In this document: piece by piece, positions 1-64,000 of the stretch
Layout: every line of letters starts with the position of its first letter
Numbering within the stretch: the first letter of the stretch is position 1
DNA from: Mactra quadrangularis
Lineage: Eukaryota; Mollusca; Bivalvia; Venerida; Mactridae
DNA: 64,000 nt
Reading direction: 5' to 3'
NCBI GenBank assembly: GCA_025267735.1
Contig: CM046307.1
Location: forward strand, 682,001-746,000
Position numbers and translations under genes: made by a program
The notes under the pieces: generated by a model
The model's database searches: none
Seen by the model: only the letters and a program-made list of their open reading frames with translations
Told to the model about the DNA's origin: nothing

Positions 1-313
1 TATGCAGATGCCTGCACTTTTTGCATGGTATATTTTTTATATGTTTTAGTGCCATCATCAGAAATCGCTACTGATGTAGATTCCCAATTTGGGATATTGA
101 TTCAATCTAGCTCTAGCACTTTATAAAACTATAATCTATAGGAATTTATATGTATTTCTGAGTTGTCATGTTTTCTGTTTGGTTTTAAAACAAGAAAATA
201 CAGTATGTTTTCGTTCATTTTATATCGGAAACAACTTTCAACATAATGCATAATATCATGAAGACATTATACAGTATATATATATATACTGTAGTTCTAG
301 TGGCTTCTATTAT
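1..313. other. Unassigned AT-rich sequence
   Basis: I see no convincing exon, RNA gene or repeat boundary here. A (TA)n run lies near 275-290. It could be an upstream intron or flank of the KDZ gene. Confidence 0.4.
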
Positions 314-627
314 TATACCCCCGCTTCGAAGAAGAGGGGAGGTACACTGTTTTACCCTTGTCCGTGCGTGCGTTCGTGCGTGCGTCCGTCCGTTACAAAA
401 TTTCCGTCGCAGTTTTTTTCAGCAACTATAACATGCGGCAGTCTAATATTTTGCATATTGCTTCATCCCATAGTCCCATGTGGTATAAAGCGATTTCATG
501 CTCCTTGCTCATCTACTTCCTGTTTGTCGAATATTATTAGATTTCGTTTAATGAAAGTTACATTATGATAGTCATATTTCTCACTGCGGGGGTATCACTA
601 GTGAGCATTAGCTCACAGATTTACTTG
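314..627 (+). mobile_element. Hairpin-ended interspersed repeat, copy 1 (non-autonomous, possibly Helentron-like)
   Basis: Starts TATACCCCCGCTTCGAAG and ends with the hairpin GTGAGC-ATTA-GCTCAC followed by AGATTTACTTG. Further copies are at 9027-9272, 14160-14416 and 15926-16203. It contains a (CGTG/CGTC)n microsatellite near 355-395 whose length varies between copies. It lies upstream of exon 1243-1336. No protein is encoded. Confidence 0.7.
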
Positions 628-1242
628 TTTTTCTTGTCTGACTTGATATATCAAAATATCACCCTTACTTGCCTTCTGACATATTGATATAAATCTTCTA
701 TCAGTGACAGCCCTTATATATCTGTTTCTATAACTCATCCACTAAGTTGAAGGTGTAGGATTGAGCTTGTCTGTCAGCTTGTTTATCATCTTTAAAACTA
801 TATTTGAAAATCACTTGATTTCTTTCAATTAGGACAGTTATTTGTGATGATAATATCAAACAAGAATCAGTTTCATATACTGATATGTCTCTGAAATTTG
901 GGCTTTGAGTTGTCATCTTAAACACTGTTCAGCTAAATTATTATACAGCAGGAGGCAACTATTTAAAGTTAAAATTTTTACTCACATGAACTGCCAAAAA
1001 CAAATTATGTTAACAATTGATTATTAGTTAGTTTTCAAGTAATGACCAGATGATCAACAGTGATTTTTAACTACCACTTACATTAATGTAACTATGAGTT
1101 AAATTTACTGTTCACATTTAGAACACATTAATTGTGATTATGGCTTTTATACTAACTTACTAACACTACTATGAACTGCATTTATTGTGACTTGTTGATT
1201 TACTTTTACTTTACTGATAGTTTTCTTTTGTACTTCTTGCAG
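628..1242. other. Unassigned sequence upstream of exon 1243-1336
   Basis: AT-rich, with no recognised gene. It ends in a good acceptor (tacttcttgcag), so at least its 3' part behaves as intron if an upstream exon exists. Confidence 0.4.
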
Positions 1243-4200
1243 ATGTGAATATAATCCATTGGAATACATGTGTGTGAAAATAGATAATGATTTTGGGGTT
1301 GAAATCAAAGCTCGTCATTTGGTTGGATCATACCAAGTAAGTGTTTCTTTTATTTTTCAAAAGGCCTCATAACTGTAAAAGTGTACTGTTAAAACTTATA
1401 CTGTTGCATTAATTGATTTCAAGAGTTATAAAATATGTCATCAAGATCTATAGTCACATGATCTACTACAACAACTACAAATAAGGAAAACTTATTTTTG
1501 TTTTTTCAATGATTTCTCTTTAGAAAGAAATCATCATTAAATGACTTCAAATCGGAAGATATAATAACTACCTTTTCTCCATGTAAAGTCAAATTGATTG
1601 TGTAAGATTGATTGTAAGCACACAAAAATAAAACGGTGAACAAAAATCTGTTAAAAACTTAGAGCTGATTACACTGATGTGGGCATTTTTACACGAAGAA
1701 ATGTGAAAGTTATTATGTGCACTATTTTTTTTCCCATTTTTGGCTGCTGTAAAAAATGACATAAGACAAGTTCTTGTTTACATTCTTAAGATCACATGGC
1801 CTTATCCCCTAGTATTGTTGATTACTAAAGAAGTTATGTAGCTAAATGCTATTCAAAGTAAAAAATGTAGAAAATACAAATATGTTGCATTGAATGATTT
1901 TATTTGCTTGTAAATGCAAATTTGTATTTTAATTTCAGTGAATCTTCAGACAAACATGTCAATAAGTTAGAACATTTAAGGCTTATTTACATTTTGTTTC
2001 ATTCAGATAACATTTTGCATTGCAGATGCAGTTTTGAAAATTCATTGTCAACATTAATAACATTTCCCATTACTATTTTTATGTTTTATTGCTTGCTCTT
2101 AATTACTGTATTTACTATTGAGCATGTACATATGACTATTACAGAAATGTGTGGTAAATAAGAACTCATCAAGTACAACCAGAACATCAAATACAACCAG
2201 AGTACATAATCACTCTTGTAAGAAGGAGGTAATAATTCTTTACATAATAATACTATACATGTATCATGTCATAAACTAACATTAAGAAACTTTTCTGTAC
2301 ATGTTCAATTACATTTTTGTAGTTTGCGTTCAGTCATGAAAAGCATGTTTTATCATTTTTATCTATTATTTATTACATCAAGTATTGGAACTCCTATGAT
2401 GGCCTTTTCTAACTTCTATAATTATCTGCGCTCTAAATCTAAAAGTGATGTTAGTGACAATAATATTCTGTCAAGTTTGTAAACTGGCCAAATACCCTAA
2501 CAACTCTTCATTAATCTAAAAAAGACTAAACCAATTTCAACAAGAAAAGCACTCAAGCTTTTCATTATAATTAGAACTATTTTTATGCCTACTAATAATT
2601 TAAATTTCAGGTGTCTTGGATATCATGTCCATTCTGCTCAGTGAAGTGCTCCAATGATGATTTCTTTCTGGACCATTTCATCCGACGCCACCAACCTGTG
2701 AATACATCTGAGTTACACCAGAAAGAAATAACTACAGTTTCATCAAGACAATTGAAGGTAGATATGTCAGTTTGTATTTCAATCAATATTTATACTGCAG
2801 TATGATGTAACATTGTGCATTAACAGAAAACTAGTGATGTCTATACTTCACTTATCATAAAATCATAAGTGTTAGATAAAAAAGCATCAGAATTATATGT
2901 TGAGTTACTAGAAATAAATAAAGCAGATTTGTAAATTCCTGCATGTCTATGTGCAAATTAATTACATTTTAGCTCTTCTGTTAGTATGTGTCAGTATTCA
3001 CTGTGTATTGTTTGATGTCCACAACTGCATTGCTAGCAATGCATTAGGGAGTTGCTCAATTATGTTGTAATACCTTATTTATTTAATGGATGACTTGTTA
3101 ACTAGTTTTGAGTATTGTTCTGACATTTTCATATGTATAATAAATTGATGATGCCACTAAATTTAATTTGAATTTAAATGTAAAGTTATATCACAGACTA
3201 GTTTCGCGGTATATATTAAGTTAATTATTATTATTGTAGGAGAAGATGGAGCAATGTGATCTTAATCTGAATTCTGAAGATACCATACTTTTTACTGATA
3301 ACCAATCAAATACAGGTATACTATATATACCAGGGCTTTTTTTCATTGTTTGGGGAAGGGGCCTGGGGCCTTTTCTCATATAGAACATTTGGGAAAATTT
3401 TATCGCAATTTCACAGGTAGGGGAACAAAAAATCCAAATTTAACTCCAAATTTGGGGAAAACTGCATGATTTAAAAGAAATTTCAAGAGGGGAAGGCGCC
3501 TGTAAACGGCCTCTGTTATATAAGGAAAAAAAGGCCTGTATACTGATACCATATTTTACTACAGGGTTGCCAGCAGACTTGAAATTCAGGGAAATTTGAT
3601 ATTTTTTCAAGGTCAGGGAATTGTCAGGGAAATTTGAAAATTGGTCAGTGAAAAATTAAATTCCTGAAAAGTCAGTGAAAAGTCAGGGAAAATTGATTTC
3701 ACCAGAGACTTTTTTATATTTTCCAAGGGTATGGCAGTCTCATTGTATTTAACATTGCTTTAACAACTACTTTTTTTAGTTTTTCTTTATACTTTAAATC
3801 TTATCTATTATAACAAACACTCTAATTTAATTACTTAAACACTTGAAGACAGAAAGGCTTTGCAACCCTTGCCCCCTGACCTTCTTTACTGACTTGTAGG
3901 GACTTGTATTTGATCACACCTGATAATGAGCTTCACTTACAGATGTAATAGTTGATTTTAACATGACTATTGACTTGTTATGGGGTCAAGTTGCCTTTGA
4001 ATTTTAAGTTTTTGAGATTCTTTTGTGTGTTATTTTTGTTTCTTTTTACAAGTTGAAGGAACATGTTTGAGTCTCCACACCAAGCAGTGGTTTTACCTTT
4101 GTAAAATAGATATGTTGTTGGGTGCTTTTACAGTTTATGTTATATTTCTTATACTAGGCATTTAATAATTATTCTAGTCTACTGTTCCATAAAAGATACT

Positions 4201-7200
4201 TTACCTTCAGTTTAGACTATCTTTTTTGTTGTTTAATTTGACAAGCAAAATTTATGTTTTGTGGTACTTTGATTCCTAATTTGTGGCTAAAACATACATT
4301 GTTCATCAATAATGATAGAATTATTAGTATTATAATTTAAGATGTGCATGCTTATAATATACATAATTTCATTTTTTTCAACTCACTTAAAATTACCAAA
4401 CTTTGTGTAGATCTATTATAAAAAGCCAGGGCACTTGTTTGGTATATTTTGGAGAATAATATGGGACCCATTCCCCTCTCAAAATCATATATGTATTTTT
4501 CCCCTGGCTTGTTTCCCCTTGAATTTAAAGTGAAAAGTGAAAATGACTCCTGAAACTATGTTTGTAAATACTACTTGTTCATAAACATTTTTGGGTACCA
4601 AGAGAATAGAAAGTTTAAGAACAACTTAAGGTAGTTTTTTTATTTGTCATTCAACAGTCACAATCTATACTAGCTTTTCAAATCATTTAGAGTGAATGTG
4701 ACTGGTAAGTCAAAACTGAACAAATTTATGAGTTGCCTGAAAATTCCCAACACTGTCTTTAATCAATGCAAAATTACCCTTCCTGAGCATATGGGTACCT
4801 GTCTGGTGCCCTGAAAGCATGCTTGTGTTGTAAAAATTAATACCATACTGTTAAAAGAATAAAAGGAAAACATAACCTATGCGTGAACTGGACAGCTGTA
4901 GGAGAGGTGGAAGCCGATTAAGTTTGGTAATTTTGGTCAGTGAAAAACTAAGTTTGGTCAGGGAAAAGTCAGTGAAAAGTCAGGGAATTTTATTTACATA
5001 TGATGCTGGCAACCCTGTACTAAGTTATGTATTTGCATGCAATATCTTATATTTTTTTACTTTTTGCTGCAATCAGATGACATTATGTATTTTATTTTTA
5101 GCTGGATTTTTCAACAAAAACATACGGCTAATGGTTTGGAGAAACATGTTCGGGCCTCTGCTGACATTAACAACTGGGTTAAAGTTGTCAATTTAGCTTA
5201 TATTTCTGCTCAAATCCACACAATTTAATTATGTCAAATTATCACATTTACTACAAATTGTTTAATGTTATTTGAAACAGCATAAATGTTAATATCTTAT
5301 TGCAATAAGGATAAACTTCAACTTTTCATTTTTGTGCTGTTTTTTTTTTAATGAAAATATATATCTCATGATTGTATTACCTGTATTTCAGATTTATTGA
5401 CTATAGAAGATCATCATGATTCATCTAGAATGCTGTTATTATTGTCAAATGATGTTGAACAAAATCCTGGACCTGTAAGTTATTGTTTGTGTATCTAATT
5501 ATTGATACTGAAATGGGATGCAATTATGTTGTGTAGTAAAATCAACAATTTAAATGAATTTGGTTTATTTCACTTTACCTAAACATGGAAAAAGGATTCA
5601 AGAACGTGAACGTGCATCCAAAAAAAACAAAACGTGTTTTGGTAAACATTAAAATTGAGACAATTCATTTCAGGGGTAGGAAGTATTGAAAATAAAATTT
5701 GTGTAATTCATTTTAACAAAATTAGCATGATTGATAAACCACCACCACTGTAAATCATGCTTGTTATGGTTGAATGCTTTCCATTACACCAACAACTAAG
5801 ACACTTGTAATGCATATCACAATTGTTTATTTCAAAGTCATCCTGGGCATCTCATTGTTATTATAAACAGTGTTTTTGTTTTTTGTACACACTATACCTT
5901 AGCTTTGTTTTGAAAATAATTGTGTGTTTTTCTCATGGGCACTATTTAATAGAGTTTTAGATACTTAACATACACTTTTAATTCTTCTTTAAATATAGCT
6001 TGTTTATGATAACTTGAGACAAAGTACTATGATACCAGTTTATACCCACATGGATCTAAGTACAGTACTCAAAATTATTTATTATTATCGGTCTGTTTTT
6101 GATGTATTCCACATTTAAACTTAAATTGTTTATCTGTCACAGTGGCTCAGTGGCTAATATGTATGCTTTAATTGTATTTGGAATATCACAAAATAATTAA
6201 AAATCAAATGCTCATGTCATGTATATTGGTATGCAAACATTTCCATGTGTAAATATTTTTGTTAGACATACACCTGCAAGTGGGAAGCCTGTACATGTGT
6301 TTTTACCAGATTGGGACAGCTTGATGAACATTTAATTCAACACATATCTAAAGACATTGAATGTAGATGGATGGATTGTAATGTGAGAAAAGAAGATAGA
6401 TGGTCTTTAGAGATACATGTATTACAACATCTATACAATGTGAGTACTTGTTTCTTATAGACACTTATGGAAAAAATAGTTAAATGTGTACACTTCTATT
6501 GAAGAAATAGTTGAATGTGTACACTTCTATTGAAGAAATAGTTGAATGTGTACACTTCTATTGAAGAAATAGTTGAATGTGTACACTTCTATTGAAGAAA
6601 TAGTTGAATGTGTACACTTCTATTGAAGAAATAGTTGAATGTGTACACTTCTATTATGGCATTTGTTATCTACCCCACTAACATTTTATTTAGGAATAAA
6701 GGTAGCCTATTCTCAAGGAATATCTTGATTGGTTTTTGTCCAGTTTTGCTATTTGTGTAACCTAGCTAAGCTATTCAATTTTATTGAATTGTTTATTTAA
6801 CTAAGATTCATACATACTGGAGAAAATCATAGAAATGAGATATTTCTTGAAAAATAATGGAATTTTGATTTTAGAGAAAATATCATGGAAAATTAGCAAA
6901 CATCATGCAAATTGTTTAATGTGTCATGGAAAACCTATATTATGTCTTATTTGATTTGAACCCTTAAAAGGAGTAAATAATTTGAATTCAAACATAAATC
7001 ACAACTCTAATAGTCAGGTAGAAATTGCACCTGGATACAAATCATGCTTGATTTTACCACAACACCGTTTCCAGTTTTCATACACCCCATTGTATGATCT
7101 GTATGAACCCTGATTTACTGATTTATGGCCATATGAAATACCCTGCACCTCTTATATTACATTTCAGAATATGAACATATTTCCATCATTACATGAATGG

Positions 7201-10200
7201 ACAAAACATCTACCGTCTGGAAGAATAAATGATGATGTCACTAATTTACATCTTTGTCCTGAACATTTGGTATGATAGTATCTCTAGTATTTACTTTTAA
7301 GTGTAAATTCATACAAGGCAATGTACAACTCATTTTATAATCTCAAAAGTAGCTTCACTAATGTTTGTAATATGTTATGGTATGTGTCGTCTGTCTGTCA
7401 CTTATTGTCTTTTTGCTAACAAAAGAGTCATTTTGCTTATAGTAATAATTTCTAGAAGGGAGATTATTAGGAGATACCTGTATAAATTGTATTTAAGGTC
7501 AGTTTTAGCTGGACTTAACGAAGTAAACCCCAACCTATAGTTATGGTGATAATGTTAGTAAGTAAAAGATAATGCTGTCTTAATTTTAGATTGGGTTTTA
7601 ATCAGATTGAAGATAATGCAGTCGTAGTTTACTCAATATACCATGATCAATTCACAAATTTAGCTGGATTGTCGAGATATTAACATGATGGCAAGAGATT
7701 CCCAGGTTAGAACAACCTGGGCGTAGACTTCCTTTGAAAAACGCGAAGCGTCCATAGTTCTGATAAAAGTTTTTGTGCAGTAAAATATTTTTACTATAAC
7801 TTTTTATTACTAAAAGTATCAACTTTAAACTTAAAATATATGTTCCTTATTATCAACCACATCTCATGTGACAAGGTTCATAACTAAAAATATATTTTTT
7901 TATATGCCTGAAAGACTTTCGGACATATTATGTTATACCCCCTGGCGTTCGTCTGTCTGTCTGTCCGTCTATGAGCAATTTGGTTTCAGGAGCATAACTT
8001 AAATTGCATTTGGCCCACAATATTCAAACTTCATATGATGATTGCCAATATCCGGTGGAAGACCCCTACTGTTTTTGGGGTCACAAGGTCTAAGGTCAAG
8101 GTCACTATTACCACAAAACTGAAAACAGTTTCCGGAGCATAACTGAAGTTCCATTTGGCCCTCATTATTCAGGATGATTGTCCATATCAAGTGGAAGACC
8201 CCTATTGATTTTGGGGTAACACGGTCAAGGTCACAATTACCTTAAAACTGAAAACAGTTTCTGGAGCATAACTTAAGTTCCATTTGGCCCACAATATTCA
8301 AACTTCATAGGATGATTGTCCATATCAGGTAGAAGACCCCTATTGTTTTTGGGGTCACAAGGTCAAAGGTCAAGGTCACTATTACCTTTAAACTGAAAAC
8401 AGTTTCCGGAACATAACTTAAGTTCCCTTTGGTCAATAATATTCAAACTTCATACAATGATAATCCATATTGGGTAAAAGACCCCTATTGATTTTGGGGT
8501 CACTAGGTCAAAGGTCTAGGTCACTATTTCCTTTAAACTGAAAACAGTTTCCGGAGCATAACTTAAGTTCTATTTGGTCAGCAATATTCAAACTTCATAA
8601 GAGGATTGTCCATATGGTGTAGAAGACCCCTTTTGATTTTGGGGTCACAAGGTCAAAGGTCAAGGTCACTATTACCTTAAAACTTTTTTTCTCTACTTTG
8701 TTTTACACAATTATTCATAATATGATATTCATCTGAAATATTCTCATGTCTTACTAATGCTTCATCTTAACTAAAAAAACAACACTTTTGGGCATATAAT
8801 GCTCCGCCCAGTGGTGCTCTTGTTTTCAGAATTATCTCTACTTGAACTTCTAGTTTTCTTAAAAAAATATTTTTTTACTAGAACATTTTTATTTCTTTAA
8901 GTGTTGACTTTAAACTTTAAATATGTGTTCCCTATCATCAACTACATCTCATGTGACAAGGCTCATAACTCCAAATACATTTTTTTAAATTGTCTCCCAT
9001 GAACTTAAAATTTTCTTTATTTTTTTTATACCCCCGCTTCGAAGAAGAGGGGGTATACTGTTTTACCCTTGTCCTTCAGTCTGTCCTTTACAAAATTTCC
9101 GTCGCAGTTTTCTCAGCAACTATATCATGCAGCAGCCTAATACTTTGCGTATTGCTTCATCCCATAGTCCCATGTGGTGTAAAGCAATTTCATGCTCCTT
9201 GCTCATCTACTTCCTGTTTGTTGCATATTTTTAGATTTTGGCGGGGTATCACTAGTGAGCATTAGCTCACAGGTTATTTTTTCAGACTTTAAAATATGTA
9301 TGTACCTTATCATAAACCACATCTCCTGTGACAAATACTTTCTAAGTCAATCATGCTGTCTCCTCTGACAGCTTTTGTTTATCTCCAACTTAAGTGATAT
9401 GTTGTTAAATGTGTATGGATAATTTTCAAAAAGAAACTCTGACAAAAATAAAAACCAGGTCAGAACGTATTTGGTGCCTAGGAGTAGAAATACTTTTATT
9501 TCAAATGTATTCTTATAGTGTAACTGAAAACTTTAATTAGATATGTTACCTATATATTTAGAGTTTGTCTTGATTCACTACCTTTTAGTTGAAAATTAAG
9601 GAATATCAGTAAAGCCTAACTCCTCATTGGCTTTTATGTCAAGTTTTATAGTAGCATTATAAGAAACATATTATATTGACTTAGATTTTCAAAAAAAATA
9701 GTTGAAACTATATTTACAATTTATCAATTCAACATTACTTTCAGAGATCACAACTGATGCTACCTTTATTGGATGAAGATTTCAAGTTACCACCTAGATG
9801 TTATACTGTCAACGATCATACAGCTTATTTAGAAGGGCTTAGTATCCAAAACAATTTTAATACTTTAATTAAGGGATTTCTAGCTAAAAGGCAATTAATG
9901 GGTGAAGACTGGTCTGAGGTAGAGACTCGGTATAGCTCTTATGATTCGTCTCTTCCTGGATGTTCTACTACCTGTACAACCAATAGCACCTCTACCAGTA
10001 CTACATATGTTACCAGGCCAATATATACTGTCAACTTAAAAGAGACATATGACCATGTTACAACCACTCGACCTGAACTTTCAAATAGTACCACCCAAAC
10101 AAGATTACCTGTTAAAAGAAAGCATCCAGACTCTATCTCAACATTAACTGATATGTCTCAAACTACTTGGTGTAACAACTTGCTTAAAAATCTAACAAAA

Positions 10201-13200
10201 TGTGATTCATCGATTAGACTAGAAAGCCAGATATTACAAACTATGTATGAAAATAATTTGGTGACTGCTACTAATCATGCTTTTTTCAAAATTGAGCAAG
10301 AAGCTGCTAAACTGTGCTCTATTACTGACTGTTGTTCTGGATCTTTTGTTTACTTTGTCTTTAAATGTTTTATTTTGAATCAAGAAGTATATTATATTAG
10401 ATACATTAATGCTGGGGTTTATGAGGGTTACATGATTCAACAGTATTTAGATCAGTTAAAGAAAGAATTTGGATTTACCGATGATACAGTAATTTTACAA
10501 AATGCTTTAACATCAGAAGATATTTATGAGCTTTCTAAGGAATCTGTTAAGAAAAATGTTAAAAGAAATCGACCTGATATGATTTATAAATATTCAGTGG
10601 AACACACCATGAAATCTGCTCTTCAAGCTGTAAAAGATTTTAAAAATTGCCCAGAAATTTCTTTAAAAACTTGGTGTGTTCATTTAATGCCTGCTAAAAG
10701 TAAATTTTCCATAGACTGTCCAGCTGATATGTATCTTAATTTTCAATCAAATACTTTTTCTATTAATACAATTAAAAGCAACTTATTTAACTTTAGACTT
10801 AGTAAAATAGATGTGCCAAAAATTTGTTCTAAAGATCTATTAAATGATTCAACAAATGAACAACAGAACCTTCTACAACAGTCAATAACTATAAATTGTC
10901 TCTGTGGTAATATTAAAGGAAAGCCAGAATTATTTAAGCGAAGTACTCGTTTTGAATCTAATTTCCCATCTTCTTCCACTATTTGTACTTCCCTTAGAAA
11001 TTATACTATTAGTTTGTACTTGAAACAAGATTTTGGAACTATTATTTCTTTCTTCAAAAAGTATTATCCTGAATTAAGTGATGAATCCATGGCACAGGAT
11101 CATGATTTACTGTCTAGTGTTTCAACCAATAAGAAAGGTAGAATAAATACTTTAAAACTTAATGAAGTAGTAGTCACCAGTAATGATTTGCAAAATGTAA
11201 TACCAGTACCCATTTCCAGTAATGCAGAAGTTGAAATTGATATTTTCCAACAATATTGTTGTGCACTTTTAGAAAATGGTTTGTTTAAAATACAATCTTA
11301 TAGTGAAACTGGTTGGCTAGTCTGTTGTATGAATGATTATGGAGATACAGATGCAGCATTTAAGTACAACGACTATGTGTACACAGCTCGCCTGCCCCAA
11401 GAACAAGGTGATTACTACCACTGTAGCTGCTCTGTATTTTCTACTTTAATTAACCTTAAAAACTGTGATACATCTGTAAATGATTTTATCGTTTCAGATT
11501 TGTCTGGTGAAAATTGTGTGACATGCCTACATTGTAAATTTTTAAAGAAATTGGTTATACCAACATTAAGGTCAGGTAATGTAGCAACAAAAATGGATCA
11601 GTTTATTGCTGGTGCATTACATTATCAAGGTAAGGATGTCATAGAACTTGGTAAATTTAGAGAAACATTTAAATATTCTGTTAAGATTGAAAGTGAAGAC
11701 ATGCCAAGTTTTGTTTATTTCACTCTCAGTCAAAGAATAAATAAATATATTGTTACATGTATGAATGGAAAATGTAGATCATTGCGTGGACACAAGAAAG
11801 CAATTAATAATTTATGTAACACCGAGGTTTGTGCTCATATTAATGTTATAAAGAATCATCCTGAGCTTTGGGAAGACTTAATAAATGACCAAAATTCTGT
11901 AGATCTTGATATTGAACTGGATAATGATATTTCTGATGATACTGATTTACATAATGATACTTACTTAGAAAACATTTTTGATAGTAGTTCTGGGCTCTGG
12001 AAATTTAAATGTAGAAGCAGTCATTCCCCAGCAAAACGTGATTGTAAAACTTTAAAATTTAATGTATTAGCTCGTGATCGGTGGAATGACGATAATTTGG
12101 AAAGACTCAGTGATGGTTCTTTAAAAGGTCCTGCATTGTATCCTGCTATTCCTGATAATACATGTAGCTGTAGTGCTGGTTGGATTAAACAAGAGAACGA
12201 TGTAGAATACTGTGAAAATGGTTTAACATGTAATGATAAAACAAGGCAGTTAACTATTTTTACTCAGTTAGCTCCTGTTAAATGTCAAATATTTGATAGA
12301 AAATGTTACAACTCTGAAAATCCTTGTAAGATACTTTGGGATGAAGGAAAATCTTTAAATGTTCATGTTTACAGTCGTGATACTGCAGCTGGGGATGAAA
12401 TTGGGTGGGAATTTGTTTCAATGGTAATAAACTCTGGTATTACATTTTCATCTTATTGTCAGTTAAAGACCGAACTTTATAAATTAAGAAATACTGATGC
12501 AAAATTTATGAGTCTAAAGGTTTTTGTTAATTGGTGGTTTAGCTGGGCATCTAGTATGAATATTGATTTTAGGCAGCCATGTGACGTCTGTGGTTTTGAA
12601 CCTAAACGACTGTGTTGTGATGGCACTAGGGTAGGCATTGGCTTTAGACATGCTAATTATGAGGAAATAAATCAAACTGAAAAAGATTCTCCTATTAATT
12701 CTACTTTACATCGTAGAATGGATCGTTGCTTTTTGAAAAATATGAATGGAATTGATAAACAGAAAATGATAGCTAATAGAAAGTTTTTAGATTATATGGC
12801 AAGGAAAGAGTTAGGTGAAATTGATGATAATAATACTTTGGAATTGAATGAAATGAATTTACGTCTAATTGCCTTAAAATCTGTATTGCCTCTTGAAATA
12901 TTAACATCTTTTAATAGATTTATTTTAATGTCTAGACCAGAAAAAGTAGCATATGCCCGTGTTTTAAAAATGTTAAGTACTACAGCCTCTGTCACAAGTC
13001 TTTTGCCTCCATTATTCTGTGCTCAACTGCAGGAGTTTGTTCAAAATCCAGTTACTGATGGCAATGAAGCCAAGTTAGTTTTAAATTCAATGAGATCCTA
13101 TGCTCCTGAAATTAAAGATCTTATTTGTGAATCAATGAATTGCCATAATGGATATTTGCCATTTGATATTAGACTTTTTATACAATATATTTTAAAGGAA

Positions 13201-13905
13201 TGTTTAAGTTTAAATTACAATGAACCTGCTCCTGCTTTACCTCAACCTGATACATATAATCCTGCTAAGTTTGGAAGGGCATATTATTTTAATAAGACTG
13301 GTCAAAAATTACGTAATATTAGACAGTTTACCATTGATAATGAACATAGTAACAGGAGAAATGTTGACCATGATGATGGCACTCTGGAATTTGAAAAATG
13401 TCAAAAATTGTTTTCTAAAGCCCAAAATTCAGCTAAGGGTACTTCCAATTTGTTTTTATGGTTTTGTGCTGACCACGGTCATTGCTATGGCTTTCATATG
13501 ACAGGTGCCGAAGGTAGAAAAGATCCTGCTGCCTCACTTTATTCATATTTAGAAAATCCTCCAAAAGATATATTTTATGATTTTGCTTGTAACTTACAGG
13601 AATATTGTTTGAACCGAGAAAGTGGTTATTTCAAAAATGTAAGATTCTTTCATGACATTTTTCATGGTTATTCACATAAGTGCTCACGTGCCTTTTCATC
13701 TAGTAGATTACAGGGATTTGAATCTGTTAATTCGGAAATTTGTGAACAGTTCAATAGTTTTATTCAATGTATTAAAAAATCTGGTAGACAAATGTCCCAA
13801 ATTCATTTTTGCTTTTATCTTCAATTTTTTCTGCATGAATGGAATGAAAGAAAGAGAACTTTATATAACAAAAAAATGAGAATAGCAATGGCTGGGTTAG
13901 TGTAG
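1243..13905 (+). CDS. KDZ-type transposase gene, eight exons, with zinc fingers and an internal 2A peptide (5' end may be incomplete)
   Basis: Exons 1243-1336, 2145-2228, 2611-2757, 3240-3315, 5392-5474, 6266-6439, 7168-7269 and 9745-13905. All introns are GT-AG, with clear pyrimidine-rich acceptors (for example ttactttcag before 9745) and donors such as gtaagt. All seven junctions keep one open frame with no stop. Order of parts: a short leader; a C2H2 finger (CPFC...HFIRRH, exon 3); an acidic linker; a 2A motif closing exon 5; two C-x4-C...H-x4-H fingers in exon 6; then the large transposase exon. The first exon starts in mid-codon. The first in-frame Met is at 1268, so either translation starts there or an upstream exon lies outside or was missed. 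If the 2A works, the products are about 152 aa (from Met 1268) and 1479 aa. It could be an intron-bearing transposon or a domesticated gene; I found no flanking terminal inverted repeats. Confidence 0.8.
3331..3538. mobile_element. Small TIR element in intron 4 with 5-bp target duplication
   Basis: The ends CAGGGCTTTTTTT and AAAAAAAGGCCTG are imperfect inverted repeats. The flanks TATAC (3326-3330 and 3539-3543) are identical. It is 208 bp long and non-coding. CAGGG ends are common in hAT elements, and the 5-bp duplication would suggest an hAT5-like group. Confidence 0.55.
3562..5017. mobile_element. 1.46-kb non-autonomous DNA transposon in intron 4, 5-bp target duplication
   Basis: Perfect terminal inverted repeats CAGGGTTGCCAGCA / TGCTGGCAACCCTG, flanked by identical TACTA (3557-3561 and 5018-5022). 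Subterminal sequence repeats the motif GTCAGGGAAA / GTCAGTGAAAA at both ends in the same orientation (3590-3700 and 4938-4990). I recognise no transposase inside. It sits 23 bp from the element at 3331-3538. Confidence 0.75.
5415..5474 (+). other. 2A (StopGo) ribosome-skipping peptide at the end of exon 5
   Basis: In the frame fixed by the surrounding exons the exon ends DHHDSSRMLLLLSNDVEQNPGP. The last eight residues match the 2A consensus D-(V/I)-E-x-N-P-G-P exactly. The Leu-rich stretch just upstream is like that of 2A sequences known from non-LTR retrotransposons and some invertebrate innate-immune genes. In known 2A sequences the ribosome fails to form the Gly-Pro bond and continues, giving two proteins from one frame. 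Here the break would fall between Gly (5469-5471) and Pro (5472-5474), and the intron begins directly after the Pro codon. The motif and its frame are seen; activity is inferred. Confidence 0.85.
6266..6439 (+). other. Exon encoding two tandem C2H2-type zinc fingers
   Basis: The exon spans 58 codons in phase 0. Finger one reads CKWEACTCVFTRLGQLDEH and ends HLIQH. Finger two starts CRWMDC and ends HVLQH. The C-x4-C spacing and the CKWExC start recall ARID2/GLI-like fingers, and DNA binding is the usual role. With a working 2A, this would be the N-terminus of the released transposase, starting Pro-Thr-Tyr-Thr-Cys. Confidence 0.7.
6474..6655. repeat. 31-bp minisatellite, about six copies, in intron 6
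   Basis: The unit AATAGTTGAATGTGTACACT plus TCTATTGAAGA repeats almost without change, starting about 35 bp after the exon 6266-6439 donor. The near identity points to recent expansion. Confidence 0.85.
7904..8825 (+). mobile_element. Repeat element with ~130-bp internal tandem units
   Basis: Begins with the hairpin ATGCCTGAAAGACTTTCGGACAT and a GTCTGTCTGTCC microsatellite. It then has about five degenerate ~130-bp units (GGAGCATAACTTAAGTTCC ... GGGGTCACAAGGTCAAAGG). It ends GGGCATATAATGCTCCGCCC, then GCTCTTGTTTT. A 5' fragment of the same family is at 14550-14750. It is nested inside 7730-9385. Confidence 0.65.
9027..9272 (+). mobile_element. Hairpin-ended interspersed repeat, copy 2
   Basis: Begins TATACCCCCGCTTCGAAGAA and reaches the terminal hairpin GTGAGCATTAGCTCAC, but the usual ATTTACTTG tail is missing. 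Inserted in the element at 7730-9385. Confidence 0.7.
9745..13905 (+). CDS. Large terminal exon: KDZ (Kyakuja/Dileera/Zisupton, HMGXB3-like) transposase domain
   Basis: This exon is open for 1386 codons. Residues are numbered from the Met at 9757. Cysteine clusters of the CxC/SWIM-like type seen with KDZ transposases lie at C556-C558, C590-C593, C668-C673, C803-C805 and C942-C945. The conserved core follows: CDGTRVGI with Asp955, ADHGHCYGFH with Asp1239, FHDIFHGYSHKCS around Asp1300, and NSEICEQFNS with Glu1330. The last stretch (FYDFACNLQEYCLNRESGYF onwards) is the typical KDZ C-terminal signature. Asp955, Asp1239 and Glu1330 are my candidates for the DDE triad, by family analogy. The family cuts and pastes DNA transposons; some relatives are host genes. 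There is no frameshift or premature stop, unlike the two Tc1 transposases in this window. The stop at 13903-13905 may be bypassed by splicing from 13895. Confidence 0.85.
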   Translation, partial: RSQLMLPLLDEDFKLPPRCYTVNDHTAYLEGLSIQNNFNTLIKGFLAKRQLMGEDWSEVETRYSSYDSSLPGCSTTCTTNSTSTSTTYVTRPIYTVNLKETYDHVTTTRPELSNSTTQTRLPVKRKHPDSISTLTDMSQTTWCNNLLKNLTKCDSSIRLESQILQTMYENNLVTATNHAFFKIEQEAAKLCSITDCCSGSFVYFVFKCFILNQEVYYIRYINAGVYEGYMIQQYLDQLKKEFGFTDDTVILQNALTSEDIYELSKESVKKNVKRNRPDMIYKYSVEHTMKSALQAVKDFKNCPEISLKTWCVHLMPAKSKFSIDCPADMYLNFQSNTFSINTIKSNLFNFRLSKIDVPKICSKDLLNDSTNEQQNLLQQSITINCLCGNIKGKPELFKRSTRFESNFPSSSTICTSLRNYTISLYLKQDFGTIISFFKKYYPELSDESMAQDHDLLSSVSTNKKGRINTLKLNEVVVTSNDLQNVIPVPISSNAEVEIDIFQQYCCALLENGLFKIQSYSETGWLVCCMNDYGDTDAAFKYNDYVYTARLPQEQGDYYHCSCSVFSTLINLKNCDTSVNDFIVSDLSGENCVTCLHCKFLKKLVIPTLRSGNVATKMDQFIAGALHYQGKDVIELGKFRETFKYSVKIESEDMPSFVYFTLSQRINKYIVTCMNGKCRSLRGHKKAINNLCNTEVCAHINVIKNHPELWEDLINDQNSVDLDIELDNDISDDTDLHNDTYLENIFDSSSGLWKFKCRSSHSPAKRDCKTLKFNVLARDRWNDDNLERLSDGSLKGPALYPAIPDNTCSCSAGWIKQENDVEYCENGLTCNDKTRQLTIFTQLAPVKCQIFDRKCYNSENPCKILWDEGKSLNVHVYSRDTAAGDEIGWEFVSMVINSGITFSSYCQLKTELYKLRNTDAKFMSLKVFVNWWFSWASSMNIDFRQPCDVCGFEPKRLCCDGTRVGIGFRHANYEEINQTEKDSPINSTLHRRMDRCFLKNMNGIDKQKMIANRKFLDYMARKELGEIDDNNTLELNEMNLRLIALKSVLPLEILTSFNRFILMSRPEKVAYARVLKMLSTTASVTSLLPPLFCAQLQEFVQNPVTDGNEAKLVLNSMRSYAPEIKDLICESMNCHNGYLPFDIRLFIQYILKECLSLNYNEPAPALPQPDTYNPAKFGRAYYFNKTGQKLRNIRQFTIDNEHSNRRNVDHDDGTLEFEKCQKLFSKAQNSAKGTSNLFLWFCADHGHCYGFHMTGAEGRKDPAASLYSYLENPPKDIFYDFACNLQEYCLNRESGYFKNVRFFHDIFHGYSHKCSRAFSSSRLQGFESVNSEICEQFNSFIQCIKKSGRQMSQIHFCFYLQFFLHEWNERKRTLYNKKMRIAMAGLV

Positions 13906-14159
13906 TAAAGTAAAGGATTTTTAATTTGGGATTTTATTATTATATTATTCTGATTACCTGATTATGCCTGAATGGTCAATTTTTCTTTTGTTACTATAGT
14001 TAACTGCATTTTATTTAAATATTTGTGCTGCAAATATTTTAGGGGGGGGGTAAAAACTCGATACATTTTACTTATGCAGTTCTCTTGTTTATTCATTCAG
14101 TACATAAGACGTATTAACTGAATTTAAATCAACTCCCTTTTTATTATCTCATAAATAAT
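13906..14159. other. 3' flank of the KDZ stop codon
   Basis: AT-rich 3' UTR or intron. A run of nine G lies near 14042. I see no gene. Confidence 0.4.
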
Positions 14160-14416
14160 TATACCCCCGCTTCGAAGAAGAGGGGGGTATACTGTTTTAC
14201 CCTTGTCCGTCCGTCCGTCCGTTACGAAATTTCCGTCGCAGTTTTCTCAGCGACTATAACATGCAGCAGCCTAATACTTTGCACATTGCTTCATCCCATA
14301 GTCCCATGTGGTGTAAAGCGATTTCATGCTCCTTGCTCATCTACTTCCTGTTTGTCGCATATTTTTAGATTTTGGCGGGGGTATCACTAGTGAGCATTAG
14401 CTCACAGATTTACTTG
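14160..14416 (+). mobile_element. Hairpin-ended interspersed repeat, copy 3
   Basis: Full-length by comparison with the other copies: TATACCCCCGCTTCGAAG start, (CCGT)n microsatellite, CACTAGTGAGCATTAGCTCA hairpin and ATTTACTTG end. Confidence 0.75.
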
Positions 14417-14549
14417 TTGTATATATGGTAAAACTTATTCAGTTTTATTGTAATATTTTTAACCAGTCTTGATACGTACATGTATGTTGGTTCAATCACA
14501 TAGTCTTTAATCAGTACAAATGACAATGTGCATATGATTTTTATTTCCT

Positions 14550-14750
14550 GTATACCTTTATGCCCGAAAGAATTTTTGGCATATGTTATATCCCCTGGCG
14601 TCTGTCCGTCCATACATCCGTCCGTCCATCTGTTAGTAATTTGGTTTCGGGAGCATAACTCAAGTTCCATTTTGCCCTAAATATTCAAACTTCATAGGAT
14701 GATTGTCCATATTGGGCAGACGACCCCTATTGATTTTAGGGCCGTATTAT
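14550..14750 (+). mobile_element. 5' fragment of the repeat family seen at 7904-8825
   Basis: Contains TATGCCCGAAAGAATTTTTG, CCCCTGGCGTCTGTCCGTCC and one and a half of the GGAGCATAACTCAAGTTCC units, then stops matching near 14750. Confidence 0.6.
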
Positions 14751-14846
14751 TAATGCTTCTTGCTGTAGACTTACAAAAAATTTTATCTTAAGATATTTTG
14801 TGAAAAGAGGCATGGTTAATTTTTTAAACAATTATCTGATATGTAT

Positions 14847-15334
14847 GGTGGCTGATTTACGCTATGTTGCATTGTCATCCTGGGGGGCGCCACAAAAGTA
14901 GGAGAAAATGATCTTTTTGTTGTCTGTTGGTCCAGCAGGGCGCCATGCAAAAACACTATCATATGATGTTTTAATCATTTGCAAAAAGGTATTTATTTGA
15001 CAAAACTTGTTCATGTCATGTTTTTGCCTTAATTTTGTTGTATCATTGTGTTTATGTCTCAAAACCAGTGGGATGAAGATACGACAAAAGGATTTTGTCA
15101 CATCATTGTGTTTTCGTGTTTCACCTTCCCCTCACACATGCACAGAATATTTGTGAAGACATGTGCATGTGTAAGTGCAAGGCAAAACACAGCAAATGAT
15201 TAAAATGTTGTATGAATGTGTTTTTGCATGGCATCCTGCTGAACAAAAATTTGAAGAAAAAAAAATACCATATTGCATACTTATGTATTTTTATGGGGCA
15301 TTTTGCTGGACTACATGGCGTAAATAAGCAACCT
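14847..15334. mobile_element. Foldback/MITE element with internal inverted repeats
   Basis: Ends GGTGGCTGATTTACGCTATG and the near complement of that sequence at 15310-15333 (CATGGCGTAAATAAGCAACC). A second inverted pair of about 50 bp lies inside (14930-14982 and 15193-15245), carrying CCATGCAAAAACAC and its complement. Non-coding. Confidence 0.6.
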
Positions 15335-15693
15335 TAGAAATACTATTTGCTCTAAGTATTTCTACCACGTGTGCATTTGAATCATTCCACATTGGTTGCT
15401 TATCTTGTTTTCTAATTTCTTGTTTACATGATGCAACTTCTTGTAATCACTAAGTGTTTGTCTTAATAAACACTAGCTTGTCCATGAGCAGCCTTTTAAT
15501 TTGTTCATTCTATCACGCTTTTGAAGATTTCTTTGTTAACTGATGATATATTTTGGTAATCATGGGCACTAACTGATTATTACCCTTTTCTTGTTTTTCC
15601 TGAGAATGATAATACAGAAATTTTATGATTTTTTATCACTGATTGTTAATGATTAATTTTCATTTGTTAATAATATTTTTTCTTTTCTTTCAG

Positions 15694-15760
15694 GCATAGT
15701 GTTTACAGCCAATATCCTTTCTCCTTAAGTAAGGAGTTTTGCTGGTACTTAGTGTTGTGA
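15694..15760 (+). CDS. Possible alternative last exon of the KDZ gene
   Basis: A strong acceptor (tttcttttctttcag) ends at 15693. Splicing from a gttagt donor after 13895 would replace the last two codons before the 13903 stop. It would add 22 codons (GHSVYSQYPF...) and end at TGA 15758-15760. A candidate AATAAA lies at 16368-16373 for this form, and another at 15465-15470 for the unspliced form. There is no proof without transcript data. Confidence 0.4.
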
Positions 15761-15800
15761 ACATTATGATTATGGTATATGTGTGTGACTGATGGACTTT

Positions 15801-16303
15801 TATACTTGTCTATTATTTTCAATTGTTATTATTGATCTTATGTATTGTTAAGTATGTATTTAGGAATTGTAGGGTTTTTAGAATTAGTACATTGTAGTTG
15901 TATGTAGATTATACTTGTCTATTATTATACCCCTGCTTCGAAGAAGAGGGGGGTATACTGTTTTACCCTTGTCCATGCGTGTGTCTGTCCATCCGTCTGT
16001 CTGTTACAAAATTTCCGTCGCAGTTTTCTCAGCAACTATATCATGCAGCAGTCTAATACTTTGCATATTGCTCCGTCCCATAGTCCCATGTGGTGTAAAG
16101 CAATTTCATGCTCCTTGCTCATCTACTTCCTGTTTGTCGCATATTTTTAGATTTCGGGGGGGGGGGTATCACTAGTGAGCATTAGCTCACAGATTTACTT
16201 GTTTTCAATTGTTATTATTGATCTTATGTATTGTTAAGTATGTATTTAGGAATTGTAGGGTTTTTAGAATTAGTACATTGTAGTTGTATGTAGATTTATT
16301 ATT
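15801..16303. repeat. Perfect 109-bp tandem duplication split by a transposon
   Basis: The unit starting TATACTTGTCTATTATT occurs at 15801-15909 and again as 15910-15926 plus 16204-16303. The two copies appear identical over the shared stretch. The second is interrupted by the 277-bp hairpin element. Confidence 0.85.
15927..16203 (+). mobile_element. Hairpin-ended interspersed repeat, copy 4, with empty site next to it
   Basis: Aligning it with the uninterrupted copy of the duplication shows that exactly 277 bp were added between T and T, from ATACCCC to ACTTGTT, with no target duplication beyond T-run ambiguity. Insertion between Ts, no duplication and a 3' hairpin fit Helitron/Helentron-like elements better than cut-and-paste MITEs. 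Class assignment is inference. Confidence 0.75.
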
Positions 16304-16367
16304 TCCATTTGAACTTTCATTTGATATATATATATATGTGTGTGTTATTTTTTTAAATATTTATGTA

Positions 16368-16373
16368 AATAAA
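16368..16373 (+). terminator. Candidate polyadenylation signal of the KDZ gene
   Basis: An AATAAA followed by A-rich sequence and a T-rich stretch lies downstream of the possible last exon. It is a common hexamer in AT-rich DNA, so support is weak. Confidence 0.3.
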
Positions 16374-16706
16374 AACAAAATGTTCTTAATTTAGACATTA
16401 GTTGTTATTCTTTAAAGTGTGAAATTTATAGTTGACTGCAATGGATAAATAGTTAAAATAGAACTTTCTGGCTGTATGATGGTCTGTCACTGAATAGAAC
16501 AGCATGCAGTATTGTATCACTAGTCCAAGCACTAGTTAGTCTGTATTTAAATAGTTATACTATGTTATTTCTTTTTGTGTTAAAAGAAATGTTTACTTGA
16601 GAGGAAAACAAGAGTTTATATGCTTTTGTATAATTTGAGAAAAATACTTGATTTAATGTAACCTATTACATCATGGTATATACAGCATGTATATAACTAG
16701 AACATA

Positions 16707-16950
16707 CAGTGCCATCCATATACACCTTTACACTTGTTTAAGCTTGTTTTTTATAAATACTATTGAATTGTATTTTAAATGTATTTAGACATTAGGATAC
16801 TTATGATAGTCATATTTGAAAGGGGAGTAATAATACTTAATGCAATTGTTATATATGACTATGAGTCTGAACTAAGTTTTTAATTTCTCAAGCATTTGTA
16901 ACAATTTAAAAAACAGAAAGTATGAAGGTATTTATGGATGGCGGTCATGG
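16707..16950. mobile_element. Tc1/mariner-type MITE (CAGTGCCATCC ends)
   Basis: The left end CAGTGCCATCCATATACACC is preceded by TA. The right end has GGTATTTATGGATGGCGG. Similar ends occur at 40725-40971, 52577-52820 and at the 3' end of the Tc1 transposase copy near 59405, so the family was probably moved by that transposase type. Confidence 0.6.
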
Positions 16951-17980
16951 CACAATATGATTATGTGTACCAGTATGAGAAGTTAAGTGTTTACCATGAA
17001 CTATTTATTGCCTTCAATGGTAAAAGCTTTACTCGATCATAATACACACTGTTGGAAACTCATGGGTGTATTGCAACAAGAATTTTAACAAATGCATTCA
17101 CCATGAAATTATTCATGTTTTGACAGTTGAGAAAAAACGAACAATACTACTGAAAAGACAAGTATGTCTTACATAAGTGTGTGGAATAAGTACACCTTAA
17201 TAGTTTTCTTTGAAAATTGTTAACAATATAATACATGAACATTCAACAATAAAGTGTAATTTTAAGGATCTGTTAACCAAACAGTCAATGCAGAATGATT
17301 TGTGACTGGTAAGTATATACAACAGAAACTCCAAGTATATCAAGTATGTTTGCTCAAATGTAAGTTTCTATGCAATGTAGCAACTTAATTTACCCTGAAA
17401 AGCGCCAGGGAATTCCTCATTCTTTGTGACAGTGGTGTAGTTTGGAACTTAATGTTCATAGAATAATATAAAGAGACGTTAACAGTTGCATATGTGTTGA
17501 ATCATATCACTTAACCCTATTTTAAATTCACCCTAGCCAAATATACCCGCTTTGTGAGGCTTGTGTGTAATTGTCTTTACGCTGCATTTCGTTAGTTTTA
17601 CATACTTTAGGTATAACTACTCAAACCACAATAATTTTGTTATTATCCCTTTTTACCTAGATTACAAATATTATAAAAGATACATCACAATTTGCAATCC
17701 ATATTAAGAACTACATAATAGAAATTCATTAATAATTAACAGTTTTTATAGTTAAAAATAACCGCATATCCAGATGTAATATTTCAGTCGCTCCGGAGTT
17801 GTCGTTCGTGGATATGGTCGTGCAATAATTTATATAATTTGGATAGAATTAATCAGATTTTTTTCGGACATTTGATTAAATAATCTATGTAAAACTATTG
17901 TTTGAGTCAGTTTTACGCTGTGTAGCATATAATTCTGTCTTTATATGATGTGCAACAAATGCGTTGACCAAATTCTGTTT
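16951..17980. other. Unassigned intergenic sequence
   Basis: AT-rich with no ORF that resembles a known family, no RNA gene and no clear repeat boundary. Confidence 0.4.
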
Positions 17981-17984
17981 CTTA

Positions 17985-18835
17985 TGCTCGGGATCCGTTC
18001 ATCTATATAAAAACATGAGTGGGTATAATTTGTGCAAGAACTGTGTAAGCAAAATCTGTTTCATATACGTAGGCTCCGTGCATTCTATATCAATTTGGTA
18101 TTACATGTATTTGCCTAAGAACTGTTTGTTTTGAGCAAAATTTCTTTCCTATACACAGCATCCGTGCATTCCACATGAAATCGGTATTATTTATGCAAGA
18201 AGTGATAGAACAAAATCTCTTCCCTTTACACGGGATTTGTGAATTCAATTTAAAATATGTATACTTCGAGCTAGAGATGTTCGTTAGAGAAAATTCTGTT
18301 TCATGTACACGGGATCCGTGTATTATGTATAAAATTGGTATTATTTGCCTTAGAACCGAATGTTTGGAGTGAAATTTCTTACATGTACACGAGATCCGTC
18401 CATTCCACATAAAAACGAAATGATAAGTGCAATAACTGTTTGTTTTGGGCGAAATCTGTTTCATTTACACGGGATCCGTGCATTATACATAAAATTGGTA
18501 GTATTTGCCGAAGAACCGTTGTTGTTTTTTCTTGTAAAATTTCTGTTATTTCTTTTGTTTGTTTTGAGCAAAATCTGTTTTTATGTACACGGGATCAGTG
18601 CATGCTATAAAAGTTGGTACTATTTGCGTAAGGACGTTTTGTTCCGGGCAAAATCTGTTTCATTTACACGGGATCATTGCATTCAATAAAAAGTTGGTAC
18701 TATTTGTGTTACAAGAACGTTTTGTTATGAGAAAAATCCGTTTCATTTACACGGGATCCGTGCATTCTATAAAACAAGTTATTATTTGAGCAAAAACGTT
18801 TTGTTTTAAGTAAAATCTGTTTCATTTACATGTTG
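17985..18835. repeat. Degenerate ~75-120 bp tandem array (ACACGGGATCCGTGCATT)
   Basis: About ten units share CTGTTTCATTTACACGGGAT, CCGTGCATT and AAATTGGTATTATTTGC. Spacing varies from about 75 to 120 bp. Short apparent reading frames across it are repeat by-products. The array abuts the Tc1 element on its right. Confidence 0.7.
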
Positions 18836-18887
18836 GTTGGATGCGTTGATTATTTTTATTTGAGTCCATAATGTGGTTAAGAACACC

Positions 18888-19882
18888 TCAGTAACGTGTG
18901 TGCCCCCCATATCTCGCAATACACGCTCTAACTCTCCGCCTCATGGAGCGTACGTAACGTCTAATTAGGATGTTAGGCAACGCCTGCCATTCCACCTGCA
19001 GTGCATTAGAGAGGTCGTTCACGCGTTTATATGGTGGTTAGACCTTACTCTTCGTCCAAGTTCATCCCATATATGTTCAATGGGATTCATATCTGGGGAA
19101 AGAGCAGGCCATGGCAAGACGTTGACGTTGTTACGCGCCAGAAAATTGGTTGTCAAGCGGGCAGTATGTGGCCTTTCATTGTCATGCTGGGAGGTTAGTC
19201 CAGGACCATGAGCCTGCATGAAAGGTGATAGAGTATTCGTGATAATATTTACGTAACCTAGTGCATTCATATTACTGGGGACTACCACAAGTTGTGTCCT
19301 TTGATCCCCCATAATTCCAACCCATACCAACACACTTCCCCTACCAAACCTGTCCCTTTCCCTGATGCAACATTGTGCGAATCTTTCATTTCTGCGAGGA
19401 TAAATTCGCACCCTTTCGTCGGCATGGCTAATTCTGAAGCGAGATTTGTCACTGAAAATAACTCTTCCCCACTGGTTACGTGTCCAGCGTTCGTGACGCT
19501 GTGTCCATGTCAACCTGGCGACCCTATGGCGGGGTCCAATTATCTGCCCAGTATAAGGCCTGCGGGCACGAATTTTGAACATGAGATTGCCTTAGGCGGT
19601 TCCGTATGGTTTGGACACTCACACCAAATTGTCGAGCAGTAGCTGTAGCTAGCAAAAACCAGTAGATGATTTAAGCCGATGAGGCGGTCGTCCCTATGTG
19701 ACGTCAGACGTGGTCACCGGGTCTCGGCGGTCATGTACGGACCCAGTATTACCGAACCGGGCGCTAAGGTTATGAATGGTTTGCCGAGAGCAACCAAAGT
19801 GCTGCTCAACGTTCATAATCCTGGCCCCCGCTTGGAGCATCCCAATAGCCTGATTTCTTTGATTTTCAGAGAGCCGTGGCAT
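18888..19882 (-). pseudogene. Tc1/mariner-family transposase, frameshifted (DD34E)
   Basis: The start is at 19882 (MPRLSENQRNQAIG, an N-terminal helix-turn-helix). The middle (TATARQFGVSVQTIRNRLR) is in another frame. The catalytic half reads RARRPYTGQIIGPRHRVARL ... VIFSDKSRF (first Asp), SQHDNERPH (second Asp), ALSPDMNPIEHIWDEL (Glu). The last two catalytic residues are 34 residues apart. Past 19020 the frame shifts again to reach RVNDLSNALQVEWQ ... RYGGHTRY and a stop at 18888. At least three frameshifts make it inactive. Such enzymes cut and paste at TA sites. I could not define a matched pair of terminal repeats; a possible end lies at 20135-20160. Confidence 0.85.
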
Positions 19883-20422
19883 TGCTTCTGAAAGTCGTAA
19901 GACTAAACAAAAGTGCTTTTCCTTTTTCTGTGAGAAAAGTTTTACTCCACATGACTTGAGATTGTCTGTGGCGTGGTCCGTGTAAGAAACCGGAAATAGC
20001 GGATTAAGTCGCTCGTGGAGCATGTAACTGCACGAAATTTTCCGATTTGTGTAGTACATCAAAATGCCAATAAGATTAGATAGTTTAGCTAATTACACAT
20101 AATGATTTAGCAACGAAATTCAGGTTTACACAATGTAAAGTTTCTATTTTTGCTGAGTATATATAAAATTTGTATTATTTGCCCATAAATCGTTTATTTT
20201 GAGCTTATCTATTTCCTTCAACTAAGATGGGTAAAAACATGTATATTGGTAGATTTTAATTTCTTGGGAACTCCTTCAAATATACTTGATAGCTTAAGTA
20301 CGTTCAATGATAGTTAGACAAGAGTTATAATGTTATGATTATATTCAATGAACATGCACAATAATAGAATAGGCTATATCTATCATTTTACATAAAGTAG
20401 TGCTCCTGTGATTCAGTATTTA
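19883..20422. other. Right flank of the Tc1 pseudogene
   Basis: No gene. The stretch GTTTCTATTTTTGCTGAG near 20140-20157 looks like a Tc1-type terminus, but I found no complementary left end. Confidence 0.4.
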
Positions 20423-20800
20423 TGGTGGCATATTTCTGCCATCAGATAACCACGTAACAAACTGGTTAATCAAGATGTGAACTAGTTACGGTAACTAATC
20501 AACCTATTAAGTGGTTAACTAGTTACTGTAACTAGTTAACCACTTAAGTAACTAGTTAATTGAGTGGTTAATTAGTAACAGTAACTAGTTAACCACTTAA
20601 CTAAATTATCTCAAGATGTAAACTTGTTATCATTATCATAACTAGTTAACTTACTAGTTAATTAAGAGGTTGACTAGTAACCATAACTAGTTAACCACTT
20701 CACTTAATTAACTTAACAGGTTAACTAGTTACAGTAACTAGTTAACCTCTTAATTAACTTGTTAGTTATGTGGTTATCTGATGGCAGAAATATGCCACCA
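20423..20800. mobile_element. 378-bp palindrome-rich TIR element with TA target duplication
   Basis: Ends TGGTGGCATATTTCTGCCAT and its complement are near perfect over about 35 bp, flanked by TA on both sides. The interior is built from many ACTAGTTAACCACTTAA-like blocks in both orientations, so most of the element can fold on itself. Confidence 0.75.
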
Positions 20801-20802
20801 TA

Positions 20803-21659
20803 AGTATTTGCTTAGTATAATCATATCAGTAATTGATAATTAAAGTTATCATTTTACTTGTTTTTCCGTTACACTGGGGGTGTTAACTAATTATTTCCAT
20901 TTGTTTTATTTGTCCGCAATATAAAGACTTTAATTGATCTGTTGACATTGTTGAAGATTATATTACTGTGGAGAATCATGCAAGTAAAAGTCCTTCCATT
21001 TCCATATCTTTTTTCTAGATACTGGATTTACTACTGTTGTAAATTTTACTCATCATTACACAAGTAAAAGTACAACACAAACCACACTGACTTAGCTACG
21101 AGTTCTGTATAAATTCTATAATCCACAATCTCAACATATTCTAATTTGATCACTATATGCCATTCAAACCTTACAAAATGACAAGTAGATAAATATATTT
21201 ACCCTGTTTGCATCTATTTCCGCATTACTAATAATAAATAAATGCAATACGAAGACTCTTTAATTTGTTTTCTTTCTGCTCAATACATCCACCAATCTTT
21301 CATTTATAAAGTAGCAATGTTTATGTGTAGGTGTCACTTCAAGTGAAATTACCAAAAAGTGGAAATAACGCGGAACAAGATTTAAGGCGGAAATAGATGC
21401 AACGAGTATACTGCATTTAGGTAAATACAAATACAATGTAGATAGTTGGATATTTAGGAGTCTTAACCGCATTTGTATAGCACTCTTTTCAATATGAAAA
21501 TATGCAAGATATAGAAGGTATAATAGAAATACTATAAACAAGTTAATAGAGAGAATACTATTTTATTTACAAGCTTTATTTGAAACATAATTACAATGAA
21601 ATATAATAAATAATGTACGATGTATGTAATTAATAATTGAACAATCAAGTTAAATATGA
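20803..21659. other. Unassigned sequence left of the 86-bp satellite
   Basis: AT-rich. No convincing gene, RNA or repeat boundary seen. Confidence 0.4.
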
Positions 21660-22984
21660 AATTTAAATATGTTTAAACTCACTTTAATTTTACCCATAGA
21701 GCTGATGTGAACAATAAAAAAGCTTGAAGAGCTGAAACACACTGATATTCAAGTATGTTTAAACTCACTTTAAGTTTACCCATACAGCTGATGTGAACAA
21801 TAAAGAGCTTAAAGAGCTGAAACACACTAAGATTCAAGTATGTTGAAACTCACTAAATGGTTACCCATACAGCTGATGTGAACAATAAAAGAGCTTGAAG
21901 AGCTGAAACACACTAAGATTCAAGTATGTTGAAACTCACTAAATGGTTACCCATACAGCTGATGTGAACAATAAAAGGGCTAGAAGAGCTGAAAAACAGT
22001 GAGATTAAAATTTGTTGTAACTCACTAAAAGTTTACCCATACAGCTGATGAGAACAATAAAAGAGCTTGAAGAGCTGAAACACACCGAGATTCAAGTATG
22101 TTTAAACTCATTAAAAGTTTACCCATAGAGCTGATGTGAACAATAAAAAGCTTGAAGAGCTGAAACACACTGATATTCAAGTATGTTTAAACTCACTAAA
22201 CGTTTAACCATAGAGCTGATGTGAACAATTAAAAAGCTTGAAGAGCTGAAACACACTGATATTCAAGTATGTTTAAACTCACTTTCAGTTTACCCATACA
22301 GCTGATGTGAACAATAAAAGAGCTTATAGAGCTGAAACACACTAAGATTCAAGTATGTTGGAACTCACTAAATGGTTACCCATACAGCTGATGAGAAAAA
22401 TAAAAGGGCTTGAAGAGCTGAAACACAGTGAGATTCAAATTTGTTGTAACTCACTAAAAGTTTACCCATACAGCTGATGAGAACAATAAAAGAGCTTGAA
22501 GAGCTGAACACACCGAGATTCAAGTATGTTTAAACTCATTAAAGGTTTACCCATAGAGCTGATGCGAATAATAAATAGCTTGAAGAGCTGAAACACACTG
22601 ATATTCAAGTATGTTTAAACTCACTTTAAATTTACCCATACAGCTGATGTGAACAATAAAAGAGCTTGAAGAGCTGAAACACACTAAGATTCAAGTATGT
22701 TGAAACTCACTAAATGGTTACCCATACAGCTGATGTGAACAATAAAAGGGCTTGAAGAGCTGAAACACAGTGAGATTCAAATCTGTTGTAACTTACAAAA
22801 AGTTAACCCATACAGCTGATGAGAACAATAAAGAGCTTGAAGAGCTGAAACACACTAAGATTCAAGTATGTTGAAACTCACTAAAAGGTTACCCATACAG
22901 CTGATGTGAACAATAAAAGAGCTTGAAGAGCTGAAACACACTAAGATTCAAGTATGTTTAAACTTACTAAACGTTTAACCATAG

Positions 22985-23635
22985 AGATAGATAGATAGAT
23001 TTATTTAGGTATTGGCATAATACAACATGACATATGTAATTTAACAATACAATATGATACTAGAGTAAAAAATACATAAATATTAAAGTTAGATATACAT
23101 ACATATATACATTGTATATATCAAACCATGTCATAAAATACCAGCACCAGGGTTATCACAAAAAAGAGTGAACTCTTGTTTCCATTGTGGACCCTCATGT
23201 GGTAGTATGACTCGGAGAGGCGAAATTAATGTTAACAATAAAAACATGTTCACAGTAATACTAAGGTATCATATCACAGAAAATTGAAACTATTTAATAG
23301 TTGCACATGTTACAAAGTAAAGTTTATCACAAATGTACAATGACAGAGATCTTAAAAATTGATAGACCAATACCTGGCTAGGAAAATAAATAAAACACAC
23401 ATTACTTATGTAGAAAATAATAAAAAGTTGATGTGAAATTATATAAATATTTTATGAAATTTGCAGGAACACATTATTTAAACTACTTTAGAAAGCAAAA
23501 AGTTTTTTACAGAATCTTTAAAAGGTTTATATTTTGTTAAATTAGAAATATTTGCAGGCAAGTTATTCCACAGCTTGGAGCCAATGTAACAGAAAGATTT
23601 AGTTCCTGAATTTTTTACTCTAGGAATACAGTAGC
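22985..23635 (-). mobile_element. 5'-truncated non-LTR retrotransposon (3' end) inside the satellite
   Basis: About 650 bp replace the expected satellite phase. The minus strand ends in AAATAAATCTATCTATCTAT, the microsatellite tail typical of CR1/L2-like elements. Upstream it encodes a C-terminal reverse transcriptase tail (see the next entry). The plus-strand element ending near 53535 has a similar 3' end. Confidence 0.75.
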
Positions 23636-23660
23636 TGATGTGAACAATTAAAAAGTTTGA
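23478..23660 (-). pseudogene. C-terminal fragment of a non-LTR reverse transcriptase
   Basis: The frame reads YCIPRVKNSGTKSFCYIGSK and LWNNLPANISNLTKYKPFKD, and ends KNFLLSKVV. The pattern (S/T-F-x-Y-x-G-x-K-x-W-N-x-L-P ... F-K-x2-V-K-x-F-L) is the widely conserved tail after the RT domain in CR1/Jockey/L2-type ORF2 proteins. Polymerase motifs are absent because of 5' truncation, so it cannot be active. Confidence 0.75.
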
Positions 23661-26600
23661 AGAGCTGAAACACACTGATATTCAAGTATGTTTAAACTCA
23701 CTTTAAGTTTACCCATACAGCTGATGTGAACAATAAAAGAGCTTGAAGAGCTGAAACACACTAAAATTCAAGTATGTTGAAACTCACTAAATGGTTACCC
23801 ATACAGCTGATGTGAAAAATAAAAGGGCTTGAAGAGCTGAAACACAGTGAGATTCAAATTTGTTATAACTCACTAAAAGTTTACCCATACAGCTGATGAG
23901 AACAATAAAGAGCTTGAAGAGCTGAAACACACTAAGATTCAAGTATGTTGAAACTCACTAAAAGGTTACCCATACAGCTGATGTTAACAATAAAAGATAA
24001 AACACACTGAGATTCAAGTATGTTTAAATTCACTAATAAAGTTTACCAACACAGCTAATGTGATCAATATAACAGCTTGAAAAGCTGAAACAAACTCAGA
24101 TTCAAGTATGTTTAAACTCTCTTTAATGTTACCCATACAGCTGATGTGAACAATAAAAGATGAAACACACTGAGATTCAGGTATATCAAAAATCACTAAA
24201 AGGTAGCCAAGCTTGAAGAGCTGAAACACACTGAGATTCAAGTTTGTTGAAACTCACTAAAAGTTTACCCATATTGTTAATATGAACAATCAAAGGGCTT
24301 GAAAAGCTGAAACATACTGAGATTCAAGTATGTTTAAACTCTCTTTAAGTTTACCCATACAGCTGATGTGAACAATAAAAGAGCTCAAAGAGCTGAAACA
24401 CAGTCAGATTCAAATATGTTGAAACTCACTTAAAGTTTACCGATACAGCTGATGTGAACAATAAAAGGGCTTGAAGAGCTGAAACACACTGATATTCAAG
24501 TATGTTTAAACTCACTTTCAGTTTACCTATACAGCTGATGTGAACAATAAAAGAGCTTATAGAGCTGAAACACACTAAGATTCAAGTATGTTGAAACTCA
24601 CTAAATGGTTACCCATACAGCTGATGTGAACAATAAAAGGGCTTGAAGAGCTGAAACACAGTGAGATTCAAATTTGTTGTAACTCACTAAAAGTTAACCC
24701 ATACAGCTGATGAGAACAATAAAAGAGCTTGAAGAGCTGAACACACCGAGATTCAAGTATGTTTAAAACTCATTAAAAGTTTACCCATAGAGCTGATGCG
24801 AACAATAAAAAGCTTGAAGAGCTGAAACACACTGATATTCAAGTATGTTTAAACTCACTTTTAGTTTACCCATACAGCTGATGTGAACAATAAAAGAGCT
24901 TGAAGAGCTGAAACACACTAAGATTCAAGTATGTTGAAACTCACTAGATGGTTACCCATACAGCTGATGTGAACAATAAAAGGGCTTGAAGAGCTGAAAC
25001 ACACTGATATTCAAATTTGTTGTAACTCACTAAAAGTTAACCCATACAGCTGATGAGAACAATAAAAGAGCTTGAAGAGCTGAACACACCGAGATTCAAG
25101 TATGTTTAAACTCACTTTCAGTTTAACTATACAGCTGATGTGAACAATAAAATAGCTAGAAGAGCTGAAACACACTGATATTCAAGTGTGTTTAACCTCA
25201 CTTTAAGTTTACCCATACAGCTGATGTGAACATTAAAAGAGCTTGAAGAGCTGAAACACAGTGAGATTCAAATTTGTTGTAACTCACTAAAAGGTAACCC
25301 ATACAGCTGATGAGAACAATAAAAGAGCTTGAAGGGCTGAAACACCGTGAGATTCAAATTTGTTGTAACTCACTAAAAGTTAACCAAACAGCTGATGAGA
25401 ACAATAAAAGAGCTTGAAGAGCTGAACACACCGAGATTCAAGTATGTTTAAACTCACTTTCAGTTTACCTATACAGCTGATGTGAACAATAAAAGAGCTT
25501 ATAAAGCTGAAACACACTAAGATTCAAGTATGTTGAAACTCACTTAATGGTTGCCCATACAGCTGATGTGAAAAATAAAAAGCTTGAAGAGCTGAAACAC
25601 ACTGATATTCAAGTATGTTTAAACTCACTTTAAGTTTACCCATACAGCTGATGTGAACAATAAAAGAGCTTGAAGAGCTGAAACACACTAAGATTCAAGT
25701 ATGTTGAAACTCACTAAATGGTTACCCATACAGCTGATGTGAACAATAAAAGGGCTTGAAGAGCTGAAACACAGTGAGATTCAAATTTGTTGTAACTCAC
25801 TAAAAGTTAACCCATACAGCTGATGAGAACAGTAAAAGAGCTTGAAGGGCTGAAACACACTAAGATTCAAGTATGTTGAAACTCACTAAAAGGTTACCCA
25901 TACAGCTGATGTGAACAATAAAAAAGCTTGAAGAGCTGAAACACACTGATATTCAAGTATGTTTAAACTCACTAAACGTTTAACCATAGAGCTGATGTGA
26001 ACAATTAAAAAGCTTGAAGAGCTGAAACACACTGAGATTCAAGAATGTTGAAACTCATTAAAAGTTTACCCATACAGCTGATGTGAACAATAAAAGAGCT
26101 TGAAAAGCTGAAACATACTGAAATTCAAGTATGTTTAAACTCACTTTAAGTTTACCAATACAGCTGATGTGAACATTAAAAAAGCTTGAAGAGCTGAAAC
26201 ACACTGAGATTCAAGTATGTTGAAACTCGCTAAAAGTTTACCCATATAGCTGATGTGAAGAATAAAAGAGCTTGAAGAGCTGAAACACACTGAGATTTAA
26301 GTATGTTGAAACTCATTAAAAGTTTACTCATACAGCTGATGTGAACAATAAAAGAGCTTGAAAAGCTGAAACATACTGAAATTCAAGTATGTTTAAACTC
26401 ACTTTAAGTGTACCAATACAGCTGATGTGAACATTAAAAGAGCTTGAAGAGCTGAAACACACTGATATTCAAGTATGTTGAAACTCACTAAATGGTTTCC
26501 AATACAGCTGATGTGAACAATAAAAGGGCTTGAAGAGCTGAAACACAGTGAGATTCAAGTATGTTGAAACGCACTAAATGGTTACCCATACAGCTGCTGT

Positions 26601-27019
26601 GAACAATAAAGGGCTTGAAGAGCTGAATCACACTGAGATTTAAGTATGTTGAAACTCATTAAAAGGTTACCCATACAGTTGATGTTAACAATAAAAGAGC
26701 TTGAAGAGCTGAAATATAATAACTAAGATACAAGTTTGTTGAAACTCTCAAAAAGTTTACCCATAGAGCTGATGTGAACAATAAAATAGCTAGAAGAGCT
26801 GATACACACTGATATTCAAGTGTGTTTAAACTCACTTTAAGTTTACCCATACAGCTGATGTGAACATTAAAAGAGCTTGAAGAGCTGAATCACACTAAGA
26901 TTCAAGTATGTTAACACAAATCATAAATTCCTTAACAGCTGATATGAACAATACAAGAGCTGAAAGAGCTGAAACACACTAAGGTTTAAGCCTGTTTAAC
27001 ACACTTAACACTACTTAAA

Positions 27020-27330
27020 AAGTAGAAAACACTTTTGTTGGGTTGAACAACGTAGCAACACATTGTATAGGTCATATAACAGCGATTAGTCAACCTACTC
27101 ACTCCCCCTGGAAAGGCTTAATCACGGAATTAGCAGTTAACCAACTAATAAGCGCATACTTTTGTCAGTGACTGCCCTACATAATTAAAAAATCATTGGT
27201 AGGAGGGAGAATGGCCGAAAAAGTAATTTCATGACCAAGCTCCAAGAAAGTATGCCACACAAAGAAATCATACCCATGACCCCTTGATCAGAAGAATTGT
27301 GTGCTACCAACTGAGCTAGCCAGGTAGCTT
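27020..27330 (-). mobile_element. tRNA-derived SINE, minus strand
   Basis: The reverse complement has a head with box A (TAGCTCAGTTGG), then CAAAAGTATGCGCTTA, GTGAGTAGGTTGACT, TTATATGACCTA and CAACCCAACAAAA. It aligns along its length with the plus-strand copy at 46340-46640. The family may be the bivalve SINE called RUDI, but I name it with low certainty. Confidence 0.75.
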
Positions 27331-29940
27331 TTTGAGCTTCTTAAGACACAATAAAAGATACCCTCACAGCTAATCTGAACAATTAAAGAGCTTAACGACA
27401 CTAAGATTCAAGTTTGTTTAAACACACTGAAAATGAAACCAGATAGCTGAAATGTAACAGAGTATAAGAACTGAAACATACAATGAACCAAGTCTGTTTA
27501 AACACACTGAACCTGTATTCCTCCTTCCGTTCCATGTTTTTAATCAAAAGTTATTTGTTTTCAAATCACACAGCATAATTCACGCAAAAGTTGACTTGCA
27601 AAGCCTTGGGGTATTTGTCTTTTGGCACTTTTCTTCTCATATAGTGAAATTCTCTTGTTCATTGGTAGATTTAACATCAAAATGTGTGTTTTCTGTTTCC
27701 TCTCTTTTCAACAGTCAGAGACATAACTTATTCGAGACAGTTCTTTTTTTTCACGCATAAAATGCCAAGATCACAAAATGAATCAACTCTTTCTATAATT
27801 ATTCGTAATAACAACTAATCGCAATTCTTCTTTATCTGAAATAAAGTAAATTGTAATTAACGCTTGAGAGTATTGTATTGCACACCTGTTCACCGCATTC
27901 GGATCTTCTTCATGAATATTCAATGCACTTTGACCTTTGTAAGGTGAAAGAAATCTTACTATATAATGCATGCACATCATAAAATTGAACAGAACAACAA
28001 ATAGTCTTGATAAATAATGGTAAATGGTAGATGTAAAAAGTTGATGGATTGTATTTTCTAATAGTCACCAGTTTGACAACAATATCAGTGAACTTGGTCC
28101 TATGTCCGCCGACTAAATTCGAAGACATCAATATCTTAAAACAGCAACTGACCTTTATTGGAATGAAAGATAGTAACATGAAAATGGTGATTTTAGATGT
28201 TGCACATTACTCCATTTTTAATTCTTTTAAAAAGGGATTTGTGAAAAAAGATACCTTTTGCAATCACAAGACTACCTCAGACCTAGGTAGAAGATGTAGC
28301 TAAGTTATGAAACATAACAGTAATTAAATCAAGATTCAGCCAGTGACTTTCTGTCTTATACTATTAGTTTAATTTAGTTTAAACATGTTTAGTTCAATGT
28401 ATACATACATTGACATTAACATATAGAACATTGAAAATTGGGTAAATGAACAGAAAGTATTGAACATAAAACATTCATTACCAGTTATTCTACTGTTAAT
28501 AATGAGTGAGACTGAAACAAATATATTTACAAAAGTTTCTAGGGTCATTCACACATAATTATTGTATAGATAACTCACATGTACTTAGATTCAGTCCCAT
28601 TTTGCACAACACACTCTTTATCTAAGCTAATCAGTTTCTTCTTTCTTCATTGTCCTGAAAAGAAGCATTTCAAAAATATTCATGAATTAAGACCAATATA
28701 TATTTTTTCACATAAGCAGCAGCAGATGGGACAAGTGATTTAACACATGACACATGTGTTAACAGTTAATATTTTGTCAAGATTACTGAATAGCTCTCAA
28801 CAAACATAGCATAAAACAATTAAAGTAATTTCTTTGCTTAAGTATTAAGAAAGAACTAAGAAATTATTCTTCCTTTTAATTAATATTTTAATGGAGTCTT
28901 TTTTGTTTTCATGTAAAATAAACAGTATCACAAAGCCCATCAAAATGCACTGATAGATTATTCAGATTTAATACTGCTTGAGGTAAGCTAGAAGCTCTTT
29001 TCATTTTTGAAATCCAAGCACATATATACTCAACAGTACGAGGGAAAGTTTACAACACTTGTGTTTGTTCCGTGTGACTGTATCGTAGAGAAACCTTGGC
29101 CACAACAGATGCACTTTGTGCTCATGTGAGCCAAAACAAAAAGGGAAATACATTATGAAACTATAAAAATTCCATATGCTGAAGTAAAAGCCCTAGTCTT
29201 CTACACTTAGTATCATCACAACAAACAAGCATAGCATATATATCAAAGTATTCTGACTACAAATGACAGTTATGGCTGATAGGAGATACATTATTTTAAT
29301 CAATCAAAACAGTAGGAGAAGGTACAAAATTAATGTTGAGCTCTACACTTCCAAGTCAAGGTCCATGTCATTCTGTTTTTGGTGATAATGTTATGTTCTG
29401 AGAGCAACCAGTGACATTAACAAGCAAGCAGCCTCAACAATAAATATATATATATAAAAAAAAATAAAAATACCCGTTTTTTATATTCCTATTTACTGAA
29501 ACAAGGCTTCACATTCATTGTGATCCTGTACCAATTTCTTTATAAAATCTTAAGAACTTGCATTGAACTATCAATATTATTTCATTTCTACACTGAAAAT
29601 AAAGAAAACATGCATGGTAAATATTAATATATTGATTATTATATATATATAATTATTATAGCAAAATTATTTGAATTATAATCATGCTAGTTCAAGGTCT
29701 AAAAGTGGTTGCCAACAATGAACATATTTTTCAGTAAGAAACAGGTAATAAATCTTTTTAACAGAAAAGTGAAGTTAAAGAACCCAACAGCCTCTCACTT
29801 GAATGGCAACATTTTCTAACTTTGATAAACTAGCAAAATTAGTAGTATTGGTGGGTAATACATTTTTAAACAGAAAAGCAAAATTAAGCAATCTTCAACT
29901 TTTCACTTCCATACCAGCATTTTCAAATATTAATTTGGTG
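27331..29940. other. Gene-poor stretch
   Basis: Decayed 86-bp satellite units occur at 27345-27500. The rest is AT-rich, with (TA)n runs near 29440 and 29640. No exon chain, RNA gene or transposase is recognisable. Confidence 0.4.
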
Positions 29941-30181
29941 GGGCTACTGCACTTTACCGGTACATAGTAATTCACCAGAAGTAGAAATATGACCCTAACC
30001 CTGTTCGAATCAATAGAAAGGTAAGTGATTTTATTTTAATTTCATGAAATTTTCTGTCTTTTATCAGAGACTGCCATCCCCGATCCCCCGCTTTTAACGG
30101 TCATCGTCAGTACCGACTCAATGAAGAATGCAAAATGACACATGCGCAGTAGGCACGTACCAGTAAAGTGCATTCTAGCCC
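29941..30181. mobile_element. 241-bp MITE with 8-bp near-identical flanks (hAT-like)
   Basis: Ends GGGCTACTGCACTTTACCGG and the complement of GGGCTAGAATGCACTTTACT, flanked by ATTTGGTG (29933-29940) and ATTTGGTT (30182-30189). The 8-bp duplication fits hAT. Non-coding. Confidence 0.65.
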
Positions 30182-31757
30182 ATTTGGTTACTTACAGAAT
30201 TTCATTCACAGGAGTTTACATTTATAAAGCTTCATATAACTTATAAGCCCCAGCTCTATTATGCACACACAGTCTGACAGTTTTGGTAAACAATCTATTT
30301 CTATGGGTAGCAAATTTTACTTTTAATCTTGAGTTTATTGATTCAATCACTGACTAGATGTACTTACTTTCATTGTTTTGTGAGTTTAGTGATTTGTTCT
30401 TACCTGTTACAAAATAATTTCCCATCAGCTGAATCAATTAAGGTAGTTGTCAATCTGGCACATGTATGTGGTAAGTGCTGCAATGCAAATGAAAATGTGA
30501 TAAGCCTTAATGATCATCTTACATGTTTTTAGTCTGCAGACGACAACATGATAATTGATGAATGACTCATTGACTGATCTGTTTTGGTAGACATGTCATT
30601 TAAGTTATTCCCAAAACTACCAGTACTCCGTCGTAATCAATGATAAACCAAAAGTGCTAAGATTGAATGGCTTCCTTCAAAATAATTGCAGCAATTAAAA
30701 CAATATTTTAGAAATGAAAGTTTTTGTTCTGTCAGTGGCAGCTGCTGTTAATTTAAGAGTAACGCCCCTTTAAAATAAAGATCAGGCTAAATCCCGGTCT
30801 CCGTACCGTGAAATTCCCCCGGTCTGGACAACTGATTTCAAAATCACAGACTGTTACCCTTAAGCTCGTAAACTAGTGACAGGATCCTGTTTTATTTGAA
30901 AGAAAAAAATGACCTAAAAATAAAACTGAAATACATATTATATCACAATATACTTCAATTCAGATATAACGATATCCGAAAACTCGTATCCGAGCATTCA
31001 CCTAACTATCCTATAAAACGTCTCTTATTTGCTAGCCAACGTCCTTTTAACTAACGATTTATGCTGCGGTTCAAAGATAATTAATATTTAAAATTGATAA
31101 ATACTTGTTTTTATACAGAATATATTTTATAGTACAAAAGAAACTAATATACCTCATCAAGCTGTCAATTCAAAACCAGGTCATCCAGGCCGTGGCATAA
31201 TCATGAAGAGTTTGCGAGGCATTCTTGAATTTTGTTGACATATTTTAACTTCGTACGACTCTAACATTATATGTAAGAGTCATCAATAGTGTTTTTGTAT
31301 CGAAATAAACTCTTGTATCTAGAAATAATCGCTGATTTAAAATCGCTTTTGTCGGCTGCACTCATAAATTCAATATGGCGTCTTTTTTAGTTTTTGTCGG
31401 CTAAGATCGGCCGTCTCCGACTTTCGCACATGCGCAATAGGTACTTTTATAATACCATATTTGGTCTGCTCAAATTCTGCCATCCTCCTAGTGATACACA
31501 TCATATATTTACAAAAAAACCGCATTTGACGTAAGCCGAAATATAGTCCAAGCTTTGCCATTTAAGAACTTAAAGATACCGGCTGTGTGTAAAATAGCGC
31601 TTGCTCGATCATTTTATCGCACGTATTAGCTTCTGTTTCCGAACTAGCATACAGTACCCGCTAAACGTTTGGTGCCAAAAGAAATTTGCTACTGATCTTG
31701 AATTTTGATGATTTTTTGTGGAATAAATATTTTCAATACATTTGAGTATAGTTTATG
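30182..31757. other. Unassigned sequence with a possible promoter-like part
   Basis: No clear gene. 31150-31600 is richer in CpG than the surroundings and has ATATGGCG (YY1-like) near 31375. A minus-strand segment near 31165-31245 begins ATGTCAACAAAATTC, but its frame closes after 23 codons. Confidence 0.3.
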
Positions 31758-32140
31758 AATGAACATAAATTCGACAGACTCAGAAGACACAGCTGACAGA
31801 AGGATTCAACTACAGCAGAACAAGGACCCTATTGTTATATAGGATCCTTGAGCAGAAGGATCAATCTTTCTGTTGGGTCTGTTGGCAGAAGAATTGAATT
31901 ATAACAGAAGGATCAATCCTTCTGCTGGGTCTGTTGGGAGGAAGAAGTTATTACAGCGGAAGGATAAATAAAAATAAATACATATACAAGAAACAAATAA
32001 ACAATAACAACATGGCGAGTGCAGAAAGTAGCCCTATTGTCGGATGTCTTTTGTGTTTGACTGACATCTATCTGCTGTTAATAAAACGTGTTTTCTAATT
32101 ATTTCACAAATTCATTCACATAATCAGACAGACAATAGAA

Positions 32141-33171
32141 CAGAGGAGCGTTCAACAATGCGAGCGCTTGGGGCGACATCGAGCGCTCTCGTTCTGAACT
32201 CGGGCGCCCGTGCGAGTGCTCGCGAGCGCTCGCGATTCAGTTCGAGAGGTGTTTCGCTTAGATATCAAAGATGGCGGCTGGAAAAATTTAAATTTTTATC
32301 TCAAGAATTACCTCCGAAAAGTTGGACGCAAACGTGTGTTACTTGTTCCACATGATATATTCACACAATGCATACAATAGAATTTATTTGGTACAGTAAA
32401 TTGTTTAATAATGATTCATATATGATAAAAAAAAATGTGAAAAATCTTATGTATCAGCAGAAATAATTGTTCTCCCACCCGCTATTTTCAACAAGAGCTG
32501 TCAGAGGAGACAGCATGCTCGACTTAGTAAGTATTTGTCACAGGAGATGTGGTTGATGATAAGGAACATACATATTTAAAATTTGAAAATATAACCTTAA
32601 CAAATTTAAAGTAAATAAATAAATAAAAAAATAAAGAAAATTTTAAGTTCAAGGGGGATAACTCTTAAAAAATGTATAAGGAGTTATGAACCTTGTCACA
32701 TGAGATGTGGTTGATAATAAGTAACATACATTTAAAGTTGAAGTCAATACTTAAAGAAATAAAACAGTTGCAGTAAAAACAAACATTTTTAAAGAAAACT
32801 CTAAGTTCAAGGGGAGATAATTCTGAAAAAAATATATTTTGGAGTCATGAACCTTGTCACATGAGATGTGGTTGATAATAAGGAACATATATTTAAAGTT
32901 TGAAGTTAATATCTTAAGAAATAACAAAGATATAGAAGAAAGTATTTTACTGCACAAAAACTTTAATCTGTGCACAAAAACTTTAATCAGAAATGTGGAC
33001 GCGGACGCCGGGGCGAGTATGAGAGCTCTACATTACTACGTAAAGTCGAGCTAATAATGTAATGTTTGACGCCATCTTGGATTTTACAGCGAGCGCTTGA
33101 AATCGTTCAATAGCCTAACAATTTACGAAGCAGGCGCTCGCTGGAGCGCTCGCATTGTTAAACGCACCCTG
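32141..33171. mobile_element. hAT-like TIR element nested in the loop
   Basis: Ends CAGAGGAGCGTTCAACAATG and the complement of CAGGGTGCGTTTAACAATG, followed by GCGAGCGCT at both. CpG-rich, with AAGATGGCGGC at 32268. No target duplication is evident and no transposase is encoded. Confidence 0.5.
32494..33053 (+). mobile_element. GCTGTC-GACAGC hairpin element, copy 1
   Basis: Begins GAGCTGTCAGAGGAGACAGC then ATGCTCGACTTAGT, and ends GAGAGCTCTACATTACTACG then AAAGTCGAGCT. The interior has ~150-bp repeats with CCTTGTCACATGAGATGTGG. The subterminal GCTCGACTT / AAGTCGAGC is inverted. Confidence 0.7.
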
Positions 33172-33570
33172 CCTTTTTTGGCGTATTTAAGTGTAAAAAA
33201 ACACCATCTAAGTTTGCCAAACTACAGTGTATATTATTATGTTTGATGTACAAAAATTCTCATTACGACAGTTTAATGCGATTTGTAATAAAAACTGAGT
33301 GGTTCTACAACTCATTTTCGAGGTTTTTTTTAAACCATGTTATAGACAAAGCATTAAGTATTATGCATCGTGTTGAAGCTGATACATTGAAAAATGTTTT
33401 GACAGGTCCATTTTAGAAAATAGAGGAATAATAACAACACGGCGAGTGGTCAAAGTAGATCTATTCATGTTTGAATAACATGTCAAACACAAAATGACAT
33501 CCGACAATAGAGCTACTTTCTACACTCGCCATGTTGTTATTGTTTATGTATTTCTTGTATATGTATTTAT

Positions 33571-34061
33571 TAGGGGTGTAACAATACGGTAAAAACCGTA
33601 TTGCAATATATTGCAATACGCAGAACCCGTATTGCAATATATTGCAATACGTACCGGTTTTTCGCTTAGACATGCAAAGCATTAATTAATGCATGTACCT
33701 CGTCCTAATTGGATCAGCATAGCACGCAAATGGGAATTTTCAAATGATCTCTTATCCAAATGTTTGAATCACAAATGTAAAGTGGTTTATATGTTAGAAA
33801 AATGCGTGGTTTGAAACAGACTCTTGAATATATTTTTCATTCAATTGACTAAATGTTTAACCTTTTAAGCACAGTAAGAGTATTTCAAGTATTCAATTCA
33901 TTTTAACATTTGTTTAAACATTTAACTATCAGATTTAGATAAAAACAAATAGTATGACACTTAACTACAAAAACCGGTTCAAGGAAAAACGAACCGGTTA
34001 AAAACCGTTAGAACTCGTATTGCAATATTAACCGGTATATCGGTTAACCGTTACACCTCTA
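33571..34061. mobile_element. 491-bp hAT MITE with perfect 8-bp target duplication
   Basis: Ends TAGGGGTGTAACAATACGG and the complement of TAGAGGTGTAACGGTTAACC, flanked by GTATTTAT at 33563-33570 and 34062-34069. Contains repeated TATTGCAATATATTGCAATA-type inverted motifs. Non-coding. Confidence 0.85.
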
Positions 34062-34069
34062 GTATTTAT

Positions 34070-34444
34070 TAGCTCGACTTTTCGAAGAAATGGAGAGCTC
34101 TCTCACTCGCCTAGGTAGCGTCGGCGTCCATACTTCTGGTTAAAGTTTTTGTGCAGTAAAAAAATGTTACTATATTTTTTTTATTTCTTTAGGTATCAAC
34201 ATCAAACCCTAATTATTATGTTCCTTATTATCAACCACATCTCATGTGACAAGGTTCATAACTCCAAATACCTTTTTCCAGATATATCTCCCCTTGAACT
34301 TAGAGTTATCTTTGTTTTTAATGCAACTGTTTTATTTCTGTTGGTATCAATTTCAAAGTTTAAATATGTGCTAATTATCAACAACATCTCATGTGACAAA
34401 ACTTACTTAGTCGAGCATGCTGTCTCAACCGACAGCTCTTGTTT
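34070..34444 (-). mobile_element. GCTGTC-GACAGC hairpin element, reverse-oriented truncated copy
   Basis: Starts TAGCTCGACTTTTCG, includes GTGCAGTAAAAAAATG and ATCTCATGTGACAAGG, and ends GAGCATGCTGTC-TCAACC-GACAGC then TCTTGTTT. Confidence 0.7.
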
Positions 34445-34651
34445 TTATTTATATTTCCGCTGTAATGTTTTCTTCATTCCAACAGACCCAGCAGAAGAAT
34501 AGACCCTTCTGTATAATTCAATCTTTCTGCCAACAGACCCGGCAAAAAGATTGATCCTTCTGCTGTAGTTTAATCCTTCTGCCAGCAGACACAGCAGAAG
34601 GGATCGTTCCTTCTGCTGTGTCTGCTGAGTCTGCCAACTTTATGTTCATCA

Positions 34652-35099
34652 AGTGCGTTAGGATAAACACCGAAACGTGTAGTGAAGTAACGAATGCACT
34701 TGACACATTTTCGTACACTTCACGAGTCTTATATATGCTTAAGACTTCAGTGGTTTTGGGGAATTTTTCCTTTAAGAACATAATCTGATAAATTCAGCAA
34801 GACATTTATTTAACAAGTAATTAAGCTCAAGTATTGTGCGTAAAGTTTGACCCCGATATGATCTTTATGCAAGAATATTCATTACATTGTATACGAATGT
34901 ATTATTAATGCTCGATTACACCGGGCTCGTGAAGATTGTGTTGAAATCTTAACTCATAAACATACTTCTATTTTTCAATAATCGCTGCCGAAGTGTAGAA
35001 TAGGTGTGGTTCTGATTTTCGTCGGGATATGTGTAGATAATAATTAAATGCAAATGTGAAAGGTCAGATCGGGGTCAAACTTTACGCTAAAAGGACACT
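34652..35099. other. Spacer with a separated inverted repeat
   Basis: GTAAAGTTTGACCCCGAT near 34841-34858 is complementary to ATCGGGGTCAAACTTTAC near 35068-35085, enclosing about 210 bp. No gene seen. Confidence 0.45.
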
Positions 35100-35116
35100 G
35101 CTTACTTACCTACTAC

Positions 35117-36158
35117 ATGTATGTACAGAAACAGCATCATCATCAGCAGCAAGAAAAACAACAACCAAAAACAACAACAGAAGTAACAACAACAACTACT
35201 ACAGTAGCAGCAACACCAGCAATAACAACCACAAAAACAGCAACAACTACAACTACAGAAACAGCAACACCAGCTATAACAACCATAGAAACAACAGCAG
35301 CAGCAACATCAGCAATAACAACCACAAAAACAACAACAACTACAAATACTGAAACAGCAGCACCAGCAATAACAACTATAGAAACAACAATAATAACTAC
35401 TACAGAAACAACAGCACCGGTAATAACAACTATAGAAACAACAGCAGCAACAACATCAGCAATAACAAACAAACACACATACAACAACTACTACTACAGA
35501 AGCAACAACACAATCAATAACAACCAGACAAACAACAACAACAACTACTATTACAGAAACAGCAGCATCAGCAACAACAACCAAACAAGCAACAAGTACT
35601 GCTTCGGAAACACCAGCTATAACAATAAGAACCATAGAAACAGCAGCAGCAACACCAGCAGTAACAACCACACAGACAACAACAATAACTACTACAGAAA
35701 CAGCACACAAGCAACAACAACCAAACAAACAAAAACAACTACTTCAGAAGCAGCAGCACCAGCAACAACAACCAAACAAACAACAACAACTTCAGAAACA
35801 GCAATAACAAACAAAAAACATCAACAACGAATAGTACAGAAAAAGCAGCACTAGCAATAAAACCATAGAAAAAGCAGCAACTACAACAGCAGTAGCAATA
35901 CCAGCAATAGCAACCACACATACAACAGCTGCTACTTAAGAAACAGCAGCACCAGCAACAACAACAATTGAAAAGACAGCAGCAACAACAGCAGCAGCAA
36001 CACTAGCAATAACAACCATTGAAAAGGCAGCAGCAACAACACCAGCAATAACAACCATTGAAAAGGCAGCAGCAACAACAGCAGCAGCAGCAACACCAGC
36101 AATAACAACCATTGAAAAGGCAGCAGCAACAGCAGCAGTAATAACAACCATTGAAAAG

Positions 36159-36191
<33 letters not shown>

Positions 36192-36404
36192 GCAGAAGCA
36201 ACAACACCAGCAATAACAAGCATTGAAAAGGCAGCAACAACAGCAACAACAGCAGCATCAACACCAGCAATAACAAGCACTGAAAAGGCAGCAACAACAG
36301 CAACAGCAGCAGCATCAACACCAGCAATAACAAGCATTGAAAAGGCAGCAGCAACAACAGCAGCAGCAGCAGCATCAACACCAGCAATAACAAGCATTGA
36401 AAAG

Positions 36405-36437
<33 letters not shown>

Positions 36438-36889
36438 TCAACACCAGCAATAACAAGCATCGAAAAGGCAGCAGCAACAGCAGCAGCAGCAGCAGCAATA
36501 ACAACAATTGAAAAGGCAGCAGCAACAACAGCAGCAGCAGCAACACCAGCAATAACAACCATTGAAAAGGCAGCAACAACAGCAGCAGCAGCAACACCAG
36601 AAATAACAACCATTGAAAAGGCAGCAACAACAACAGCAGCAGCAGCAGCAGCAATAACAACAATTGAAAAGGCAGCAGCAACAGCAGCAGCAACACCAGC
36701 AATAACAAGCATTGAAAAGGCAGCAACAACAGCAGCAGCAGCAACACCAGAAATAACAACCATTGAAAAGGCAGCAACAACAACAGCAGCAGCAACACCA
36801 GCAATAACAACCACACAAACAACACCTACTAAAGAAACAGCAACACCAGCAATTACAATCATAGAAGCAACAACAACTACTACAGAAAC
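35117..36889 (+). repeat. ACA/GCA trinucleotide-like minisatellite, Thr/Ala-rich if translated
   Basis: Units of about 45-66 bp repeat AACACCAGCAATAACAACCA plus TTGAAAAGGCAGCAGC with variable (ACA)n(GCA)n runs. The frame from ATG 35117 is open for 245 codons (TTTTTETATPAITTIETTAA-like). A second, ATG-less stretch from about 35940 to 36889 is open in a Thr/Ala frame. Length changes appear to be multiples of three. This could be mucin-like coding sequence, but the simplest reading is a trinucleotide-based minisatellite. Poly-Leu and poly-Val frames on the other strand are by-products. Confidence 0.75.
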
Positions 36890-36950
36890 TTTTTTTTCAA
36901 TTGGGTTTAACGTCGTATTCGACACATATTAAGGTCATATAAACGACGCC
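36890..36950 (-). mobile_element. SINE 3'-tail fragment
   Basis: TTGGGTTTAAC, then GGTCATATAAACGACG after a T-run, matches the reverse of the 3' part of the SINE at 46340-46640 (TTATATGACC ... AAACCCAAC). Only the tail is present. Confidence 0.45.
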
Positions 36951-36970
36951 AGATCTTTCTACTATAGGTT

Positions 36971-37296
36971 TCCAGTAGCGTGTTAGATTACACTAAACGT
37001 TACATAACGATACATTCGGAACTCCTCGGCCATTCGCTATGAATAATCTAATCTAATACACAAAATTAATATGCGTTCGTTAAGGCAATGAGTGATGTTT
37101 CAAAATTTACGTACTAAAAACGAAACATCACTCAATGCCTAAACGATCATATAATTATGTGTTTACTTAAACACCGGTAGTTTCAAAATAGCGTCTAAAT
37201 ATGCCCGAGATTATTCGCAGCGAATGACCGAGGAGTTCCGAATGTATCGTTACGGAACGTTTTGTAACGTTCGCGGTAACTGAACGCCCTACTGGA
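36971..37296. mobile_element. 326-bp foldback MITE with a nested hairpin
   Basis: Arms of about 80 bp: TCCAGTAGCGTGTTAGATTA, then CATTCGGAACTCCTCGG at left and their complements at right (CCGAGGAGTTCCGAATG ... CTACTGGA). The loop contains its own hairpin: GGCAATGAGTGATGTTTC and the complement GAAACATCACTCAATGCC. Confidence 0.7.
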
Positions 37297-37436
37297 GTGT
37301 GTTTTATTAACACGAATCCGAATCTGGATTACCGACCATGATTGTGATTCAGTCGTTTTGATAGAATCATGAGCATGTTCTCATGCTCCAAGTTCGATTA
37401 AAATACAATCAAAGATGGCGGATCTGACACTGACAG

Positions 37437-37530
37437 CATTCGGAACTACCTCGGCAATCTTCTACGCAGATAAACATATATCGTCTAAGATGATCGCCGA
37501 TGTTGTTCCGAATGCACTGACAGCAGAGCC
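37437..37530. repeat. Short inverted repeat (CATTCGGAAC ... GTTCCGAATG)
   Basis: GCATTCGGAACTACCTCGGC and GCCGATGTTGTTCCGAATGC are complementary with few mismatches, about 50 bp apart. The motif resembles part of the foldback arms at 36971-37296 and a fragment near 50764-50815. Confidence 0.55.
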
Positions 37531-37929
37531 TACGCATGTTGACACCATAAGAGTCAGTCGAAACACCCCGAAGAACCCCCAAAAAACTTAAAAACCCAAA
37601 AGAAACCCCTTAGAATTAAGAAATGCCAAATAAATCGTAGAAAACTCTTTAAATCATATGATTAACTATAGATACGCATTAAAAATGAAAATTGCTTAAT
37701 TTTGTAATCATTCACATTGTATGTTAAGTAGGTTAAAAAGAATGAAGATGAAATATTGATTGTGAGCCAAAAAACCCATTTCTTGAGATGCATTTTTCAT
37801 CAAAAATCATTTTATTTTGCGTGTTTCGACGGACCGACGGATCGGGTCTGGATCTCAAGATGTTTTGTTATCATCAATATCATGATTAAGATTGTATGCT
37901 TAATCAGAATCATGATTTCAGAAATAGAA

Positions 37930-38086
37930 CACACTCCTGGACACTTTTCTATCACCAGTACTAACTTACCCTACCACGTGGCCGACAACTTATGTATAGG
38001 GTATGACCTACCACGATCGGGCTCGAACCCGCGATCTCCGGATTCGAAGTCAGACACGCTAACCACTACGCCACGGCCGCGGCTTA
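37930..38086 (-). mobile_element. tRNA-like (Arg-TCG-like) SINE, minus strand
   Basis: The reverse complement has GGCGTAGTGGTTAGCGTGTC (box A), an anticodon loop CTTCGAA and GCGGGTTCGAGCCCG (box B and T arm). The downstream part (GTCGGCCACGTGGTAGGG) recurs in the copy at 60680-60885. The extra conserved tail argues for a SINE rather than a functional tRNA gene. Confidence 0.6.
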
Positions 38087-38687
38087 CTACAGAAACAGCA
38101 GCACCAGCAATGACTATCACACAAACAACAACGACTACTTCTACAGAAGCAGCAGCACCAGAGACAACAATAATATTAACAGCAGCACACCAATAGCAGC
38201 AGCAACACCAGCAATAACAACCACACAAACAACTACTACTATTACTACAGAACAACAGCAGCAGAAGCAACAACAACCATAGGAACAGCAGCAGCAACAG
38301 CAGTAGCAACACCAACAATAACAACCGTAGAAACATCAACTAGTTCAGAAACAGCAACACCAGCTATAACAACCATTGAAACAGCAGCAGCACTAGCAAT
38401 AAATAAACACACAAACAACAAGTTCTACTACAGAAACAGCAGCTACAGCAATAACAACAAAACAAACAACAAGTTCTACTACAGACAGTGCTTTACAGCA
38501 ATAACAACAAAACAAACAAAAATAACTACTTCAGAAAAAGCAGCAACAGCAATAACAACCAAAAACATCAACAACTGGTACAAAAACAGCAGCACCTGCA
38601 ATAGAAGCTATACATACAGTAGCAGCAACACTTGCTATAACAACCACTAACAATTACATCAGAAACAGCAGCAACAGCAATAAACAA
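38087..38687 (+). repeat. ACA/GCA minisatellite, second segment
   Basis: Same composition and motifs (CAGCACCAGCAATGAC, GCAACACCAGCAATAACAAC) as 35117-36889, more degenerate. Separated from it by the SINE/foldback block 36890-38086. Confidence 0.7.
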
Positions 38688-39571
38688 TAGCTGTCAGAGG
38701 AGACAGCATGCTCGACTTAGTAAGTATTTGTCACAGGAGATGTGGTTGATGATAAGGAACATACAAATCTTAAAATTTGAAAATATAACCTTAACAAAAT
38801 TAAATGAATAGATAAAAAAATTTAAAAAAAATTTAAGTTCATGGAGGACAATTTTGAAAAAAAATGTATTTGGAGCTATGATTCTTGTCACATGAGATGT
38901 GGTTGATAATAAGGAACATATATTTAAAGTTTGAAGTCAAAACCTAAAGAAATAAAACAGTTGCAGTAAAAACAAATATTTTTTAAAATAAATTTCTAAG
39001 TTCAAGGGGAGAAAATATTGAAAAAAAAATGTATTTGGAGTTATGAACCTTGTCACATGAGATGTGGTTGATAATAAGTAACATACATTTAAAGTTTGAA
39101 GTCAATACCTAAAGAAATAAAACAGTTGCAATATAAACAAATATTTTTTAAAATAAATTTCTAAGTTCAAGGGGAGAAAATATTGAAATAAATGTATTTG
39201 GAGTCATGAACCTTGTCACATGAGATGTGGTTGATAATAAGTAACATACATTTAAAGTTTGAAGTCAATACCTAAAGAAATAAAACAGTTGCAGTATAAA
39301 CAAACTTTTTTTAAAGAAAACTCGTCCAAGGGGAGATAATTCTGAAAAAATATATTTGGAGTTATGAACCTTGTCATATGAGATTTGGTTGATAATAAGA
39401 AACATGTATTTAAAGTTTGAAGTTAATATCTTAAGAAATAACAAAGATATAGAAGAATGTATCTTACTGCATAAAACTTTAATCTGTGCACAAAAACTTT
39501 AACCAGAAATGTGGACGCGGACGCCGGGGCGAGTAGGAGAGCTCTACATTAATACGTAAAGTCGAGCTCAA
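38688..39571 (+). mobile_element. GCTGTC-GACAGC hairpin element, copy 3, splitting the minisatellite
   Basis: Starts AGCTGTCAGAGGAGACAGCA and ends CTCTACATTAATACG then TAAAGTCGAGCT. About four internal ~150-bp repeats share CATGAGATGTGGTTGATAAT. Minisatellite sequence lies directly on both sides. Confidence 0.75.
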
Positions 39572-40310
39572 AACAAAAAACATCAACAACTGGTACAGAA
39601 ACAGCAGCACTAGCAATAGAAGCCATAGATACAGTAGCAGCAACACTTGCTATAACAACCACAAACAATTACATCAGAAACAGCAGCAACAGCAATAAAA
39701 AACAAAAAAACATCAACACCAACTAGTACAACAACAGCAGCTACAATTACAACCACAAAAACAACAAAACCATAAAATCAGCAGCAGCATAAATAACAAC
39801 CACACAAACAACAACAACAATCATATAAACTGCAGCAGCAAAAGTCACAAAAACAGCAGCAGAAACAAAAAACAGCAGCAGAAACAATCACTGGAACAGC
39901 AGCAATAACAGCAGCAGGAACAACAACCAAATAAACTACAACAGAACCTACAACAAAAGCAGCAGCAATAACAACAGTAGCAGCAGAAAAAACAATCACA
40001 GAAACAGCAGAACAACCACAGCAAAAGCAGCAAAACATCAGCAGCAACAAAACAACAACAACAACAGCAGCAATACAACAGCAGCAAAACAACAGCAACA
40101 AAACAACAACAACAAAACAACAACTAAACAACAGCTTCAACGAGAGCAGCAGAACTAACAGCAGCAATTAAACAGTTGCAACAAAAGAACCAACAAAACA
40201 ACAGCAGAAACAACAACAGCAGCAGAAACAATAACAACAACAGCACCAACAACAGAAATAAGTATAAAATTACCTCGTCTGTCAACATCATAATAAAAAA
40301 CAGCAACGAT
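39572..40310 (+). repeat. ACA/GCA minisatellite, third segment
   Basis: Begins with a near copy of 38563-38690 (ACATCAACAACTGGTACA, GTAGCAGCAACACTTGCTAT), so a ~127-bp duplication brackets the inserted element. It then becomes simple (CAA/CAG)n. Confidence 0.7.
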
Positions 40311-40329
40311 AACTAAATCGTCAAATTTC

Positions 40330-41060
40330 AACATGCGCGCATAATTGGACAACATACACCTCAAGGACGTAAGTCCGAGACGACTTGTTTAAATATGAGC
40401 AGGTCTAATTTTAAAATCCACGCGTAATTGGACAACAAACATCTCAAGGACGCAAGTCCGAGACGAATTGTTTAATAGGAGCAGGTCTAATTTTAAAATC
40501 CACGCGTAATTGGACAACAAACATCTCAAGGACGCAAGTCCGAGACGACTTGTTAAATAGGAGCAGGTCTAATTTTAAAATCCACGCGTAATTGGACAAC
40601 AAACATCTCAAGGACGCAAGTCCGAGACGAATTGTTAAATAGGAGCAGGCCGAATTATAAAATCCACGCGTAATTGGACAACAAACATCTCAAGGACGAA
40701 ATGTCCGAGACGACTTGTCATTTACAGTCCACCCAGAATTACCTTTACACTTGTAAAAAGCGTGTTTTAATATTATTTCAAAAGTATTTACGTGTTATGT
40801 GATTAAATAGATTTTTAAATTTGAAAAGGTTGCAATGATACTTAATAAAGTTGTAATTGGTATTCATTGACATCTTTTTATAAATATGTTTTTAAATTTT
40901 AAAATATAGGTAAAATTTAGTAACAAATCACATATTTACAAAATTGTAAAGGTAATTATGTATGGCAATGCATAAGCAGGTCAAAGGTTAAAATCCACGC
41001 GATATTGGACAACAAACATCTCAAGGACTATAAATCCGAGACGACTTGTTAAATATGGAT
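40330..41060. repeat. 82-bp tandem array, about six units, split by a MITE
   Basis: Units start near 40336, 40421, 40503, 40585 and 40667, with a sixth at about 40998 beyond the MITE. Each holds GTAATTGGACAACAAACATC, then the small hairpin GGAC-GCAA-GTCC and GAGACGACTTGTTAAATA. Confidence 0.85.
40725..40971. mobile_element. Tc1/mariner-type MITE inserted in the 82-bp array
   Basis: Left end CAGTCCACCCAGAATTACCT after TA. The right end GGTAATTATGTATGGCAATG is its imperfect complement. Same family style as 16707-16950. Confidence 0.65.
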
Positions 41061-41283
41061 AGGGCCAGGTCATAACTTTTCCGTGTAGTTTCATATTCAT
41101 CCAAATCATCCATTGTTTGTAGAAGGAACCATACTATTATATAGACCCGTTTGTCAAGCAGCATGTCTGATGAGTGTGTAGGTTCAAAACATTCTGAAAT
41201 GGTACAAATGTAAATGAATAAAAAGTTAGCAGAAACAGCATTTACATCAGTAACAGCAAAAAGATTATTCAAAGTAAAGTAAG

Positions 41284-42858
41284 ATATATCTTACTGCTGT
41301 AGATTTTATCTTAATGCTGGCAAGAACAACAACAAGATAGATCTTACTGCTGTAGATTTTATCTTAATGCTGGCAAGAACAACAACAAGATAGATCTTAC
41401 TGCTGTAGATTTTATCTTAATGCTGGCAAGAACAACAACAAGATGGATCTTACTGCTGTAGATTTTATCTTAATGCTGGCAAGAACAACAACAAGATGGA
41501 TCTTACTGCTGTAGATTTTATCTTAATGCTGGCAAGAACAACAACAAGATGGATCTTACTGCTGTAGATTTTATCTTAATGCTGGCAAGAACAACAACAA
41601 GATGGATCTTACTGCTGTAGATTTTATCTTAATGCTGGCAAGAACAACAACAAGATAGATCTTACTGCTGTAGATTTTATCTTAATGCTGGCAAGAACAA
41701 CAACAAGATGGATCTTACTGCTGTAGATTTTATCTTAATGCTGGCAAGAACAACAACAAGATAGATCTTACTGCTGTAGATTTTATCTTAATGCTGGCAA
41801 GAACAACAACAAGATAGATCTTACTGCTGTAGATTTTATCTTAATGCTGGCAAGAACAACAACAAGATAGATCTTACTGCTGTAGATTTTATCTTAATGC
41901 TGGCAAGAACAACAACAAGATAGATCTTACTGCTGTAGATTTTATCTTAATGCTGGCAAGAACAACAACAAGATGGATCTTACTGCTGTAGATTTTATCT
42001 TAATGCTGGCAAGAACAACAACAAGATAGATCTTACTGCTGTAGATTTTATCTTAATGCTGGCAAGAACAACAACAAGATAGATCTTACTGCTGTAGATT
42101 TTATCTTAATGCTGGCAAGAACAACAACAAGATAGATCTTACTGCTGTAGATTTTATCTTAATGCTGGCAAGAACAACAACAAGATAGATCTTACTGCTG
42201 TAGATTTTATCTTAATGCTGGCAAGAACAACAACAAGATGGATCTTACTGCTGTAGATTTTATCTTAATGCTGGCAAGAACAACAACAAGATAGATCTTA
42301 CTGCTGTAGATTTTATCTTAATGCTGGCAAGAACAACAACAAGATGGATCTTACTGCTGTAGATTTTATCTTAATGCTGACAAGAACAACAACAAGATGG
42401 ATCTTACTGCTATAGTTTTTATCTTAATGCTGGCAAGAACAACAACAAGATGGATCTTACTGCTGTAGATTTTATCTTAATGCTGGCAAGAACAACAACA
42501 AGATGGATCTTACTGCTATAGTTTTTATCTTAATGCTGGCAAGAACAACAACAAGATGGATCTTACTGCTGTAGATTTTATCTTAATGCTGGCAAGAACA
42601 ACAACAAGATGGATCTTACTGCTGTATATTTTATCTTAATGCTGGCAAGAACAACAACAAGATGGATCTTACTGCTGTAGTTTTTATCTTAATGCTGGCA
42701 AGAACAACAACAAGATGGATCTTACTGCTGTAGTTTTTATCTTAATGCTGGCAAGAACAACAACAAGATGGATCTTACTGCTATAGTTTTTATCTTAATG
42801 CTGGCAAAAACAACAGCAAGATTGATCGAACTGCTGTAGTTTTTATCTTACTGCTGTT
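41284..42858. repeat. Homogeneous 53-bp satellite, about 29 units
   Basis: The unit is GATGGATCTTACTGCTGTAG, ATTTTATCTTAATGCTGGCA, AGAACAACAACAA. Most units differ only at GATAGATC/GATGGATC. Variant units (CTATAGTTTTTATC) cluster at the right end, as expected when the interior is homogenised and the edge decays. 53 is not divisible by 3, so it is not coding. Confidence 0.95.
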
Positions 42859-44427
42859 CCTGCTAAATTTTTAAGCATCAAATGTAAGCTTGTTTCAAAC
42901 AGGTTTATTCATAACAAGCACAATAAACAGGGTAATGCATATAACAAAACAAACATTTAATATAATTTTTTGAACGAAGACGATACATCGACCTATGTTT
43001 GTAAACAAACCGTTCATCGAGAAACACGAATTTTGTTAAACGATGTTATAACAATGCGTATTTCTTATTAACTTCCTCTGATGCGTATTTTCTCCTAAGC
43101 ATATGCGACCGTCGTTGCTCCGAGCCATAAACACATATACAGTACCCACCAAAGGTTTGGAGACGATGGAAATATAATAATCAAATAACTTAAATTTCAT
43201 TGCTTGTTATCGGTAAAACCATTATTATTCTATGTATTTAATATGGCAGATGATAAAATGAAATCAAATTTCACGAATGTGTCATGTTTATAAGATTTAA
43301 GCCTCTGATATCCAAAAGGCTCAATACCCAATATCAACGTAAATATTTTCCATAATACAGATATTATGCTACTTAGGTAGTCTCAACTACAAATAGTACC
43401 ATAACGAAAGATAAGCAAAACGAAAAATCATTTCAAAGTAAATTGTTATCAATTATTATTAAATCTATGCAATAGGCTTACTTAGTGAAAATGTTACCGA
43501 ACGTTAGGTGGGTTCTGTATATGTAACTCATAAAACGGTAGAAGTTTACCTTAGCTCAACTTAGCCCACATTATAAGTCGTTCTATTTTCCAGATTTATA
43601 CATGCATGCATAGCTGAGGCTTTGGTCTTTCAAACGACACCAACATCTGCAATAGCCAAAAAATCATAGACCAATTTCGAAGAACTACAACCAACGAAAG
43701 ATTATGTTTAGTCGTCACAGTAGTCGAAAATACTATACATGATGTATACAATAATAGTGATTTTTCTAAAGCAGAATAGCAGGGCGCCGCGCCCTGCCCC
43801 TTTTTAGCCCCACCCTGCTGCCCTAAAAGTCCCGCCCTGCGAGTGTCAAAGCGCCCTGTTGCCCTTTAATTTCCTTCAAAAATATTTTCATAATTGTCAA
43901 TCATCGGTAAATTCACACGTCAATTGTATAATCTTTATCAATCAGTAATTAAATGACACACCTACTGTGAAAGGGCAGTGTCAAAAATCAATAAGGTGGT
44001 TGTTAGGGTATGCCTGTAAAACGCTTGACAACGTCAATATACATATATACAGTCAGGTACCTATACGAGTCAAGGATTAAATTGACACTGATGACCAAAC
44101 CATGCTGAGCAATTAGCAGGGTTGTTTGTTATTTTTAGTGGACGAATGTGATGTAAATTGCAATTTACTTGGGCATATTATGATATACAAAACAATTGTC
44201 CCCCGCAGGATTTGTAAAAAATACAGAAACGAGAATTTGCTATCCGTTACATTTTTGGGGGTGCAGAACGATTTGATACTGACGATGTTTTGTATTGATC
44301 GTTTTTCACTTGTCAAACAAGTCATATTAGTTTTTTCTTGTACAAAGTAGCTCAAGAACAGTTTTCACTATAATTATTTACTTAAATATTTACATTTGAT
44401 GCTTTCTTTAGCTGAATAAACAATTTT
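42859..44427. other. Unassigned sequence
   Basis: No gene recognised. A GC-rich patch near 43785-43870 (CAGGGCGCCGCGCCCTGCCC) shares a ~35-bp direct repeat with 45428-45470, possibly ends of an old element. A fragment at 44190-44275 is inverted relative to the repeat at 44428-44815. Confidence 0.35.
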
Positions 44428-44815
44428 ATAGAAAATCGTATATTAGCAAATCGTTTTGCACCCCAATATTTTGCAGAAAAACAAAAAGGTTAGGTGCAAA
44501 TTGAATGATTTAAGCAATGGCTTCCTCTATTTCTTAGAGAATAATACACTCCCTAATTTATTAGAGGATTATGTGCAGGTGCTGACAAATCTAAAGTTTA
44601 ATTACATTAGATGCTCTCTTTATCAGATTGAACGATTTAATAGAAAAATCGTATATTAGCAAATCGTTTTGCACCCCCAATATTTTGCAGAAAAAAACGA
44701 ACACAAAATAAAAAGCAAATTTATTGATTTCAGCAATAGCTCCTTCTTCTAAGAGAATACTGCACTCCCTCATTACTTAGAGGATTATGTGCTGGTGCTT
44801 GCAATTAAAATTTGG
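44428..44815. repeat. Direct duplication, period 209 bp
   Basis: AAAATCGTATATTAGCAAAT, CGTTTTGCACCCC and AATATTTTGCAGAAAAA recur 209 bp apart, followed in both copies by TTTAAGCAATGGCT/TTTCAGCAATAGCT and AGAGGATTATGTGC. Confidence 0.7.
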
Positions 44816-45753
44816 GTAAAAACAAAAAAACCAATAGATTCAGTAATCACTTATTAACAGTGATAAACTAGATATATATACACGAGTCAACTGTTGTTGG
44901 TGTACAGCAGCTGACAACTTGTTCCACTGAATTATTGTGCTTGGAAAGGAAGAATATTTGGACATGCTTATATGTTAAAATGAATGGAGATGGCTGCTGA
45001 ACATTGTCTTGTCTTGTTTTTTATGTGTTGGGTATGAATAAGGCAGGGCCAGGGTGTATACCAATAAGATTATAGACAATTTTATAGAATATTATAAGTC
45101 TGGTTCTTGTTCTTCTACAGTGGTTTCTATAGGTGGCCACTTAAAGTTAGAGATCATGGCAGAGACGGAGCTTGTATAGTGAAAACGATTTGTTTCAAAT
45201 CTTGCCACCCTTTTTGGACTTTTAAATAGCTAAAGATTTGACACGAAAGTATGTTTTACAACTATGCTATGTAAATTTGTCCACGAGTACATGATTATAG
45301 AAAAGCAAGTAAGAACTTGTTGAGCATGCAGCTACAATGAATATATAAATAATATACTAAAAACATCAGTTCACTTAATATGTTATTGACTTCATATATG
45401 CTTCAGAATTTTAAAAGTCGCGCAGCGCGCTGCGCCCTGCCCTTTTTTGGTCCCACCCTGCCCTTTTTGGAGTTCTAGAATAATCACTACTTCAGTGTTC
45501 GAAATTAAGATTTTTTTACACAAGCCCTTCGGGCTTATCTATGGGAATTTTCATAAGCCCGAACTAAAATATACAAGCCCGAAAAAAATTGATTTTAACT
45601 TACACAAAGAAATGATACAACATAAGATATATTGTATACAACAGATGCACACATTGTATTATTGTTTTATTTACTTTTATAAGAGAGTAACAGGTGGAGC
45701 CAGATTGTTCAAATAATTGATATAACATAAACAAAACAACATTTCAAAGCATT

Positions 45754-45780
45754 TTTATTCAATTTTAATCATGGTTTATT
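45754..45780 (-). terminator. Polyadenylation signals of the hAT transposase
   Basis: Two minus-strand AATAAA hexamers (45775-45780 and 45754-45759) lie 17-43 bp after the stop codon, still inside the transposon. Confidence 0.5.
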
Positions 45781-45796
45781 TGTTGTTTATACATAT

Positions 45797-48700
45797 TCAG
45801 AATTCTTTTTCATAATTATAAGAATTCAACAGTTTATAAACATCATTTTCACTTTTTTCTAAGTCTTCATCTTCCTCATTAACTTCGTCATCACCATTTT
45901 CAATAAAATCCAAACTGTCAATCTACAAGTATATATAATAAAAACATTTGCTAAGTTTTTTTAGCATGTCAATAATGAATTACTATTTAAAGAACATCCT
46001 ACAATTTCAATTTTAAACAAGTAATATTATACTGTATGGTGTCAAATTATGTACATTAAGTCAATACAATATTATGTATAAACAGAATTAGTTGACCTAA
46101 AACATGAAAAAATTCTAGTCAAGAAAAAGGATGAATTTCTCATACTTTAAATAATGTATGGAAATTTTACCTCATTATCTTCCAACTCTGGTTCAGAGTC
46201 TACAATGACTGTGGCATCTTTATCATTTGGTCTACAAGTATAGCCATCTACTCTCCTTGATCTGTCAGAAGAATTCTGAAATGTCCAGTAAATAAAGTTA
46301 AAGTCTTGATAATAATAGTCTAGATTCAAAATAATTTCAGCCACCAGGCTAGCTCAGTCGGTAGCACTCAGGTATTGTGGGTTCGATTCCCGGGCAGGGC
46401 ATACTTTCATGAAACTTAGGTCTTTAAATTATTTCTACAGCCATTTTCCCTTCTGTCAATGATTTTTAATAATGAAGGGTAGTTGTCAGTCAGTCACTGA
46501 CAAAAGTATGCGCTTAGTAGTGGGTTAACAGCTTATTCCAGAAATTTAGACTTTCCAGGAACAGTGAGTAGGTTGACTGACCGCAGTTATATGACCTAAA
46601 CAATGAGTTGCTACAGCACAAATTTAAACCCAACAAAAACGAACAGTCAAAATCATTTTAATTCAAAATTTGCTTTGCTAGATATTGTATACATTTTATT
46701 ATTTACTTATTTTCAATGTTTTTTGACAAATGTTTTTTGACAATGTATTACTATCACTTCAAATTGATAAAAACTACTTTTACTAACCAGGAAATACTCT
46801 ATGCTCCTCTCAGGGTCAAATTGACTGACAGATTCAGATTGGAGGCTTACTGTCAACAAATCATTTAAGGTTGAGGATTTCATCCTTGGTCTTCTGGAGC
46901 CTTTAGTGAGCTTCATTATGGAAAATGAGACTTCGTTTTTTACTGATGTTGGTGGTAAACTTCTTAAGAGATCGATGGCAGCAAGACAGTTCTTGAAATC
47001 TTCACCAAGATTATGAATTTTAACCCATGATTGTTTGGGTATTGTGTCTTTGAATCTGAAAAATAACGAGTACTTAACCTATTCTGTTATACACAACCTA
47101 TACAAATTATCAGGAAAATGTAATTTATTGAATTCTAAAAGGTTACAAGGCTTTTGCAAAACTTGACGAGAAGTTAAATTGAACAAATGATCTTTTGCAA
47201 CATCAACATTTTAAAATTGCTTTGTTCTAATAACCAATTTTAATTAAAAATAAGACTCACTTTTCTGCAACAAGTTGTTTAAGGAAAAGCCATTCTCCCA
47301 TTATTTCGTTAACATCTATTCCTGCATTCTCAAGCATAGAACCAAAATGTGAAATGGCCTGTTTTATTTCTTCATTACCATATTCTACAAATGGACAATC
47401 AACCATTATTTATTATATCATCATATATTTGTTAAAAAGATAAGTGTTGTAATGACATAATTTTATTCTTAATATAGGTTCATAATGTTCAAATAAAAGA
47501 GTTTGTTTCTTTACTCATAAATATTTATCTAATTGCATTGTATTTATCTAGACATCATCAGTGAGATAAATGAACTTTTTTAACAGAAATTCATCAACAA
47601 ATAAATGAAAACCGTTACACTAGTTATTAAGTTAAATTAAGGTTTTAAAATACTCATTTCAACAAACATACTGACAACCTGTAGCAATTAAATTAAGTAT
47701 CCAATTAAACAGCTACATTTACTTCAATTTAATACTGACATGTTAGATTAATAAATCATTATTGAATAAAAAAACAACAACAACATGTAATAACAAATTC
47801 CAAAATAAAATTAAGCTGCAAGCATATTTCATTATAAAACAATAAGAGAACATAACGAAAGAACAACTATTTCAACTTCAAAACATAACTAAAAGACACA
47901 ATCAACAGTTAAACAGTGTTTCGTCTCAACATGAACTGATATAAACCTTGCATTTCTGATTTTTCAACATCTAATGGCCATGACTTAAGATTAGTTATGG
48001 CTGTTGTCTTCACAATATCCGATGCTGGAAACCTATTATCAATGTGAGTAATTATGCTATCAACTAGTATAGCATGACCTAAAGACTGACGACCACATCT
48101 TCTTACGGGAAAACCTTGGAACTCTCCATCAAGAACTTCCTTTACACCATCAATATCCCTTTAAAGTGAAAATGTTATAACAAAACTTCAACAAGTGAAA
48201 TAAGTGAATGGTTCCCTATGATATTCACCATTATGATAGTATTCACAATTGTTACCCTGATCTTAATAGGCCAGATACCATTACATGTTGGTAAGTAACA
48301 TCCATTTTTGAAACATGTGTTAAACAGAAATATTTTGTGACCTATAAATGTATTTATTGTTGCATAAATCATTGAAAATGACAAAATGGCATGATCATGT
48401 CAGTAAATTCATTATTCTATAATATATGTACAATGATAACTCACTTGTTAGCAATATAGCTAAGCGTTGACTTAGTAGCATTTATGTAACAGTAAGCGTC
48501 AGCAAGAGATTGTTCATTCTTCTGAAGATGTTGACTCAGTTTTACCAATGGTTGAATTATTTCCTGAAGTAAGAATATCATATGTTATCATACTTTATTT
48601 GAAATTGAAATTATGCTTCAGTATTTCTCCATAGAAAATGGTTTTACTCAATGGTTACAAAATTCAGTTCACTTTAACCCATGATAAACCCATGATAACT

Positions 48701-51576
48701 AACCAGTGCAGTTTCTAATTTCCTAGCAATGAGTTAATACTAAATTAAAATGTAAATATTTTTTTTGCAAAAAATATTGAATACTGAAGTTATTTTTAGT
48801 CTGTGCTTGTAATTTCTATGGAATACCTGCTTATAACCAGTATGCGTAAGATCTGTTTATGGCAAAGAAATGTATCCTGAATTATTTCCCAAAGTGTAAC
48901 TACTGTAATGAGATTTATGATATTGACATTTAATATAAATAATACCTTTAGTGTAAGAAGAAATACTAATAGGTTAGCGTCAGATGAAATCTTAGCTAGA
49001 CCTTCAGCTCTTGGGTTCTCGTGAGATGATGATTCAAGATGGCTTCTGATAGCCTTGTAGCCCCTCAAAAAATTGTTGATAGCTAAAGACAAATGAGGGA
49101 GCCATCTGGTTCCCCCAACTCTAGTAGGCATGAGAAAAGTACTCTGGTGAGCATCATAAGCACTTTTTAGACCAAGTTTCATCTTCGGGCTCTTTCTATA
49201 AATATAGAAGATGCCCAACAAAAGGGTCAGCATTTTGTCATACAAATTATTCTTCTTTATAGTGTCCTTGAAGGCTAGTTCAAGTCTGTGGGCTAAACAA
49301 TGGACTACCACAAGGTGTGGGTGGTCTTTCTTTAACAGTGCTGATAAGCCATTATTTTTACCTGGAATATAAATGAATTACTTTTACTTGGAAAGAAATT
49401 TTAATCATAATATTTTTTAATCATGTTTATCCTATTAATTTAGGCCACAAATATAATTAACAATCACTGTACTAATACTTGTAAGAATAAATGGATTATA
49501 AAAAGACAAAGTTTTGTGTACCATTCAATAGTATTATAGCTTTTCCATGTAAATTTACAAGTCATTTAAACGACCAGTCTCAAGTCAAAATAAAGTAAAA
49601 TAAATACAGTTTACTGTATGTTATTACAACTAGGTTTTGAAGTGACCCATTTATTTTCTAGATACTATAATACCTCCATGTCTATGAATGTTATGAAATA
49701 ATTTAGGGACAAGGAATTAAAATGAATTAATAAACTATTACTCTTATGAATAAAATTTGTTTAGCCATTTTTTACTGAACCATGACATTTTTATTTACAA
49801 TTATTAAGATGCATATAGATGTAAATTCACCTTGCATATTACTTGCACCATCTGAGCAAAATCCTACTAGTTTGTTTTTAAGTACATCACTTATACCCAG
49901 ATCTTGGAACATCTCTGTTATATAAGCATGAATGTCTATAGCTTTAGCAGATAAAGGGCAGCCTATACCTAGGAACTGGTCAAGTATCTGGCCATTCTGG
50001 CATGTCCTTACAAATACTGACTCCATGTCGTCTCCGGTGAAATCACTACTCCCATCACATGTGAATGAAAAGTAAGGAGTGTTCTTCAGAGTGTCAATCA
50101 CCCGTTGACGAGTAGCCCCAGCTATGGACGACACCATAAGAGCTCCACCTTTATCTGTCAATAAAACCAAGAATTTATTGATATTTTATACAACATAATT
50201 GGTCAGTTCATTCTTCTATAAGTTAATATTGCTAAATTTATATTGATTAGGGGCCAACGTTACATTTACAGTTAATATAAATTGGAGAGAGACTCAGAAA
50301 GCTATTTCATCCCTTAAAATTATTAATTCTTATTATTTACTTTCAATAATTCTTTTGATATATTATATTGTGATCAACGCGTTTCATTCATATTTATTCT
50401 AATTTTGCTATGTAAGGCCATTATGTACTAACCTTCACTTAAAGCAATCTCTCCACAGTGCAATGAAAATGGAACAATTCTTAACGCTAATATAAGCCAG
50501 TACTTATCAGAATGAATTACAACTTATAAATCACGGTGGACAACACCTAAGCCATGTGAGGGATTTCCTATCCCTGGCTTTAAACTCATACAATGTTCTA
50601 AAAGCACAAGTCAGTAGTGACTCGGAGCAGGAATTTTATACAAAAAAAAATAATTTTTTATTGTATATTAGTTCTATTCATGATGCAGCATATTAATAGT
50701 AATCCGTTCGCAGCCTGTGAATTTCGTATTCAAAAAACGTGATCCAAAAAAGAAGTTACACTACTAAATTCGGAAATATCTTGGCGATTTTTAAGCAGAA
50801 GATCGCCGAGGTGCTCCTTAAGACCGTTTTCAGAAAAAGCTATGTATTGATTGGTTACTCTAAGTGCACCTGATCGTGACCCCTTAAAATGCATTACGAT
50901 CTTATAGATAATTATTTACGGATGTAATAACGCAGTGATCTCCCCTTATAACACTGAGGGACAGTTAGGTAGGACCTCGAAAGAATATTAAAAAAACGAA
51001 TACATATATAATTATATTGTGCATCATCAATAAGGCACGTCTGTAATAATAAAAAAAATATTTACCTGATGTGTATGATGAACCAACATCTAAACCTTTT
51101 AATTTATCTAGTTCACATATGTGATGATAATGCAAAAAAGACATTTGATGTTTTGCTATAAAATGCGCGGTGCGCATTTTTATGGAAAGTTGCCCGCGCT
51201 GAGCCTTATTTAATTGATTCAGACATCGTGTGGCTTCAGATTTTCCTGACTGACCTTGGCTTGACCTCTTTTCACAAAATAGATGCTCGTCAGTTTTTTC
51301 ATGAGCCTTTATAGGGTCCAGTCTTAAATTTTCACAACCTTTTACAAACAGAGATGATGACTCAGGTTTACCGTCAGTACAATACGAACAGAACATTTTT
51401 TTCTCTTTTTCATTGAAAACTAGCCACGGTCGTTCTTTCTGCCAATGCATTTGAAATTTTCTTACTCTTGTTGATTCGTATACCTTTTTATCAACTGCAA
51501 CATGTTTTTCATTTGACTTACGCTTGACGCCAGGTTTGGCGTTTTCAAAATATTTTAATGCGCCAAATGCCGCCAT
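45797..51576 (-). CDS. hAT transposase, ZNF862/C17orf113-like, 734 aa in nine exons
   Basis: Exons on the minus strand: 51576-51066, 50154-49831, 49361-48946, 48563-48445, 48158-47947, 47384-47261, 47055-46788, 46275-46171, 45922-45797. All introns are GT-AG and every junction keeps phase, giving 2205 nt including the stop. Domains: a TTF-type zinc finger (C63, C66, H92, H98); a transposase core with FTCDGSSDF (Asp204), GFCSDGASNMQG (Asp272) and VVHCLAHRLEL; and a C-terminal dimerisation region SLPPTSVKNEVSFSIMKLTK with Glu610. The usual CER-x-FS reads NEV-SFS, so the Arg after the Glu is missing. The acidic tail ends KEF. Start: the first ATG, MAAFGALKYFEN, in the right terminal part of the element. 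Related ZNF862-like proteins are often annotated as host genes, but here terminal repeats and a target duplication show a transposon. Confidence 0.85.
46340..46640 (+). mobile_element. tRNA-derived SINE in intron 7 of the hAT transposase
   Basis: Box A TAGCTCAGTCGG and box B GGTTCGATTCC are intact. The body has CAAAAGTATGCGCTTAGTAG, GTGAGTAGGTTGACTGACC, GTTATATGACCTAAAC and AAACCCAACAAAAAC. Pairs with the minus-strand copy at 27020-27330. Confidence 0.8.
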
Positions 51577-52576
51577 TTTAGTTTACACGCACAAGGTCAT
51601 TGGATTAGTTAACTTTGCGACGCTCGTGAGAAATGTATGCGGCACTCGCGCGGAAAATGATAGAACAAGTGTTTAAACGCCGCACATACACTGGGGTCAA
51701 ACGATGTCTTTACACATACTATATTATTATCTTTTGAAATGTATTTTGACACACACAGTTATCAATTTTACAACTTAAGTACAGTTAAGTATACGCTATA
51801 ATCTGTAATCATTCTGTATTTAAATATAAAATAATGATTATAAACTAAATGTGTCAAGCATTATTTTATAAATTATAAAATTAGACGAAATTTTGAAAGT
51901 TAAAAAGAAACTTGGCCTTCTGTAAATAAAGCATTCACACGCCGTTTAATACTTCTATGTACCGAAACCGAATTTAACAGGCCTTCTGCATACTAGCGCT
52001 CACTCCTTTCAGTGCTTACACCACGCTTTGCTAATAAGCCACTGCCAAAATGTGAATCACGTGGTGGTTGTAATAACATCTATTTTTAGAATGACCAAAC
52101 TCTTGACATAGTTATCGTCAAATTAAAATATTAAAACTCTGTGGGACGAATTTACTTGTGATCTTTGGTGGCAGTGATAATTGATTTAATAAAGGGGAAA
52201 AACCCCTGCGTTTAGTTTGAAACAAGCGCTTACATGTGCGCGTGATTGACACTGATCATGTATGATGTTATTCGTGTCGTATACTCGTACAAGATGAAAT
52301 ACAGGGTAATACTCGAGCGTTAGGCTAATCAGTTGAATTAGTACGATTAATTTAGGTATAATTTCGACAACTGTTGATTGAATTTGGCGGCGAGCCCGAT
52401 CGGGCTTAACTGACGGAAAATTGACAAGCCCGACTGGAAAATAACAAGCCACGGGCGTCGGGCTTACGCTAATTTCGAACACTGCTACTTGAATAATGAG
52501 GGTATCGTACCATTATTAGTTTATAATAAATGTATATTAATGTTGCGAATGATTCATTATGAAGAAACTGGGTATA

Positions 52577-52820
52577 ACAGTGTCATCCATAAATTTATAC
52601 CTTTACAATTTCGTAAAATTAGTGATTCATTTTTTTCCATTTCCATAGAAATTTACATTGTATAACAATTACAATTGATGAAGTATAATTACTTCTCTTC
52701 CAAATGTAACAATCTAATTCTTACTATTCTTATGCGTAAATACATCTATTAGAATCTATACAGAATTATTGAATTAATAAAGCCCAACTTTTTATCAAGT
52801 GTGTTATTTTGGATGCACTG
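52577..52820. mobile_element. Tc1/mariner-type MITE (CAGTGTCATCC ends)
   Basis: Left end CAGTGTCATCCATAAATTTA then ACCTTTACA. Right end GTGTTATTTTGGATGCACTG, followed by TA. Confidence 0.55.
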
Positions 52821-52829
52821 TACATACAT

Positions 52830-53535
52830 CGGGTTTTATATTAAACCAAGGGAGATAACAAATATAAACAATTACAAAACAAAGGGAAGTAATAACGTCG
52901 AACTCGGACGAATATCAGCCACGTCGATTATCTGTCTCGCTCGATTTTTTTCCATGTCCCCTCGAGTTCGAGCAAGCGAACTTTTACTGTGTAACAATTC
53001 TAATGACATTTCAAATGAACATACAAAATCTGCATATTCGCGAGGTTTAAGTTTTGTTGATGACTTGGTTCAAACAAGGTACCATTCACATGCATGTAAA
53101 TGTACCTTTCCTATGTTTCACATTTTATGTATTTATGTTTGTTTGTAACATGTATATATAACGTAAATAATAGTTTATGTTTAACTCTTTTTCGCGGTTT
53201 CCTTTGGGGGGGGGGGGGTTGGCCGTCCAGATATGTCATTCGGTAGAAATACTATACATGTATATAGTTTATTAGCTTATGAACATTATTTAGATTCCAT
53301 ATTATGGCATTAAAATAAATGCCATTTTCAATCAATCTAAAACTGTGTTGTGTTATACCTCATCTCATATAAGTTCAACCTAGTCTGTGTTCTATAAGTA
53401 CATTTGGGCAAAACATAAAATGTTGTTTGATATGGCTAGTTGGTAATGCATTCATGTAATTTATTATTGTTACTGATATGTTATCGTGTGTGCCATGTTG
53501 TAACATTATATGTCAAAATAAATCTATCTATCTAC
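52830..53535 (+). mobile_element. Possible non-LTR retrotransposon 3' end
   Basis: Ends GCCATGTTGTAACATTATAT then GTCAAAATAAATCTATCTATCT, closely like the minus-strand tail at 22985-23030. I see no RT motifs upstream. A 115-codon frame at 52801-53148 resembles nothing I know and is probably non-coding. The left boundary is uncertain. Confidence 0.4.
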
Positions 53536-54193
53536 ATGCCCTGTTTTCTTTCGGGCTTAACAGTCTAAGAAATTACATGTAATAAACCATAAACGATCGA
53601 AATGTCTTAGAATCAGGAGCTAATTACAATACATGAAAGGTACGAGTAGTTTCTGTACAGTGTATTTTGTTAAAACTACATCAATTGTGCAAACTAGAAC
53701 TGAGAAGGTAATTCAATATTATATCAAAGCAACAAGTAACGGTAAAAACAGAGGATTCCGGATATACGTATATGTTATCAATAAATTATCATAATACGTA
53801 AATAAATAATTCGAATCTACTTACCCTTGGAACTTACATCCAAACTTGATGTTTCCATTTAATCTTTAAACAAATTTAAAGTAGATCTTTCTTCATTTCC
53901 TATTCGTTTCGATCCATAGACCACAGTGGCAACCTAAAATAACAAACGTGAACACTAATCAAACATACACTAAAATATATAACAAACGTGAACTCTAACA
54001 ATACAGAAAATGTTGATATAATGCTACTGTTGAAACAAATTCCAAAGACTCATTAGAATGTGGTCACGATTAAGGACAATTATAAAATAAGTAAGTAAAC
54101 TATTACTTCGTAAAGAAAGGAGAACCTAGCTAGAGTCATATTCTACTGAAGCCATATTCGATCTATATCTAAGATCTAATGGTTAAAGATATA
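53536..54193. other. Mostly unassigned; contains a candidate exon at 53825-53933 (minus)
   Basis: On the minus strand, GTTATTTTAG at 53934-53943 is followed by GTTGCCACTGTGGTCTATGG and later ATGGAAACATCAAGTTTG, with donors GTAAGT near 53837 or 53824. It resembles the segment at 57442-57599. The host gene, if any, is unknown. Confidence 0.3.
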
Positions 54194-54391
54194 CTCTGGG
54201 GTCCAAAAGTTTCTTTACACGTGCATTTTCTTCAATTCTATTCCGTTGACAAAATATTGCAGACACGTTTTGTTTGATATTTTTATTGTAGTTTTATAAT
54301 ACAAGAAAGAACATAATTGACAGTTCGGGATTAACTACGTTTGTTGTGAAACTAAGTTTAACATGTGTAAAGAAACTTTTGGTCCCAATTG
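54194..54391. mobile_element. 198-bp MITE with TA flanks
   Basis: Inverted ends GGGGTCCAAAAGTTTCTTTA-CACGTG and CATGTG-TAAAGAAACTTTTGGTCCC, near perfect over about 25 bp, flanked by TA on both sides (mariner-like). Confidence 0.8.
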
Positions 54392-54869
54392 TATTTAGGA
54401 TACCCAGCCCTTATCCAGTAAAAAGGGGGCATACTACTAAAGATCAAATAATAACAAACACCGTGAGTAAATTTCAGTCTTCACGATAAACTTACATCAG
54501 CACTGGACATTCGGTCCAGCAAAACATAATTTTTACTGGACACAATGAGAGTTTACAGGACTAAACAATTCTAAGTGATTTGTTAAAATATGCAGTCCAA
54601 TTTAATAATATAAGATCATTTATCCTGCATTTATCCTAAAATAAACAGCATAGCAACAAACAATGATGTTTTATTGAAGGTATACAATTGTGTATTTTAT
54701 ATTTACACTTTAATTACATTGTACCTCCTAAACCGGAGAGCAAAAAACATGTACATGATAATCAACTGCATAATATAAATTGAAACAAGCAAATTCGTTG
54801 AATTAATATCCCCCGCCGAGTACTTGTTTTTGCTAACACAACAACTGGAGACATAAGGCTTTATTAATA

Positions 54870-55480
54870 TACTAATGGACAAAAGTCTTGTCCGGTCTAC
54901 AAAAACCATAATATCTTTTTTGTTTGTTATTGCACACTCATACATTTGGTGTCGTTAGAAAGAGGATGATATTACGCATTGAATAAAAAATAATTGTGAA
55001 ATTTGAGTCAGTTATGTCGGTACAGTAATGTTTTGAAAATTGACATTGAGGATTTGCAATTCACAAATGATTGCGTTGTGTCAGTTTTAAAATGAAACAT
55101 TTTTTTAAATAGTGTGTGACCCCCAATAACCCAAATGAGTAATCTGGTCTTCCGGCTAGATTCCTTTGCAAACTTGTAGCATCGATGCGTAAAAGGAGCA
55201 CCGAACTCATTCGGGTTAATGGGGGGTCACACACACATTGAAAAAAATGTTTCATTTAAAACTCACTCAACGCAATCAATTGTAACTTGTAAATCCTCAA
55301 TGTCAATTTTCAACACATTACTGTGCCGACAGAATTTGCTCAAATTTCACAATTCTTTTTTTTATTCAATGCATAATAACAATCTCTTTCTAAGGATACC
55401 AACTGTATGAGTGTGCAATAACAAACAAAAAAGATATTATGTTTTTTTGTAGACCGGACAAAACTTTTGTCCATTAGTAT
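54870..55480. mobile_element. Long-arm foldback element (~260-bp arms)
   Basis: From TACTAATGGACAAAAG to CTTTTGTCCATTAGTA, the two halves are near complements through GACCGGACAA, AACAAACAAAAAAGATATTA, CAATGTCAATTTT, AATGTTTCATTTTAAAAC-like and GTGTGTGACCCCC blocks. The loop is only about 70 bp. Mismatches are scattered, so the arms have diverged moderately. Non-coding. Confidence 0.8.
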
Positions 55481-55599
55481 AAATATATTTATCATGGCCA
55501 TGTTTACATTCCAGTCGGTTGTAAAAAAATCCATAAAACCATAACAGGGACCATACATTACTCCATGTTAAATAAAATTATCAGGACATGCAAATGAGA

Positions 55600-57345
55600 T
55601 GCAAATTTCTTTTCTGTATATTTTTCCTCTATATGCATACTGCATACTACTGTATAGAAGATTCCCATAAAGTTTCGTTGAATTCCAGCCAGTAGTTGCA
55701 GAGAAGTAGCGCATAAACGATTTTTACTCCATATGCATACTGCATAACTAATCAAGGGCCATAACTCTGAGTTAAAGTGTCTGACCGTAACAAGCTGACG
55801 ATATGCACACCTCCTCTTGGAATTGAAGGTTCCCATAAAGTTTCGTTGAATTCCAGCCAGTAGTTGCAGAGAAGTAGTGCGGAAACGACTTTTACTCTAT
55901 ATGCATACTACACAACTAATTAAGGACCATAACTCTGAGTTAAAGGGTCTGACCGGAACAAGCTGACGATATGCGCATCTCCTCTTGGTATTAAAGGTTC
56001 TCATAAAGTTTCGTTGAATTCCAGCCATTAGTTGCAGAGAAGTAGTGCGGAAAAGAATTTTACTCTATATGCACACTACATAACTAATCAAGGGCCATAA
56101 CTCTGAGTTAAAGGGTCTGAACGGAACAAGGTGGCGATTTGCGCATCTCCTTCTAATATTGATGATTCCCATACAGTTTCGTTGAATTCCAGCCAATAGT
56201 TGCAAAAAACTACTCCGGAAACGAAATTCTGACGGACGGATGGATGGACGGACGGACTGACAACGCCAAAACCATATCCCCTCCCGATTCCATCGGCGGG
56301 GGAAAACAAAAAGTTGAAGGTTCCCATAAAGTTTCGTTGAATTCCAGCCAGTAGTTGCAGAGAAGTAGCTCGGAAACAATTTTTACTACATATGCATACT
56401 GCATAACTAATCAAGGGCCATTACTCTGAGTTTAAGTGTCTGACCGGAACAAGCTGACGATATGCGCATCTCGTCTTGGTATTGAAGATTCCCATAAAGT
56501 TTCGTTGAATTCCAGCCATTAGTTGCAGAGAAGTAGTGCGGAAACAACTTTTACTCTAAATGCATACTACATAACCAATTAAGGGCCATAACTCTGAGTT
56601 AAAGGGTCTGATCCGAAAAGAGCTGACCACATGCGCATCTCCTCTTGATATTTATGATTCCCATAAAGTTTCGTTGAATTCCAGCGAGTAGTTGCAGAGA
56701 ACTACTCCGGAAACGACTTTTACTCTATATGCATACTACATAACTAATCAAGGGCCATAACTCTGAGTTAAAGGGTCTGATCCAAAAAAAGCTCACCACA
56801 TGCGCATCTCCTCTTGATATTGATGATTCCCATAAAGTTTTGTTAAATTCCAGCCAGTAGTTGCAGAGAACTACTCCAGAAACGACTTTTACTCTATATG
56901 CATACTACATAACTAATCAAGGGCCATAACTCTGAGTTTAAGGGTCTGATCCAAAAAAAGCTGACCACATGCGCATCTCCTCTTGATATTGATGATTCCC
57001 ATAAAGTTTCGTTGAATTCTAGCCAGTAGTTGCAGAGAACTACTCCGGAAACGACTTTTACTCTATATGCATACTACATAACTAATCAAGGGCCATAACT
57101 CTGAGTTAAAGGGTCTGATCCGAAAAAAGCTGACCACATGCGCATCTCCTCTTGATATTTATGATTCCCATAAAGTTTCGTTGAATTCCAGCCAGTAGTT
57201 GCAGAGAACTACTCCGGAAACGAAATTCGGACGGACGGATGGACGGACGGAAGGACGGACGGACGGACGGAAGGACGGACGGACGAACGGACAACGCCAA
57301 AACTATATCCCCCTCCCGATTCCATCGGCGGGGGATAATAAGGCA
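55600..57345. repeat. 168-bp repeat family, two elements in tandem
   Basis: Units carry CCATAACTCTGAGTTAAAGG, ATATGCGCATCTCCTCTTGG, TTCCCATAAAGTTTCGTTGA and ATTCCAGCCAGTAGTTGCAG, with starts near 55760, 55929, 56097, 56422, 56587, 56755, 56924 and 57092. Two stretches end in a GGACGGACGGA microsatellite, then CGCCAAAACCATATCCCC and CCATCGGCGGGGGA (56220-56295 and 57226-57335). This suggests two neighbouring transposons with expandable internal repeats. Confidence 0.85.
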
Positions 57346-57441
57346 TAAAATACATATTTACACTATATAAAGAAGGTACAGTAAATGTATTTTCCCCGCC
57401 CGGAAATCGAAGTATGGTTTTAGGTCCATTAGGGACAATAC

Positions 57442-57599
57442 CTGAAGGTGATAAGTACCGACGCTTATGTAATTTTGCACTACGTCATCGAGCTGCCAGG
57501 AAGCATATTGTATGGTTCCCACTGAAAGACCTTGCAGAATGTTCCTGTCTGTCACAGTCTGGTTTATAGTTGTCTTGATCCATAGACATCAGTCACAAC
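57442..57599 (-). other. Candidate exon or exon remnant, related to 53825-53933
   Basis: On the minus strand an acceptor (CTATTTCAG) precedes GTTGTGACTGATGTCTATGG. ATG at 57583 opens MDQDNYKPDCDRQEHSARSF and closes after 32 codons at TGA. A GTATTG donor follows near 57441. The first ~25 bases match the 53933 segment. Confidence 0.3.
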
Positions 57600-57867
57600 C
57601 TGAAATAGACAAAAACACGAGAAGAGAAACCCGACAGAAATAGTTTTGTAAAATATGACATGTTTAAACATTATTACAAACTTTGTAAAATATGACATGT
57701 TTAAACATTATTACAAACTATAAAATATGTAACTAAGCTGAAAAAGAAAGAAATAAGAATGAACATGAGGCAAGGACAAGCATGCATACAGGACAGGGAG
57801 GGCCACGGACAGTGGTTTTACACCAAGGGTTTTTTTGGTAGTGTAGGGCCAAATATATACCAATATC

Positions 57868-57917
57868 CAGCATCTTTTTTTATGTTTGTAAGGCGGAAAA
57901 ACATAAAAAAGATGCTG
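57868..57917. repeat. Near-perfect hairpin with ~20-bp arms
   Basis: CAGCATCTTTTTTTATGTTT and AAACATAAAAAAGATGCTG are complementary with a 10-base loop. It could be a tiny MITE remnant or a structured RNA. The T/A-rich stem makes it weak evidence of function. Confidence 0.6.
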
Positions 57918-58046
57918 AGCACTAAAATGATAATTTAATTTAACATCATAGGCGGATAAAAACCTAAGAAAATTATTATTCCAAAATTAATTTTAAGTCT
58001 TTTGGTACATATTGAGCTTGGTTATTAGGTTCAGTAATCAGTAAAC

Positions 58047-59178
58047 ATGGTACTTACGACTGAGTTTAGAAGCCAGAGTGAGATGCAGGGTCTACAGAGA
58101 ACAGAAGATGCCCATATTAATGATCGCCAGTACGATAGGATGCTCAATGTAATTTTTTTTTCATACTCTGAAATTTTGTCTTAAACTTTTGACTACTTAC
58201 CTTTAAACATTTACCACCCTTTAAAGATGTTTTTATTTACCTTTAGTTGATTTTTTTAAATTTACTTTTTCAGACCCTCTGTGTACAAGGCTTTTGAGAG
58301 GTATATGAGGTCAACGGAAATGACAATGATCTACCAGGGCGAGGCAGAAAAAGATCAACTACAGCTCGAGAAGATCGCACACTGACAAGAGCAAGCCTGG
58401 CTGACAGGAAAATGACTGTTCCTCAGCTTCGAGCAGCCTGGGAAGTTTCAGGAACCAATATTTCTGAAACCACTGTCAGGCGTCGCCTCAAGGAGGTCAA
58501 CCTTAAGGGACACCGGGCCATTAAGAAGCCTCTGTTGACAGCTAGACATCGCAGACAGCGTCTGGACTTCGCATATGCTCACCAGGATTGTACCTGGGTG
58601 GACTGGTCCTGTGTGCTTTGGACAGATGAGTGTAAATTTAATCTGTTCCAGTTTACGTTGGCCGCAGACCAGATGAGGTTCTTAGAAATGAATGTGTGGT
58701 ACTCACAGTGAAGTTTAATGGGGGAAATGTGATGATGTGGGGTTGTATGTCATATAGGGGTACTGGGATGTTAAAGCAAGTGTCTGGGAGGTTAAAAAGG
58801 CAGGGATACATTGGTATTTTAAATGACTATGCAGTACCATCAGCTCATCTCCTTGGCTATGGTGATGACTATTGGTACCAGGATGATGGAGCACCATGCC
58901 ACAGGTCAAACATAGTAGCACAATGGAAGCAGGATCACAATATTGAGTGTTTCGACTGGCTACCTCAGTCACCAGACTTAAATCCAATCGAAAAGTTGTG
59001 GTCCGACATGAAGGGTGCCTTGAAACGTCACCATTTCAGCAATTTGAAGGAACTTGCCGCCAATATCAAGGATATCTGGCTGGACATTCGTTCAGAAAGG
59101 TGTGAAAAGCTTATTAAGTCTATGCCAGCAAGAATTCAAGCAGTAATTCTGGCCAGAGGTGGTTACACTAAGTATTGA
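58047..59178 (+). pseudogene. Tc1-family transposase (DD34E), frameshifted
   Basis: A possible start at 58047 (MVLTTEFRSQSEMQGLQRTE) is separated by about 125 bp of T-rich sequence from LPGRGRKRSTTAREDRTLTR, in another frame. The paired N-terminal domain ends RRRLKEVNLKG. The first Asp is in LWTDECKFNLF. A frameshift near 58650 follows, then VYVGRRPDEVLRNECVVLTV and VMMWGCMS. The second Asp is in QDDGAPCHRS and the Glu in SPDLNPIEKLW, 34 residues later. The end ARGGYTKY is intact. At least two frameshifts make it inactive. Its right terminus (GGATGGCACTG at 59405) matches the MITEs at 16707, 40725 and 52577. Confidence 0.85.
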
Positions 59179-59369
59179 GTGAAATCCAATCTATTGCTGT
59201 ATTGTGCAACCATAAGACATTGTGCAGCTTATCATTGTTATTTTGTATTTAAGTGCTGCCAAGTTGTATTTTTGTTTTGAATATTCTAATTTGAATAAAG
59301 AATAAACAATTTATTAAAAAAATATATATTTAAATGACTATGGCCTCGTTGTCTTATTGAAATACTCAT

Positions 59370-59518
59370 TTTTTGTAAGTGTAAAGGTAATTTTGGATGG
59401 CACTGTATATGTAATAAAGGTAAATAAAGAGAAAAGTAATTTATTATGTAGTTAGACTACTATATTTTATATACATTGGTGTTTTTGTGATGTGTAAAGG
59501 TATTTATGGATGGCACTG
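59370..59518. mobile_element. Two successive Tc1-type right ends
   Basis: GTAAAGGTAATTTTGGATGG-CACTG ends at 59405, followed by TATA. GTAAAGGTATTTATGGATGG-CACTG ends at 59518, followed by TA. The first closes the transposase copy; the second is a separate or duplicated end 113 bp on. Confidence 0.6.
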
Positions 59519-59529
59519 TATTTATAATA

Positions 59530-59835
59530 ATTCTAGAATTCAGAAAAGGGCAGGGAGGAAAAAAATGAACAGGTCCCATCAGAGGGCTGATGTTTCAAAA
59601 TTATTACTATTTCGGCATAAGAAAGAGAAAAGGGGACAGAACAAGAAGAAAGGAACAGAGCCCGTCAGAGGGGTGATGTTCAAAAATAACTATTTCGGCA
59701 TAAGAAAGAGAAAAAGGGACAGAACAAGAAACAAGGAACAGAGCCCCGTCAAAGGGCTGATGTTCAAAAATAATTATTTCTGCATAAGGAAGAGCAGAAA
59801 GGGCAGAGACAAGAGAAAAAAACCAGGATGCAGCA
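59530..59835. repeat. ~85-bp tandem repeat, three to four units
   Basis: Units share GGGCTGATGTTCAAAAATAA, TATTTCGGCATAAGAAAGAG and AAAGGGACAGAACAAGAA. A 173-codon frame crosses it (59487-60008) but is basic and repetitive, like no known protein. Confidence 0.75.
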
Positions 59836-60679
59836 CCCATCTATTTGGCTTAAGAATATTTATTATAAATGTCAACAACCGAAGATTACCAAATCATTTT
59901 TCTGGACAGTATTACAATAAGGACTTAAAATTCTTGCCGAAATGTCAATGGTTCCTCGACAAGTTGAGGTATTGGTGTGTTTTCAAGAATGAGCAAACCC
60001 TGCTTTAACCGAGATTTAAACTTAGGGCACCAGTATTCTTTCAATAACCAACAAAATGATACTGTAGTCACAATTCTTTCTGGGCAATATGGATATTATG
60101 GATATATATATGCAAACCTATTATTAATTAAAATCCAAATCTATTAAGGTTGTTATATAAAACTTCGACTGATCAAAAATCGGTCAGAAAACATTGGAAC
60201 ATTTTAAAATCTAATGGTATTCATTGACTGTACATATAAAGACATTGGAATTCCTAACATTTTAAAGTGCATACACTATTTTTAAAGCTTTAAGAATTAT
60301 TTCGTAGTAAAAATATATCAACAATACATTAAGTTTATCTTTTACAATATACTAAAACACTTGAAAACTGTTGATTGTATGTAAAAGTTAGTTATCTCTT
60401 TCAAAATAAAACAAATGATGGCTACATCTACCAAACAACCTTAAATGTATAATATAATAATAACATAATACCAGCAAAAATAGTCACGTTTCCTTAAATT
60501 ATGATCCAAGTAGCATATTACTTTGTACCAAGTGACAAATCACAACAAAATGATGATGTTAATTAACAAATCCGAATGAACAGTTTTAGTACTGCAGAAT
60601 ACGTATTTTTATATGAACAGATTAACGCCGTGTCAACACAATTATGGTTATTTCACGGCGGCCAGCGCACCAAACTTAA
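59836..60679. other. Unassigned AT-rich sequence
   Basis: No gene, RNA or repeat boundary recognised. Confidence 0.4.
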
Positions 60680-60885
60680 TTTTTTTGGACCCTTACCTAC
60701 AACTAGTACTCACCTACCCTTCCACAAGGCCGGCAACTTCTCCATACATCTTATTAATGGAGGAAAATTGACATTATTGTCAAATTTTCATGGAAGGGTA
60801 TAACCTACCCGGTTGGGATTCGAAACTGTACCGTACCAGATTCGATATCCCGGTGCGCTTACTACTGCACTACATACCCGGGTTC
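60680..60885 (-). mobile_element. tRNA-like SINE remnant, same family as 37930-38086
   Basis: Shares AACTAGTACTCACCTACCCT, CCACAAGGCCGGCAACTTC and a tRNA-like head whose complement has GGGTATGTAGTGCAGTAGTA and GTTTCGAATCCC. Box A and the acceptor stem are degenerate. Confidence 0.5.
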
Positions 60886-61193
60886 AGAATACGTAAATAA
60901 CATATTATCAATCAATGATTTAGACTAAATACCGTCACTTTCCATATAAACAACAACATAACTCACTGTACGTGCATTGTTACAACAACAATTATATGAG
61001 AAAAATTGTGGTTTTCAATATAAGAAGAAATTTCAATTAAAACATGTAATTAGCACCCTAGCTAGACTTAGTACCATGATTGTCACGTCCATAATTTTCG
61101 TGCATCATAAATAGCACGTTTTGTTTCCATAATTTTCGTTCATCATAAATAGCACGTTTTGTTGCTAAAAAAAGTGTTTTTTTTATATGTAAA

Positions 61194-61875
61194 AAATATT
61201 TCCGATCTAGTTATCCTCCCATAGATGGGTCCTTCACTAGATTGCTCAGAATTATGGGCTAAGCCTCTACACATAAATCCGATCTAGCTATCCTCCCATA
61301 AATGGGCCCTTCACTAGATTACTCAGAAGTATGTGTTTTAACTTTATTTATAATTCCGATCTAGCTATCCTCCCATAAAATGGGCCCTTCACTAGATTGC
61401 TCAGAATTATGGGCTAAGCCTCTACACATAAATCCGATCTAGCTATCCTCCCATAAATGGGCCCTTCACTAGATTGCTCAGAAGTATGTGTTTTAAATTT
61501 ATTTATAATTCCGATCTAGCTATCCTCCCATAAAATGGGTCCTTCACTAGATTGCTCAGAATTATGGGCTAAGCCTCTACACATAAATCCGATCTAGCTA
61601 TCCTCCCATAAAATGGGCCCTTCACTAAATTGCTCAGAAGTATGTGTTTAACTCTATTTATAATTCCGATCTAGCTATCCTCCCATAAAATGGGTCCTTC
61701 ACTAGATTGCTCAGAATTATAGGCTTAGCCTCTACACATAAATCCGATCTAGTTATCCTCCCATAAAATGGGCCCTTCACTAGATTGCTCAGAAGTATGT
61801 GTTTTTGTCAAAAATAATTCCGATCCAGCTACCCCCCATAAAATGGGTCCTTTACTGGATTGCTCAGAATTATTG
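61194..61875. repeat. Hairpin-forming satellite with dimeric (~155-bp) higher-order unit
   Basis: About nine monomers read ATTCCGATCTAGCTATCCTC, CCATAAAATGGG, TCCTTCACTAGATTGCTCAG, AATTAT. Two monomer types alternate by linker: TGGGCTAAGCCTCTACACAT versus AGTATGTGTTTTAA-type. Each monomer is partly self-complementary (AATTC/GAATT, TCTAG/CTAGA, CCCAT/ATGGG). Confidence 0.85.
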
Positions 61876-63049
61876 ACATTTATTATTATTGGTGATTAAA
61901 TAAAAAATTACATTTCCTCATTCACTAACTAACAGATACAATTACAATATATATATATAGTACATCATTATCAAGCATCATAAGTACTAATTACATGCTT
62001 TAAAAAAATGAAAAAAAAAAACAAATAATTTTGATAAGAACGGTAGTTTTTCTATATCCTAAAAGCCAAATGTTAAGAATATTGACAACGCACAATGACC
62101 ATGTTGTTAAATATTTAGAAGGGTAGGTATGAGTATAAAGCATTGAGATATAGGTATGTTCAAAAATTATTCTACCATTTATTCATTTTATACAGATATC
62201 CCCTATTGGCATTGTTTCAGTTGGTACAAAGTTGCAGCTTTAATGGCTACATTTTAGTCCTATGGATGTTCTAAGTGTTAAATTTCCATCAAATTAAAAA
62301 ACAATCTTGTAAACTTAAGATCACAACAATAGAACAAAACAAAAACGTAAATTTATGTTGACTTTCTATAAAAAAAGTATTTATACATTTCACGGGTAAA
62401 CCTAGTACAGATAAACAATGTCTTGAAGAGTATACATCTATCACTCATGATATAGATTCAAGTCACAAAAAAATAAAAAATAAATATAATTACTCCTTAG
62501 TGATGCATCCAAATGACTGAGACAGATTGAAAATTTGTAAACAAAATACACGTTTATATTTAATGTATATTTATGTCAGATAAACAATGTGTTTAAATTG
62601 TTCCAATGTTTCCTTTACATATTGATCAATTTGAAGTCATATTAAATAAAACAATTTCAGCTCTTATCATTATTTAACAGTGAAGGGTAGCAGGGTAAGG
62701 ATTTGTTGTAGTTTGAGAAAGGTTATAATCTGTCTACGTTGATCATGCAACAGCTACACCACGACCAAGGCTAACATTGTCCATCATTTATCTAAGGCTG
62801 ATAAACAAATTAATGACATTACAGTACAACACCCTCTGAAAGGGAATAAAATGTGAAGCTGCTCAGAGGCTGTAGCTGGCTGTGCAGAGTTTAATTACTA
62901 TTAAAATTGCTCCTATTGGGAATATCAAAAGCTGTTGCTGTGCAGAGGATTTGCTCTGTAGATGGCAGCTCTGCAGAGGTAATAATGTACTTACATAATA
63001 CCACAATAATAAAGAACCGGTTAACAGTTTATAAAGCAAGTCAGTAATC
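61876..63049. other. Unassigned AT-rich sequence
   Basis: A small set of GCTGTGCAGAG / GCTCTGCAGAG-type motifs occurs at 62868-62980. No gene recognised. Confidence 0.4.
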
Positions 63050-64000
63050 TTAATGAAGAGTGATACCAACATGAGAATGAGGACAAGAAGACATACAATA
63101 TTGTCTATCCGTTATTCTATAGATAAAGACAAACCAACATAAGAATAAGGCACGAGTGATATACCATATTATGAGTGCGTTCTCCTGATTGATTACAGAT
63201 GCCAACAAAAGAATAAGGCACAAGTGATATGCCATATTGTGAGTGCATTCTCCTGATTGATTACAGATGCCAACATAAGAATAAGGCACAAGTGATATGC
63301 CATATTATGAGTGCGTTTTTCTGATTGATTACAGATGCCAACGTAAGAATAAGACACGAGTGATATGCCATATTGTGAGTGCGCTTTTCTGGTTGATTAC
63401 AGATGCCAACATGAGTTTGGCTGCACGTTAATATAATTGAAAGCAGAGATCTGGTGACATGAGTAGAAAATAAGGACAAAAAGACAAGCAATATTGTGTG
63501 TAAGTTATTCTTAATGAATCTTAATTAACACAGATAACTACATGAGAATGAAGATCGAATGACATAAGATGTTTGTGTAAATTGTTCTTAATGAATATAC
63601 AGAACTTCATGAGAATGAGGCTCGAACGACGTACAATATTTTGTGTATTTTATCTCAATTGAAGATAGAACTCTGCATAAGAAAATGGACCATAAGATAT
63701 GCAATATTTTGTGTAAGTTATTATGATTGAAGACAGTAATTCACATATAAATATGGTACAAAAGATATGTGATAATGTGTGTAAGTTATCACAACTGAAG
63801 ACAGAAACCTACATAAGAATATGATCGAATGACTATCAATATTGTGTGTAAGTTATTCTTAATGAATACATAGAGCTACATGTGAATGAGACACGAATGG
63901 CGTGCAATATTTTGTGTAAAATATCTCAAATGAAGTCAGAAACCGACATAAGATGAAGGACCAAACGACATGTTATAATACTGTGTGTCTGTCGCAATAT
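63050..64000. repeat. ~65-bp degenerate tandem array running off the window
   Basis: 63055-63420 holds well-conserved units (GATTACAGATGCCAACATAA, GAATAAGGCACAAGTGATAT, GCCATATTATGAGTGCG). Beyond 63420 units diverge but keep CATAAGAAT, GAC(G/A)T, CAATATTTTGTGTAAGTTAT and a TGAAGACAGA start. The short frames on the minus strand are repeat by-products. Confidence 0.8.

Follow-up and report, generated by a model that had tools for sequence, protein, structure and literature searches.

A putative StopGo signal between an SGNH-finger protein and the transposase of a large bivalve KDZ transposon

We propose that a 2A/StopGo peptide separates an SGNH-C2H2 protein from a KDZ transposase in a large transposon of the bivalve Mactra quadrangularis, a reading to which we assign a probability of about 0.8 and in which we infer both that the gene is spliced as modelled and that the StopGo signal works. 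The stretch of DNA that was analysed (hereafter, the window) comprises 64,000 nucleotides (C15:682001-746000 in a 979-Mb assembly). Within it, the 3' end of exon 5 encodes SRMLLLLSNDVEQNPGP, and the last codons of this exon (GAT GTT GAA CAA AAT CCT GGA CCT) run directly into gtaagt. An earlier annotation of the same letters (the sequence-only reading) had described this exon end as an exact D(V/I)ExNPGP match with an intron straight after the Pro codon, and both the letters of the window and the GT donor bear out that description. We regard the octapeptide as confirmed and as lying between a predicted upstream protein and a predicted fingers-plus-transposase part. The interpretation placed on it is partly supported: the evidence favours a 2A-type signal that is conserved in this KDZ transposase gene, the StopGo activity itself is a prediction, and two details need revision (see below).

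The octapeptide and its gene model

The window octapeptide matches the core pattern (D/G/C/N)(V/I)ExNPGP in frame within coding sequence, and the only other NPGP of the window, at 19817, is not preceded by D(V/I)Ex. The gene model was built from sequence alone, which leaves room for a chance octapeptide within a mis-spliced model. However, only about 1.2e-5 matches to D(V/I)ExNPGP are expected in the six frames of the window, given its residue composition, and the motif recurs in every readable copy and in relatives (see below). In addition, a degenerate 2A core pattern, in which Met may stand in for V/I, has 153 matches in the assembly and 0 when the pattern is read backwards. Given this expectation and the reversed-pattern count, a chance motif is highly improbable, and we reject it.

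The eight window exons between 1243 and 13905 (Table 1), with GT/AG at the internal junctions, join into a single open frame of 1639 codons and a final stop, just as had been proposed. Read as one frame, the gene would encode an SGNH-hydrolase-like domain, a C2H2 finger, the 2A, two C2H2-like fingers, and the KDZ transposase. The first finger (CxxC...HxxxH, at about 2626-2691 in exon 3) was recognized by eye, with Pfam finger matches below the cut-off. Exon 8 matches the Pfam KDZ domain (PF18758) with 39.7 bits, against a curated cut-off of 26.6. Among 11 aligned sequences, the Asp residues in CDGT and YDFAC are invariant and the Glu in SEICEQ is nearly so; we take these to be the candidate catalytic acidic triad of KDZ transposases.

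The finger-plus-transposase part that follows the 2A has 1479 residues (1639 minus 160). The sequence-only reading had one mRNA yielding a small zinc-finger protein and a transposase of ~1479 residues; the second product stands, but the first can hardly be called small, as an SGNH hydrolase-like domain also lies upstream. The same reading saw in exon 5 a cassette that could be skipped, and here it fails: because the exon is 83 nt long, its loss would shift the frame into exon 6, which rules out exon-5 skipping as an in-frame switch. The lengths of exon 6 (174 nt) and exon 7 (102 nt) would permit in-frame skipping.

Table 1. Features of the element and its gene, in window positions
Feature	Position	Strand	Basis and remarks
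Element part inside the window	1..31493	+	40,693-bp element; left end C15:672801, 9,200 bp before the window; homology breaks and target-site duplications
Exon 1 of the window model	1243..1336	+	AG acceptor, GT donor, open frame; C7 and C18 copies match
Exon 2	2145..2228	+	Frame and splice sites
Exon 3	2611..2757	+	Frame and splice sites; 60-63% identical to the N-termini of P0003 and P0010
Exon 4	3240..3315	+	Frame and splice sites
Exon 5 (2A exon), 83 nt	5392..5474	+	AG acceptor, GT donor; octapeptide in 8/8 readable KDZ-anchored copies
2A/StopGo core DVEQNPG/P	5451..5474	+	Predicted skipped bond Gly (5469-5471) / Pro (5472-5474)
Exon 6, 174 nt	6266..6439	+	Two C2H2-like fingers at about 6275-6430 (by eye); Pfam zinc-finger below cut-off
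Exon 7, 102 nt	7168..7269	+	Frame and splice sites
Exon 8, most of the KDZ transposase	9745..13905	+	Pfam KDZ above cut-off
Pfam PF18758 KDZ domain match	13276..13845	+	C15:695276-695845
27/28-nt inverted match to the sequence just within the left terminus	31455..31482	-	
Right copy of the 4-bp target-site duplication ATAC	31494..31497	+	

The mobile element and its SGNH part

Immediately before the window, and within the same element and orientation, several stretches bounded by splice-like sequences match relatives at their N-termini. These stretches encode GDSN, HLGSND, and ADGLH, which we take to be the marks of an SGNH hydrolase, a family whose conserved blocks are GDS, GxND, and DxxH. 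By sequence, Pfam Lipase_GDSL_2 was matched below its cut-off only, and a PDB sequence search with the SGNH part of the relative P0008 returned nothing useful (best E 0.13). For the Mytilus relative P0065, the AlphaFold2 model is of low overall quality (mean pLDDT 45.8), but the first ~190 residues form an alpha/beta fold, whose best PDB matches are PAF acetylhydrolases and GDSL esterases (top E 5.9e-8). Motifs and alpha/beta fold together agree with an SGNH hydrolase, and in three relatives (P0064, P0065, and P0008) the SGNH motifs and the 2A occur within one predicted protein. Since the SGNH-motif exons lie upstream in the same element and orientation, the upstream product is most likely an SGNH-plus-finger protein and not a small zinc-finger protein. 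Window exon 1 is probably not the first exon of the gene, the SGNH exons lying upstream of the window, and we infer that these exons join onto it.

As judged from its sequence, this bivalve element belongs to the KDZ superfamily of DNA transposons and is large, at about 40 kb. The window copy on C15 spans 40,693 bp and is flanked by ATAC, and a second copy on C18 spans 38,935 bp and is flanked by CTAG. A scan for target-site duplications 4-8 bp long, allowing shifts of up to 12 bases, gave a single solution that fitted both copies, namely 4 bp with no shift. Identity starts abruptly at the same base in the C15, C18, C7, and C3 copies, which places the left terminus, and it ends abruptly at the right terminus in C15 and C18; a right terminus was not found for C7 and C3 in the DNA examined, so that both ends come from the C15/C18 pair only. 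About 10 nt inside each end lies a 27/28-nt inverted match, and the outermost bases of the two ends match poorly. In the main blocks of the gene part, the window copy and the C18 copy (C18:22.8M, hereafter C18a) share 97.7-98.7% identity; the value is 96.4% over the following 7 kb and 93.7% in the final block, where a minisatellite lies.

The long open frame, the splice sites, and the low dN/dS (see below) would also suit a domesticated host gene, and a domesticated descendant of the element may exist elsewhere. For the locus itself, however, we consider domestication very improbable, since two copies have main blocks 93.7-98.7% identical, common termini, and different 4-bp duplications, while a left terminus is common to four copies, the C3 copy is an internally deleted derivative, and other copies have decayed. 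With Zisupton/Dileera/Kyakuja (KDZ) transposons, the element shares a KDZ transposase domain above the Pfam cut-off. Zisupton elements make 8-bp duplications, according to a passage of PMC12730594, whereas this element, of about 40 kb and with SGNH and 2A parts, has 4-bp duplications in both copies, and by that mark it represents a branch other than Zisupton.

Several further features were observed in these elements. Arrays of an 86-bp minisatellite lie within the element at window positions 21657-26980, and the C18 copy has them too. A DDE_3 transposase piece, presumably Tc1/mariner-like, is nested in the KDZ element at 19022-19591 on the minus strand. At C3:3862000-3881999, exon 1 of a KDZ copy abuts the later part of exon 8, as in an internal-deletion derivative. 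A KDZ tail fragment on C184 adjoins a long array of a different repeat, and on the minus strand of that repeat "QNPGPRYPH" is encoded over and over.

Retention of the motif in copies and relatives

The assembly holds at least 10 KDZ matches, and exon 5 is readable in eight of them: the window, C18a, C16, C7, C18:30.9M (C18b), C15:25.7M (C15b), C14, and C10. The other two, the internally deleted C3 copy and the C184 tail fragment, have no exon 5 in the DNA examined. All eight readable copies encode the octapeptide and have a GT donor directly after the Pro codon. Across the four lineages into which the eight copies group, synonymous codons are found at D (GAT/GAC), V (GTT/GTA/GTG), E (GAA/GAG), N (AAT/AAC), and both P (CCT/CCA and CCT/CCG), Gly is GGA in every copy, and the sole residue change is Q to S at the free x position. 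Because of this grouping, the eight copies are not independent. Moreover, some octapeptide-bearing copies are decayed, so that part of the retention among recent copies reflects mere recency: C16 has a frame break within exon 5, just upstream of the motif, C18b has stops in exons 6-8, and C15b has a stop in exon 8 and lacks the exon-6 match. A ninth exon-5 copy, on C5, was found through the motif itself and is therefore not counted as evidence.

Three protein searches, one of which used the P0011 N-terminus as query and gave 3 hits, yielded 65 distinct hits, the nearest named relative being P0001 of Mactra antiquata (86% identity, covering 71% of the query). For the sequence-only reading, absence of the motif from all close homologues would have been a refutation; the motif does recur, D(V/I)ExNPGP being present in 9 of the 65 hits: P0002 (Dreissena), P0003 (Mercenaria), P0008 (Mactra), P0009, P0010, and P0015 (Mya), P0064 and P0065 (Mytilus californianus), and P0011. 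Three others (P0038, P0041, and P0047) have NPGP without D(V/I)Ex and were not counted. A BLASTP search with exons 6-7 against all 65 gave nine matches with E < 0.001, eight of which carry the 2A; the ninth, P0007 (Mya), is a model that starts inside the finger, downstream of the 2A, and the sole further row was P0025 at E 0.26. P0010 carries the 2A without fingers, joined (by eye) to the exon-8 homologue. The remaining 55 hits have neither fingers nor 2A, mostly begin within exon-8 homology or have unrelated N-termini, and are uninformative on the 2A. In virus contigs, 23 stretches matched a pattern and none of them encoded a relative.

When the nine 2A-bearing models are aligned, invariance before P0065 residue 617 is confined to the L, L, D, V, E, N, P, G, and P columns in the 2A region; gaps make invariance impossible in places of this alignment, as several models have no SGNH part and two have no fingers. 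The nine include two near-duplicate pairs (P0064/P0065 and P0009/P0015). In P0008 the 2A is joined to the exon-7 homologue; this join and that in P0010, both taken from database gene models, fit an exon border after the Pro in those genes. For P0008, an error in the model or alternative splicing may be the cause, since the C10 copy, 80-90% identical to it over most of its pieces, retains the finger exon in between. Altogether, the 2A is kept in all readable copies of four lineages and in eight of nine finger-bearing hits plus P0010, with only synonymous changes at the constrained codons, a pattern that fits retention by selection.

These patterns also bear on where the 2A would act. With an internal promoter, or a start at the ATG of "MLLLLSNDVEQNPGP" (5430), the 2A would become a short N-terminal leader, and the upstream exons would belong to another transcript. 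An ATG does lie 21 nt before the core in five of the eight copies (the window, C18a, C7, C18b, and C15b), and N-terminal 2A leaders exist in sea urchin NLRs, according to parts of PMC4981915. Nevertheless, the Met is absent from that place in the C14, C10, and C16 copies and in the nine relatives, which disfavours such a leader; the 2A is internal to a longer predicted protein in the nine database models, with P0011 on a 6,366-base contig; and the upstream exons have dN/dS of 0.34-0.40 in comparison with C7. We thus consider an N-terminal leader improbable and favour an internal 2A.

A further question is whether an internal 2A still works. The upstream context (LLLLS) matches the Leu-rich class, and just before the core stands Asn where Gly is preferred. 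In viral StopGo sequences with Asp at the core start, a strong preference for Gly just before the core is described in section 10 of PMC12846837; Q and S are among the favoured residues at the free position in viruses according to its section 9. The preceding residue is Asn in the window, the other seven copies, and P0002, P0008, P0009, P0010, and P0015, and Gly in 4 of the 9 relatives (P0003, P0011, P0064, and P0065). Asn in place of Gly is a caveat that counts against the predicted StopGo activity. It would be in keeping with a relic of an element in which the 2A once worked, now inactive and leaving a single fused SGNH-KDZ protein, given that most viral StopGo of the Asp-start class differs at this place (parts of PMC12846837). 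Against this, the needed residues are kept amid synonymous turnover in four copy lineages, and the 2A is present in Mytilus as well as in Mactra, Mya, Dreissena, and Mercenaria. We accordingly hold a relic to be unlikely and retain the reading of a functional StopGo signal as the preferred prediction.

Other putative 2A cores of the same genome provide some context. Five of the genome-wide cores were sampled; one was KDZ exon 5, and the other four have His, Pro, Val, and Ser before the core, so that, judging by these four non-KDZ cores, a residue other than Gly is common at this place in this genome. One of these four is followed by a PHD finger above the Pfam cut-off. In non-LTR elements, a 2A is followed by a PHD finger, and the KDZ 2A may have come from 2A elements of the non-LTR type. 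Five near-identical cores lie within 585 kb at C13:47271588-47856475, and the one that was read has a PHD finger after it.

Two gene halves, proposed working, and meaning

Comparison of the C7 copy with the window gene as reference gave dN/dS values of 0.34 (SGNH exons), 0.40 (exons 1-4), 0.27 (exon 5), 0.43 (exons 6-7), and 0.31 (exon 8). Both halves thus stay well under 1, and each product seems to have been maintained along the lineages that led to these copies. The synonymous divergence itself falls into two levels, with dS of 0.45 (SGNH), 0.68 (exons 1-4), and 0.57 (exon 5) against 0.10 (exons 6-7) and 0.17 (exon 8). From rounded counts, the difference between exon 5 and exons 6-7 has a Fisher p of about 0.005, and that between all upstream and all downstream exons a p of about 9e-14. 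The C18b copy has the same pattern (0.64 in exon 5, 0.19 in exons 6-7, and 0.18 in exon 8). In C15b, dS is 0.78 in exon 5 and 0.19 in exon 8; its exons 6-7 give 0.43 over 50 codons, contrary to a joint in intron 5, a value to which we give little weight because the exon-6 match is absent from this copy. Read most simply, the two gene halves differ in their history and meet at a joint within intron 5, immediately after the 2A, and the step in divergence may be a single event common to the three DVESNPGP copies. At the window exon 5/6 border (5474/6266), the change in dS from ~0.6 to 0.1-0.2 relative to C7 and C18b suggests module exchange between element lineages.

In the working that we propose, the ribosome would make ...SNDVEQNPG on the spliced mRNA, the Gly-Pro bond would not be made, and the upstream SGNH/finger protein would be released. 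Translation would then resume at Pro-Thr-Tyr (PTYTCK...) to give the finger-transposase, so that a single transcript would provide one SGNH/finger protein per transposase. The SGNH/finger protein may be an accessory that is required in equal dose to the transposase.

Each component has a parallel in known systems. As in RNA-virus 2A/StopGo sequences of the Leu-rich "LLLLSG" class described in parts of PMC12846837, there is a D(V/I)ExNPGP core with a Leu-rich stretch before it, internal in one frame; here, by contrast, it sits in a cellular DNA transposon, with Asn and not Gly before the core and an intron right after the Pro codon. Non-LTR retrotransposons (Heras 2006 and Odon 2013, as cited in parts of PMC4981915 and PMC12846837) likewise carry a 2A within a mobile element, whereas ours is a DNA transposon that encodes a KDZ transposase, is flanked by target-site duplications, and has an SGNH partner. 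The leaders of sea urchin NLRs (Roulston 2016, PMC4981915, in part) are also metazoan cellular 2As, but they are N-terminal signal sequences, unlike the present 2A, which is internal between two large predicted proteins. Finally, PMC4021074 reports a platyfish Helitron with an SGNH hydrolase gene; that gene is a captured host gene, whereas here the SGNH part is in line with the transposase through the 2A.

Parts of PMC12846837 and PMC4981915 describe StopGo as rare in cellular genes; outside viruses, they document it for non-LTR retrotransposons and for certain NLR genes of sea urchins. In our literature search, no title or abstract start among the matches listed reported a 2A in a KDZ transposon, and a search with six Asn-preceded cores found no paper containing them. 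Judging from these matches, a 2A in a KDZ transposon is likely, although not certain, to be new to the literature. Rao et al. 2025 (Cell Rep 44:115822) is reportedly a survey of eukaryotic 2As.

We would put at even odds the broader view that StopGo allows a clade of animal KDZ elements, as the first DNA transposon known to use it, to produce both the transposase and an SGNH-finger partner from a single mRNA, and that the 2A border serves as a joint for module exchange, as suggested by the intron that starts right after the 2A Pro codon. If the proposed reading is true, a StopGo-using DNA transposon kept across several bivalve families would widen the range of places where StopGo recoding was recruited. 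Its relatives would also supply a series of natural 2A sequences in which the residue preceding the core is unusual, and the element would point to an SGNH partner protein that is made alongside the transposase.
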